From assembly GCA_024278075.1 (NCBI GenBank), contig JAJRTW010000073.1:1-49592 (forward strand): a stretch of DNA of 49,592 nucleotides, in the 5' to 3' direction. The notes under the pieces are model-generated. The model ran no database searches and had not been told where the DNA came from. It was given only the letters and a program-made list of their open reading frames with translations. Shown here one piece after another: positions 1 to 49,592 of this stretch. The translations under genes were made by a program, and so were the position numbers. This DNA comes from Bacteroidota bacterium. GTDB taxonomy: Bacteria; Bacteroidota; Ignavibacteria; Kapaibacteriales; UBA2268. Numbering within the stretch: the first letter of the stretch is position 1; every line of letters begins with the position of its first letter.

Positions 1-560
1 GAAGTGAGCAAAGCGAGCAGGGGGTTGTCCTACAATCTGCAAGGCATAAGGGCATAATAAATCCATTTCCTTGCACTTTCTAATTGAATAGTTTTCGTAA
101 TTACTATAACAATAAACATTTAGTACTTTTTGAGGGTAATCTAATTAGTTTTTTTTCATAAAACGTGCTTTTTTAAATCATGGCACGCCAGTTGCAATTA
201 GAAGGTATAAATGTTTAATATGTATATAAGAATTGTTCTTTCTAAATTAGTCATAACTAAAGTAATATTTCAAAGTTGATTGCAACAACGGTTAACACTA
301 AAGTAACTTTCAGTTAATTCATTTTCATTAACATCATTTTTTGTTGGCTGAATTTGCACTAATAGTTAGGTTGCAAATTGCTATAATGAAGTTCTTTACA
401 ATGTTCTAATTCTCAACTGCTTAGAAATACAAATAGAATATTTCTAACTATAGTTAGAGCCTTTCGCATAAGGCTCATTTAATCACCGTTTTATGGTTTT
501 TTTTAAACTTATATATAGATTCTCTAATTGTTTTTTTTCACTTTATTATAGGAGACAGTG
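1..560. other. AT-rich non-coding leader region
   Basis: No convincing gene lies in these bases. Frame 1 is open from base 1 to a TAA at 55-57, so the first 57 bases could be the tail of a gene cut by the window edge, but 18 codons are too few to judge. The rest is very AT-rich and ends in the ribosome binding site GGAG at 551-554 of the cytochrome gene. A TATAAT hexamer at 382-387 lacks a well-spaced -35 partner, so I do not call a promoter from it. Confidence 0.5.
444..476. promoter_or_regulatory. Palindrome plus hairpin upstream of the cytochrome operon
   Basis: Bases 444-457 form a perfect 14-bp palindrome (CTAACTATAGTTAG), the shape expected of a site for a dimeric regulator. It is joined directly to a 7-bp hairpin, GAGCCTT (457-463) pairing with AAGGCTC (470-476) around a 6-base loop. 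The position, about 85-115 bases before the start codon at 561, fits an operator or 5' leader structure. Function is inferred from position and symmetry only. Confidence 0.35.
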
Positions 561-1199
561 ATGAAGTATCTTAAATTATCACTACTGATTGTTCTTGTAA
601 TGGTTGTATGCGCCAGATTTAGCTATACAACTATTGTAGGATCAGCACACGACCTGAAGGCAAAGTCATATACCGACGAAGTATGTAATGTATGCCATAC
701 GCCTCACAATGCAAATACAACTGTATCAGATGCGCCATTGTGGGACCACACGCTTGCAACTACTTCTTACGGGCTTTACAGTTCGAGCACGTTGGACGCT
801 TCGATGGGCCAGCCCGATGGCACTTCAAAATTATGCCTGAGCTGCCATGACGGTTCGGTTGCAGTCGATAACTTCGGCAGCTCTTTAGGGGGCGCTGACG
901 CTAATGATATAATATCTGGCGATGCACTTATCGGAACAACGCTGGCAGATGACCATCCGGTATCTTTCATTTATAATGCTGGACTTGCAACGAGTGACGG
1001 TGAGCTTACAGATCCAACAACAGCAAACTCGGATTATGAAGGAACCGGCACAATCGAAGGAACTATGTTGTTTGGTACGGCAGGCTCAAAAACAATGGAA
1101 TGTGCAACATGCCACGATGTGCATGATCCGACTAACATTCCATTTTTGAGAGCATCAAATACAGCAAGTGCTATGTGCCTTACTTGCCATATTAAATAA
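561..1199 (+). CDS. Secreted tetraheme cytochrome c
   Basis: The protein has 212 residues, an N-terminal hydrophobic signal segment and four CXXCH heme-binding motifs (CNVCH, CLSCH, CATCH, CLTCH), so it should be a periplasmic or exported electron carrier. The first motif is followed by TPHN and the third by DVHD, as in doubled-CXXCH cytochromes. An in-frame GTG lies at 558, but the GGAG at 551-554 is spaced six bases from the ATG at 561, so I prefer that ATG. It is the first gene of a long same-strand cytochrome cluster. Two hairpins right after it suggest that part of its transcription ends there, which would make it more abundant than the genes downstream. Redox partner and localisation are inferred; the heme motifs are directly visible. 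Confidence 0.88.
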   Translation: MKYLKLSLLIVLVMVVCARFSYTTIVGSAHDLKAKSYTDEVCNVCHTPHNANTTVSDAPLWDHTLATTSYGLYSSSTLDASMGQPDGTSKLCLSCHDGSVAVDNFGSSLGGADANDIISGDALIGTTLADDHPVSFIYNAGLATSDGELTDPTTANSDYEGTGTIEGTMLFGTAGSKTMECATCHDVHDPTNIPFLRASNTASAMCLTCHIK

Positions 1200-1222
1200 A
1201 TGGTGGCAAACCATTTATTTAA
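1192..1222 (+). terminator. Terminator-like hairpin overlapping the cytochrome stop codon
   Basis: A 13-bp perfect stem (1192-1204 pairing with 1210-1222) closes a 5-base loop and is followed by a T-rich stretch. The stem is AT-rich, so its strength is uncertain. It includes the stop codon of the tetraheme cytochrome gene. Confidence 0.5.
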
Positions 1223-1246
1223 GTTTATTTCTAAATAACAATAAAA

Positions 1247-1269
1247 TGGGGCGATTAAATATCGTCCCA
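1247..1269 (+). terminator. Second terminator-like hairpin
   Basis: TGGGGCGAT (1247-1255) pairs with ATCGTCCCA (1261-1269) over 9 bp with one G-U wobble, around a 5-base loop. An AAAA run precedes it and TTATTT follows. It lies only 12 bases before the first possible start codon of the next gene, so it could act as an attenuator as well as a terminator. Confidence 0.55.
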
Positions 1270-1281
1270 TTATTTACAATA

Positions 1282-2358
1282 ATGAATATAGAAATGACAT
1301 ATAAATACTTAAAATCATCGTGCGGTTTTATAGCAATTGCATTAATACTTCTGTCTTGTTCATCGGATGCAACGAAAAAGAAAAATGTACTTGTATTTCC
1401 ATCGCCGCCGTCTCCGCCAAAGATTCAATACTTGACGAGCATAAGCAGTTCGAGAGACATAACAGGCCAAAGATCCGGATTCGAAAGATTGTTCCTGGGC
1501 AAAAGGAAATCCATACCGATTAAGAAACCGTATGGATTAAGCATATTTGGTGGAAATATATTTGTCTGCGACACGCAAGCCGACGCAATTGAAGTAATCG
1601 ACCTTGAAGCCAAGGATTTCTATTACTTCTATCCGGTTGGGAGCGGAAAGCTAAAGAAACCGATGAATTGTGCTGTCGATGCCGACACAGTGTTATATGT
1701 AGTTGACGTGAGCAGAAAGGATATAACCGCCTTTAGCAAAGACGGCAATTTGGTTGGGAAATATGGTGGCGAAGAATTAATAAAACCAATAGATGTATTT
1801 ATCCATGACGACAAAGTATGGGTATCCGACATCGATGGCCACAGGATTCGTGTTTATGATAAAGAAACCCGCGAGTTGCTATTTTCGTTCCCGGAAACCG
1901 ATGACAAAGAAGACGAGGAATTCCTGCATGCTCCAACAAATATTACTCTTGCAAAAGGCAAGATATACATCACGGATTTTCTTGATTTTCATGTTAAGAT
2001 TTTTGATTTAAAGGGAAATTTCTTAAAAACAATAGGCGGTTTGGGGCAAAATCTCGGCCAGTTTTCGCGTCCGAAAGGGGTGGCCGTGGACAGGGACGAG
2101 AATTTATATGTTGTCGATGCCGCATTTGATAATGTACAGATATTTGATAAAGACGGGCGGCTTTTAATGTTTTTCGGGGGCACTTATATTGGCCCCGGTT
2201 ATATGTGGCTGCCGGCTACGATATACATAGATTACGACAATTTGGACTACTTCAGAGAATATGTTGACGAAAAATTCAACCTGAAATATTTGATTTTTGT
2301 AACAAATCAATATGGCCCCGATAGAATCAGCATTTACGGCTTTGTAGATCCGAAGTAA
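1282..2358 (+). CDS. NHL-type beta-propeller lipoprotein
   Basis: The protein is about 358 residues. A basic N-terminus and a hydrophobic stretch end in LLSC, a lipobox, so it is probably lipid-anchored. The rest shows repeated blades of the NHL / six-bladed beta-propeller type, each with a pattern like IYITDFLDFHVKIFD or LYVVDAAFDNVQIFD separated by about 40-45 residues. Such propellers serve as protein-docking platforms; there is no heme motif or visible catalytic motif. It sits between two cytochrome genes and upstream of the predicted outer-membrane barrel, which suggests a structural part of the electron conduit. The open frame extends upstream to 1168 inside the previous gene, but the lipoprotein signal fixes the true start at ATG 1282 or ATG 1294. 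Neither has a clear Shine-Dalgarno site. Confidence 0.8.
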   Translation: MNIEMTYKYLKSSCGFIAIALILLSCSSDATKKKNVLVFPSPPSPPKIQYLTSISSSRDITGQRSGFERLFLGKRKSIPIKKPYGLSIFGGNIFVCDTQADAIEVIDLEAKDFYYFYPVGSGKLKKPMNCAVDADTVLYVVDVSRKDITAFSKDGNLVGKYGGEELIKPIDVFIHDDKVWVSDIDGHRIRVYDKETRELLFSFPETDDKEDEEFLHAPTNITLAKGKIYITDFLDFHVKIFDLKGNFLKTIGGLGQNLGQFSRPKGVAVDRDENLYVVDAAFDNVQIFDKDGRLLMFFGGTYIGPGYMWLPATIYIDYDNLDYFREYVDEKFNLKYLIFVTNQYGPDRISIYGFVDPK

Positions 2359-2387
2359 CGATTTGAAAATCTAATTAGAAGATTGGC

Positions 2388-2942
2388 TTGCTAAAAAGTA
2401 TAGTTAGAATATTTGGTGCAATACTTATTGTGAGCATTTACTCATGCTCGCCGGAAGAGAAGTACGACGCATTGTCTTTCTTCTTAGACGGTGTGCCGGA
2501 GCCAGGAGCAGAAGGCTTGGATACTTTAATCTCAGATACTACGAAATTTGCATCGTCGGCATCAGCCCGTAACCGTGTAAGGGCAAAAGTATACTACCAC
2601 CCCCCTTATAAAGACAAGGAATGCCCGGAATGTCATGTAAGATCGCAAGGCAACAGGCTCAGGGAGCCGATGCCGGGGCTGTGCTACCAATGCCACGATG
2701 ATTTCGCAGATGAATTCGCTTTCGTTCATGGCCCCGTTGTATCGGGGTTTTGCACCCAGTGCCATAATCCGCATACATCTAAATATAAGAAGCTGATGTT
2801 GCGCGAAGGCCAGGAGGTTTGTCTTTACTGCCATCTAAGGTCGGATGTTTTTGCCGGCGAAGACCACGAAGGTATCGATGATACCATTTGCTGGGAATGC
2901 CACAATCCACATGGTGGCGAAGACAGATTTATAATGAATTGA
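2388..2942 (+). CDS. Pentaheme cytochrome c lipoprotein
   Basis: The protein has 184 residues. It begins at a TTG codon, preceded by AGAAG, and has a lipoprotein signal ending in SIYSC, so it is probably anchored to a membrane by lipid. Five CXXCH motifs are present: CPECH, CYQCH, CTQCH, CLYCH and CWECH. Three are followed by NPH or similar, the doubled-CXXCH arrangement also seen in the larger cytochrome two genes downstream. It starts 29 bases after the propeller gene and ends 36 bases before the predicted outer-membrane barrel gene. By analogy with MtrA-like partners it could sit at the periplasmic mouth of that barrel, but this is inferred from gene order only. Confidence 0.85.
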   Translation: MLKSIVRIFGAILIVSIYSCSPEEKYDALSFFLDGVPEPGAEGLDTLISDTTKFASSASARNRVRAKVYYHPPYKDKECPECHVRSQGNRLREPMPGLCYQCHDDFADEFAFVHGPVVSGFCTQCHNPHTSKYKKLMLREGQEVCLYCHLRSDVFAGEDHEGIDDTICWECHNPHGGEDRFIMN

Positions 2943-2978
2943 CCGAGGGATGTTTGAATTCTTTGCAATTGTTCAGCT

Positions 2979-5018
2979 ATGAAAACATTTCATAAAATAT
3001 TGTTATTGATTTTTCTTTTGACAGTAACCAATACGACTGCTTTCGGTTTCGGTTTCGGATTTGGATTCAAGGCCGGAAGCAAGAATAATGAAAGTATTGG
3101 AAGAGGTGTGGGCAGCGGTGCGCTCTTTTCTATAGGCCCATGGCATATCAACAATATCAATGGCAAGTTAATGCTTCAGGGCTACTACCAGTCGATGACC
3201 ACATCTCTAAAAGGCGGCTTTAGCGATGCGCCAGTTGTATCCTCATTCATGGGTAATTTGAATCTGACAAGCAATAGCGTAGTTTGGCACCCCAAATTCA
3301 TGTCGATCGATTTAGACGCAAATTATAATCCCAACGCATTAAAGCAAACCTATAATATAACTCCGAATAATTCGCAATCATTAACAGCCGAAAGCATTAG
3401 GGCAAGGGTTTCTTTTTTCAACCAGCTGCCTGTAAATTTAGTGCTCACCAGCTCGTTCGGCCATGGATACACGAGCCGTGATAACTTCTCTGACTTTGAG
3501 TCCTTTCGCAGTAGCCATGGGGCATTTTTGCAAATCAGAAATTCAATATTGCCGATTACATTAGGCGCCAACACAAGCAAATGGGAAGAGAAAGAATTGC
3601 AAACCAGCCGAAATTCGTTCAACGAGCAAATTGGCTATAACCTGAACTTTAAAAAGCAGTTCGGCCAATATGACAAAACAACCTTTAAGTATACTTATGA
3701 AGACTTTTCAAGGCGACTGATGGTTGAACCGGTAGGCCTAAGGAACAGAATAACAAGGATTGATTTCAATAATAATCTTTTTATCGACTCGACAAAGGGT
3801 AGCTCCCTTATGAGCCATGTGAATTTTATTAATTCGAAAGGGTCATACGAAACCAAAGGGATCAATGCTTTCGAAAAATTATCAATAGTATTGCCGGAGG
3901 GCTTCAAAATAGTCACGGATTATCAATTTACAAGAGATGAGAATTACGGCAATATTGACACTCGCAATCAAATAAACGGACAGATTGATCATCAGCTCTA
4001 TCGCAGCCTGAATACTTTCGTTAGCTATTCGGTTCAGGATATTAACAATACCGGATATGACGAAGCGGGCAATACCATTAGAGCGGGTTTTAATTATAAC
4101 AAACTGATTCCCAGCGGGCTGCTTCGCCTTAATTATAGTTATAGCAAACTTACCACTGCCAGGAAAACAAAAGATATATCGAGGTTTTATAGAAAAGAAG
4201 AGCATGTTTTAGATGATTCCGGGATTGAATTCTTAGATAATCCTTATGTAAATATTGGTTCTGTCAGAGTAATGGACGAATCGCTTACGATTGTCTATGT
4301 TGAAGGAATTGATTATTTACTAATCCCAAGCCCGGGGGGTGAATACCTGGAAATCCGGCGGCTGCCGGGCGGCATGATAGCAGAGGGCCAAACTGTGTTT
4401 ATCGATTACGAGTCCACAAGGAATCTTCCATATTCATTCGGATCGCTGAATCATAATTTCGGTGGCAGAATCATATTATTCGATAGGGTAATCGAAGCAT
4501 ATTATTCCGGAGTCGAAAGAAATTTTTCGGATGTTGTCAATCCCGAAGCCAATGTATTTAAAGTAATATCTCAAAGTATCTACGGTTTTAAATTTAATTA
4601 TAATGATATTTCGGGCGGTGCCGAAATTGATATATTGGAATCGAATATCATACCCTATAGTTCAACAAGATTCTTTGTAAATTATTTTGATAATATTTCC
4701 AATGGCCTTAACTTCTCGCTTAACGCATCTTATAAAGACACTAAATTAACAGAAGTGAATCAATCCTATCAATCGGCTTCCGTATCGGCAAGCGCAAACT
4801 ACCAGCTCAACAATAAAACCAATGTCAAGATTAATTCGGGATATTCTTATCAACGATGGATCGACAGAGGAATGAATGTATTTAATACAAGAGGAGAAAT
4901 AACTTATAAATACTTACAAATTTTCTTAACTTTGGGCGTTCAATATTTTGATCGGGATTATTATACCGAGAAAGTAAATTTCCAGGATGTTTTCTTAAGA
5001 ATTGAGCGAAGGTTCTAA
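2979..5018 (+). CDS. Predicted outer-membrane beta-barrel of a porin-cytochrome conduit
   Basis: The protein has 679 residues. A cleavable signal peptide is followed by a long run of alternating polar and hydrophobic segments rich in Tyr, Phe, Asn and Ser, with no hydrophobic helices, and the last residue is Phe (…RIERRF), all typical of an outer-membrane beta-barrel. The size suits a barrel of 20 or more strands, in the range of MtrB/PioB-type porins, although I see no clear sequence match to those families. It lies between a pentaheme lipoprotein and a large multiheme cytochrome, the gene order expected of a porin-cytochrome electron conduit. The signal region carries an odd run of Phe-Gly dipeptides. 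The barrel call is fairly safe; the conduit role is an inference from neighbours. Confidence 0.7.
   Translation: MKTFHKILLLIFLLTVTNTTAFGFGFGFGFKAGSKNNESIGRGVGSGALFSIGPWHINNINGKLMLQGYYQSMTTSLKGGFSDAPVVSSFMGNLNLTSNSVVWHPKFMSIDLDANYNPNALKQTYNITPNNSQSLTAESIRARVSFFNQLPVNLVLTSSFGHGYTSRDNFSDFESFRSSHGAFLQIRNSILPITLGANTSKWEEKELQTSRNSFNEQIGYNLNFKKQFGQYDKTTFKYTYEDFSRRLMVEPVGLRNRITRIDFNNNLFIDSTKGSSLMSHVNFINSKGSYETKGINAFEKLSIVLPEGFKIVTDYQFTRDENYGNIDTRNQINGQIDHQLYRSLNTFVSYSVQDINNTGYDEAGNTIRAGFNYNKLIPSGLLRLNYSYSKLTTARKTKDISRFYRKEEHVLDDSGIEFLDNPYVNIGSVRVMDESLTIVYVEGIDYLLIPSPGGEYLEIRRLPGGMIAEGQTVFIDYESTRNLPYSFGSLNHNFGGRIILFDRVIEAYYSGVERNFSDVVNPEANVFKVISQSIYGFKFNYNDISGGAEIDILESNIIPYSSTRFFVNYFDNISNGLNFSLNASYKDTKLTEVNQSYQSASVSASANYQLNNKTNVKINSGYSYQRWIDRGMNVFNTRGEITYKYLQIFLTLGVQYFDRDYYTEKVNFQDVFLRIERRF
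3041..3069 (+). repeat. In-frame hexanucleotide repeat (Phe-Gly) after the signal peptide
   Basis: Repeats of TTCGGT/TTTGGA at 6-base spacing encode four to five Phe-Gly dipeptides just after the hydrophobic core of the barrel's signal peptide. Changes in repeat number would keep the frame and only lengthen or shorten this segment. Confidence 0.6.
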
Positions 5019-5024
5019 TACCTT

Positions 5025-7097
5025 ATGATCAAAAGGGCATTAATATTAATATTAGTATTAATAGGAATAGGAATAGGAATAGTAATAGGAATTGCCTCGT
5101 TAGCAATCTTAGCTTTTCCAAAGCCCCAAGAAGATTCCGAAGAATTGTCTTGCACATTGTCAGGCTGCCACGAAGACTATATCAAATATAAAGTGCTGCA
5201 CTCGCCAAGCCAGGATGATTGCACTAACTGCCACGAAGCCAGCGGCAGCCAGCACCCGGCCACCCCCGGCAATGAGTTTGCATTAACCTCCGCCCAACCG
5301 GAACTATGCTACGATTGCCATGACCCAAAGAATGAAAAGAAGGTTGTCCATGCGCCGGTTTCAGATGGTGATTGCACCACCTGCCATTCGCCCCACGGAT
5401 CGTCGCAAAATTTTATGCTGCTGCAGGCCGATGATGAGTTTCTGTGCTATAACTGCCACGACTTCGATACATCCAAAAAAAATCGTAAGCACAGCCCTTT
5501 TGAAGAAAAGGAATGTATGAACTGCCACAATCCTCATCAGTCCGACAATGCGTCTTTATTAAATCTGCCCTCGCCGGATTTATGTTTCGAATGCCATGAT
5601 AAATTAGAGCAGGAAAACCTGCATCCGCCCTACGAAGAGGATTGTATTAATTGCCACAATCCGCATACCTCGCCGGTTGAGTTTTTGCTGAACGAACATC
5701 AACCCGAGCTATGCTATGAATGCCACGACAGAAAAGACGAGCAAAAAGTTGTTCACGGGCCGGTTCTGGAAGGCAAATGCACCTTGTGCCACAACCCGCA
5801 CGGAGCCGACAGGGAAAATTTTCTGACTAACGATGATACTAAAATGTGCTTGAATTGCCATAGAAGAACAATTAAAGTGAAAGACAGGAAAATCCCAAAC
5901 ATAAAAAGGAAAATGAGCCGTAAGTATCCACACGACCCCGTTGAGAATGACGGATGCCTGACATGCCATTTCCCGCATGGCTCCGAATATAGCAACCTTC
6001 TGAATGCTAAGTTCGAAACAACAAGCTATGTGTTGGGTGCCGAGCAATCATTCGAATTATGTTTCGGCTGCCATGATTCCGAAATGTTCGAAAAAGACAG
6101 CACCTCTACGGCAACAAATTTCAGGGACCAAACACGCAATCTTCACTATCTTCATATTAATCTAAACAAAGCCAGAAATTGTATTTTATGCCATGACGTG
6201 CATGGCTCTGATTCACCGTACCTAATAAGAGATGAAGTTACATTCGGCAAATGGCAACTCCCGATTAATTATACTGCTTCGGATAATGGCGGTTCCTGTT
6301 TCCCGGGCTGCCATGCCCGCAAAGATTATAATCAGTATATTGCCAAAGTCTTTGTGGACGGAAGCATTAAGGGAATCATTAATATTACTGATACTAAGGG
6401 TATGCCCGAGGTGCCTACAATAACTATCAGAATCAGAAATACTAAAAAAACTTTTGACAAAACATTGTCGATCAAAGCCGGATCGGAATTCGAATTGGGC
6501 GATATCCCCCCCGGCGATTACATGGCAATGCTGGATCAGGCGCAGATAAATGATTTGCAGCTAATGGCAAATACTTTAAATCGGGTGTTCACTATTAAAA
6601 AATCGACAATTGGCGATTTGGTTGAAAACCTGAACTTCGAACTAAAACCCGTGCCGATAGCCGTTAAAGGGGATGAAATAGATAACCTGCCGGACCCGGA
6701 AGGCCTGGCCGAGATGATTGCCGACCTGAAGCAATATAAAAATAAAACACTAAAGAACTATACTAAATCATTTTATTTCAAGCCCTTCAGAAGTGCGGCG
6801 CTAAGCAATGAAGCAAAGAAGTACTTAAAAACAATTGCCGAATTTATGAAGAAAAATCCGAAAACCGAAATAGGAATTATTGGCCATACCGATAATTTTG
6901 GTGCATTGATGGAAAACCAATCACTTTCCGATAAAAGAGCTAAAATAATTTTAGATTATATGATTGAAAACGGAATTGCCAAAAGCAGGCTCCACCAAAG
7001 GGGGCTGGGAGCCCGCAGCCCGGTGGCCAGCAATGATACTCCCGAAGGAAGTAATAAGAACAACCGGGTTGAAATCAGGCTGTTCGAAGCTGAATAG
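5025..7097 (+). CDS. Multiheme cytochrome c (15 candidate hemes) fused to an OmpA domain
   Basis: The protein has 690 residues. Residues 5-31 form a hydrophobic signal or membrane anchor. Residues 43-430 carry 13 CXXCH motifs plus two unusual ones, CX4CH (C43-H49) and CX3CH (starting at C425), many in doubled-CXXCH repeats with NPH after the motif. Residues about 440-560 look like a small beta-sandwich. The last 110 residues form an OmpA-like domain with the typical GHTDN and NRVEIRL motifs, which in known families binds peptidoglycan. The cytochrome would therefore be held at the cell wall and could bridge the periplasm. The gene starts 6 bases after the barrel gene, which suggests translational coupling. 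The domain order is visible in the sequence; the bridging role is inferred. Confidence 0.85.
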   Translation: MIKRALILILVLIGIGIGIVIGIASLAILAFPKPQEDSEELSCTLSGCHEDYIKYKVLHSPSQDDCTNCHEASGSQHPATPGNEFALTSAQPELCYDCHDPKNEKKVVHAPVSDGDCTTCHSPHGSSQNFMLLQADDEFLCYNCHDFDTSKKNRKHSPFEEKECMNCHNPHQSDNASLLNLPSPDLCFECHDKLEQENLHPPYEEDCINCHNPHTSPVEFLLNEHQPELCYECHDRKDEQKVVHGPVLEGKCTLCHNPHGADRENFLTNDDTKMCLNCHRRTIKVKDRKIPNIKRKMSRKYPHDPVENDGCLTCHFPHGSEYSNLLNAKFETTSYVLGAEQSFELCFGCHDSEMFEKDSTSTATNFRDQTRNLHYLHINLNKARNCILCHDVHGSDSPYLIRDEVTFGKWQLPINYTASDNGGSCFPGCHARKDYNQYIAKVFVDGSIKGIINITDTKGMPEVPTITIRIRNTKKTFDKTLSIKAGSEFELGDIPPGDYMAMLDQAQINDLQLMANTLNRVFTIKKSTIGDLVENLNFELKPVPIAVKGDEIDNLPDPEGLAEMIADLKQYKNKTLKNYTKSFYFKPFRSAALSNEAKKYLKTIAEFMKKNPKTEIGIIGHTDNFGALMENQSLSDKRAKIILDYMIENGIAKSRLHQRGLGARSPVASNDTPEGSNKNNRVEIRLFEAE
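5060..5093 (+). repeat. Hexanucleotide repeat in the N-terminal anchor of the OmpA-cytochrome
   Basis: AGGAAT repeats in tandem (with one variant) encode the Gly-Ile run in the membrane anchor of the downstream cytochrome. It is a second in-frame hexamer repeat in the leader part of an adjacent gene. Confidence 0.6.
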
Positions 7098-7110
7098 ATT
7101 TTTTTCTGTT

Positions 7111-7200
7111 ATTGAATGAGCAATAAGAATATTGAATGAACAATAAGACTATGGCATAAACAATAAGACTATGGCATAAACAATAAAGAAATGCTAAATA
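7111..7200 (+). repeat. 20-bp tandem repeats between the OmpA-cytochrome and ccmF
   Basis: Four units of 20 bp (7111-7130, 7131-7150, 7151-7170, 7171-7190) plus a half unit share the core CAATAAG. Bases 7141-7160 and 7161-7180 are identical. The array fills nearly the whole gap before the heme lyase gene and has no spacers, so it is a minisatellite and not a CRISPR array. Confidence 0.75.
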
Positions 7201-7221
7201 TCCATATTATAACCCTTGCCA

Positions 7222-9504
7222 ATGCCCGGTGACATAATCATATATGCTCTGTTTACTTTGACGGTTGTTTCATCCGTTTTCTACTTTTACTCTTTTTTCG
7301 GGAACAAGAGCCTATTGAATTATTCCAGAAGGATGTTCTACACAGTAGCGATTGGTTTGATGATCGTTTCTGTCTTTTTCTGGGTAAATATATTCACACA
7401 TATCTTCCAATATACATACATTTGGGAAAATTCGTCGAAAGGCCTTCCCAATTATTTTCTTTTTGCTTCATTCTTCGCGGGCCAGCTGGGTTCATATCTG
7501 CTGTTGGCATTAATTATTGCTGTTTTCGGGTTATTGATACTGCCCGAATTGAGGCGAAACAATAATGAAGCGTTGCCATTAGGTATTTTTTCGCTCATTT
7601 TGGTGTTCCTGGTTTTTATTCTCGTAGCCAAAAGCCCGCTCGAATTTGTTTGGGACACATTTAGTACCGATAATATTCAAGCCGGTTTTATTCCCGAGCA
7701 GGGCAAAGGGTTAAATCCGATATTCGAAAACTTTTGGATTACAGTCCACTCGCCTGTTTTGTTCATTGGCTATGCTGCCGTAGCCGTGCCGTTTGTTCTG
7801 TCTGTCTCGGGATTGATCAGGAAGGAATATACCAAATGGATTGAATCCGCCTTGCCCTGGGCATTATTTGCAGCAGCTGTTTTGGGCTTGGCAATATTGA
7901 TGGGCGGTTTGTGGTCTTATGAAACACTCGGCCAGGAGGAGTTCTGGAGTTGGGACCCGGTTGAGAATGCGTCCTTAATTCCATGGCTGGCTGTTATAGC
8001 TTTGACCCACACACTGAAAGTACAAAACAATACCGGACGGCTAATAAAAACTAACATCGGATTGGCCATTTTATCATTTATTCTTGTTCTGTACGCAGCC
8101 TTTCTGACTCGAAGCGGGATTCTGAGCGAAACATCAGACTATACGTTTTTGGATCCGGGCGATTTTGTTCATAGCCTGCTCGCTATTATGCTATTAGTAT
8201 TTTCAGTTATTGGCTTTTCTGTTTTTATTCTCAGATTCAGGGATATCCCGACAAATAAAACTCAATCCAAAGCTTTATCGAAGGAGTTTTTCATTGCCAT
8301 AGGCTCATTATTACTATTGTCATCTGCTCTGATAATTTTCATTGCAACAACCTGGCCAGTGGTATCGGCAGAACTGAGCTATGGGAAAATATCCGTCGAG
8401 AAAACTTTTTTCAATAGCTGGAACATACCGATTTTTTCCGCTATTATGTTCATAGCCGCCATATCACTGTATTTAAAGTGGGGCGAAGCGCCGGCAGAAG
8501 AGATTAAACATAAGCTTGTCCGGCCAATTGCGCTATTGATAGTATGCGTGGCCACGGTTGCAATCGCGGGCATTTCGGACTTAATGCCGATACTTCTGAT
8601 TTCCCTATCACTTTTTTCAATTATTATTAATGTCTCGTTTCTATTAAGCAATATCAGGCGGAAATTCCTGTCCTCCGGCATTTATTTATCCCACTTGGGC
8701 CTGTCAATATTAATTCTTGGAATAGTAGCAAGCGGGGAATATTCCAAATCAGAGCATCTGAACTTGAGGATAAATCAATCGCAGGAGGTTTTTGGCCATA
8801 GATTGACTTTTATCGGCAAGCAGCAAATAGAACACGAATTAATCGACAGAAAGAAAACGAAATATCTTATCAAAACAGAAACAAACGGCAGCGAATCAAT
8901 AATTGATGCAATAACATTTTGGAGCGATTTCAACCAAAGGCAACTGCCTTATAATATCCCCGGAATTCATGATTACCTGTATTACGACCTGTATATAACC
9001 ACAAAGTCGACGGATTTTGTCAGCAACTTAAAAACCTTTACAATCCGAATCGGTGAAAATATCTTTCTCGAACCCGACAGCTCGATTTTTATAACATTAT
9101 TGGATTATGACTTTTTCCACTCGACAGCAGTGCGAAACAAACCGAAGGCGATGGGGACAGTAATCAGGTGCGCCACCGCCAATACGGATTTCATCGATAC
9201 TTTGTTTGCCGACTTAAGCGCCCCGGCAACGGAAGAAAATCTGATGTGGGAAAATATTGACGGCACTAATATCGATATTTCATTCATCAGGCTGAATCCC
9301 AACCACGACGACATCGAATTATCAGAAGCGGTTTTCGCACTAAAGCAAACAAGCGCATCTCCGCCGAAATTTGTTGAAATATTATCGATAGAGGCAACGA
9401 AAAAGCCATTAATAATTTTCGTATGGCTTGGAGTGATTATGATTATTGCCGGATTTCTTCTTGCTCTTCTCAGGCATAAGAAGATAAGAGATATTTCGAT
9501 ATGA
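7222..9504 (+). CDS. ccmF: CcmF-type cytochrome c heme lyase
   Basis: The protein has about 760 residues and many membrane helices. It contains the tryptophan-rich heme-handling motif of the CcmF/NrfE/CcsA family (EEFWSWDPVENASLIPWL), preceded by GGLWSYE. HSP (in WITVHSPVL) and ALTHTL give conserved His residues of the CcmF type. A soluble region near residues 500-720 and a last helix complete the CcmF pattern. CcmF joins heme to the cysteines of apocytochromes c on the periplasmic side. No other Ccm gene is visible, so this copy may be dedicated to the cytochromes around it, as NrfE is for nitrite reductase. Start: an in-frame TTG at 7216 precedes ATG 7222; neither has a good ribosome binding site. 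Confidence 0.9.
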   Translation: MPGDIIIYALFTLTVVSSVFYFYSFFGNKSLLNYSRRMFYTVAIGLMIVSVFFWVNIFTHIFQYTYIWENSSKGLPNYFLFASFFAGQLGSYLLLALIIAVFGLLILPELRRNNNEALPLGIFSLILVFLVFILVAKSPLEFVWDTFSTDNIQAGFIPEQGKGLNPIFENFWITVHSPVLFIGYAAVAVPFVLSVSGLIRKEYTKWIESALPWALFAAAVLGLAILMGGLWSYETLGQEEFWSWDPVENASLIPWLAVIALTHTLKVQNNTGRLIKTNIGLAILSFILVLYAAFLTRSGILSETSDYTFLDPGDFVHSLLAIMLLVFSVIGFSVFILRFRDIPTNKTQSKALSKEFFIAIGSLLLLSSALIIFIATTWPVVSAELSYGKISVEKTFFNSWNIPIFSAIMFIAAISLYLKWGEAPAEEIKHKLVRPIALLIVCVATVAIAGISDLMPILLISLSLFSIIINVSFLLSNIRRKFLSSGIYLSHLGLSILILGIVASGEYSKSEHLNLRINQSQEVFGHRLTFIGKQQIEHELIDRKKTKYLIKTETNGSESIIDAITFWSDFNQRQLPYNIPGIHDYLYYDLYITTKSTDFVSNLKTFTIRIGENIFLEPDSSIFITLLDYDFFHSTAVRNKPKAMGTVIRCATANTDFIDTLFADLSAPATEENLMWENIDGTNIDISFIRLNPNHDDIELSEAVFALKQTSASPPKFVEILSIEATKKPLIIFVWLGVIMIIAGFLLALLRHKKIRDISI

Positions 9505-10236
9505 AGATTATCGGAGCCTGATGCCCAACACTTTGCATCTGCCTTGCCTGTGATTGCACACCCAAGAACCTGCCTTGCCATAGCCGGTGTTGGATATTCC
9601 CGCCAAACGGACGCCGGAAGATATGCTGCTTATATAAAGCAACGGGCAAAACTTGCACCAACTGATATGCAGGTATTTTCCCGCTTTATTGATAAATTGC
9701 CTAACCTGCATTATTCATAAAAAAAACCAAAGATACCTGACAGGCAAATGCTTGCTTATATTATTATATTCTCAATTGTCAGCAATATAAAACAGCCCTA
9801 TTATCTGTCTAACTCATATATCTCTAAACAGATACTGAACCTGCGAGGAAAGGCCCGAAATATTCAGGTTGTGTTCGTTTCCCGGATCAGTAGTTTAGAG
9901 AAATAAACTTTTAATTTCTACATTCCTATTCATTAAATATTAATTAATTGTATCGATATAAAAAAAATTGGTAAATTTGATTAATTTAGTATATTCTAAA
10001 ATTATAATCTAAATTATCGGGCAATAAAAACCCGCTGAAGTAAATACTGCGTCATACGGCAAGACCCGGCGAATATGCCGGCACTTATACGATATTTGGC
10101 GATTTCTTCAACGAGTTAGAACCCGAGGCTGCTAATTCAGCCGGTTGCTTTATCTTGCGGACTGCAACCGGTGCATTAACCATACATTTGCGTTAAATTA
10201 TTAAAATAGTTTCAATAAATTTAAAGGGCTTAATAC
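9505..10236. other. Long non-coding gap between ccmF and the Rieske gene
   Basis: No open frame here looks like a gene; the - strand frames near 9508-9711 overlap each other and lack any protein-like pattern. The first 200 bases are GC-richer than the AT-rich middle. An inverted repeat, CCGGTTGC (10141-10148) with GCAACCGG (10164-10171), lies 65 bases before the Rieske start and could be a regulatory hairpin. A GAGGAAA string near 9844 resembles a piece of RNase P RNA but the rest of that RNA is not there. The Rieske-cytochrome b group probably has its own promoter in this gap. Confidence 0.5.
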
Positions 10237-10686
10237 TTGGAAAATAAACCCAACACTGACAAAACCCGCCGAACTTTTATAAACTGGATGCTTGGAATAG
10301 GAGCAGCCGGATGGTTAGGATCGGTGATATTTCCGCTAATCAAGTATATCATCCCACCGAAAATGCCAGAAGCAAAAGTTACTTCTGTGAAAGTCGGTGA
10401 TGTAGCAGACTTCGCACCCGGTTCCGGCACTTTATTCAAATACGGCACCAAACCGGGAATCATTATCTGCCATGATAATGGCGGTTTTTCTGCTTTTTTC
10501 GCTACATGTACTCATCTCGACTGCACTGTACAATTCAAAGAGGACGAGCGGATAATATGGTGCGCCTGCCATAATGGGAAATATGACCTGCACGGCAAGA
10601 ATATTGCAGGCCCGCCCCCAAAGCCGCTTGAAGAGTTCAAACTGGTGGTTCAAGGCGAAGAGATTTATGTCACTAAGGAGTCCTGA
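10237..10686 (+). CDS. Rieske iron-sulfur protein of a cytochrome bc-type complex
   Basis: The protein has 149 residues and an N-terminal membrane helix (about residues 16-40) preceded by a Lys/Arg-rich stretch with RRTF, consistent with Tat export. The 2Fe-2S site is complete: box I CTHLDC (91-96) and box II CACHNG (109-114), giving ligands C91, H93, C109 and H112 and a disulfide between C96 and C111. It accepts electrons from quinol at the cytochrome b subunit. Box II has Ala where most proteins have Pro and Asn-Gly where Gly-Ser is usual; the Ser to Gly change would be expected to lower the redox potential, which fits a low-potential (menaquinol) chain. It starts at TTG with AAAGGG upstream and is directly followed by cytochrome b. 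Confidence 0.93.
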   Translation: MENKPNTDKTRRTFINWMLGIGAAGWLGSVIFPLIKYIIPPKMPEAKVTSVKVGDVADFAPGSGTLFKYGTKPGIIICHDNGGFSAFFATCTHLDCTVQFKEDERIIWCACHNGKYDLHGKNIAGPPPKPLEEFKLVVQGEEIYVTKES

Positions 10687-10688
10687 TA

Positions 10689-11768
10689 ATGTCAACTTTT
10701 TCTGAAAAGTTATTTAAATGGTTAGAGAGCAGGTTTGGTATTCAAAAATTTATTGATTTTGCTAATAAAAAGACCGTACCAAAAGGCAGGCATGCCGTAT
10801 GGTATTATTTTGGCGGCGTCAGCCTTTTCCTGTTTATTATACAAGTCCTTTCCGGAATACTTCTTCTGCTTTATTTTAGAGTCGGAGAAGAATCATCCTA
10901 CGAAAGTGTTCGTTTTATTGTTGCCCAGGTTGAGTTTGGCTGGCTAATAAGGTCTGTTCATAGCTGGTCAGCCAACCTTATGGTTCTTGCTGCTTTCATT
11001 CACATGTTCAGCGTATTTTTCACCAAGGCATTCAGGAAACCGCGCGAGCTGACCTGGTATTCCGGTTTCATATTATTGCTCTTGTCGGTAACATTCGGAT
11101 TTAGCGGATACTTGCTGCCCTGGAACGAATTAGCATTTTTCGCCACAAAGGTAGGCACTGATATGATTGGCTCGGTGCCTTATGTAGGCGAGCAATTGTT
11201 GCTTATTGTTCGCGGCGGCGAAGACGTAACCGGTGCTACTGTGTCAAGGTTCTTCGGACTTCACGTAGCTGTATTGCCGGGTATTTTCGTAGTATTCCTA
11301 ACGATCCACTTAATGTTTGTTCAGCTCCAGGGCATGAGCAAGCCGGAGAATTGGGACAGCCTTCCGGCCGAAAAAAGAAAGACGATGCCATTTTTCCCCA
11401 ATTTCGTGCTGCGCGACCTGTTGTTGTGGTTGATAATATTGAACGTTCTGGTAATTCTTGCAGTATTCCTCCCGATGGAATTGGGCATGAAAGCAGATGC
11501 TTTTGCTGCTGCTCCCGCCGGAATTAAACCAGAATGGTATTTTATGTTTATGTTCCAGACCCTAAAGTATATTCCGCCTCATGTATTGTTCCTCGAGGGT
11601 GAATTCTTTGGTATAATAATGTTTTCTTTGGGAGGATTGATTTGGTTCTTGGTGCCGTTTTGGGATGCTAAGACCAAGGCCGGCCGTCGCAACCGTATAG
11701 TTAATATTGTTGGCCTTTTTGTAATCATGTTTATAATCGTAATGTCGATCATCGGATTTTCCGTTTAA
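10689..11768 (+). CDS. Cytochrome b, fused form, of a Rieske/cytochrome b complex
   Basis: The protein has 359 residues and about eight membrane helices, combining the b6-like N-terminal and subunit IV-like C-terminal halves in one chain. The four heme-binding histidines are H91 and H105 (13 residues between) and H192 and H207 (14 residues between); the second spacing is the cytochrome b6 type. PEWY (281-284), the quinol-oxidation motif, is present. It oxidises quinol and passes one electron to the Rieske protein and one across the membrane. There is no cytochrome c1 or f gene; two multiheme cytochrome genes follow instead and are the likely electron acceptors. The start lies 2 bases after the Rieske stop codon, so the two are probably translationally coupled. 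Confidence 0.93.
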   Translation: MSTFSEKLFKWLESRFGIQKFIDFANKKTVPKGRHAVWYYFGGVSLFLFIIQVLSGILLLLYFRVGEESSYESVRFIVAQVEFGWLIRSVHSWSANLMVLAAFIHMFSVFFTKAFRKPRELTWYSGFILLLLSVTFGFSGYLLPWNELAFFATKVGTDMIGSVPYVGEQLLLIVRGGEDVTGATVSRFFGLHVAVLPGIFVVFLTIHLMFVQLQGMSKPENWDSLPAEKRKTMPFFPNFVLRDLLLWLIILNVLVILAVFLPMELGMKADAFAAAPAGIKPEWYFMFMFQTLKYIPPHVLFLEGEFFGIIMFSLGGLIWFLVPFWDAKTKAGRRNRIVNIVGLFVIMFIIVMSIIGFSV

Positions 11769-11790
11769 TTAAAATTTATCGAGTAGATTA

Positions 11791-13269
11791 ATGAGAAAAA
11801 ATAAAAGCATAAGTTTGTTAATATTCCTTTTTTTCTTTGCATATTTTTCGGCGTATAATATTGGCAATGCCATTGATGAATGCTATAGATGCCATTTGCA
11901 GGATGTGGAAGACAGGCCGGGCCTGCTTTATGGCGGCGATATTCATTATAAAAAAGGCATATCCTGCGCCGATTGCCATGGCGGCGATAAAAGACAGGAC
12001 GATATGGACGTGGCGATGAGCAAGCGAAAAGGATTCAAAGGCGTGCCCGGGCAGGAAGACATTGTAGGCCTTTGCATGAGCTGCCATTTCGATAAGAAGA
12101 AAATGGAGAGCTTCGGCTCGAAGATACCAATATCCCATTTATCGGATTACGAGCATAGCGTTCATGGCAAATCCGACGGGGCTACTTGCATAAGCTGCCA
12201 TAATGTGCATAAAATAAAAAGGGTGACTAACCCAGCATCGGCGGTATATCCGTTGAACGAAGTTAAGACCTGCTCGAAATGCCACAGCGATGCAACCTTT
12301 ATGAGGAATTATAAGCCTTCGCTGCCAACCGACCAATACGAAAAATATAAAACAAGTGTGCATGGCATAATTAATGCAAAGGGCGATACCAAAGCAGCCA
12401 CTTGCTCGGATTGCCATTCTTCGCATGGAATATTTTCGTCGAAAGACCCGAGGTCTTCGGTTAATGTATTCAATATACCAAAAACTTGCTCGGAATGCCA
12501 CAGCCATAAATCATACATGAGGCGTTATAATATTCCTATAGATCAATATGACGAGTATGCCAAAAGTGTTCACGGCAAGGCACTGTTTGAGAAGAACGAC
12601 CCGTCGGCACCGGTGTGCAATGATTGCCACGGCAACCATGGTGCGGTTCCGGTGGGTTTGAAATCAATTGCTCATGTTTGCGGAAATTGCCATGCCCTTA
12701 ATGCCGATTTGTTTTCCAAAGGCCCGCATCAAAAGGCTTTTGAAGAACAAGACATCCCGCTTTGTGTGGCTTGCCACGGCAATCATTACATTGTCCATCC
12801 GGATGACAAGATGCTGGATGTTAACAGCGAGCATTCCAAATGTATGGAATGCCATGAAGTAGGCGACAAGGGGTATAAATCGGCCAAAGCTATGAATGCA
12901 GCTATCGATTCTATTGAAATTAATATGAATATTGCCAACAAGCTGCTCGAAGAGGCCGAAAGCAAGGGAATGGACGTTTCAGATGCAAGATTTAATATGA
13001 ATGAGATTCCGCAGTACCTGATTAAGGCCAGGACAATGACCCATACTGTAAATGTTGATTTGGTGAACGAAACCATCCAGCCCGGCAAAGAAATTCTCGA
13101 CAAGGTAAAGGCCACCGGCTATGAAGCTATTGAAGAATTCTATTTCAGGCGTTTGGGCCTTGGCGCCTCCACTTTGATTATTACGATTCTTACCGTTGCA
13201 TTATATTTGAAGATCCGGAATATTGAAAAAAGGCAAAAAGATGAAAAGGAAATTGCCGAAGGGCGATAA
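11791..13269 (+). CDS. Undecaheme cytochrome c with C-terminal membrane anchor
   Basis: The protein has 492 residues with a signal peptide, eleven CXXCH motifs (CYRCH, CADCH, CMSCH, CISCH, CSKCH, CSDCH, CSECH, CNDCH, CGNCH, CVACH, CMECH), an alpha-helical region (about residues 365-445) and a single membrane helix near residue 460 with a short basic cytoplasmic tail. Repeated SVHGK-like segments between the motifs probably supply distal histidine ligands. It should face the periplasm while tethered to the inner membrane. Placed directly after cytochrome b, it is the best candidate to replace cytochrome c1 as acceptor from the Rieske protein. Motifs and anchor are visible; the partner is inferred. 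Confidence 0.88.
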   Translation: MRKNKSISLLIFLFFFAYFSAYNIGNAIDECYRCHLQDVEDRPGLLYGGDIHYKKGISCADCHGGDKRQDDMDVAMSKRKGFKGVPGQEDIVGLCMSCHFDKKKMESFGSKIPISHLSDYEHSVHGKSDGATCISCHNVHKIKRVTNPASAVYPLNEVKTCSKCHSDATFMRNYKPSLPTDQYEKYKTSVHGIINAKGDTKAATCSDCHSSHGIFSSKDPRSSVNVFNIPKTCSECHSHKSYMRRYNIPIDQYDEYAKSVHGKALFEKNDPSAPVCNDCHGNHGAVPVGLKSIAHVCGNCHALNADLFSKGPHQKAFEEQDIPLCVACHGNHYIVHPDDKMLDVNSEHSKCMECHEVGDKGYKSAKAMNAAIDSIEINMNIANKLLEEAESKGMDVSDARFNMNEIPQYLIKARTMTHTVNVDLVNETIQPGKEILDKVKATGYEAIEEFYFRRLGLGASTLIITILTVALYLKIRNIEKRQKDEKEIAEGR

Positions 13270-13326
13270 AACATATAATTTTATCTCATTACCAAATTTC
13301 GAGGCTGTGTGAAAAGGCCCCGAGGC

Positions 13327-13352
13327 TGTCATTCTGAACTTGTTTCAGAATC
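13327..13352. repeat. Copy of a dispersed repeat end
   Basis: These 26 bases are identical to the left end of the MITE-like element at 16697 (sequence around TCATTCTGAACTTGTTTC). It is a partial copy only and lies in the gap between two cytochrome genes. Confidence 0.7.
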
Positions 13353-13385
13353 TATAATCCGGTATTCATGCGGGTTCTATATGTC

Positions 13386-13408
13386 AAGTCAGGTGTAACA
13401 CCTGACTT
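13386..13408. repeat. Triloop hairpin repeat
   Basis: A 10-bp perfect stem, AAGTCAGGTG (13386-13395) with CACCTGACTT (13399-13408), closes a 3-base loop (TAA). A run of seven T begins 12 bases later, too far for a standard terminator. The shape matches other short-loop hairpins at 17244 and 17340, so it looks like a member of a dispersed hairpin family. Confidence 0.6.
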
Positions 13409-13467
13409 ACAGGGAATAATTTTTTTAATAATACTATTTTCGAATCATAAAAAGAAAGAAAGTACGC

Positions 13468-15504
13468 ATGGCAAAATTTGTTGAAAAATTCAAAAAGGCA
13501 AGCAGGTCGAAGAAATTGCTGATAACAATATCGATAGCGATTCCTGTAGTGCTATTGCTGTCATTTGTTTCTGTCCAATTCACATCAAGGCCTTCGTTTT
13601 GCTCAACTTGCCACTATATGGAGCCTTACTACCAAAGCTGGGCCACATCGAGCCACAACAACGTTGACTGTGTGAAATGCCACTTCCCGCCGGGAATTGC
13701 CGGCACAATCAGAGGAAAGCTGGAAGGCTTGGTTCAGGTCGTTAATTATATGGCCAGCAGTTATATCAGGCGCAAGCCCTGGGCCGAAATCGACAATGCC
13801 TCGTGCCTTCAAAGCGGGTGCCATGATACCCGAATGCTTAAGGGCAAGGTTAAGTTTAAGAACAATGTTGTGTTCGACCATGATTCGCACCTGGGCGAAA
13901 TGAGGCGGGGCAAATCCCTTAGATGCACAAGCTGCCATTCGCAGATTGTTCAGGGCGACCACATGGTCGTTACCGAGACGGCCTGCTTTTTGTGCCATTT
14001 CACGCAAAGCGATATTTTGGAGGAAAATGAATTCGAAAAATTATCCGATTGCACCACCTGCCACGACTGGAATTCCATTCCGAAAGATGAAATGGCCAAT
14101 TTCAGATACGACCATACGGATGTAGTGAGCCATGAAATTGATTGCAAACAATGCCACCAAAATACTATCATCGGCGACGGGTTTGTACCAAAGGAAAATT
14201 GCTATTCTTGCCACTTTAATAACACCCGGCTGGACAAGTACGACGACGTACACTTGCTTCACAGCGAACATATCGAGAAGAACAAGATAGAATGCATTCA
14301 ATGCCATTTGAGAATTCAGCACAAGGTGCAGAAATTAACAGCCGATGCCGAATTGGAATGCACCACCTGCCATACGGAAGAGCATAATGAACAACTGAAG
14401 CTGTTCACAGGAAAAGTATACCCGGGCGTCGAGGGGATTCCAAATGCTATGTTCGAGGCGGGGCTTAATTGTGCCAGCTGCCACTTATTCCACGAGCACA
14501 TGATTGGCAGCGGCGGAGCTTCGGTCAAAACCGCCAATCAAAAGTCGTGCGAAAGCTGCCATGGCGAAGGTTATTCCCACTTATTGAAACTTTGGGAGGA
14601 GTCGGCTGATAAGAAACTGGCCGAGCTAAAAGGAGTTATTTCGCAAGTTGAAAAGGCCGTTGGCTCTGCTAAGATTAATAATAAGAAAGAGGTGAGATCA
14701 TACATCGACAAAGCAAAGCATGGCATGAATACTTTAGAAGTCGGCAAAGCAATTCATAATATGAAATATGCAGAGCTTCTGATTAAGAAAAGTTATGAAT
14801 ATCTGACAAATGCTTTGCGTGTGGGGAAAATAAACCTTAGAATTCCTGCCTATAAAGCATCAAAGGCCATTCCGAATGAATGTATGAATTGCCATACCGG
14901 AATTGATGAAATTACGCGAACTTTCGAGGGCATGACGCTTTCGCATAAAACGCATTATGTTGATCAGAATGTGAATTGCAACAATTGCCATTCGAATGCA
15001 AAAAGGCATGGCGAGGTTATTGTCAATAAACAAGGCTGCAATTCCTGCCACCATAAAAACGCCTATGATGTTAATTGCAAGAATTGTCACGAATCTGCAT
15101 TTGAAATTTATACCGGCGTTTATCTTGGGCATGATTCGCCCGATATTATGTTCGAAGCCGATGTTGAATGCACGGGCTGCCATCTGGACGGCAAACGCAT
15201 TGTTAGGCCAAAGGTTAATTCTTGTGCTTCATGCCACGACGACAGCTATGTGGCAACAGCCAAGGAGTGGCAAGCGGATGTGTTCAAAGGCCTTGAGGAA
15301 GTTCGGACTATCATTGATAAAATGAAACTTGCTTCCGATTTTATTTACACATTTAAGTTCAGGAAAATCGAAAACCAGGTTGTGAATGTAGAAAAATACT
15401 CCGCCGGGGGCCTGCATAATTATGAATTCACGATGGAACTTATTGAAGAAATGAAATCCGACTTGAAGAAATCGCAGGAAGTTAGTTCTGTCGATTCTAA
15501 TTAA
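13468..15504 (+). CDS. NapC/NirT-like multiheme cytochrome c with 18 candidate hemes
   Basis: The protein has 678 residues. A basic N-terminus and one membrane helix (about residues 16-38) lead into CSTCHYM (45-51), the CXXCH-x-M arrangement of NrfH/NapC quinol-oxidising hemes. In total there are 17 CXXCH motifs plus one CX4CH (in CLQSGCH). The domain order is: NapC-like head, a first block with the CX4CH and nine CXXCH motifs, a helical insertion of about 100 residues, a second block of six CXXCH motifs, and a helical tail. The helical insertion resembles that of the 11-heme protein upstream. It could take electrons directly from menaquinol or from the Rieske/b complex and carry them far into the periplasm. 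The size and heme number are well beyond the usual 4-5 hemes of NapC/NrfH. Motif counts are direct; the role is inferred. Confidence 0.87.
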   Translation: MAKFVEKFKKASRSKKLLITISIAIPVVLLLSFVSVQFTSRPSFCSTCHYMEPYYQSWATSSHNNVDCVKCHFPPGIAGTIRGKLEGLVQVVNYMASSYIRRKPWAEIDNASCLQSGCHDTRMLKGKVKFKNNVVFDHDSHLGEMRRGKSLRCTSCHSQIVQGDHMVVTETACFLCHFTQSDILEENEFEKLSDCTTCHDWNSIPKDEMANFRYDHTDVVSHEIDCKQCHQNTIIGDGFVPKENCYSCHFNNTRLDKYDDVHLLHSEHIEKNKIECIQCHLRIQHKVQKLTADAELECTTCHTEEHNEQLKLFTGKVYPGVEGIPNAMFEAGLNCASCHLFHEHMIGSGGASVKTANQKSCESCHGEGYSHLLKLWEESADKKLAELKGVISQVEKAVGSAKINNKKEVRSYIDKAKHGMNTLEVGKAIHNMKYAELLIKKSYEYLTNALRVGKINLRIPAYKASKAIPNECMNCHTGIDEITRTFEGMTLSHKTHYVDQNVNCNNCHSNAKRHGEVIVNKQGCNSCHHKNAYDVNCKNCHESAFEIYTGVYLGHDSPDIMFEADVECTGCHLDGKRIVRPKVNSCASCHDDSYVATAKEWQADVFKGLEEVRTIIDKMKLASDFIYTFKFRKIENQVVNVEKYSAGGLHNYEFTMELIEEMKSDLKKSQEVSSVDSN

Positions 15505-15607
15505 GTTATTCCCCTTAGTGAAATTCAAGGGCAATGATGATGTGGAATTTATGATTCGCTTCGTGGTTGCCTTTTTTCTTTCATTATAATTTGAACGTAT
15601 TTTTATT

Positions 15608-16621
15608 ATGCCAAGATTTCTTTATATAATATTTATAGTTTTCTTCTTCAATTTCCCAGCGTTGTTTTCATACACGGATGAATCAACTGATAATAAGCAA
15701 CCATCTATCAGGAAACTGATTCTTGCTGATGTATCTTTCGGCCCGGGAATTAACAGCCTGAGCAAGAACAAAGCCGAAGCTGCCCTATCGCTTGCGGCAC
15801 GGCTTACTATGAAATATGAACTGATTCCGGTTTATGTCAGCGATTCGGTGGCTGCGGATATGAAGAAGCAGAAAGGCGAAGTTACCGTATTGGAACTTGC
15901 CGGTAAGATGGAATCGGAGTTATTATTGTTTCTCAATATTGATAAATTTGTCAATATCCTGCGTGTGGAAATAACTTCGGTGGAAACATTAAAGCCGGAT
16001 TCTGTGAAAAAAAGTACGGCTTATGCTTTATTGCGATACAAAAATAATAAAACCGGTGAATTCCTTTTCGACCCTACTTTGATAGAAGCCGTCCAAAGAG
16101 CGTTTATCGGCATCGACGGGGATTCGGCTCTATATTCCGGTCAGCAAGGCAGGCTGGCAGTTGCGTCTGCTGCACCTTTAGTTGTAGGCGGGCTTTATTT
16201 TATCAACGATGAGGAATTGGCAGATTGGGAATTGTTTAGAACCAAGCAGGTTACGTCCTTTGATGCTGTTGAAACTATCTTTGGCCAGGCATTGAACTCA
16301 AAGGATTACGTTGCTTTCGATATGGCTACGCGTGATTCGATTTATGCACGGTTTAACCTATATGCGGTTGAGAATTATCATACTGCTTCGATACACGAGA
16401 TTGAAGCACTCAGAAGGTTTGACGTGCAATACTACATAACAGGAACTTTTAAAAGGATAGGGCAAGGGGCCGAAATAGAGTTGATACTTTCGGAAATAAT
16501 TAGCGGGAAGCTTCATGCTATCAGATATGAAAAAGCTTTGCTCGCAGAAGATAAATTAGACGATTTTCGTGAAAACCTGAGCAATATAACGGCAGCACTT
16601 CTGAATATCTCCGATAAATAG
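15608..16621 (+). CDS. Secreted protein of unknown function
   Basis: The protein has 337 residues and starts with a clear signal peptide (hydrophobic stretch ending near FSYT), so it is exported. I do not recognise the family. The body has alternating helices and strands, with a section (about residues 35-115) that resembles the variable-substrate or CsgG/TolB-N-like folds of other periplasmic proteins, but no motif settles this. There are no cysteine pairs for heme, no lipobox and no membrane helix apart from the signal. It is the last gene in the + strand run after the 18-heme cytochrome, 103 bases downstream, and may not belong to the same transcript. No Shine-Dalgarno site is visible before ATG 15608. 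Confidence 0.7.
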   Translation: MPRFLYIIFIVFFFNFPALFSYTDESTDNKQPSIRKLILADVSFGPGINSLSKNKAEAALSLAARLTMKYELIPVYVSDSVAADMKKQKGEVTVLELAGKMESELLLFLNIDKFVNILRVEITSVETLKPDSVKKSTAYALLRYKNNKTGEFLFDPTLIEAVQRAFIGIDGDSALYSGQQGRLAVASAAPLVVGGLYFINDEELADWELFRTKQVTSFDAVETIFGQALNSKDYVAFDMATRDSIYARFNLYAVENYHTASIHEIEALRRFDVQYYITGTFKRIGQGAEIELILSEIISGKLHAIRYEKALLAEDKLDDFRENLSNITAALLNISDK

Positions 16622-16696
16622 CTATCGTTTCTGATTTTATCCAAATGATTCGGGTCAGCCAACTTGGGGGTGTCTCAAAAGTAAGAGAATTCATGG

Positions 16697-16833
16697 GATG
16701 TCATTCTGAACTTGTTTCAGAATCCAGTATCTATGGGCTATTTGATAGTTTCAATATGGATGCCGGATTCCCGATAGCGGGATTACTTCCCAATACGGGA
16801 ATTCGCCCGGCTCAACAAGTCCGGAATGACATC
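16697..16833. mobile_element. MITE-like repeat with 18-bp imperfect terminal inverted repeats
   Basis: The left end (16697-16714) and right end (16816-16833) are inverted repeats matching at 16 of 18 positions and both finish in GATGTCATTC. The 137-bp interior contains further small inverted repeats (CCCGATAGCGGG and similar) and no protein-coding pattern. Copies or fragments occur at 13327-13352 and, in the other orientation, near 31908-31958. These features fit a non-autonomous MITE or REP-type element. An open frame of 64 codons over it (16645-16839) is a by-product. Confidence 0.65.
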
Positions 16834-16862
16834 ATATAGCTGACATGACATTAATTTAATTC

Positions 16863-17042
16863 CTATGAATTTCTCTGATTGATTTCCTGAACCTCATTGC
16901 GAACTTTTTTCGCAAATTGCCTTAATGTTTGCATTTGTTTTCGCAAACGCACGCCTGCGGTTTTGTTTCCCTTTTGATAAAACTTATTGAAATCTGACTC
17001 CAGGGATTCGATAAGCTCTTGCAATTCCTTGTACCTATCCAT
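16863..17042 (-). CDS. Small histone H1/Hc1-like DNA-binding protein
   Basis: A 59-residue open frame reads from ATG (17042-17040) to TAG (16865-16863). The sequence begins MDRYKELQELIES and continues with FYQKGNKTAGVRLRKQMQTL, the pattern of the small bacterial histone H1-like Hc1 family seen in Bacteroidota: an acidic helix, the GNKxAGxRxRK core and a Lys/Arg-rich helix. GGAAG is placed five bases before the ATG, a good ribosome binding site for this genome. Such proteins bind DNA without strong sequence preference and help pack the nucleoid. It is a lone - strand gene between repeat-rich stretches. Confidence 0.8.
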   Translation of the reverse strand: MDRYKELQELIESLESDFNKFYQKGNKTAGVRLRKQMQTLRQFAKKVRNEVQEINQRNS

Positions 17043-17201
17043 TGTACTTCCGGCTTAGTTTCTAATAATGCTATAATCTATTCAAAAAAAACAAAAAACC
17101 AAAGAAATTAATTAATAAATTGAAAAAAACGGATAACTCGGATAATTGGAATAGCAATAATCCCTATGCAATAGACTTCCGTAGCCGGCCGGGCAGGCCA
17201 T

Positions 17202-17287
17202 ACTCGTGCATCGACTCAAAATAAATTAATATTTTAGCGTTCCGTCAGTTGCTACAACTGACGATAGGCGAAAGTTCCTATATTGCC
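17202..17287. repeat. 86-bp direct repeat, copy A
   Basis: This stretch is identical over 86 bp to 17418-17503. It contains a perfect hairpin, GTCAGTTG (17244-17251) with CAACTGAC (17255-17262), closed by a 3-base loop. No protein is encoded. The two copies are 216 bases apart. Confidence 0.85.
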
Positions 17288-17339
17288 AGTTGTAACAACC
17301 AGCAGAACAAAATAAATTAATAGATATTTCGGGTATACA

Positions 17340-17358
17340 GGCAGGTTGCGAACCTGCC
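17340..17358. repeat. Triloop hairpin between the two 86-bp repeats
   Basis: GGCAGGTT (17340-17347) pairs with AACCTGCC (17351-17358) around the loop GCG. It has the same layout as the hairpins inside the 86-bp repeats and at 13386, with stems rich in CAG/CTG. Confidence 0.65.
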
Positions 17359-17417
17359 ACTACACATACATTGATTGAACTATGAAAAATAGTTATCAAT
17401 CATATATGAGATGGTGC

Positions 17418-17503
17418 ACTCGTGCATCGACTCAAAATAAATTAATATTTTAGCGTTCCGTCAGTTGCTACAACTGACGATAGGCGAAAGTTCCTATATT
17501 GCC
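17418..17503. repeat. 86-bp direct repeat, copy B
   Basis: Identical to 17202-17287. Together with the hairpin between them the copies fill most of the 750-base gap before the decarboxylase operon. Confidence 0.85.
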
Positions 17504-17710
17504 GGTTGCACACAAGAAAAAACAACACATTTGTTAAAGTGCATATTTTTTTCTTGATATTGATATTTGTTAACTTTAACTTAAGATTAGATAGAAAGAA
17601 ATTCCCGAATATTAATTCGTTCGGGAAGCATTATTTGCCTTTTACTTTATCGATAACTGATTAAATCAACAACCCGTCCCGGGCAATGGTGTATATATCG
17701 GCGATAGTAT

Positions 17711-17764
17711 GATTAATTCGATGCTGGCGACGGGGAAATCACCCACAATGTGGGCTTTATAATT
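17711..17764. repeat. Dispersed repeat copy in the oadG leader
   Basis: This stretch, centred on CCCACAATGTGGG and GACGGGGAAAT, is related to the 52-bp repeats on both sides of fliW (27219-27270 in the same orientation, 26471-26522 reversed). It ends 28 bases before the oadG start codon, so its palindrome CCCACAATGTGGG lies in the leader of the operon. Confidence 0.55.
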
Positions 17765-17791
17765 CGAATCTTCTACCAACAGGAGAACCAA

Positions 17792-18004
17792 ATGGGAAGT
17801 CCCGATCTAATATCAATTTGCGGATCAGCCTTCTTGGGCGTTTTCATAGTCCTATCGCTTATTGCATTAATTATGCGATTAATCCTTAAACTCTTTCCAT
17901 ACAAAGAAGAAACCGCCGATCAGGCAGTAATTGCAGCAATCTCATCTGCTTATAATAAAGTATTTCCAGATAAAAAAATAATCAGAATTGAGGAATTATC
18001 ATGA
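17792..18004 (+). CDS. oadG: Sodium-pumping decarboxylase gamma subunit
   Basis: The protein has 70 residues, with one membrane helix (about residues 8-34) and a short charged cytoplasmic tail ending in an Ala/Ile-rich helix. This is the layout of OadG, which holds the carboxyltransferase subunit on the membrane part. The open frame extends to 17750, but AGGAG at 17781-17785 places the start at ATG 17792. Its stop codon overlaps the start of oadA (ATGA at 18001-18004), so the two are translationally coupled. The family is weakly conserved and the name rests on size, topology and position before oadA and oadB. Confidence 0.8.
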   Translation: MGSPDLISICGSAFLGVFIVLSLIALIMRLILKLFPYKEETADQAVIAAISSAYNKVFPDKKIIRIEELS

Positions 18005-19848
18005 TTTTCACAGATAAAAAGAAAGAAATTCGCGTGATGTTCACCACATTTCGCGATGGATTGCAAAGTTCATTCGGCGGCAAGGTAAGGTTTGATGACT
18101 TTTTGCCGGCCCTGCAGGCATCGGCCGAAGCCGGTATCCGGCACTTTGAATTTGGCGGCGGCGCCCGCTATCAGGCCCCACTCTTCTATCTGAATGAAGA
18201 CCCGTTCGAGACTATGAAGAAATTCCGGGAAGCAGCCGGGCCGGACGCCGACCTGCAAATACTAACCCGGTCGGTTTCCGGCGTTACACTCACCACCCAA
18301 TCGCCCGAAGGCCTTGCCCTACAGGCCAAATTAATGCAGCAATACGGCACTACGTGGGACAGGAATTTCGACTATATGAACGATGTCCGCAATTTGATTA
18401 ATACTGGCAAACCCATTATTGATTCCGGTATGCACCACCAGGTATGTATTGCCTTGATGGGGCTTCCATTCGAATCGGACAAAGTGCATACGGCTGAGTT
18501 CTATATAAACATCGGCCGGCAAATACTCGACAGCGGAATGAAAATCGATAGTATCTGCCTGAAGGATGCCAGCGGTACGACCGACCCGAAAACGATTTAC
18601 GATACGGCAGTGGGATTGAAGAAGATAATGCCGCCGGAAATGCCGCTATGGCAGCACACCCACGACACCGCCAGCATGGCCGTGGCTTGCTATATGGCAG
18701 GCATTCAGGGCGGGGTGGACGGCGTCGACCTGTCGGTCAGGCCCATGGCAAGCGGTACGGTGCAGCCGGATGTGCGCTCGATGAATCATGCACTGAAAGG
18801 CACGGGCTATTACCTTGATATTGATGCTTCCAAGATGAACGATATTGAAGAAATATTGAACGAATCAATGAAGGATTACAGCTTCAATCCGGCCACCACC
18901 ACGGCCGATGCGCGGGTGGTCGGGTTTCCGATGCCGGGCGGTGCCATCGGGCCGAATGTCCATATGATGGTAAAGGCCGGAATTCTGCATAAATATAGCG
19001 AAGTGCTTGCCGAATTCCCGGTGGTGGTTGAAGCCGCCGGAGCATGGACGAGCGTTACCCCGGGCAGCCAGCAATATTGGCTTCAGGCATTCAACAACGT
19101 AATGTATGGCCGGTGGAAAAAAATCGAAGGCGGATACGGCAGGGCTATCCTCGGTTATTTCGGCAAAACTCCTTTGCCGTCGGACCCCGAAGTGGTTAAG
19201 ATTGCATCCGAACATCTCGGACTGCCTGTGTTCGAAGGCGATCCGTTGCAGGCGGCGCCAAATAATATCGCTCCGGCCACCAAAGCCCTCAGGGATAATA
19301 ACCTGCCCGTAAATGATAAGAATATATTCCTCGTACTGTCGGCAATGGTGCCGGGCAAGAAAGTCGAGCTTAACGAGGGAATTAAATTCCTAAACGGAAA
19401 AGGCAAAATAGACATTCCATTAAAGAAAAAAGAAGAACCGAAAGCCCCGGAGATTGCCACACCGGTTGTACAAATTCCTGCCGGCTCGTCCACCTCAAAG
19501 TGCATCGTCGAGGAAAACGGCAGGCAAAGGACATTTGTTGTGACCATCGAGCCAATGGATTCGCCCGGCGGTGATTCTGCTACTGGTGCCAAATCCGGGA
19601 AATCGCAGGAAACTTCGTCCAATGGCGGATCGGGCAAACAGATTTTCTCCACTTTTGCCGGCACGGTTGAAGTGCAGGATATATTGGTTAAAGTGGGCGA
19701 TAAAGTAGCCAAAGGCAAAACCGTGGCCATAGTCGAGGCAATGAAAGCCCAGCATGACATTAAATCGCAGGCCGACGGCGTAGTGTCGGCAATTCATGTC
19801 AGCATTGGCGACGAGATAGATTCTTCCAAACCAATCATTACAATTTGA
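18001..19848 (+). CDS. oadA: Oxaloacetate/acyl-CoA decarboxylase alpha subunit with biotin domain
   Basis: The protein has 615 residues. The N-terminal carboxyltransferase barrel shows TTFRDGLQSS, the catalytic Lys in CLKDASG and the metal ligands in HTHDTA. A PYC/OADA conserved domain follows (about residues 300-470), then a flexible linker rich in Gly, Ser and Lys, and a biotinyl domain with EAMKAQH, whose Lys near residue 582 carries biotin. It removes CO2 from an acid (oxaloacetate, or through a partner methylmalonyl-CoA) and hands it to biotin for release by OadB, which exports sodium. The biotin motif has Ala after the Lys where Met is usual. The substrate cannot be decided from the sequence. 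It overlaps oadG by 4 bases and ends 11 bases before oadB. Confidence 0.9.
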   Translation: MIFTDKKKEIRVMFTTFRDGLQSSFGGKVRFDDFLPALQASAEAGIRHFEFGGGARYQAPLFYLNEDPFETMKKFREAAGPDADLQILTRSVSGVTLTTQSPEGLALQAKLMQQYGTTWDRNFDYMNDVRNLINTGKPIIDSGMHHQVCIALMGLPFESDKVHTAEFYINIGRQILDSGMKIDSICLKDASGTTDPKTIYDTAVGLKKIMPPEMPLWQHTHDTASMAVACYMAGIQGGVDGVDLSVRPMASGTVQPDVRSMNHALKGTGYYLDIDASKMNDIEEILNESMKDYSFNPATTTADARVVGFPMPGGAIGPNVHMMVKAGILHKYSEVLAEFPVVVEAAGAWTSVTPGSQQYWLQAFNNVMYGRWKKIEGGYGRAILGYFGKTPLPSDPEVVKIASEHLGLPVFEGDPLQAAPNNIAPATKALRDNNLPVNDKNIFLVLSAMVPGKKVELNEGIKFLNGKGKIDIPLKKKEEPKAPEIATPVVQIPAGSSTSKCIVEENGRQRTFVVTIEPMDSPGGDSATGAKSGKSQETSSNGGSGKQIFSTFAGTVEVQDILVKVGDKVAKGKTVAIVEAMKAQHDIKSQADGVVSAIHVSIGDEIDSSKPIITI

Positions 19849-19859
19849 AGGGCCGATAA

Positions 19860-20987
19860 ATGGAAGATTTTGTTAGATTATTATCCCAATCCGGATTTGC
19901 AAATCTTAGCTTTGGCAATTGGGTTATGTTCCTGATTGCTTTTGTGCTTATTTATTTGGCGATTACCAAGAAGTACGAGCCGCTGTTGCTGATTCCGATT
20001 GGCTTTGGTGCGATATTGGCCAATCTTCCGCTGGCCGAAATGGGTTCGTACGGCGATGGCATAATGGGGCTGATCTACGAATCCGGTATCAAGACCGAAC
20101 TGCTGCCGCCAATAATATTTATGGGCGTGGGCGTTCTGACCGATTTCAGACCTTTGCTTGGCAGGCCGCTTACGTTTTTGCTTGGCGCTTCGGCGCAATT
20201 GGGCATTTTCACCGCAGCTCTCGGGGCTTATTACATATTTGGCTTTACGGCGGGCGAGGCGGCATCGATAGGCATCATAGGCGGTGCCGACGGGCCGACT
20301 TCAATATTTCTTGCGTCGCAATTGGCTCCCCACCTGTTAGGGCCGATAGCCGTGGCGGCTTATAGCTATATGTCGCTGGTGCCGATAATCCAGCCGCCGA
20401 TAATCCGAATGCTGACCTCCAAGAAAGAACGAGCAATCGATATGCCCCAGGCCAAGAAGGTATCGAAAACCGCTGTTATTATCTTCCCGATTGTCACCGG
20501 CGTTGTGGCATCGCTTGCTATTCCATCTTCGGCTCCGTTAATCGGGATGCTGATGTTCGGCAATCTGCTGCGCGAATCGGGCGTTACCGAGCGGCTGAAG
20601 AAAACCGTAGGCGGGCCGTTAATAGACATTGTTACTATTTTCCTCGGCCTTACTGTTGGTGCGACGATGGGCAGTGATTACTTCCTGACTGCCGACACGC
20701 TGAAAATACTTGTAATGGGGGCTATAGCATTTTCCTTTAGCACTGCCGGCGGGGTGCTGTTCGCAAAATTCATTAACATTTTTCTTCATAAAGATAAAAA
20801 GATTAATCCGTGCATCGGAGCCGCTGGCGTATCTGCCGTCCCGATGGCAGCGCGGGTGGTCCAGAAATTTGTGTCCGACGAGACCGACGGGCGGGTCAAT
20901 CCGCTGATGCCTGCGATGGGGCCGAACGTGGCCGGAGTTATCGGCTCGGCTGTGGCCGCCGGGGTGTTCCTGTCGTTGTTGGGTTGA
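19860..20987 (+). CDS. oadB: Sodium-pumping decarboxylase beta subunit
   Basis: The protein has 375 residues and about nine to eleven membrane helices. Family motifs are visible: GADGPT with a preceding GIIGG, the GNLLRESGV segment and the ending MGPNVAGVIGSA. OadB takes carboxybiotin from OadA, decarboxylates it and moves sodium ions out of the cell. The Asp in GGADGPT matches the sodium-binding Asp known for the family. GAAGG/GGGCC occurs before ATG 19860, giving a moderate ribosome binding site. It completes a three-gene operon; no separate biotin carrier is needed because OadA has its own. Confidence 0.95.
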   Translation: MEDFVRLLSQSGFANLSFGNWVMFLIAFVLIYLAITKKYEPLLLIPIGFGAILANLPLAEMGSYGDGIMGLIYESGIKTELLPPIIFMGVGVLTDFRPLLGRPLTFLLGASAQLGIFTAALGAYYIFGFTAGEAASIGIIGGADGPTSIFLASQLAPHLLGPIAVAAYSYMSLVPIIQPPIIRMLTSKKERAIDMPQAKKVSKTAVIIFPIVTGVVASLAIPSSAPLIGMLMFGNLLRESGVTERLKKTVGGPLIDIVTIFLGLTVGATMGSDYFLTADTLKILVMGAIAFSFSTAGGVLFAKFINIFLHKDKKINPCIGAAGVSAVPMAARVVQKFVSDETDGRVNPLMPAMGPNVAGVIGSAVAAGVFLSLLG

Positions 20988-21176
20988 CAGGGAAAAGAGG
21001 TGTGGTGATGTATCTGTTGTTTGTTTATCTTAACCCGCATAATTCATAAAACGTCCAAAACACTTGAAACGGAATGGATAAGGGGTATTTAAAACTACTC
21101 AAATATGAGTCAAATATAACCACCGCAGTATCGATCTAACCCGAATGTTTCCATAGGGATACGAAGCTTCCGGGTA

Positions 21177-21196
21177 AAAGTCCCGCAATAAGCGGG
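21177..21196 (-). terminator. Rho-independent terminator of the methyltransferase gene
   Basis: Read on the - strand, CCCGC (21196-21192) pairs with GCGGG (21186-21182) around TTATT and is followed by ACTTTTA. It begins directly after the TGA stop at 21199-21197. Confidence 0.6.
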
Positions 21197-22684
21197 TCAG
21201 AACATTTCCGGTGGTTTATCTTCCGGCCTTACATCATTTACAGACTGCTTGAAAGTAGAAGCATCCACACCGCCCGGCATTCTTATTTCCCTGTCGTCGA
21301 GCATATCTTCTATAGTTAGTATTTGAATACGGTCGAATTTGTATCCCTTGTATTTTCCAGCTTCTTTGGCTCTTAATTCCATCGGTTTTGTGACTTGTTC
21401 GGCAAAGCAAACGAATACTCCAATGTCCGCTTCTTCTTTATTAATTACATCAACGAATTGGCGCATATTCGTAACGTTTGCATTCCCACTTTTCACTTCT
21501 ATTAACACACGCCCCTTTTCCTTATTATTCTTAAGAAATGTTATGTATCCGTCCCAACCGCCGTCGGCTACGTCTTTGGGATTTCTTATTCCACCGAGGA
21601 GGAACTCGACAACCCAATGCTGAAAATCGAAGGCACCGTGTTTGCTTTTTTTCTCTAACAATTCGTCGGATTTGGCGAGTTGTTTTGCCGAATCAATATC
21701 TTTCGGGAATCCATCTATCTCAATATCTTTGAGGAATTTCTTTTTCCCGGCTTCTTGCAGGGGATCGGTTAGCCTGTTTAATATTAATTTAATTGCCAGA
21801 TGTGAAATATCGGCTCCGATCCAGTTCCTGCCGAGCTTATTTGCCGCCGCAATGGTTGTTCCGCATCCGCAAAAGAAGTCCGCAACCAAATCACCTTCGT
21901 TCGATGATGCCTTTATTATTCTTTCCATTAATTTGATTGGTTTTTGAGTCGGATAGCCGAGGCGTTCTTTCATGCTCCTGGCCGCAATGGCAATGTCAGA
22001 CCACCAATCCTCCGGAACTTTTCCCAATTTATGAATTTTATGATCTGCTTCTTTGAATCCTGAACCTATTAGGCCCGGCTTATAGTTCTGCTTTGTTTTC
22101 TCACTATGCGGAAATCTTACATCATCAACATTAAATGTCCATTGCTTGCCTTTTGAGTACCACAGTATAATATCATGTTTCCTATTGAATTGCTTCATTT
22201 TAGGTGAACCAGGGCCATAATAACACCATATTATCTCATTTCTTAAATTCACTTTCCCAAAAATCAAATCACAAATTAATTTCAAATAATGAGACATATT
22301 CGGATCGCAATGGAGATAAAAGGAACCGGTTTCTTTTAGCACTTCATGCATATAATGGATTCTGACGGCCATAGTGGTAAGGTAGGCCACCGAGGATTTG
22401 GAGATATTTATCTTATCCAGTATTCTCAGGAATTCGTATAGGTCAAAATTCAGGTCGGCAAGCAATAAAAGTTCATCTTTATAGCTTACATTGCTCCAAG
22501 TATCAGCAAAAGCTTCCCTCTGAGCCTTTGTATCGGTCATATCCACATCTTCGAAGAGTATATTATAGTTTCTCTTGGAGTTAAACGGGGGGTCGATATA
22601 TATTAAATCGATAAAACCCTGCGGATACTTTGCATACATGTCTTTCAGAATGTCGAGGCAGTCGCCGAAATAGAGTTGTTTCAT
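21197..22684 (-). CDS. DNA methyltransferase fused to a nuclease-like domain
   Basis: The protein has 495 residues. The N-terminal part is a beta-class DNA methyltransferase (N4-cytosine or N6-adenine): DPPF at 31-34 is the catalytic motif and DFFCGCGTT at 269-277 binds S-adenosylmethionine, in that order. TQKP at 246-249 precedes the AdoMet motif as in related enzymes. The C-terminal part (about 350-495) looks like an Mrr-type restriction fold, with GGWDGY (Asp378) and IEVKSG (Glu396, Lys398) giving a D…ExK active site. One chain could thus modify and cut, or the nuclease part may only bind DNA. The gene stands alone, with its own terminator, and no specificity subunit is nearby. Target sequence is unknown. 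Confidence 0.85.
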   Translation of the reverse strand: MKQLYFGDCLDILKDMYAKYPQGFIDLIYIDPPFNSKRNYNILFEDVDMTDTKAQREAFADTWSNVSYKDELLLLADLNFDLYEFLRILDKINISKSSVAYLTTMAVRIHYMHEVLKETGSFYLHCDPNMSHYLKLICDLIFGKVNLRNEIIWCYYGPGSPKMKQFNRKHDIILWYSKGKQWTFNVDDVRFPHSEKTKQNYKPGLIGSGFKEADHKIHKLGKVPEDWWSDIAIAARSMKERLGYPTQKPIKLMERIIKASSNEGDLVADFFCGCGTTIAAANKLGRNWIGADISHLAIKLILNRLTDPLQEAGKKKFLKDIEIDGFPKDIDSAKQLAKSDELLEKKSKHGAFDFQHWVVEFLLGGIRNPKDVADGGWDGYITFLKNNKEKGRVLIEVKSGNANVTNMRQFVDVINKEEADIGVFVCFAEQVTKPMELRAKEAGKYKGYKFDRIQILTIEDMLDDREIRMPGGVDASTFKQSVNDVRPEDKPPEMF

Positions 22685-22775
22685 TAATTCTCAATGATTT
22701 TTATTTGTTCATAAGAGATAATAATCCAAACTAATAATATTTCCGGCAATTAGCAATTAACAATAGAAATTCGGA

Positions 22776-22979
22776 TTATTTATCTTTCTTTCGCCTCTCA
22801 AATATCTTTATCGCCGGAAACACAATTCCGAATATGATGCCAAACCGGAATGATGCCTCCCAATCAATCACACCCGCATCATGCACGATCAGGCTGTAGA
22901 TATAGCTTACGATCATGGTTACAATAAATACAATTGCGAAAGTGATTGCAAAATCACTAAGGAATTTTATTATCTTCAT
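22776..22979 (-). CDS. Small predicted membrane protein
   Basis: The protein has 67 residues with two hydrophobic segments (about 8-30 and 43-58) and a basic C-terminal tail (ERRKKDK). I do not recognise a family. A GAGAT-containing stretch lies about 8 bases before the ATG. It lies 91 bases upstream of the methyltransferase start and on the same strand, so both could share a transcript. Confidence 0.5.
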   Translation of the reverse strand: MKIIKFLSDFAITFAIVFIVTMIVSYIYSLIVHDAGVIDWEASFRFGIIFGIVFPAIKIFERRKKDK

Positions 22980-23054
22980 AATTTATCTCTGTCCAATAAT
23001 AACAGAAAAAAAAGAATTATTCAGAAGTCTCATATTATCCATAAAACATAAATC

Positions 23055-25317
23055 CTATCTCACCAACATCATCTTCCCGCTCTCCGATACATCACCAGTT
23101 TGAATCGTATAATAATATATTCCTGCCGGATGATTAGCTGCATTGAAAACAGTCGAATGACTGCCGGTATCTTTAACCCCCTCGTCGAACGCAGCGATTC
23201 TGATGCCCAGGGCATTGTGAATATTTATCCTGATATAGGCTGGCGCCGATAGAGTATATTCCAATGTTGTAGTTTCTGAAAAAGGATTAGGGTATAGCTT
23301 TGTGTTAGTTAAAAGTTGCATCGGATCTACGCTATTTTGGCCTTCCGAACGGAACGACCATGTTGCAGACCAATCCCCGGAACCGCCTCCGTTAGAAGCA
23401 GAAACATGCCAGTAATAGACTGTATTCTCAGACAAATCCGAATCTATTAATAGCGATGTAGTATTTGAAATTGTTCGGATAACAACATCGTTAAAATCTA
23501 CATCTGCCGCCAATTCAATCATGTAATAATCAGCCTCAGCAGTCTCAACCCAGGATAGCTCCGGTTGAAGAACTACATTTTCGGCTTCATCTGCCGGAGA
23601 GTCCAGACTAACCATCCCGGGAACATCTGGCGCTTTTTCAATTCTACAGGTTAGTGTAATTTTTTGTTCCACCGGATTAGGTAATCCATAATTCAATGTG
23701 TAAGTAAATTTATCCGTGTCGAGTTCCTGTGCATCGCCTGGAATTGTAAATGGGATAGCCACTGTATCGAAATCGAGTGATTTGATTGTTTTTGTAACAG
23801 AACCCGCCGCCGCCCAGCCATTTTCAGATTGATATTCAATTGTTACATCAACATCGCTGTAGTACATGTTGAACAAGCTGAAAAATATTTCTCCTGTTCT
23901 TCCCGCTTCCGAGCCATTGACCTGAGTAATTTCAGTTATATATTTCCAGCCTTCCACGGGGTCAACCAATTGCGGCTCTTTGTTAAATACCGGTGTGAAC
24001 CCGCCGGTGGGTTCGATGATATTAGAATTAGTAATTGAAATCACAGATTCACTCGAAATTGAGTTTGGATTAGTCAAGGCGCTGAAATCAGCAGAGCCGC
24101 CGTCTTTATACTGAATCACTAATTCGTTTTTGCATTTGACACCATCGGTTGCAATATTCTCGAAAACAACGTGCTCGCAATTGAAAGTCAGCCGGCCAAC
24201 ATCCACAGCATCCATATCGGCAGAAAAAGTTATTGTCTTTGCATGGAAATAGACATCGTAATATATATCTTCTTCGGCAGCGATCTGATTGCTGTTTTTG
24301 GAATCATCAATTCTACTTGTTCCCTTCTTTGCCGGAGGGATTGTTCCGGAAAAATTAGTATCCTCACTTACCAAATAAGCATAATTCCATATCCCGGATA
24401 ATGTCCCCACGTTCCCCAATATTTGAGGTTTTGGAATGGATTTCGATTTTGCCATGCGTTCCAGTGCCTGCACCATCGCCTGATGTCATTGTTCCACTTA
24501 TCTCAAACGATTCCTTTACTCTTACCTTGATTGCTCCGCCCGATTTGTCATTCGTTGCATTCCCGGCAGTTACGTCACCAATATTAAAGAAGTTAACTGC
24601 CTTTATCTCTACATTCCCACCTGTCCCAGATTTTGCGGTCTCACTGGCATCGCCTCCAATAATATTACCAATATTAATGCAATTTCCACCTGCATTGATT
24701 ACAATATTGGAACCTGCACCATTTACATTTTTAGCCAGGCCCATGATATTTCCATTATTCTGGCAATCACCACCCGTATTAATATTACATAGTATATTGG
24801 TCGTTATTGTACCGTCGGAATGATTCTTAAAACTATTTGATTCAATTTGTAGTAAGGATGTATTTATCACACCATTATTAAATACTTTCCCTTCATAGTA
24901 TCCAACCCCTGCATCTGAAAAATAAATCTGGCTACCCCCTTCTATTCTACCTACGTTTTTCCAATCTGATCCACCACCCGACTTGCTCTGAAAAAAAATA
25001 ACACCTCCCTTTTCAATATCTATATCTGAATTATTCTCAAAAGTATTGGCAATTATATTGGTTGTCATTCCCGTTGCTCTTTCAATATATACATCCCCGT
25101 TATTAACAAATGTATTGACATTTACATCAACATCAACTGTTACGGTTTCATCGCTTGGAATTGTAACATTATCCTTTGCTCCAGGCACTTTTCCGTTAGA
25201 CCAGTTTTGGGGATTTGACTATTTAGCATCACCGCCGCCACCGGTGAAAGTAACCTCCTCTGCAAAAACTGAATTCGCCGCAAACATTATGAGCAAAAGG
25301 ATTAGTAATTGTTTCAT
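23055..25317 (-). pseudogene. Type IX-secreted surface protein gene with a stop codon and a frameshift
   Basis: The gene starts at ATG 25317 with GAGGAGAG upstream and a signal peptide ending SVFA. Codon 33 (25221-25219) is TAG, where the local pattern (…DAK-stop-SNPQNWSNG) suggests a lost Trp codon TGG. The frame then runs to 24364-24420, where one extra base shifts it; removing one G from either GGGG tract (24405-24408 or 24414-24417 on the + strand) joins the halves smoothly. With this repair the gene is 754 codons including the stop. The first half is a beta-helix-like repeat region rich in Asn and Gly; the second half contains a fibronectin-like domain (about residues 525-620) and a type IX C-terminal sorting domain (YPNPFSETTTLEY…). 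Alternative: one or both lesions are assembly errors. Confidence 0.8.
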
Positions 25318-25394
25318 AAAGCTCTCCTCAAAGGATTAGAAAAATATTATTCTTTCATATCATGTCTGGCTAAATTACAAATAAAAGAGATTGC

Positions 25395-26003
25395 TTATCT
25401 TCTGGATTTCAGGAGTAGTTTTTTAATGGATTCTATGCTGCGTTTTTCGTCATCGTGGTAGTGCTGGAGCAACTTATCCTGAGATACCTGCCCTGCCTGG
25501 TCGGCAGATTTTTTAGAAGATTTGCCGGATCGCTTAAATGGTTTTTCGTCAATCTCAATATCATGCTGGTTGTAAATTCCAAGGCCTTCCTCGTCGATTG
25601 GGTTGCCTTTTGCAATCAGGTCGAGTTTTTCTTTCCCGTATATGTCAACTAATTTCTCATAGACCGTAGCGCGTGTGAATGGCTTGGAAATGAACCCGGC
25701 CGTACCGCTTTTCACGGCCAGGCCAAGATTTTCAATGTCAGATAAAGCCGAGACCATAATAACGGGTATACCGCGTGTGATTTTTATCGATTTCAACATT
25801 TTCAGCGTTAGGTGTCCGGTCAGCTCTGGCATTAATATATCCAGAACAATCAAATGCGGATGGCTCTCCACGGCTTTGGCCACACCCTCAAATCCGTTGG
25901 AGGCAAGATATATTTTTTTGAAGCCATAGCTCGAAAGAGTTTTCGAAAGAATACGCTGCATCCATATATCATCGTCTATTATCAAGACTGAATATTCGAC
26001 CAT
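25395..26003 (-). CDS. Single-domain response regulator with a charged tail
   Basis: The protein has 202 residues. Residues 1-122 form a receiver domain with the acidic pocket D10-D12, phosphate-accepting D55, S85 and K107 in SKPF. No DNA-binding or enzyme domain follows; the last 60 residues are hydrophilic and rich in Lys, Ser and Asp. It probably works through protein contacts, as CheY does. It lies downstream of csrA on the same strand, behind a GC-rich hairpin, and its leader has GGTGGGACATG at the start, which includes the GGA core that CsrA binds. That regulation is only a possibility. Confidence 0.85.
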   Translation of the reverse strand: MVEYSVLIIDDDIWMQRILSKTLSSYGFKKIYLASNGFEGVAKAVESHPHLIVLDILMPELTGHLTLKMLKSIKITRGIPVIMVSALSDIENLGLAVKSGTAGFISKPFTRATVYEKLVDIYGKEKLDLIAKGNPIDEEGLGIYNQHDIEIDEKPFKRSGKSSKKSADQAGQVSQDKLLQHYHDDEKRSIESIKKLLLKSRR

Positions 26004-26134
26004 GTCCCACCGGTTTTTTTAAGCGGCCTTTCGGGCCCGCATCAATTAATCAAATACTGAAGAAAATTAATCACTAAAGATAATCCATTGCAATAAAATC
26101 AATTGCAAAAAGAAATCAAATGCAATAGAGCCAT

Positions 26135-26425
26135 TTATTTCGTTGACTTATACTGAACAGTAGGCGGCTGGACACTTTTGTTTTCATTCTCCCGGAACTT
26201 TACTTTATTTTTGTCCATGGCCATCTTCAATGCCGCCAGCTCGGTCTTGGCTGCCTGCCGGTTCATTTCAACTATTTTGTCGTGCACTTCTTTTCTGTGG
26301 ACCGGAATAGACCTGGGGGCTTCGATGCCAAGCCGCACAATTCCGCGGTCGAAACTAAGAACGGTAATTTTGACCGAAGTGCCAATTGTTATTACTTCAC
26401 CTATCTTCCGTGATAAAACAAGCAT
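26135..26425 (-). CDS. csrA: Carbon storage regulator CsrA
   Basis: The protein has 96 residues. The first 60 give the family pattern: MLVLSRKIGE at the start, then VRLGIEAPRSIPVHRKEV, with Arg44 as the main RNA-binding residue. CsrA binds GGA motifs in mRNA leaders and controls translation. The C-terminal extension of about 35 residues is longer than in gammaproteobacteria; CsrA proteins that are controlled by FliW often have such an extension, and fliW is the next gene upstream. The start codon ATG at 26425 is preceded by AGGAAGAT. The pairing with fliW points to control of flagellin or other flagellar messages. Confidence 0.95.
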   Translation of the reverse strand: MLVLSRKIGEVITIGTSVKITVLSFDRGIVRLGIEAPRSIPVHRKEVHDKIVEMNRQAAKTELAALKMAMDKNKVKFRENENKSVQPPTVQYKSTK

Positions 26426-26470
26426 AATCTTCCTTTAGTATAATAAATCGGCTAAAAGAATAAATTACTT

Positions 26471-26522
26471 AATCCCGCATTGTGGGCCTTTATTCCCCGC
26501 AGTTTGCGGCGATTATTAAATT
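26471..26522. repeat. Dispersed 52-bp repeat between csrA and fliW
   Basis: This stretch (core CCCGCATTGTGGGC … CCCCGCAG … TTGCGGC) is an inverted copy of 27219-27270 with about four of five positions equal. It also contains CCGCA-GTT-TGCGG, a small hairpin. A further relative is at 17711-17764. Confidence 0.7.
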
Positions 26523-26650
26523 CTGTTTTTATTGATACTCCAATTCTAATGACCTGTCAAACTTACTTTGACAATTCAAGCGATACGTCATTATAAGGTT
26601 GACACGACACTAGCGGCGGAGTAGTTCATTTACGAAAATAAATATTTATC

Positions 26651-27097
26651 TTAATCCTTCTTTTCTTCATCAACGGCCATCGGAATAGCTAAATTAGTCG
26701 AATAAGTATCCATTGGCAGTATAATCTGCTTGCCTGCCTGGTCGACTACGTTCAAAATAACAGGAGCTTTCATATTGGCTGTCATCATTGCTTTTTCGCC
26801 TCCCAGAGTGACAACAACAAACATCACCTCCGATTCGAGGTTGAATTCCTTGCCCGGTTCGTATTCAAGGTTAATATACCACGGGCTGAGCAAGGGAAAG
26901 CCAATTTCAGGTGTTTCAAGAGAAATCAACCATTTGAAAGGTACTGTTTCTTCTTCGCTGATCAAAACGAATTCCTTCAGATTTTCAAAACCAAGCAAGC
27001 CGTTTTCGAAGTTAAAAATATGTTTGGATTCGACCGTAATTTCGCCAAAATGAAGCGTCTTAATTTTTCTCGTCTCGGTATTTTCTGTTATTGCCAT
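26651..27097 (-). CDS. fliW: Flagellar assembly factor FliW
   Basis: The protein has 148 residues and matches the FliW family: LHFGEITV near the start, HIFNFENGLLGFENLKEFVLI, then LISLETPEIGFPLLSPW and the late segment MKAPVILNVVDQAGKQIIL. FliW binds CsrA and releases it when flagellin is bound, so flagellin export is coupled to flagellin translation. It lies 225 bases upstream of csrA on the same strand with a repeat element between them. No flagellin gene is in view. Confidence 0.95.
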   Translation of the reverse strand: MAITENTETRKIKTLHFGEITVESKHIFNFENGLLGFENLKEFVLISEEETVPFKWLISLETPEIGFPLLSPWYINLEYEPGKEFNLESEVMFVVVTLGGEKAMMTANMKAPVILNVVDQAGKQIILPMDTYSTNLAIPMAVDEEKKD

Positions 27098-27218
27098 AAA
27101 TTACACCCGGGATATGTTGAACATAACCACTTGGTTCAGTTCTATTGATTATAATAAATTCGAATAATTATTGGACTATCTCGCATCTATGCTGCGGTGT
27201 ATCGATTTAAAACCTGTA

Positions 27219-27270
27219 TTTAATAATTGCCGCAACCAGCGGGGGAAATATGCCCACAATGCGGAATTAA
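27219..27270. repeat. Dispersed 52-bp repeat upstream of fliW
   Basis: An inverted partner of 26471-26522, so the two copies bracket fliW. The core is GCCCACAATGCGG and CCGCAACCAGCGGGGG. It sits about 120 bases before the fliW start codon, in the gap to motB. Confidence 0.7.
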
Positions 27271-27347
27271 ATATAATAATTGATGTTATCGGTAATTGGA
27301 AAAATAAATTTAATCATTATTTTAATATGATGAAAATTAAAAAATAA

Positions 27348-28124
27348 TTATTCCTGCCCCGTGGTATCATCAACCTGCGATTCATACCCTTCGGTTGAGG
27401 GTGCGTCGGGCGGCAATTCGGAGATGCTAATCTCCACTCGCCGGTTCTTCATCTTCCCGGCTTCGGTATCGTTTGTTGCCAGCGGCCTCTGGCAACCAAA
27501 GCCTCGGACACTTAGATTAAGCTCCGGGATGCCTCTTTGAACAAGTGTATAGCCTACGTTCAAGGCGCGGTCTACCGATAAGTGCCAGTTAGATTCGTAT
27601 TGAAATGTCCGGATAGGGTCGGTATCGGTATGGCCGTCGACTGTTATCTGGTACTTTATTCCGCGCAGCACTCCGGCAAGAGAATCGAGCACTATTATAC
27701 CGTCATTCTGAATGTTGGCTTTGCCCGACGGGAAAAGCAGTTTTTCCGGGAAAGAAAGAACAATCCTGTTGCCTGACCTTTGAATTGTAACAAGGCTGTC
27801 GGCAAGGAAAGAGCTTAATGCTTCCTCGGCTTCTTTAGCAATTTCATCAAGCGAGCGCTGCCCCCTTGACGGCAGTATTGGCTCGGGCAGTGCCTTGCCG
27901 GCCCCATCAAGAACGCCATCGCCACCGTCGAGAACGCTTCTTGGCGAATGGAAATATTCGCTAAATGCCTCCGAATACTGCTTGAATTTTTCCTTATCGA
28001 CCTGCGATGAAGCATAGAGGATAACGAAAAGCCCTAACAATAGTGTTATCAGATCGGCATAAGTAATCAAATACCGGTCGCGGCTTTCCGATTTGCCTTC
28101 GGATCTATTTTTTTTTATTAACAA
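27348..28124 (-). CDS. motB: Flagellar motor stator protein MotB
   Basis: The protein has 258 residues. One N-terminal membrane helix contains Asp24 in TYADLITLLLGLFVILYA, the ion-carrying residue of MotB stators. A plug/linker region follows, then an OmpA-like peptidoglycan-binding domain with VDGHTDTD and NRRVEISI. It anchors the stator to the cell wall and helps convert ion flow into rotation. The partner motA is not next to it: the upstream neighbour is the Asp-box protein gene, so motA must be elsewhere or absent. Gene order on this strand is motB, fliW, csrA, response regulator. Confidence 0.9.
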   Translation of the reverse strand: MLIKKNRSEGKSESRDRYLITYADLITLLLGLFVILYASSQVDKEKFKQYSEAFSEYFHSPRSVLDGGDGVLDGAGKALPEPILPSRGQRSLDEIAKEAEEALSSFLADSLVTIQRSGNRIVLSFPEKLLFPSGKANIQNDGIIVLDSLAGVLRGIKYQITVDGHTDTDPIRTFQYESNWHLSVDRALNVGYTLVQRGIPELNLSVRGFGCQRPLATNDTEAGKMKNRRVEISISELPPDAPSTEGYESQVDDTTGQE

Positions 28125-28200
28125 TTTCTGCTGCTATCAACTGTAATAATATTTGTTGCTTCATTGAGACTATTCAGGCGTCAGGCTGTTATTGTTGCAT

Positions 28201-28238
28201 GAAAATTGCATCCTCAAATCGGAATTTGGGAATGAGAT
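28201..28238. repeat. 38-bp dispersed repeat, downstream of the propeller gene
   Basis: An inverted copy of 32157-32194 with 36 of 38 bases equal. The core CAAATCGGAATTTGGGA is nearly palindromic. With its partner it brackets the large Asp-box propeller gene. Confidence 0.75.
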
Positions 28239-28273
28239 ATAACCCTACGATACCTAAACTCCCAAATCCCTAA

Positions 28274-31200
28274 CTATTTAACTACTACCAATTTTTCCGA
28301 AGTCACCAGTTTCCCATCGATAGATACCGAAATATAATACATTCCGCTTTCAAGGCCGGCGCCATTAATTGGCAATACATTTGGTTCTAAGGCATTAATA
28401 TTCTTATCAAAAAGCCTGCCAATCCTTTCGCCCAAAACGTTTAGCAATTCAACCCGGACGCTGGCGTTCTGCTGCTTTAATTTAAAAGTAAAGTTAGAAA
28501 ACTCGTCCATCGGATTAGGGTAGATGTCGGTTTCGATTATTGATTCATGCAAGGCCGGCCGGCCGACCCCGGTGACGTTGGTTTCGAAGCCGGCAAGTTT
28601 GTAAATGCTTCCGTCAAAAGTGGATACCCAAAAGTTCTTGTCCGTAGGGTCATAATCGACTCCGCGGGCATTAATCAAGCCATTAATATCTTCAAGCGGT
28701 ATCTTATCAACTTCGGTGCTCAAATCATTTTTGTCTATCCTCATAAGCAAAACTTCGGTCAGTGGGCCATTTGACGGGAAATTTGTGCAAATTTGATAGA
28801 TATACTTTTCGCCGTCATACCCCAGGCCCCTTGGGCCGAATCGCTTATTATAGGGGTTTAATACTGATAATTCAACTTGCTTTGTTATCGGATCAATAAT
28901 TTGAAGTTTCTGCGTTATCCCACCGCCCTGGCGTTCCCCAATAAGCAATTTCCCGTCAAGCATTTCAATGCCAACAGGATACTCGGTATTTGGGCTGGGG
29001 AATTCCCTTTGCAAATTACCCTCCATATCGTAGACGGCAATTAATCCGGGGGAACTTGGTTCTGTGCTCAGAAGCCTATGCAAATAAATTATATCATTTT
29101 CCCTATCGATTGTCATATCAGTAAAAAGGCTGTCGCCCCTCAAGGCCATCTCTTTTTCAACAATAAAAGTATTTTGGTCAAGTTTATACATTTTATCTGT
29201 ATAGAAGCTGGTTGTATACAAGCTGCCTTTTCCATCGCTGGCAATGCCATAAGGGACATAGCTAACAGTGGTTGCTTGCAGGAACGACCCCCTCTCCATA
29301 AGCGAAACGGTAAAAGTATTTGAAACAAGCACCTGCTCGGAGTTTGTCATTGAAGTTACTCTAATCCGCCCCAAAAATGTTGGCTTGTTCTTTACCATCC
29401 ACGACATGGAATTAGCAGCAACATTTTCGGCTATTGTCTGCCAAGTGCCCCCGTCATCGGAAGAAAATTCAACGAGAACCGGCAGGCCGAATCCATACCA
29501 TGCTAAAGTCTGGTTTGTTTGGCTAACATAGAACTCGCCACCGGCCGGGATAGATATTTCGGGTTCGTCGACTACCTCTTCGGGAATGTCAACCTCCCAC
29601 ATCGACCTTCCGTGCGTGGCAATCCGCAGCACCCTTCCATTAGTAATCAACGGGTCGTGGTGAATTGCTATGTCGATTGCAGGGCTTCTCGGCAGGCCGC
29701 GGCCATAGGGGAACCATGTCCCGCCGCCGTTGAATGTAGCAAAAACGCCAATATCGGTAGCCACAAAAATAATGTCTTCATTCTCCGGATGCACAGCTAT
29801 TGCATTGGCCGGAATGTTCGGAAGGCTTTCGCCGATATGTTCCCAATTTTCGGCCCGGTCCGTTGTCTTGAACACATGCGGATTGCCAAAACCCGAAACG
29901 GTGGCAAAAGCAGTATTTTCATCATTATATGAAGTAAATATGCTTGTTATGTATTTTCGGGCAAGGCCTTTGGATTCCGGAGTGTACCAATTAAGCCCGC
30001 CATCACCTGTCACCATAACAACTCCCGCTGCCGAGCCTCCGTATATTATATCCGAGCTTGCCCTCGATACGGCAATCGAAGAAACCATGCTTCCGAAGTC
30101 GGGCGATAATTCATCCCAGTCGTCGCCGCCATTGTATGAAACATATATTGAATTTCTGCCTGCATATATCAGGCCACCGTAAGTCGGGTCAACTGCCATT
30201 TCAGATATAAACGGGGCATTGCCAGACCCATAAGGTATACCGTCGACGATTAGAGTGCTGCTTGAGTTTTTGAAATTAATCCTGAACATTTGGCCGTATT
30301 GCATTTCGCCGTATACGATATATGGTTCCTCGGTGTCAACAACTATGTCGCCGCCGTCGCCGCCGAATATACGATTCCAATATGAAAGGTCGTTCATAAT
30401 TCCCTGAGTACCGTTATCCTGGGTTCCACCGTAGTTTGTGTTCATCTTCGTGTTATCCACGGCAAGAGCATAGAACTGAGTTATTTGCAGATTGTTGTTC
30501 ATGCTCTTCCAGTTTGTGCCGCCGGTTGTACTTTTATACACACCGCCGTCATTGCCAAGATAGACGATTTGCGGATTCGACGGGGCAAAGCCGGCGCAGT
30601 GCTGATCGACATGAACCCCGCCTCCGACGTTATTCCAAGTGCTCCCGCCCGAAGTGGTTTGCCAAATTCTAATCCCGCCGGTAAGAACGGAATTGGAGTT
30701 CGCCGGATTTACTGCAATAAAGTTATTATAAAATCCCTGATCTCTGAAGAAACCGTTATTATTAGTATTCAACACCTTGGTCCAGGATCCGCCGCTATTA
30801 GTAGTCTTATAGATATGTGCAATATTTACATCATTAATGGGCCTCTCCATCACAGCATAAGCTATATTGGGGTCTCGGGGCGCTATCTGCACCGACACCC
30901 TGCCAACGGACTCATACCCGAAGCCGCTCCTGTCACGCCAGCTACCGCCGCCATTCGACGAAGTAAACACGCCCTGGCCGGTCACGCCGATCATAATTCT
31001 GTTTTCATCGCCCGGGTCGATACTCACATCAGAGACCGGGCCTTCGAATGTCCTTTCCCAGGTTGCGCCGGCATCGGCAGACCGATAGAAGCCCGAGCCG
31101 CGGCTGATTGCACCGGCATAGACTATGTTCGAATTCTTCGGATGGACGTATACTTTGGAAAATTTCCCTACCTTTGCCAGGCCAATCAGATTCCATGAAT

Positions 31201-31774
31201 CGCCGCCGTCGGTGGTTTTGTACATCCCCCTGCCCATGTATATGCTAAAGCCAGTGACGGCTTCGCCAGTTCCGGCATAAATAACATCGGGATTGTTCTT
31301 GTCTATCGACAGGGCGCCAAATGAAATGGCATTTTCATAATCAAATATTGGTTCCCATGAATCGCCGCCATCGGTGCTTCTCCAGATACCGCCGGCAGCG
31401 GCAGCGATATAGACTTTATTCGGGTCATTGGGGTGAACCACAATTGATTTTACACGTCCGCCAACATTAAACGGGCCAATCGGACGCCATTCCGGCTGCT
31501 GAGCCATTACATAATTCCTGGATTTATGGTTCTGGTAGACCATGTTCTCCATTTGCCCGAAGGCTCTTTCCCTAACTCCTTCGGGTATTTCAGCATTGGG
31601 ATATGCCCGCTGTTTTTGGAAATACAGCGCTCGTTGCAGCGGCTTCGGCAGATTATGTTCCGCCACGCCTTCGAAACCTTCGATTGCAGAAACCTGTGCC
31701 AATGCTATCGATTGAGTCGAAATAAACGGAATTGAAATCAGCAGTATAGCTATTGTGAGTAGATTTTTTTTCAT
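28274..31774 (-). CDS. Large secreted Asp-box beta-propeller protein with type IX sorting domain
   Basis: The protein has 1166 residues. A signal peptide (ending near ALAQ) is followed by two propeller-like regions made of about twelve Asp-box/BNR repeats of the form S-x-D/N-x-G-x-x-W, such as STDGGDSWEP, SADAGATWER and TFNGGGTWFP (about residues 120-800). Next come a region of looser propeller-like repeats (about 830-1080) and a C-terminal domain beginning IYPNPMDEF, the mark for type IX secretion. Relatives are annotated as sortilin-like, photosystem-stability-like or glycosyl hydrolase-related proteins, but I see no glycosidase active site, so I assign no enzyme activity. It should be exported by the type IX system, whose pore protein SprA is encoded 8 kb away. 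Confidence 0.88.
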   Translation of the reverse strand: MKKNLLTIAILLISIPFISTQSIALAQVSAIEGFEGVAEHNLPKPLQRALYFQKQRAYPNAEIPEGVRERAFGQMENMVYQNHKSRNYVMAQQPEWRPIGPFNVGGRVKSIVVHPNDPNKVYIAAAAGGIWRSTDGGDSWEPIFDYENAISFGALSIDKNNPDVIYAGTGEAVTGFSIYMGRGMYKTTDGGDSWNLIGLAKVGKFSKVYVHPKNSNIVYAGAISRGSGFYRSADAGATWERTFEGPVSDVSIDPGDENRIMIGVTGQGVFTSSNGGGSWRDRSGFGYESVGRVSVQIAPRDPNIAYAVMERPINDVNIAHIYKTTNSGGSWTKVLNTNNNGFFRDQGFYNNFIAVNPANSNSVLTGGIRIWQTTSGGSTWNNVGGGVHVDQHCAGFAPSNPQIVYLGNDGGVYKSTTGGTNWKSMNNNLQITQFYALAVDNTKMNTNYGGTQDNGTQGIMNDLSYWNRIFGGDGGDIVVDTEEPYIVYGEMQYGQMFRINFKNSSSTLIVDGIPYGSGNAPFISEMAVDPTYGGLIYAGRNSIYVSYNGGDDWDELSPDFGSMVSSIAVSRASSDIIYGGSAAGVVMVTGDGGLNWYTPESKGLARKYITSIFTSYNDENTAFATVSGFGNPHVFKTTDRAENWEHIGESLPNIPANAIAVHPENEDIIFVATDIGVFATFNGGGTWFPYGRGLPRSPAIDIAIHHDPLITNGRVLRIATHGRSMWEVDIPEEVVDEPEISIPAGGEFYVSQTNQTLAWYGFGLPVLVEFSSDDGGTWQTIAENVAANSMSWMVKNKPTFLGRIRVTSMTNSEQVLVSNTFTVSLMERGSFLQATTVSYVPYGIASDGKGSLYTTSFYTDKMYKLDQNTFIVEKEMALRGDSLFTDMTIDRENDIIYLHRLLSTEPSSPGLIAVYDMEGNLQREFPSPNTEYPVGIEMLDGKLLIGERQGGGITQKLQIIDPITKQVELSVLNPYNKRFGPRGLGYDGEKYIYQICTNFPSNGPLTEVLLMRIDKNDLSTEVDKIPLEDINGLINARGVDYDPTDKNFWVSTFDGSIYKLAGFETNVTGVGRPALHESIIETDIYPNPMDEFSNFTFKLKQQNASVRVELLNVLGERIGRLFDKNINALEPNVLPINGAGLESGMYYISVSIDGKLVTSEKLVVVK

Positions 31775-31907
31775 ATGTACGCCCTTATAGATTTATAAAA
31801 AGATTTTTCATTTTTTGCAGAATTTATAATGTTATAACTTTTCCGACAACAAGCAAGTATTATTTTCAGAAAATCAGCTTTCGGGCCTCAGGCCAATAGG
31901 TTGCCAT

Positions 31908-31958
31908 TCAGCATTTGTTGAGCCCGGCGAAATTCCGTTGTCGGGAATCCGGAATCCA
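31908..31958. repeat. Fragment of the MITE-like repeat
   Basis: The segment TTGTTGAGCCCGGCGAA … TCGGGAATCCGG matches the reverse complement of the right part of the element at 16697-16833, with an internal gap. It has no clear terminal repeats, so it is a decayed or partial copy. Confidence 0.5.
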
Positions 31959-32156
31959 TTCTTTAATTCTATTATGGAGAATCATTAATTCAGAATTATA
32001 AACCGGCGAATTATTCTCAAACTGCATTCAATATTATAATATCAACAAATTAACACGGTAATTAGTTACTTTTTATTAGTTGTGTCCGGTTAAAAAACGA
32101 GAGTCTTGCTGAATACAACCTACATGTAGCTATTCGTAAAAAGGCTTAGCATATTC

Positions 32157-32194
32157 ATCTCATTCCCAAATTCCGATTTGGGAATGCAATTTTC
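32157..32194. repeat. 38-bp dispersed repeat, upstream of the propeller gene
   Basis: Inverted partner of 28201-28238. ATTCCCAAAT pairs with ATTTGGGAAT around four bases, a strong hairpin. It lies about 380 bases before the start of the propeller gene. Confidence 0.75.
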
Positions 32195-32440
32195 CCGCAA
32201 ATCTCTGTTTTGCAATGGATTAGTCAAAATAATTAACGAAAGTTATTTTAACTCTAATTTCACAAATTAACACTTCGGACATTTTTTATAATGACTTTCC
32301 ATGGATTCTCCTGCTTTTGATACAGCCCCCCTATCACATTGAAAAGTAAGTTATTGTAAGCCTTATTTTTCCACGAGTTAAAACTTGTGGATATTTACTT
32401 GTGATAATCAGTCTCTATCCCAATTCTGAATTTTCAATGC

Positions 32441-33139
32441 CTACAACATTCCTTTTGAAGCGAAAGAGAAATAATCGCTGCCGGCAAGAATCAAATGCTC
32501 GGATACGTCTATGTTGACTACCGACAATGCGTTGCCGATAAGGTCGGTCAGTTCAATATCGGCTTTGCTCGGTTCCGGGTTGCCGCCCGGATGGTTATGC
32601 ACTATGATTAAAGAAGAAGTGTTATGCTTCAGGGCATCTTCAACCATTTTCCTGGGGTAAGCAATCAATTGGTTAATCGTGCCTTCGGTCAGAATATCGG
32701 AGTGGAGCACCTCGCCTTTTGCATTAAGATAAATGACTAACATTACCTCATTCTTCTTGTCTCCGATTTGAGATTTCGCAAAATCAAGAAGGTTTGTAAG
32801 GGAATTAATCTGCCCCGGATTATCGTATAATTCCGAGCGGAAGTAATAAGACAAGATACTCCTGAATGCCTTCAGGGCAAGCGCCGACTCCATACCCATT
32901 CCTTTGACTTTTGCAATATCCTCAGCCTTGGCGTCCAGCACTTTGCTGAAACTGCCGAACCGGTCGATTAATCTTTTTGCCTTCGGCTTCGTGTCGCCCT
33001 GTCTGAATATATAGAACAGCAGGAATTCAAGCACCTCATAATCATGGAAACCGCTGAAGCCGCCGGCAGCAAATTTCCTCCTCATCCGTTTTCGGTGGTC
33101 CAAATAGGGCTTGGAAGCATCTCTAACAATTTTACCCAA
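32441..33139 (-). CDS. radC: RadC-family JAB/MPN domain protein
   Basis: The protein has 232 residues. The N-terminal half is a helix-hairpin-helix region with the sequence KVKGMGMESALALK. The C-terminal half is a JAB1/MPN fold with the zinc motif HNHPGGNPEPSKAD (H-x-H-x10-D). RadC proteins were once linked to DNA repair, but their real activity is not settled; the fold suggests a metallo-isopeptidase-like hydrolase. It is a complete, normal-length member and lies alone on the - strand, divergent from the glycosyltransferase gene. Confidence 0.93.
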   Translation of the reverse strand: MGKIVRDASKPYLDHRKRMRRKFAAGGFSGFHDYEVLEFLLFYIFRQGDTKPKAKRLIDRFGSFSKVLDAKAEDIAKVKGMGMESALALKAFRSILSYYFRSELYDNPGQINSLTNLLDFAKSQIGDKKNEVMLVIYLNAKGEVLHSDILTEGTINQLIAYPRKMVEDALKHNTSSLIIVHNHPGGNPEPSKADIELTDLIGNALSVVNIDVSEHLILAGSDYFSFASKGML

Positions 33140-33233
33140 TTTATTATTCTCTTATTTTTTTGGCTTTTAAGGAAAATAGGATTACATTAATATCTGAAAT
33201 TTTTCATTTTAAAACAATATATGAATATAATCA

Positions 33234-34235
33234 ATGGAAATGGGGCAAAATAATAATAATCCGACACTCGGAGCGGCTATAATTGTGAAGGATGAAGCCG
33301 ATAATATTTCAGGCTGCCTCGAATCGATTGGAAATATTTGCTCGCAGATAGTAATTGTAGATACCGGCTCGGCGGACAAGACGCCGCAAATATGCTCAAG
33401 GCATGGGGCTGAAGTTTATTTCTTCAAGTGGAACGGCAGCTTTAGCGATGCACGAAATTGTGCGCTTTCGCTGATGAGAACCGATTGGATAATAGCAATC
33501 GACGCCGATGAAGAGCTGGATAAGCAGTCTGCCGAAAAGGTTTGCGATCATTTCGATGATAGCACGACGGGAGGAATAAATGTTAGAATTATCAGCCGGC
33601 TGCATGACGGAACCTCTGCCACGCACTGCTATACAAGGATTTTCCGCCGCAATGATGCGATTCGATATACCGGCAGGATTCACGAGCAAATCCGAGAGTC
33701 AATCGAAAATGCCGGATTTGATATTTTAAATTCTGATTCTATTGATTCAAATTCTATCGATTCGGATATTGTTATTCATCATAAGGGCTATATCAACTCG
33801 TCGGAGAAGATTACACGCAACCGCGAGATTATTTCCGAAGAACTAGCGATTAATCCCGATGATGATTATTTGAAATTCCATCTTGCCGAGACTGAGTTTT
33901 CATCGGGTAATTTTGTTGCTGCCAAAGATTTATTCTCCGGGATAAACAAGCAGAAGAACTTAAGCCAAAGGCAGGCGGAGATTGCCCGCATCAGGTTGGC
34001 GCAGATTGGCCTGTCCGATGGGCAAACAGATTTAATTGAAGAACATCTCGATTTCCGTAGCCGGGATGGTGAATTGGAGGGCCTTAGGCAATACGTACTT
34101 GCGGCTTATTATATTACGGAAAAGAAATTCAATATTGCCTATGATATTTTCAAAGGCGGCTATGTAAACGATTCATCTCTTGTTGATAAGGCCATGCTCG
34201 AAAAGGCCATTGGTGCTCTTGAAGAATTGATCTAA
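33234..34235 (+). CDS. Family 2 glycosyltransferase with helical repeat tail
   Basis: The protein has 333 residues. The N-terminal GT-A domain has AAIIVKDEADNISGCLESI, the sugar-nucleotide site VDTGSADKT and the metal motif AIDADEEL. The last 130 residues are helical and TPR-like (LAINPDDDYLKFHLAETEF). This matches the WaaE/KdtX-like group of cytoplasmic transferases often followed by TPRs, which act on lipopolysaccharide or proteins; the acceptor here is unknown. A short Ser-Ile-Asp-rich repeat sits near residue 168. Start: ATG 33234 or ATG 33240. The stop codon overlaps the stop codon of the convergent amidotransferase gene. Confidence 0.88.
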   Translation: MEMGQNNNNPTLGAAIIVKDEADNISGCLESIGNICSQIVIVDTGSADKTPQICSRHGAEVYFFKWNGSFSDARNCALSLMRTDWIIAIDADEELDKQSAEKVCDHFDDSTTGGINVRIISRLHDGTSATHCYTRIFRRNDAIRYTGRIHEQIRESIENAGFDILNSDSIDSNSIDSDIVIHHKGYINSSEKITRNREIISEELAINPDDDYLKFHLAETEFSSGNFVAAKDLFSGINKQKNLSQRQAEIARIRLAQIGLSDGQTDLIEEHLDFRSRDGELEGLRQYVLAAYYITEKKFNIAYDIFKGGYVNDSSLVDKAMLEKAIGALEELI

Positions 34236-34971
34236 AGCCGTTTGGCAACTGAATCGGCAACTGAATCGGCAACTGAATCGGCAACCATGTCGAGAATTTC
34301 GAAGAAATATTTATTCAAATTTTCACAAAGAAAACTATTTCGATTAATCTCATCGCCGTTCATAACATAGTCCGATTCAATGAGTTCTTCCGAGCCTTTT
34401 CGGCCATCAACAGAACCGAAGCGGGCGTTACCTCGAAATGGCACTGCATACCGATAACGTTTTCGCCGATGGTAAACACTTGGTTTGCATTAGCTTCGGA
34501 GCTGGCGATGAGTGTTGCTTCGGGCGGCAGGGAAAAAGTTTCGCCATGCCAATGGAAAACGAAGAGGTTATCGGGGAGCTGAGAGAAAAATGGATTTTGC
34601 CGTCCGTCCGGTGTTAATGCTATTGGGAACCAGCCTATCTCCTTATTGCTGCAATCTGCCACCTTGCCGCCCATAACTTCGGCAATTATCTGCGCCCCCA
34701 GGCATATACCGATAACGGTTTTGCCGGATTCGATGGCTTTGCGGATGAATGCCTTTTCCTGCTTCAGCCACGGGAATTCATTTTCGCTATGAACGCTCAT
34801 CGGCCCGCCCATAACGGCCAGTATGTCGAAATCATGCAGCCGGGGCATCGGGCCGGCCTTTTTGAGATATGTTACGGCCAGCAAATGGCCATTTCGTTCG
34901 GCCCAATCCTTTATCACCGCCGGGCCTTCGTATCGGGCATGCTGGAAGATATGTATATTTAATTGTCTCAT
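34232..34971 (-). pseudogene. Class I glutamine amidotransferase gene with a frameshift
   Basis: The main frame gives 203 residues with the nucleophile Cys90 in VIGICLGAQ and the His178/Glu180 pair in MQCHFEVTP, so the catalytic triad of a class I amidotransferase (GMP synthase-like) is complete. At 34397-34400 a run of four A on the coding strand appears one base short: adding one A joins MAEK to GSEELIESDYVMNGDEINR in the next frame, which is the normal C-terminal helix pattern, and makes 247 codons including the stop. Without it the chain ends early at NRTML. The extended end carries a repeated Val-Ala-Asp-Ser tail. Either a real mutation or a homopolymer sequencing error; the substrate is unknown. 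Confidence 0.8.
34244..34286 (-). repeat. 12-bp tandem repeat at the end of the amidotransferase gene
   Basis: GGCAACTGAATC occurs three times in a row (34244-34255, 34256-34267, 34268-34279) plus a partial unit. It codes for the repeated Ala-Asp-Ser-Val tail and lies 9 bases from the convergent gene's stop. Confidence 0.85.
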
Positions 34972-34987
34972 CGTGACTATATTTTAA

Positions 34988-35236
34988 TCATTGCCCTTTA
35001 TCATTGCCTTTGATAATCTTCAGCACAAAGGCGGCCCTTCTTTCGTCCAGTACGGCGGGAATTTCCTCGGCAAGCAGTGCGAATATTATATCATGCTCGC
35101 CACGGATTTGCGTGCTCATACTGTTGGTTTCCACTTCCAGGCCCGGGTGATTTTTCAGCTTTTTAATAAAACTTTTTATCGGGCCGATATAGTCTTCGGT
35201 GAGTGGATAGTAGCTGATGTCGATTGATATTTTCAT
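34988..35236 (-). CDS. Thiamine-binding-like protein (MTH1187/YkoF type)
   Basis: The protein has 82 residues. The opening MKISIDISYYPLTEDYIGPIK, the middle GLEVETNSMSTQIRGEHDII and the later helix give the alternating strand-helix pattern of the small MTH1187/YkoF family, whose members bind thiamine or its pyrimidine part. It is shorter than the usual 95-100 residues, mainly at the C-terminus. It lies 16 bases upstream of the amidotransferase on the same strand, so both may form an operon. The family call is moderately sure; ligand binding is from family knowledge. Confidence 0.65.
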   Translation of the reverse strand: MKISIDISYYPLTEDYIGPIKSFIKKLKNHPGLEVETNSMSTQIRGEHDIIFALLAEEIPAVLDERRAAFVLKIIKGNDKGQ

Positions 35237-35354
35237 GACGGAAAAAATGGTTTAATTGGAAAGGGAGTATTCAGTATACTATTTTCAATGATTGGAACGA
35301 ATCAATCGCGGAGTTATTTGTAGCACAAGAAATTCGGAGAATAAATGAATTTCA

Positions 35355-35702
35355 TCAGGACAGGACTAAATTATCGAATAGCAGTTCGGCGGCGTCTATT
35401 GTATCGATAATCCTGTATTTTTGATCCATGCCGGTCAGCTTAAGCACGTCGTTAACGAATCTTTTGGCACCAACAATGACAATTTCACCACCGAGGCTTT
35501 CGATTATACTATTATATTTTTCAATCATTTTCACACCCGGGCTGCTCAGAAATGTCAATTCGGAAAGGTCTAATATTATATAGACAGTACCCTTTTCGAT
35601 TAGATTCTCCAGCAAATCCGCTGCTGTGATTGATAATGAAGTATCAAGCCGGCCTGTGATTTTTAGGAACGAATAAAACTTCCTGCTCTTGCTTTTTATC
35701 AT
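35355..35702 (-). CDS. STAS-domain anti-anti-sigma factor-like protein
   Basis: The protein has 115 residues. The pattern LKITGRLDTSLSITAADLLENLI … IILDLSELTFLSSPGVKMIEKY is the STAS fold, with Ser53/Ser54 at the usual phosphorylation site. Such proteins bind an anti-sigma kinase, or take part in other phospho-switches. No kinase or phosphatase partner gene is next to it. The start ATG at 35702 has no clear ribosome binding site; the family call is strong, the partner unknown. Confidence 0.88.
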   Translation of the reverse strand: MIKSKSRKFYSFLKITGRLDTSLSITAADLLENLIEKGTVYIILDLSELTFLSSPGVKMIEKYNSIIESLGGEIVIVGAKRFVNDVLKLTGMDQKYRIIDTIDAAELLFDNLVLS

Positions 35703-36146
35703 AAGATACCTGCACTTGCCATGATTAATGGCTTTATAGTATTGTATTTTGCAACGGCTTGTAATTTTGCAGTGCCATGTTTATTAAGCTCTGTAACAAA
35801 TAAACGGAAATCATATTAATCGGAAAAGAGAATTTCAATTAGCGTAACTTTCTAATATGAAGATAATCAATTATTGATTAATACAAAATCAATTTTCCAT
35901 TACAATTTATTAATAAATGTTATAGGGTGATATATATAGCGTTGCAGATGTCCGAAAAAAACAGTTGTTAAGTTTCTGTTTTGCCGGGTGAGTTTTATTT
36001 GGTTGGTTGCGGGCGTTAAGTATAAGAATAGTAGGCGATTGCGGAGCTATTAACTTTCAATTTATCGCAAAGTTGAAGCGGGCTGAAACTCTTGAATTTA
36101 CAGATGTTTCGGCTATTATTTTTATACATTGTTAGCATTTCGTTGT
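35703..36146. other. Non-coding region before the accessory patch
   Basis: No gene is visible. Downstream of the DinD-like gene (read on the - strand) there is an imperfect long-range hairpin: AATAG (36113-36117 strand-reversed) pairs with CTATT (36027-36031) and GTATAA with TTATAC (36122-36127 and 36020-36025). One side carries TGCTAAC but the other lacks the matching GTT, so it is only a weak, decayed candidate for an attC-like site. Confidence 0.4.
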
Positions 36147-36995
36147 TTATTCTTCAATGCTTTTTATTTCGTCATTATCTCTTTTTCCCAGTTCCTTTGC
36201 ATTTAAGGGACTTATCACACTTCCACCTAATTTCTTTTCTAAGTCTTTCCTTGCAACTCCTGCAACAGATCCTCCTTTTCTCGCAATGTTTTTGCTATCG
36301 ATAAAAGTCTTTGGTTTTTGCTTTTTTGATAATTCAGTTGTTGATGTTTCCGCTAACATGTTTAAAACTAATTCCAAATTAGTCATGTTATCTCGGAGAT
36401 TTTCTTTTTTCAGTTCCTTGAGAATCTTGTATTGTTTAGTTGTAAAACCCGCCCAAGCCATGGTGATTTCATCAGTCAAAATCGCATATTCTAAACCTTT
36501 TTTTACTCCACGTGTTTCCCATTCGTCTGTTAGTTCTTTTCGAACTTCAATACTTTTTATTCGCTGGTTAATCCAATTTTTTGAAAATCCTTTTTTAAGA
36601 TATGTTTCAATTGCTCTGTCAAAAGTCTTTTCCGGGTCTTCTGTTTCCTCAATTCTTTCATAACCGACTTTCGCCAACCATACCTTAAATGGTTCCGCTT
36701 TGGGTGATGGTATTGATTGTATTAGTCTTAGGAGTTGTTCTGTGTCAGCAACATCTGTTTTGTAATATTTTCCATCGGAAGATTGCATTTTCAGTTGACT
36801 ACAATTTGTAGTCAACTCACTACCTTCCTTTTTAAGTCTGGCTTTTAGAACACTCCAATATTTTCTAGGATTTGGGCTTTTGGTTAAAATTCTGATAATA
36901 TCAACAATTGAGAAAAACCATTTTTCTTGTTCGTCATCCCATTGTACTCGAACTCGTTGGTCTTGAAATAGTTTTATAGCATTTTCTTTTTTCAT
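36147..36995 (-). CDS. BRO-N / DinD-like protein
   Basis: The protein has 282 residues. The N-terminal 110 residues resemble the BRO-N (phage antirepressor) domain: IKLFQDQRVRVQWDDEQEKW, FSIVDIIRILTKS and NPRKYWSVLKARL. The C-terminal region has NIARKGGSVAGVARKDLEKK, a signature shared with the DNA-damage-inducible DinD/RayT group. E. coli DinD inhibits RecA; the role here is unknown. Ribosome binding is weak. It lies in an accessory patch next to a toxin-antitoxin pair and a hairpin resembling a cassette recombination site, and it is AT-rich compared with the core genes. Confidence 0.82.
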   Translation of the reverse strand: MKKENAIKLFQDQRVRVQWDDEQEKWFFSIVDIIRILTKSPNPRKYWSVLKARLKKEGSELTTNCSQLKMQSSDGKYYKTDVADTEQLLRLIQSIPSPKAEPFKVWLAKVGYERIEETEDPEKTFDRAIETYLKKGFSKNWINQRIKSIEVRKELTDEWETRGVKKGLEYAILTDEITMAWAGFTTKQYKILKELKKENLRDNMTNLELVLNMLAETSTTELSKKQKPKTFIDSKNIARKGGSVAGVARKDLEKKLGGSVISPLNAKELGKRDNDEIKSIEE

Positions 36996-37084
36996 AATTT
37001 CTTTTCAAAGATTTCAATTAAAGATTATCAATCTTTTTGCGGTCAGGAATTTTATTTACATCAAGGTTTCTCACAATGAATGCC

Positions 37085-37138
37085 AACGGCAGGTATTAGT
37101 ATAGTAGCCGACAGCGGCATACACTATGAGCCTGTGTT
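37085..37138 (-). other. attC-like imperfect hairpin at the 3' end of the HepT gene
   Basis: On the - strand the order is AAC-a-CAGG … ATAGT … GCC … GGC … ACTAT … CCTG-cc-GTT (37138 to 37085), an imperfect stem with AAC and GTT at its two ends and unpaired bases on each arm, 54 bases long. This is the general shape of integron attC sites. It overlaps the HepT stop codon, as cassette genes often do. The 7-base outer boxes do not fit the full RYYYAAC/GTTRRRY consensus, so the call is tentative. Confidence 0.45.
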
Positions 37139-37498
37139 ACCACCTGTGTGTTTCTCTTTTTCGATAATTTCTCTAAGGTCAATTGAGTTTTGAGGTAAAT
37201 TATTTTTAGAAATCTCCCAAATCATTTCATAGTCTATGCCAAAATATTCGTGAGCGATTAAGTTTCTTAATCCATACATTTTTTTCCAGGGTATTTCAGG
37301 GTATTTGTTTTTTATTTCGGAAGGTACATTCTTTGAGGCTTCACCAATAATTTCAAAATTTCGAATAATAGCATCAACTACCATAGAATTCATTTTGAAT
37401 TGACGAAATTCCATATCGCCAATATATTCTTCAATTCTTAGCATTGAAGTCAACATATCTTCAAGATATAAATTGTAGTCTCTGCCTATTGGTGTCAT
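37124..37498 (-). CDS. hepT: HepT-like HEPN toxin
   Basis: The protein has 124 residues, all-helical, of the DUF86/HEPN family. The RX4HXY RNase motif is complete: Arg78, His83 and Tyr85 in LRNLIAHEYFGID. HepT cuts RNA when free. Its ATG overlaps the stop of the MntA gene (ATGA, 37495-37498), the usual arrangement of this toxin-antitoxin module. Known MntA partners inactivate HepT by adding AMP to the Tyr of this motif. The C-terminal end carries a short HTGGNTGS tail produced by the cassette-end hairpin. Confidence 0.92.
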   Translation of the reverse strand: MTPIGRDYNLYLEDMLTSMLRIEEYIGDMEFRQFKMNSMVVDAIIRNFEIIGEASKNVPSEIKNKYPEIPWKKMYGLRNLIAHEYFGIDYEMIWEISKNNLPQNSIDLREIIEKEKHTGGNTGS

Positions 37499-37785
37499 AC
37501 GTATTTCACACTATTTAAAATGATTTGTCTTAATTGTTCCTTCAAAGCCTTTTCTGAAACCAAATCAACTTTTAATTCTAATTCTTTTTCTAGTAATTCC
37601 CGGAGATCAAAAAATTCCCAGCCAAGTGGTTTTCTGAAATAAACTAAAATGTCAATATCTGAGTCCTTTTTTTGTTCATTGCGTGAATATGACCCAAAAT
37701 AACCAATTCTCTCAACGTAATACTTTTGATTGAGTATTGGTTTTAGTTCTTTCAGTTTGTTCTCTATGTCAGTTTGAGTATTCAT
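37495..37785 (-). CDS. mntA: MntA-like nucleotidyltransferase antitoxin
   Basis: The protein has 96 residues. It shows the minimal nucleotidyltransferase motif GSX10DXD (Gly31, Ser32, then Asp43 and Asp45) in FGSYSRNEQKKDSDIDIL. The family transfers AMP to the toxin HepT and so silences it. It is the first gene of the pair. A TATATTTG box ends five bases before the ATG, so the mRNA is probably nearly leaderless. The length and motif are typical. Confidence 0.92.
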   Translation of the reverse strand: MNTQTDIENKLKELKPILNQKYYVERIGYFGSYSRNEQKKDSDIDILVYFRKPLGWEFFDLRELLEKELELKVDLVSEKALKEQLRQIILNSVKYV

Positions 37786-37789
37786 ATTT

Positions 37790-37818
37790 CAAATATACAA
37801 CATTCTTTGAATTGACAA
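37790..37818 (-). promoter_or_regulatory. Bacteroidota-type promoter of mntA-hepT
   Basis: On the - strand TTG (37818-37816) is followed after 18 bases by TATATTTG (37797-37790), a perfect match to the TAnnTTTG -7 box with a TTG at -33. The start codon lies 4 bases further on, which implies a very short or absent 5' leader. Confidence 0.7.
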
Positions 37819-37845
37819 TCTTGTTTCTTTTTTTCGCATGGGCGG

Positions 37846-37942
37846 TAACGATTGGGCATATACGATGTTGGCTTTTAAATTGGGCAAAATTTCACTTAAC
37901 GGTTTGGTTATGTGCCGTTTTAATGGTATATAGCCTTTGTTA
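37846..37942 (-). other. attC-like imperfect hairpin upstream of mntA
   Basis: TAAC (37846-37849) and GTTA (37939-37942) are the ends of an imperfect stem: GGC (37855-37857) pairs with GCC (37933-37935) and ATATAC (37858-37863) with GTATAT (37926-37931), with unpaired bases between the blocks. A second small stem AACGG/CCGTT (37898-37919) lies inside. The layout resembles a long attC site, but the outer boxes do not fit the consensus well. Confidence 0.45.
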
Positions 37943-37969
37943 TCGGTTGGATTTTTTCAATTAATATTT

Positions 37970-38027
37970 CTCTAACGCCAAGGCTCAGCGGCTGCGATTA
38001 GCCGTCCGCTGTAGCCGCATGTTCGGT
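37970..38027 (-). other. attC-like recombination site after the DUF2059 gene
   Basis: On the - strand the site begins with ACCGAAC (38027-38021), close to RYYYAAC, and ends with GTTAGAG (37976-37970), close to GTTRRRY, each with one mismatch. Between them GGCT-ACAGCGG pairs with CCGCTG-AGCC with one extra unpaired base, giving a GC-rich imperfect hairpin of about 58 bases. Size, boxes and the position directly at the stop codon of the preceding - strand gene all fit an integron attC site. It is the best of the candidates in this patch. Confidence 0.6.
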
Positions 38028-38465
38028 CATTGTCTCGTTTCGTCTTCCTTCTTCTCACGACTTGCCTTAGTCTGTGCTTTGATCATTTCGGCCTGGATTG
38101 CAGGCATCACTTCGGCCATGTACATGCCAAATTTCTTCATAACAGACTTTCCAACAAGGGAACCGTAGAAATCCGCCAATGCCTTGAGTTCGTCGGCCGT
38201 GAAATGCTTGACCATCGCTTCTTTCGTCTCTTTTTCAAGGGCAGCAATGTCGACGTTCTTGGTCAGCAAGTCCTTGAACTCTTGCCGTTGCTCCACCGGA
38301 AGGTTCATGGCCATCTGGTCGGCTATGTCCTGAAATATCTCGTGTAGGGGCGTCGCTGCCAGATAACGATCCGATTCCTTGGCTCGGTTCTCTGGCGTAT
38401 CGTCAAGCGCACGATAGTGCGGACATCATTACGACTACTGCCGTTGCCATCATAATTCTCTTCAT
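38027..38465 (-). pseudogene. DUF2059-like lipoprotein gene with a frameshift
   Basis: An ATG at 38465 with AAAGGAG eight bases upstream begins a lipoprotein signal (MKRIMMATAVVVMMSALSCA) that hits TGA after codon 20. One base further along the frame opens again as LDDTPENRAKESDRYLAATP and continues through the 95-residue frame that ends at 38027, with VKHFTADELKALADFYGSL, the DUF2059 pattern. Removing one base near 38406-38412 gives 146 codons including the stop. It is GC-richer than its neighbours and ends at an attC-like site, which suggests a transferred cassette. The frameshift could be real or a sequencing error. Function of DUF2059 proteins is not known. Confidence 0.7.
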
Positions 38466-38572
38466 CGCAATCTCCTTTCTGTTGACCGAACATAAGATTA
38501 AGTGTACTAATGAAAATAGCAAATGTTGCTCTTTATGGCTACCTATATACTTATGCAACTAATTTTAGTTAA

Positions 38573-38605
38573 TTGAGTATTCATGTTCCAAATATACAAA
38601 AAATT
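38573..38605 (-). repeat. Duplicate of the mntA promoter and first codons
   Basis: On the - strand TTGTATATTTG is followed by ATG AAT ACT CAA (ATG at 38584-38582), the same promoter box and first four codons as mntA at 37785, matching at about 24 of 26 bases. The frame then stops after 13 codons, so it is a remnant of a second start region, 800 bases upstream of the intact one. Confidence 0.65.
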
Positions 38606-38712
38606 CGAATATAAATTCGGATTACTATATTGTCTGCATAGCCCTCATATTTCCTTATTGATACGAAGCTCTTTAGCAAAAAATAAACCCTACACATTCG
38701 GGCCAACACAAA

Positions 38713-39468
38713 CTAACCACAGATGATTTTACGCACACGCTCGAGGTCTTCGGGAGTGTCAACCCCGATAAGATCGCTTTTCGTCTCAACGCAAAGATAT
38801 TTCGCCCCTTGCTCCATTAATCGTAACTGTTCAAGTTTTTCGGTCAGTTCAAGCGGCGACACGGGCAGCTCCACAAACTGCATCAAAGCCTCTCTTGTGT
38901 ATGCGTAAACGCCAATATGCTTCCAGAAAAGTTGCGATTGCAGCCACTTCTTCTTATTCGTGTCACGAACAAATGGAACCGGATGCCTGGAGAAATAAAG
39001 TGCCGTTCCATCAGCCTTCAGAACAACTTTCACGACAGAATCATCTTCAAGGTCTTTATCAGAATCAATTCTCTTAACCAAAGTTCCGACGTCGGCATCG
39101 GAATTGCAGAAAGCAGTGCAGAGTTTGTCAATGATTTCCGGCTCAATCAAAGGTTCGTCGCCCTGAATGTTAACTATTATATCAGCATAGTCCATGAAAT
39201 ATTCGTAAGCAAAGGCAATTCTATCGGTCCCGCTTTGGATTTTCGGGGGAGTAATTAAATATTCGGCACCAATCGCATCGCATACATTGGCAATTCTGTA
39301 ATCGTCGGTGGCGATTATTACCCTGCGGAGCGTCGTTGCTTTCACCGCATTCTCCCAAACGCGCTGTATCAAAGGCTTGCCGCAAATATCAGCCAGCATC
39401 TTCCCGGCCAGCCTGGATGATTCATACCTCGCCGGAATAATTCCTATAATATTCGGATGGTTTGGCAA
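38713..39468 (-). CDS. kdsB: 3-deoxy-manno-octulosonate cytidylyltransferase
   Basis: The protein has 251 residues, the normal length. Family motifs are clear: GIIPARYESSRLAGKML near the start, then NIQGDEPLIEPEII and the later FSRHPVPFVRD and GVYAYTREAL. KdsB activates Kdo with CTP to give CMP-Kdo, needed for the lipopolysaccharide core, so the cell has a Gram-negative outer membrane. The start appears to be TTG at 39468: no in-frame ATG precedes the conserved N-terminus. No other Kdo gene is next to it. Confidence 0.96.
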   Translation of the reverse strand: MPNHPNIIGIIPARYESSRLAGKMLADICGKPLIQRVWENAVKATTLRRVIIATDDYRIANVCDAIGAEYLITPPKIQSGTDRIAFAYEYFMDYADIIVNIQGDEPLIEPEIIDKLCTAFCNSDADVGTLVKRIDSDKDLEDDSVVKVVLKADGTALYFSRHPVPFVRDTNKKKWLQSQLFWKHIGVYAYTREALMQFVELPVSPLELTEKLEQLRLMEQGAKYLCVETKSDLIGVDTPEDLERVRKIICG

Positions 39469-39918
39469 AACAGTTTGTCCATGACAATGTATATATATTA
39501 AAATAATATTTATGTTAAAGCAAACCTAATAAAAAATAATTGTCACCAAAAATATTAATGGTTCTGACGATTTGGATAATTGGCACAATATTGGATTAGT
39601 ATATCATTAATGAAATAAATTCCGGTGAATGACGTATTTTGGATTAGTCCGGCTTGTAACAAAATCAATTTGGTTTTGTTTTAATTTTCACAAAGTACTG
39701 ATAGCACTTATTTAAAAAGTTACGAGGAACTTATCGAACTATCACTGCTACTATATTAATCGCAAGCTTTAATGGCCTTTCTTTTTAGAGAATTGGTTAA
39801 TTTTACGGTTTGCGAAATTCATAATCTGTTGATTTCTTTTTTGGCAAAGCCAAACGCAGGGTTGTTGTATATAACAAGAGCCTTAAGAGAAATTATTACA
39901 CATAATAAAACCGGATAA
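39469..39918. other. AT-rich non-coding region before sprA
   Basis: No gene is visible in these 450 bases. A small hairpin TTTGGC-AAA-GCCAAA occurs near 39839-39853. Promoters for kdsB (- strand) and sprA (+ strand) should both be here, but no full consensus box was found. Confidence 0.45.
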
Positions 39919-42900
39919 TTGAGTAGCAGCGGAAGTAAAATATTTAATTATGTCTTAATTGCGTTAATAATAGTAATATTAAACGTAGGTTCGGTTCATG
40001 CACTTTGCGAGTATTCTTCAAACCGCCTGGTGCGATCAAGCTCGATTTGTCTGTCCAATTACACCTCAACTGCCATTTTCGCTCTAATTCCCAATTTAAT
40101 TCAACAGGACGCAACTAAGGAAGAATTCGACGACGAAACCGAAATTCTGTTCGAAACCGACACTTCGGATTCGCGCCAGCCATTGCTCTACGGCAAACCA
40201 GATACGCGAAGAACTCCTCATGGCGGACGTAAATTAGGGAACCTGGATGCGAAAAATCCCGATGGATACTTCGATTTTCATAATATTGATTCCTCAGGCA
40301 AATCATTTTTAACCAGCGAATACCAAGGCTCAAGCCAAATCGGCTATGATTACAACATTGGCCTAAATGAATATTTGCGACTTCGCAAGCAGAACCTTCA
40401 GTCGCGGGTGTGGGATTCACTTTTGACCAATTATGATTTGAAAAGGGCGCTGTCCGGCGGCGATCTTGCCAGAATGCTAAGCGAGTCCACCGGGCTTACC
40501 ATTCCACTGCCCCCGAATCCGTTGATGGGTATATTTGGCAAACCCGAAATTAGCATCAACGTCAACGGCGAGGTAAATCTTCGGATAGGCTGGCGGTGGG
40601 ACTCGCAAAACCTGGGGACCGTATCTGCTTTTGGCCAGACCCAGTCTTCGCCAATTTTCAGCCAGGACATCAGGGTGAATGTCAGCGGAAGAATCGGGGA
40701 TAAACTTAGGCTGAGTACCGATTGGAATACGCGGCGTACGTTCGACCAGGACAATAGATTCAAAATTGGTTATGAAGGCTATGATGATGATATTATCAAA
40801 AAAGTGGAAGTCGGCAACGTATCTCTTCCGCTTACATCAACGTTAATCGGCGGCGGCCAGGCGCTGTTCGGGTTGAGGACGGATTTCCAGTTCGGCCCCC
40901 TGTATCTGAAAACATTATTCTCGCAGCGGCGGGGGCAAAGAAGATTCGTTGACGTACGCGGCGGAGTAAGCAAGCAGTATTTTTCCATCAGGGCCTATGA
41001 TTATGCCAAGAACCACTTTTTTATAGATACCGTCTATAAACATATTTATAAAGAGTATTTTAAATATTCCACTCCTGTTATTCCGAGTGCCTTTACTGAC
41101 CCGGAAATTAAAAAATTTATTCCGCCTCTTGATCGGCCTTCATTTTACCGCGTTAAGGAAATTGAAGTATGGGAAACAACCAATAATGTTTCGGATATAA
41201 TTGCCGGCAATAGCGTTGCATTTGCCGATCTTGAGCCCAAAAGGCTGCGCCAGGGCGAATCGTATGATCCATCAATGCAGCAAGTAAAAATTCAAACCGG
41301 TGTGGTGGAACGCGGCAGATTCATCAGGCTCGATACGATGAAATATAAGTTCGACTACAATCTCGGAACACTAACAATACAGAACATGAAACTCGACCGC
41401 ACCTATGCGGTGTCATACAGAACCGAAGGGCCGACAACGGCGCCGGAAGATGACCTTTATCACGGTACATTGACAACTGCCACAGGGCTTTCCGATACGC
41501 TCATACTCAAACTAATCTATCGTCCGAATTTGCAGCCCGGATTCAAAACCATCTGGGGCCGTCAGATGAGAAATATCTACTCTATCAATGCCACAAATGT
41601 TAATGTGAATGAAACTAAAATCGGGATTTGGTATATCAGGCAATCCAATGACAGCGTAGATGTTCTGGAGGGAGCGCCGGACAAACTTGTAACGATTATG
41701 GGTGTCGACCAGGTGAATAATGCTTCCGGCCAGCCCCAGCCGGATGGCGATTTCGACTTAATACGGCCATTCTTTGATGCCCGCTTTGGCGAGATTACCT
41801 TCCCAAGCATTGAACCCTTCAGGGATGGCTTAAGGACTTATTTCGCTAAATTAGGCAACCCGGGCATTGCCGAACAGTATGTCTATAACGAAGTCTATGA
41901 CACTACTTATATTGAGGCAAGAAACAACACCGAAAAAGACCGGTTCATTATCTCCGGCGAGGTCTCGGGCAGGGCTACCAACAGGATTGCCCTGGGGGCG
42001 TTCAATCTAACCCCGGGCAGTGTCCGGGTCACTCTCGACGGTGTGCAGCTGCGCGAATACGAAGACTATGTAGTTGACTACTACGCCGGCACATTGACCA
42101 TTCGGAACCAAAGAGCAACGCTTCCGAATGCGAATCTGAAAGTCGAATACGAACAGCGGGACATATTTAATATTTCAACACGGACATTGGCCGGAATTCG
42201 GGGCGATTATGAATTATTGAACAAAAGGCGTGTTAATGCGGGGCTTGGATTTACGCTAATGCTCTATGACCAATCGGCTGTAATCGACAGGGTGCGAATA
42301 GGCGAAGAGCCTGTTTCCAACACAATGGTAGGGTTCGACGGAAAGTTTGATTGGGACACTCCATGGCTAACGAAAACCCTTGACGCACTGCCGTTTTATG
42401 ATACCAAAGCCCCGTCGTCTATGTCGGTACGCGGCGAATGGGCTATGATACTGCCGGAGCCTAATAAGCGGTTCTCCGATGTTGCATCCGACAATGGCGA
42501 GCCGGTGGTATATATCGATGATTTCGAAGGGGCGCAGCGATACATTCCCTTGGGGTTGAACTGGGGGCAATGGTCGCATTCATCCCAACCGGTGGACAGC
42601 TCGATTGCAGAGACCGATACTTTAAGGGCGCTATATCGCGGTAAATATTTTTGGTATCAATATTTTATTCCGAGAGTGAATATTCGGGATGTATATCCGG
42701 CGCAGGAAACTATAACCGGACGAAGGAGACTGAACCCGCTTGAACTGGATTTTAATCCTTTTGTGCGTGGTATTTATAATATGAACCCGCGCATTCCCGA
42801 CAGCACAAATCCGGGCTTCAATGCCGATTCCAGCAGATTGTTTTTCGATCAGAACAAGCATAGAATGTGGGCTGGGATGCAGAGGCTGTTCTCTTCGTTC

Positions 42901-45900
42901 AATACTAATTTCGACACTGAGAATATCGAATACATTGAAATAATGATGAGAATAAAACAATGGGACCCGGGCAATACGAAGATGTATGTTGAATTAGGCC
43001 AGATCAGTGAAGATATAATTCCGAACTCTGAGTTAAATACCGAAGATGGCATAGGCGACAATCCAATGCCCAATGATATTATTGACCCGGGCGAAGACGT
43101 CGGCATTGATGCCATGAATAATGACCAGGAAAAACTGGCCTATCCGCCGCCATTGGATAATGAAAGCGACCCCGCCAAGGACGACTATGCGTTTGATTTT
43201 GGTAAAGATGATAATGAAAGAACAGAATTGGATTTTGTTAGATATAACAACTTCCAGGGCAATGCACTGGTTTCCGAGATTGGCCAGTTCCCCGACACCG
43301 AGATACTGAATAGAAATAACGGGCAGGAATTGTCAACTGCCAATGACTACTTCCAGTATGAAGTGAACCTGCTTCCGGATGCGATAAATAATCCGCAGAT
43401 AATTGGCGGCAATGCACCTGCCGGATGGTTCTTATACCGAATTCCTATCAGAAAGCCAAGCAAATCAGTTGGATTGCCTCTGTTCTCAAACATACAATAC
43501 ATCAGAGTATGGGTGAAGGGCGGTGTGTTTAAGGCCCAGGTGGCAGATTGGCGGCTGGTTGGTTCGCAGTGGCAAAGGTCGAGCTTCTTGCAAAACACTC
43601 CGCCTAACGACAGTGTCCTACAGCTTGCGTTTGTAAATGTATTCGAAAATAGCGGCGAACCGGACTTCTATACAATGCCTCCGGGCGTTCGGGCGCCCAG
43701 GCAGCTAAATAATCCCGACCCTCAAAACGATATTAAATTAAACGAGCAGTCGCTATCGGTATGTGTGCGGAATCTGCGGTATGGCGACGAAAGAATGGCA
43801 GTGCGTATATACCGGCCGCTGGATATATTTTTTTACAAGGAAATGAAATTCTTCATTCACGGCGACGGGTCGATGCCGGACCAGATTGTTCGGGGTGCAA
43901 TTCCCAAGGCGTGGGCTTTTCTGCGGTTTGGCACTGATTCGAACAACTACTACGAATACCGCAGGCCGCTCGTCAGGGGTTGGCAGGATATTAAAATTAA
44001 TCTATATGAATTGACAGGAACAAAACAAGGCCGCGACTCGGCCGAGATATACCGGAAGACCATCGGCAACCCTAACAACGACCCCCTTGCAACATTCACA
44101 GTCAAAGGCAATCCTATACTAACCCGAATCCAGTTCTTTGGCATTGGTATAGCCAATCCGGCCGAGAGGTTCCCGAATGAATTATCGACCTGCATGTGGT
44201 TCGACGAACTGCGACTGATAAGCCCCGAGCGGAGTTCCGATTGGGCGGGAGTGGTTAATGCCGATATGAAACTGGCGGATTTGGGGTCGGTTAATGCTTC
44301 ATTTTCTAATTCGCAGCCCAATTTCCACAATATTGAAGAGCGGTTCGGCAATAGGATTACAAACACTAACTGGTCGGTGAGCATGCAGGGCAATCTGGAG
44401 AAATTTGCACCGAAAGCGTTCAAGCAGATGAAAATACCAATCACATATACTCATACCGAATATATGGAAGACCCCGAATTTGTTGCCAATAACGACATTA
44501 ATCTCGCGGAAGCGGCCAGTACTGCCTATGATGTTACAAGAGCAGAAGCAATCAACCAGGGCATGTCCGATGAAGAAGCAGGCCGGCTTGGCTCGCAGGC
44601 GGCTAATGCTACTAAAGTGCGTTCGCAGACTCTGCGGGTGCTCGACAGCTGGGCCTTAACCAGCATAAAACTCGGCATTCCAATTTCACATTGGCTGATT
44701 AATGAAACATTCAATAAAGTAACTTTCGGGTATTCTTATTCGCAGGAATACGAGCGTTCGCCAATTTATGCAGAGCGGTTCAATTGGGATTGGCGGTTTA
44801 ATGCCCAATATGCTGCCAGCATTCCGGAACTTCTTTCGGTTAAGCCGCTGTCTTGGGCAGAGGACATCCCAATTTTAGACACATATAAAGGCCTGAAGCT
44901 GAACCTGCTGCCGTCAAGCATAAGCGCCGGAATTAATATGAGCCGGCGGCGGCAGACGGAACAATCGCGATTCTTGGCATTCCCAAGCCCGGTTCTACGA
45001 GATTTTTCCACTATGCGCACAGCACAATTCTCGTGGAAATTGGCCGACGGCGGCCTGATTAATCCTATTATAGATTATTCGGTTACGACCAACAGCACTT
45101 TGGTTAAGTATGAATTGGACAACATGGGGCGGCAGCGAACCGGCAGCGAACTTGCATCCTCGATTTTATTCAACGACGGCGCTCTGATTCAATTTGGCGA
45201 TAATAATTTGCATACACAAATACTAACGATTAACTTCAAACCGAGGCTGCCCAATATCGGAGGGTTAACAAATTATACTGATATGTCCGGGTCGTTCATC
45301 ACCACTTATAACTGGTCGGACCCTTTGCAAACTAATCCTGAAATTAGAGATATTGCCAAGAATACAAGCTTTCAGAACCAAATAAGATTCAATATTGGAT
45401 TAAGGCTTAAAGCCCTGGGCGACTCATGGTTCGGCAGAACAAAAAAAGGCCCCAAATCGAGGGCGAAAAAGAAAACGCCAAAGGACACAACAAAAACGGA
45501 CGGGCCAAAAGTTAGCTCATCGGGGATTTTTACTACCATAGGCCAAGTGTTTAAAACCATTCTGCTTGATTACGACAAAATGGATTTTATTTTTAACCAG
45601 ACCAATTCATCGACAAATCCGGGCGTATTTGGCGGAACCGGAATGAATAATTTCTGGGGCAGGGGAATGACAATGAGGGGCAGCGATAATATCTACGGGC
45701 CGAGTTTTGCATACCAGCTGGGATTGACTTCCAACCCGCACGGAAATTTTGGCTTTACGCCTTCGAATAAATTCCCGTTCTTCAGCTTCGAGACCGAACC
45801 CGGATTGCGGCCGCCCAACGGCGTGATGCAGGACAATTTTAACCAGAAAACGAGCTTTGAAATCCGCACAACACGCCCGCTGTGGGAAAAGGCCACCCTG

Positions 45901-46896
45901 GACCTGAACTGGAAAACAGATTTGGGGTATAACAGGAACCAGACCGTTATAACCGACGCCAGCGGAGTGCCGGCTTTTACTAATATTATTGCCCTCGAAT
46001 CTTTCAACCGAACTTTTATATCGTTCCCTACGATACTCGGGCTTAACGTTTTTAACAACTCGATTGAGCATGTGGTCGAGCTATTTGAAGCAAGGCAAAA
46101 TGAGATATTAACGAATCCGAATTTAGACACGGTGCAAAAGAACCAAAGGCTTCAAAATGCCCTGGCCGAATCATTTTATGATGGATTGGAAGCATTCAGT
46201 TTCCTATCCGGCAGTGCGGGCAAATTCCTGCCGAGCATCAATTGGGGAATCCGGTGGGAAGGCCTGGAGGAATGGGCAATATTTGGCGGGATTGCCAAGA
46301 AAATATCAATCGAACATAAATATAATTCAACTTATACCGAAAATGTTCAGGTGACAGACAACGGCAGGGCAGTTCAAAACCAGAACGTGCAATGGGGCTT
46401 CCAGCCAATGATTGGCGTTACAACCAGCTTCGATGAAGACCTGCTTGACGGCAACCTTACGGCCACTGTCCGGTGGTCGTCAACCAAGAGCTACCAGCTG
46501 AATTCGGCAGCCAAATCAACAATTTCATCCCAGGCCACCACCGAACTGACAGGACAGGCAAGCTACACTATGAAAGGATTTGATTTTATACTGCTCGGGC
46601 TGAAACTCGAGAACGACCTTGAATTCAGTTTCCTGGCCACATATAAAGATAATTCCCGCAAGAGTTTTAATATATTCGATGAGGAAAGCTATGCCAATAA
46701 CAGCGCCGGCAGAACGCTTGACGGCAACACTCAGATAATCATCGAGCCTCGGGCAAGATATTCGATGAGCAACCGTGTAACCGCCTCATTTTTTGTAAGA
46801 TACGAAGGTACTTTCACAGAGGGCGCGGCCCAGCCGGGATTTCATACCACACAGGTAGGATTTGATATAAGAATATCGGTGGCGGGCGGAAGGTAG
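39919..46896 (+). CDS. sprA: Type IX secretion translocon protein SprA
   Basis: The protein has 2325 residues, matching the size of SprA, the very large outer-membrane barrel that forms the type IX secretion pore. A signal peptide lies at residues about 10-28. Typical stretches are visible: FGKPEISINVNGEVNLRIGW, the DNRFKIGYEGYDDDIIKKVE segment and SLPLTSTLIGGGQALFG near the N-terminus, YIDDFEGAQRYIPLGLNW in the middle and an amphipathic strand-rich C-terminal third. It moves proteins bearing the C-terminal sorting domain to the cell surface; two such genes are in this window. Start is TTG 39919; no ATG occurs before the signal peptide. A Lys/Pro-rich loop (about residues 1840-1870) is not typical. 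Confidence 0.95.
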   Translation: MSSSGSKIFNYVLIALIIVILNVGSVHALCEYSSNRLVRSSSICLSNYTSTAIFALIPNLIQQDATKEEFDDETEILFETDTSDSRQPLLYGKPDTRRTPHGGRKLGNLDAKNPDGYFDFHNIDSSGKSFLTSEYQGSSQIGYDYNIGLNEYLRLRKQNLQSRVWDSLLTNYDLKRALSGGDLARMLSESTGLTIPLPPNPLMGIFGKPEISINVNGEVNLRIGWRWDSQNLGTVSAFGQTQSSPIFSQDIRVNVSGRIGDKLRLSTDWNTRRTFDQDNRFKIGYEGYDDDIIKKVEVGNVSLPLTSTLIGGGQALFGLRTDFQFGPLYLKTLFSQRRGQRRFVDVRGGVSKQYFSIRAYDYAKNHFFIDTVYKHIYKEYFKYSTPVIPSAFTDPEIKKFIPPLDRPSFYRVKEIEVWETTNNVSDIIAGNSVAFADLEPKRLRQGESYDPSMQQVKIQTGVVERGRFIRLDTMKYKFDYNLGTLTIQNMKLDRTYAVSYRTEGPTTAPEDDLYHGTLTTATGLSDTLILKLIYRPNLQPGFKTIWGRQMRNIYSINATNVNVNETKIGIWYIRQSNDSVDVLEGAPDKLVTIMGVDQVNNASGQPQPDGDFDLIRPFFDARFGEITFPSIEPFRDGLRTYFAKLGNPGIAEQYVYNEVYDTTYIEARNNTEKDRFIISGEVSGRATNRIALGAFNLTPGSVRVTLDGVQLREYEDYVVDYYAGTLTIRNQRATLPNANLKVEYEQRDIFNISTRTLAGIRGDYELLNKRRVNAGLGFTLMLYDQSAVIDRVRIGEEPVSNTMVGFDGKFDWDTPWLTKTLDALPFYDTKAPSSMSVRGEWAMILPEPNKRFSDVASDNGEPVVYIDDFEGAQRYIPLGLNWGQWSHSSQPVDSSIAETDTLRALYRGKYFWYQYFIPRVNIRDVYPAQETITGRRRLNPLELDFNPFVRGIYNMNPRIPDSTNPGFNADSSRLFFDQNKHRMWAGMQRLFSSFNTNFDTENIEYIEIMMRIKQWDPGNTKMYVELGQISEDIIPNSELNTEDGIGDNPMPNDIIDPGEDVGIDAMNNDQEKLAYPPPLDNESDPAKDDYAFDFGKDDNERTELDFVRYNNFQGNALVSEIGQFPDTEILNRNNGQELSTANDYFQYEVNLLPDAINNPQIIGGNAPAGWFLYRIPIRKPSKSVGLPLFSNIQYIRVWVKGGVFKAQVADWRLVGSQWQRSSFLQNTPPNDSVLQLAFVNVFENSGEPDFYTMPPGVRAPRQLNNPDPQNDIKLNEQSLSVCVRNLRYGDERMAVRIYRPLDIFFYKEMKFFIHGDGSMPDQIVRGAIPKAWAFLRFGTDSNNYYEYRRPLVRGWQDIKINLYELTGTKQGRDSAEIYRKTIGNPNNDPLATFTVKGNPILTRIQFFGIGIANPAERFPNELSTCMWFDELRLISPERSSDWAGVVNADMKLADLGSVNASFSNSQPNFHNIEERFGNRITNTNWSVSMQGNLEKFAPKAFKQMKIPITYTHTEYMEDPEFVANNDINLAEAASTAYDVTRAEAINQGMSDEEAGRLGSQAANATKVRSQTLRVLDSWALTSIKLGIPISHWLINETFNKVTFGYSYSQEYERSPIYAERFNWDWRFNAQYAASIPELLSVKPLSWAEDIPILDTYKGLKLNLLPSSISAGINMSRRRQTEQSRFLAFPSPVLRDFSTMRTAQFSWKLADGGLINPIIDYSVTTNSTLVKYELDNMGRQRTGSELASSILFNDGALIQFGDNNLHTQILTINFKPRLPNIGGLTNYTDMSGSFITTYNWSDPLQTNPEIRDIAKNTSFQNQIRFNIGLRLKALGDSWFGRTKKGPKSRAKKKTPKDTTKTDGPKVSSSGIFTTIGQVFKTILLDYDKMDFIFNQTNSSTNPGVFGGTGMNNFWGRGMTMRGSDNIYGPSFAYQLGLTSNPHGNFGFTPSNKFPFFSFETEPGLRPPNGVMQDNFNQKTSFEIRTTRPLWEKATLDLNWKTDLGYNRNQTVITDASGVPAFTNIIALESFNRTFISFPTILGLNVFNNSIEHVVELFEARQNEILTNPNLDTVQKNQRLQNALAESFYDGLEAFSFLSGSAGKFLPSINWGIRWEGLEEWAIFGGIAKKISIEHKYNSTYTENVQVTDNGRAVQNQNVQWGFQPMIGVTTSFDEDLLDGNLTATVRWSSTKSYQLNSAAKSTISSQATTELTGQASYTMKGFDFILLGLKLENDLEFSFLATYKDNSRKSFNIFDEESYANNSAGRTLDGNTQIIIEPRARYSMSNRVTASFFVRYEGTFTEGAAQPGFHTTQVGFDIRISVAGGR

Positions 46897-46994
46897 GGGG
46901 CGGCCTCCGCAGCTGTGGCTTGACAGCAAGAATATATATAAGAATATATTAAGGATAATCAGTATAGCCATAACATTACATATAAGCTTAAATC

Positions 46995-48140
46995 ATTACT
47001 AATAACAATAAAATATCGCAGAGGCTGCCATTTCTCGACCTGGCCCGCATCCTGGCCATGCTTATGATGATACAGGGGCATACGATCTATGCCCTGGCCG
47101 ACACCGCAGCCTATGATATAATGTCGTTCCCCTGGAATATTTGGCATTTCTGCCGCGGCCTTACAGCACCTGTATTTCTGATGGTATCCGGCGCCGTGCA
47201 TGTGTTTGCCAACAAACGCCTGCCGGACGGCAGCCTGGGCAGCCGGACGATTAAAAAACGCATAACAATCGCTTCCGTCCTGATTGGAATCGGCTATTTG
47301 CTTGTCTTTCCGGCAGAGCGAGTTTGGGATTTATTCTTTATCGAAACGGTTTATTGGCAACGGTTCTTCTGCGTGAACATACTCCAGCTCTTTGGTATTT
47401 CGCTTTTGATGATACTTATATTATTTATTGCCACAAAGAATAACCGAATGCTTCGCTACTGGTCGTTTGCCATTGCAATGGCCATAATATTTTTTACGCC
47501 TGTGGCAGCCGGCATCCCCTGGTTTTCTTTTCTGCCCATGGGGATAGCTGATTATCTGTCTTATGAAAAGGGCTCGATTTTCGCAATATTTCCCTTTGCG
47601 GCATATCTATTCCTCGGTGTGGGCTTCGGTACTATATTGGAAAAGATTGAATTCGATAAAAGGCTTGGATTTACAATAAAATGGGGAATGATTGCCGGGG
47701 CGGTTATGTTCGGGATTGGTTTTCTTGCCGGAGAGATATTTTCCGGCAGCAGCCATACCTTCCTGAGTTATAAATTATCAAATCCGGGGCTGGCTCTGAT
47801 AAGGGCGGCAATAGTATTGGCAATTATATCTATAGTTGCGGTTATCTACAAATATAGCAGAGGTTTAGGATATTATTATTCTCTGTTCGGCAGGAGGGCA
47901 TTATTCGTTTATATTGCCCATTTAATCATTATCTACGGCACGCCGATTTTCCCGGGAGTGTCAAATTCAATCGCCAAAACATTGCACATCGGCGATGCAA
48001 TATTAATAGCAATTCTGATTCAGCTATCATCTCTTATCATTACTTATGCCATAGACTTAACTCTGACAAAACTTCCAGCTTCTCGCACATTCTATAAATA
48101 TGCCATTACTTCATATCTTATCTATATCCTATTTATCTGA
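46995..48140 (+). CDS. DUF1624/HGSNAT-like membrane acyltransferase
   Basis: The protein has about 380 residues and about ten membrane helices. The conserved opening QRLPFLDLARILAMLMMIQG plus His is the pattern of the heparan-alpha-glucosaminide N-acetyltransferase/DUF1624 group, which is thought to move acetyl groups across the membrane to sugars; the substrate here is unknown. The first ATG (47058) falls inside this conserved segment, so the true start must be upstream, yet the only codons between it and the in-frame stop at 46989-46991 that could start are ATC 46992, ATT 46995, ATA 47013 or CTG 47025. I place it at ATT 46995. The 3' end overlaps the convergent glycosyltransferase by 12 bases. 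Confidence 0.72.
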   Translation: MTNNNKISQRLPFLDLARILAMLMMIQGHTIYALADTAAYDIMSFPWNIWHFCRGLTAPVFLMVSGAVHVFANKRLPDGSLGSRTIKKRITIASVLIGIGYLLVFPAERVWDLFFIETVYWQRFFCVNILQLFGISLLMILILFIATKNNRMLRYWSFAIAMAIIFFTPVAAGIPWFSFLPMGIADYLSYEKGSIFAIFPFAAYLFLGVGFGTILEKIEFDKRLGFTIKWGMIAGAVMFGIGFLAGEIFSGSSHTFLSYKLSNPGLALIRAAIVLAIISIVAVIYKYSRGLGYYYSLFGRRALFVYIAHLIIIYGTPIFPGVSNSIAKTLHIGDAILIAILIQLSSLIITYAIDLTLTKLPASRTFYKYAITSYLIYILFI

Positions 48141-49100
48141 TGCTTCCGATATTTTATCATCAAAGCCAATCATATACTCAATCAGGAACTCGGGGCGATT
48201 CTTAACCTCGCGGAATATCCTGCCGACATACTCGCCGATTACGCCAATTCCGATAAGGTTCATCCCGCCGAAGAACAATATGGCAACAAATAGAGTCGGG
48301 AAACCCCATGGGAAGTCCACATCTAACAGTTTCTTGACAATCACGTAAATAGCCGCAAATAAGCTCATGGCCGAAATCGTTCCTCCAAGATAGGAGAAGA
48401 ACCGCAGCGGAGCCGTCGAGAATGACGTAATTCCATCGAGGGCAACGGAGAACAATCGCGAGAAATTGAAACTCGTTTTGCCTTTCTTCCTTTCCTCGCG
48501 CACGTATTCCACAAAAACCGGGTCGTAGCCCAGCCATGCAACCAGGCCGCGGATGAACTTGTCGGTCTCCTTAAAATCGCGAATCAATTCAACGATCTTC
48601 TTATCAACCAGCTTGAACTCTCCGACATCCTCAAATATCGGGCTGTCCGACATCTTGTTCATCACCTTGTAGAACAGCTTATACATTATCTTTAGGATAA
48701 AGTTCCGGCCCCTTCTTTTAATTCTTTTGCCCAGAACGACCTGGTGGCCGTCAAGGTATTTGCGATACATATCAATAGCAATATGCGGCGGGTCCTGCAG
48801 ATCGCCGTCGAGCATAATAACCACGTCGCCCGTAACGTTCCGGATGCCGCAGGAATACGCCGTTTCGAAGCCAAAATTCCGGCTTAGCCTGATGAGTTTC
48901 ACCGATGGGTCTATTAGATGCAGCTTTTTGATTAACTCGCAGGTTCGGTCAGAGCTATGATTATTAACGAATACGTACTCAACTTCGGTGAGCCGCGGGT
49001 CCAATTCCTTCAGCTTGTTAAATGTCTTTTTCAGCTCGCTATAAGTATCTTCAATAATCTCTTCTTCGAAATAAACCGGCGATACAAATGATAATTTCAT
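48129..49100 (-). CDS. Membrane-bound family 2 glycosyltransferase
   Basis: The protein has 323 residues. A GT-A domain shows SFVSPVYFEEEIIEDTYSEL, then NNHSSDRTCELI and the metal motif MLDGDLQDPP. Two membrane helices near residues 238-260 and 272-295 follow, as in the DPMS/GtrB type, which moves a sugar from a nucleotide to undecaprenyl phosphate for glycan decoration. GEYVGRIFREVKNRPEFLI at the end is typical of the group. It has no ATG spacing problem, but no strong ribosome binding site. It converges on the acyltransferase gene, and both might serve cell-surface glycans. Confidence 0.92.
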   Translation of the reverse strand: MKLSFVSPVYFEEEIIEDTYSELKKTFNKLKELDPRLTEVEYVFVNNHSSDRTCELIKKLHLIDPSVKLIRLSRNFGFETAYSCGIRNVTGDVVIMLDGDLQDPPHIAIDMYRKYLDGHQVVLGKRIKRRGRNFILKIMYKLFYKVMNKMSDSPIFEDVGEFKLVDKKIVELIRDFKETDKFIRGLVAWLGYDPVFVEYVREERKKGKTSFNFSRLFSVALDGITSFSTAPLRFFSYLGGTISAMSLFAAIYVIVKKLLDVDFPWGFPTLFVAILFFGGMNLIGIGVIGEYVGRIFREVKNRPEFLIEYMIGFDDKISEASDK

Positions 49101-49546
49101 AGGCTCTGAAGTAATTATGAAGCAAACATGTTTTTCAAATTTAAAAAAATTAACGCAATGGTGTGTTGTTAATTTGAATTTAAGCCGAATTTTCCGAAAT
49201 GTGAGATGAGAAAAAATCCGATTTCGGAATTATGAAACCAAATAAACGGCAGTTGTGTCCGGCTTGGGTTGCCTGCGTGCATAAGCTAAGGGGCAATGTC
49301 GTATCGCCCGGATGACTGCTTGCAACTATCCGCAACCCCGCTGCAATGCTTTACACACAACGGAAGGTGCATATTTAATTTAGGATGCAAATAATACCAA
49401 ATTTGCGTATTTTAAATATTGACAATTTAAATAAACATTTCTTTTTATTTTAACGAATTGCCTCACAATTAATGTAACCGAAATGAAAAACGGGAACAGT
49501 CATTGCCTCATAATAAATGTAACCGAAAATACATTTAGGAGAGGCT
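49101..49546. other. Non-coding region before the truncated last gene
   Basis: No gene is visible in these bases. The left half holds the region upstream of the - strand glycosyltransferase; the right half carries two related repeats just before the next start codon. The sequence GTTGTGTCCGG occurs near 49254 and also near 32078, a possible short dispersed motif. Confidence 0.45.
49457..49530 (+). repeat. Imperfect direct repeats before the last gene
   Basis: ATTGCCTCA-x-AATTAATGTAACCG at 49457-49484 recurs, with a few changes, at 49502-49530. Such paired repeats are common near the ends of insertion sequences and in operators; the window ends too soon to decide. Confidence 0.6.
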
Positions 49547-49592
49547 ATGGAAAAAAGCACAACAAAATCATATTTAAATGGTATTAAAAGCA
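49547..49592 (+). CDS. Start of a gene cut by the window end
   Basis: ATG 49547 is preceded by AGGAGAGGCT, one of the best ribosome binding sites in the window, and opens a frame MEKSTTKSYLNGIKS that runs off the end. Fifteen residues do not identify a family. The paired repeats upstream make an insertion-sequence gene one possibility. Confidence 0.55.
   Translation, partial: MEKSTTKSYLNGIKS

Follow-up and report, generated by a model that had tools for sequence, protein, structure and literature searches.

The gene at positions 5025-7097 encodes an exported c-type cytochrome with 15 heme motifs that is fused to a beta-sandwich and to a C-terminal OmpA domain with an intact ligand pair, as both the sequence and the models show. 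It lies in the window, meaning the whole stretch of 49,592 nucleotides that was analysed (contig JAJRTW010000073.1), where it is the final cytochrome gene in a conserved cluster of an OmcE-like tetraheme cytochrome, an NHL lipoprotein, a pentaheme lipoprotein, a beta-barrel and the multiheme protein itself (Table 1). Because of this gene content the cluster looks like an OmcE-type nanowire/conduit locus. The reading favoured here, to which we give a probability of roughly 0.6, is that the fusion protein is the periplasmic heme wire of this cluster, with the C-terminal cassette of beta-sandwich and OmpA domain docking its outer end on peptidoglycan.

Table 1. Features of the fusion gene and of the cluster around it (window coordinates).
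Feature	Position	Strand	Basis or remark
Tetraheme cytochrome, full-length homologue of the OmcE filament subunit	558..1199	+	7tfs E 3.8e-33; 9yuq E 3.2e-23
NHL beta-propeller, probable lipoprotein (LLSC box)	1168..2358	+	
Pentaheme lipoprotein cytochrome (IYSC box)	2388..2942	+	nearest PDB match also MtrA
Outer-membrane beta-barrel, about 28 long strands in model	2979..5018	+	AlphaFold2 pLDDT 83
Fusion gene: 15-heme cytochrome, beta-sandwich and OmpA domain	5025..7097	+	690 aa, ATG start
N-terminal hydrophobic segment, residues 5-31, signal peptide or uncleaved membrane anchor	5037..5117	+	hydropathy; AlphaFold2 helix 2-30
Two adjacent in-frame hexanucleotide arrays, (ATTAAT)4.2 and (AATAGG)5.5	5039..5092	+	encode LILIL..GIGIGI part of the hydrophobic segment
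Heme domain, residues 43-430, 15 heme motifs	5151..6314	+	profile best match MtrA chain 6r2q_A, E 6e-25
Beta-sandwich domain, residues 446-542	6360..6650	+	AlphaFold2 model; a 1081-aa protein encoded elsewhere in the genome has homologues of this and the OmpA domain at its C-terminus
OmpA peptidoglycan-binding domain, residues 579-688	6759..7088	+	Pfam; structure comparison
Asp623, conserved peptidoglycan-ligand residue	6891..6893	+	
Arg638, conserved peptidoglycan-ligand residue, lost in other fusions	6936..6938	+	
CcmF/NrfE-type heme lyase	7216..9504	+	adjacent in relatives too

The 15 heme motifs comprise 13 of the CXXCH form, one CX4CH (CTLSGCH at residue 43) and one CX3CH (CFPGCH at residue 425). 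Across 2000 shuffles of the fusion protein, CXXCH arose by chance 0.07 times on average and twice at most, against the 13 observed. All 30 cysteines of the protein sit within heme motifs, the heme part holds 31 histidines where bis-His ligation of 15 hemes needs 30, and the Pfam family Paired_CXXCH_1 matches the protein with an E-value of 6e-76. The top match of the heme-domain profile in the PDB extends over ~215 positions of chain A of entry 6r2q, the Mtr complex, and we take this chain to be MtrA; the PDB file itself gives it the molecule name cystathionine beta-synthase. Judged by its sequence, the heme part is an MtrA homologue. The fusion protein shares with MtrA of MtrCAB this profile match and a gene that adjoins that of a large barrel, but differs from it in having 15 hemes instead of 10, as well as a beta-sandwich, an OmpA domain and an N-terminal hydrophobic helix. 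By heme number, and by a TIGR03508 score of 151.8 bits that lies below the cut-off of 192.2, it would fall outside the MtrA/DmsE decaheme family.

The beta-sandwich and the OmpA domain run on in frame from the heme part. The AlphaFold2 model has a helix at residues 2-30 and, at pLDDT values of about 84 and about 90 respectively, the beta-sandwich at 446-542 and a full OmpA fold at 579-688; the heme part was too poorly modelled for use, as is expected without heme. Motifs, Pfam and model thus agree with the initial annotation, which had described a 15-site heme chain, a small beta-domain and a C-terminal OmpA domain in one protein. That two genes had been joined by an assembly or sequencing error has a negligible probability: nothing was seen in its favour, and it is refuted by the recurrence of the same architecture in separate assemblies or contigs, at four further loci from three relatives whose genomes were assembled independently (one each in G020 and G104, two in G004).

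Pfam OmpA (PF00691) covers residues 588-679 with 69.9 bits, against a curated cut-off of 27.2 (E 2.5e-19); the beta-domain alone gave nothing in the Pfam scan. The first structural match of the modelled OmpA domain is 3td5_A (Z 19.3, rmsd 1.9, 116 residues), an Acinetobacter OmpA domain with a bound peptidoglycan peptide. In OmpA and Pal domains an Asp and an Arg hold the diaminopimelate peptide, and both are present here as Asp623 and Arg638, 15 residues apart as in the OmpA family. The initial annotation had proposed modelling this fold and checking these two residues, whose absence would have refuted it, and both the fold and the residues were found. The tail is like the domains of OmpA, Pal and PorE in fold, score and ligand pair, and PorE has a beta-domain followed by OmpA in the same order, but the window's domain sits on a multiheme cytochrome and not on a barrel, a lipoprotein, or a motor or secretion part. 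Sequence and model together indicate that the tail is a canonical putative peptidoglycan-binding domain. No earlier report of a multiheme or c-type cytochrome joined to a peptidoglycan-binding domain was found in the literature searched, which hints that the domain pair may be new.

The cluster offers further evidence for the kind of system in which the fusion protein would work. Residues 6-213 of the tetraheme cytochrome, which opens the cluster and has four CXXCH motifs, align to OmcE (7tfs), and 9yuq is another deposited multiheme cytochrome that it matches. For the NHL open reading frame as listed, the first in-frame start is probably too far upstream. OmcE-type clusters carry NHL propellers and porin-like barrels, as this one does. 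The bacterium probably makes electron-conducting cytochrome nanowires. An OmpA-bearing cytochrome within an OmcE-type cluster was not found in the literature searched. The Uet cluster (uetA-J) of Tenderiales and Gallionella has an extracellular tetraheme, NHL proteins, a beta-barrel and an undecaheme cytochrome (PMC10734462, PMC12575090). Compared by description only, the window is similar in holding tetraheme, NHL and barrel genes together, and its relatives have an 11-heme protein in place of the fusion gene; it differs in the 15 hemes and OmpA tail of the fusion protein. A PPIase (UetB) and trihemes (UetDEG) were not among the open reading frames of 558-15504 in the Pfam scan, and a pentaheme lipoprotein is present instead, although genes upstream may lie on another contig. 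The cluster resembles both the OmcE cluster and the Uet set, and is not filed under Uet. The idea of a periplasm-spanning multiheme protein is shared with PCC3 of the Gallionellaceae, a long periplasmic cytochrome with 21-27 hemes that is proposed to reach across the periplasm next to a porin, and for which an OmpA domain is unmentioned (PMC10734462).

Elsewhere in the window, the gap that separates the fusion gene from the CcmF gene holds a tandem repeat with a 20-base unit and 3.8 copies (7110-7186). Positions 10237-15504 encode a Rieske protein, cytochrome b, an 11-heme cytochrome and a NapC/NirT-type cytochrome with 18 heme motifs in a row, a module that could be the inner-membrane, quinol-side electron supply. 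An SprA-type T9SS translocon of 2325 aa, together with proteins that carry Por secretion tails (39919-46896; 23055-24476; 28274-31774), suggests Bacteroidota, and FliW and MotB genes (26651-28124) make a flagellum probable in the source organism.

Within the same family, four genomes contain the complete run in the order OmcE, NHL, pentaheme, barrel, multiheme, at five loci (L016, L018, L019, L020 and L037), and the order also recurs in other families (L075, L076). The heme part was found in seven of the 54 genomes of the window's own family. Outside the family it has 11 or 15 hemes and ends soon after the last motif, without OmpA; a homologue in a genome of the same phylum, no closer (G436), has 13 hemes and a 102-residue tail. 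The OmpA-free homologues in other families adjoin the same or a similar cluster, and the OmpA tail is thus not required. Loci from other families of the class (L075:13276-15651 and L087:3729-6065) have the 15-heme gene followed by three OmcE-like paralogues in tandem, most of them with five heme motifs. A search of named genomes returned OmpA matches only, in Bacteroidales, Flammeovirgaceae and Flavobacterium, and plasmid records included none with 80 percent query coverage.

The OmpA tail was seen only in the window's own family, where five loci carry the fusion: those of the window, of G020 and of G104, and two in G004. Of the other members with the heme part, G012 retains a remnant of the tail (E 0.004), G008 lacks it, and in G009 the gene runs into the contig end. 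Asp623 is kept in all five fusions, but Arg638 is replaced by I, V, T and I in the four relatives' copies, leaving Arg in the window copy only, so wall binding is not conserved. Both residues are kept in 11 of 11 non-cytochrome copies of the cassette (the 1081-aa protein and ten family homologues), and the loss of Arg is therefore specific to the cytochrome-fused copies. The window and the other fusions share 41-51 percent identity in the heme core but only 20-23 percent in the beta-domain of the tail. The fusion is real but rare, and the gripping residue is lost, or the domain absent, in most relatives. Wall anchoring of the window's protein is plausible from its sequence and model, yet it is neither general nor required. 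Hence, of the claim that the wire is fixed to the wall, the natural reading of a canonical domain stands for the window copy and is weakened by the four fusions without Arg; the wider proposal of a general solution to how periplasmic cytochromes keep their position is not supported, given the OmpA-free homologues, the loss of Arg and the remnant or missing tails within the family.

Most likely, the cassette itself was taken over from large outer-membrane proteins encoded in the same family, and after that it was no longer needed in most descendants. Elsewhere in the same genome (G000, contig C51; L003, L106), a 1081-aa protein ends in a beta-sandwich and OmpA domain that are 28 percent identical to the whole of the fusion tail. 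Relatives of this protein are found across the window's family, and proteins of this type may be the source. The simplest account is one recruitment, kept working in the window lineage and relaxed elsewhere. In the tail tree 73 percent of bootstrap replicates separate the five fusions from the other sequences, a suggestive but not decisive grouping in which long branches meet; the heme-core and tail trees, with long branches meeting, neither reject nor resolve a single fusion origin. By BLAST the window tail is closer to the cassette of the 1081-aa protein than to the other fusions, which would fit a second, separate fusion and a slower-evolving tail equally well.

At the other end of the protein, residues 5-31 form a run of 27 residues without a charged or polar break. 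Its mean hydropathy over 19 residues (KD19) is 3.15, the highest among 18 homologues and also among its neighbours, compared with 1.7-2.3 for the signal peptides of the neighbours and 2.6 for the NapC-type anchor. In two of the five fusions (G020 and G104) a small-x-small (A-X-A-like) cleavage site is absent, and in most OmpA-free homologues the N-terminal segment ends in a cleavage site such as IQA or AFA. These features suggest an uncleaved inner-membrane anchor at the N-terminus of the fusion protein. Alternatively, the hydrophobic stretch, being coded by repeats, could be a signal peptide that has been expanded; growth of the repeats may account for its length, and the length of the arrays at 5039-5092 could vary by slippage.

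Under the favoured reading, electrons would enter from quinol oxidation at the inner membrane, travel along the 15 hemes to the conduit of pentaheme lipoprotein and barrel, and pass from there to an OmcE-like filament. The OmpA domain would bind the diaminopimelate stem peptide and so hold the wire at a fixed place under the conduit. Were the N-terminal helix also to remain in the inner membrane, a less strongly indicated step, the bridge would be fixed at two points. Such a trans-periplasmic wire, anchored in the inner membrane by its N-terminus, crossing the gap with its 15 hemes and clamped by its C-terminus to peptidoglycan under the OmcE-type conduit, is a tentative proposal that we regard as rather doubtful. 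Going by the dimensions of MtrA, 15 hemes at MtrA-like spacing would presumably reach roughly 12 nm. The electron wire of the initial annotation is borne out by the heme chain, although that annotation had missed both the membership of an OmcE-type nanowire cluster and the possible N-terminal membrane anchor.

The match to MtrA raises another arrangement, in which the heme part is an MtrA-like plug inside the upstream barrel and the OmpA tail ties the entire outer-membrane conduit to the wall. Upstream, the barrel gene stops 7 bases short of the fusion gene, and the barrel model is MtrB-sized and has MtrB among its structural matches, but this match (6r2q_B, Z 16.2) is tied with, and not above, those to many TonB receptors, and no PDB sequence match to the barrel was found. 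The pentaheme lipoprotein, in matching MtrA too, could itself be the plug. The C-terminal hemes of MtrA face outward in the Mtr complex, so a plug of this orientation would place the OmpA domain outside the cell, and because of this the arrangement is less likely; we consider it improbable.

It is also unlikely, in our estimation, that the OmpA tail, in decay or put to another use, plays no part at the wall, serving for example as a contact surface for the barrel or the lipoproteins, with the canonical residues of the window copy a leftover. Arg is gone from four of five fusions, one relative has a remnant and another no tail, and the beta-domains of the fusions are only 20-28 percent identical, one close pair apart, all of which speaks for this reading. 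The window copy, however, retains Asp, Arg and the surrounding motif, and the fold of its tail closely matches standalone peptidoglycan-binding domains.

It is an open question whether diffusing carriers or fixed wires take electrons across a wide periplasm. The relatives described here form a natural series within one cytochrome, from a canonical wall-binding tail through an Arg-less tail and a remnant to no tail, which makes the role of wall anchoring directly testable. OmcE-type clusters turn out to be common in the class, with an OmcE-like match in 33 of 391 genomes, and the present analysis places a cytochrome with a predicted cell-wall-binding domain in such a nanowire cluster of Bacteroidota-like bacteria.
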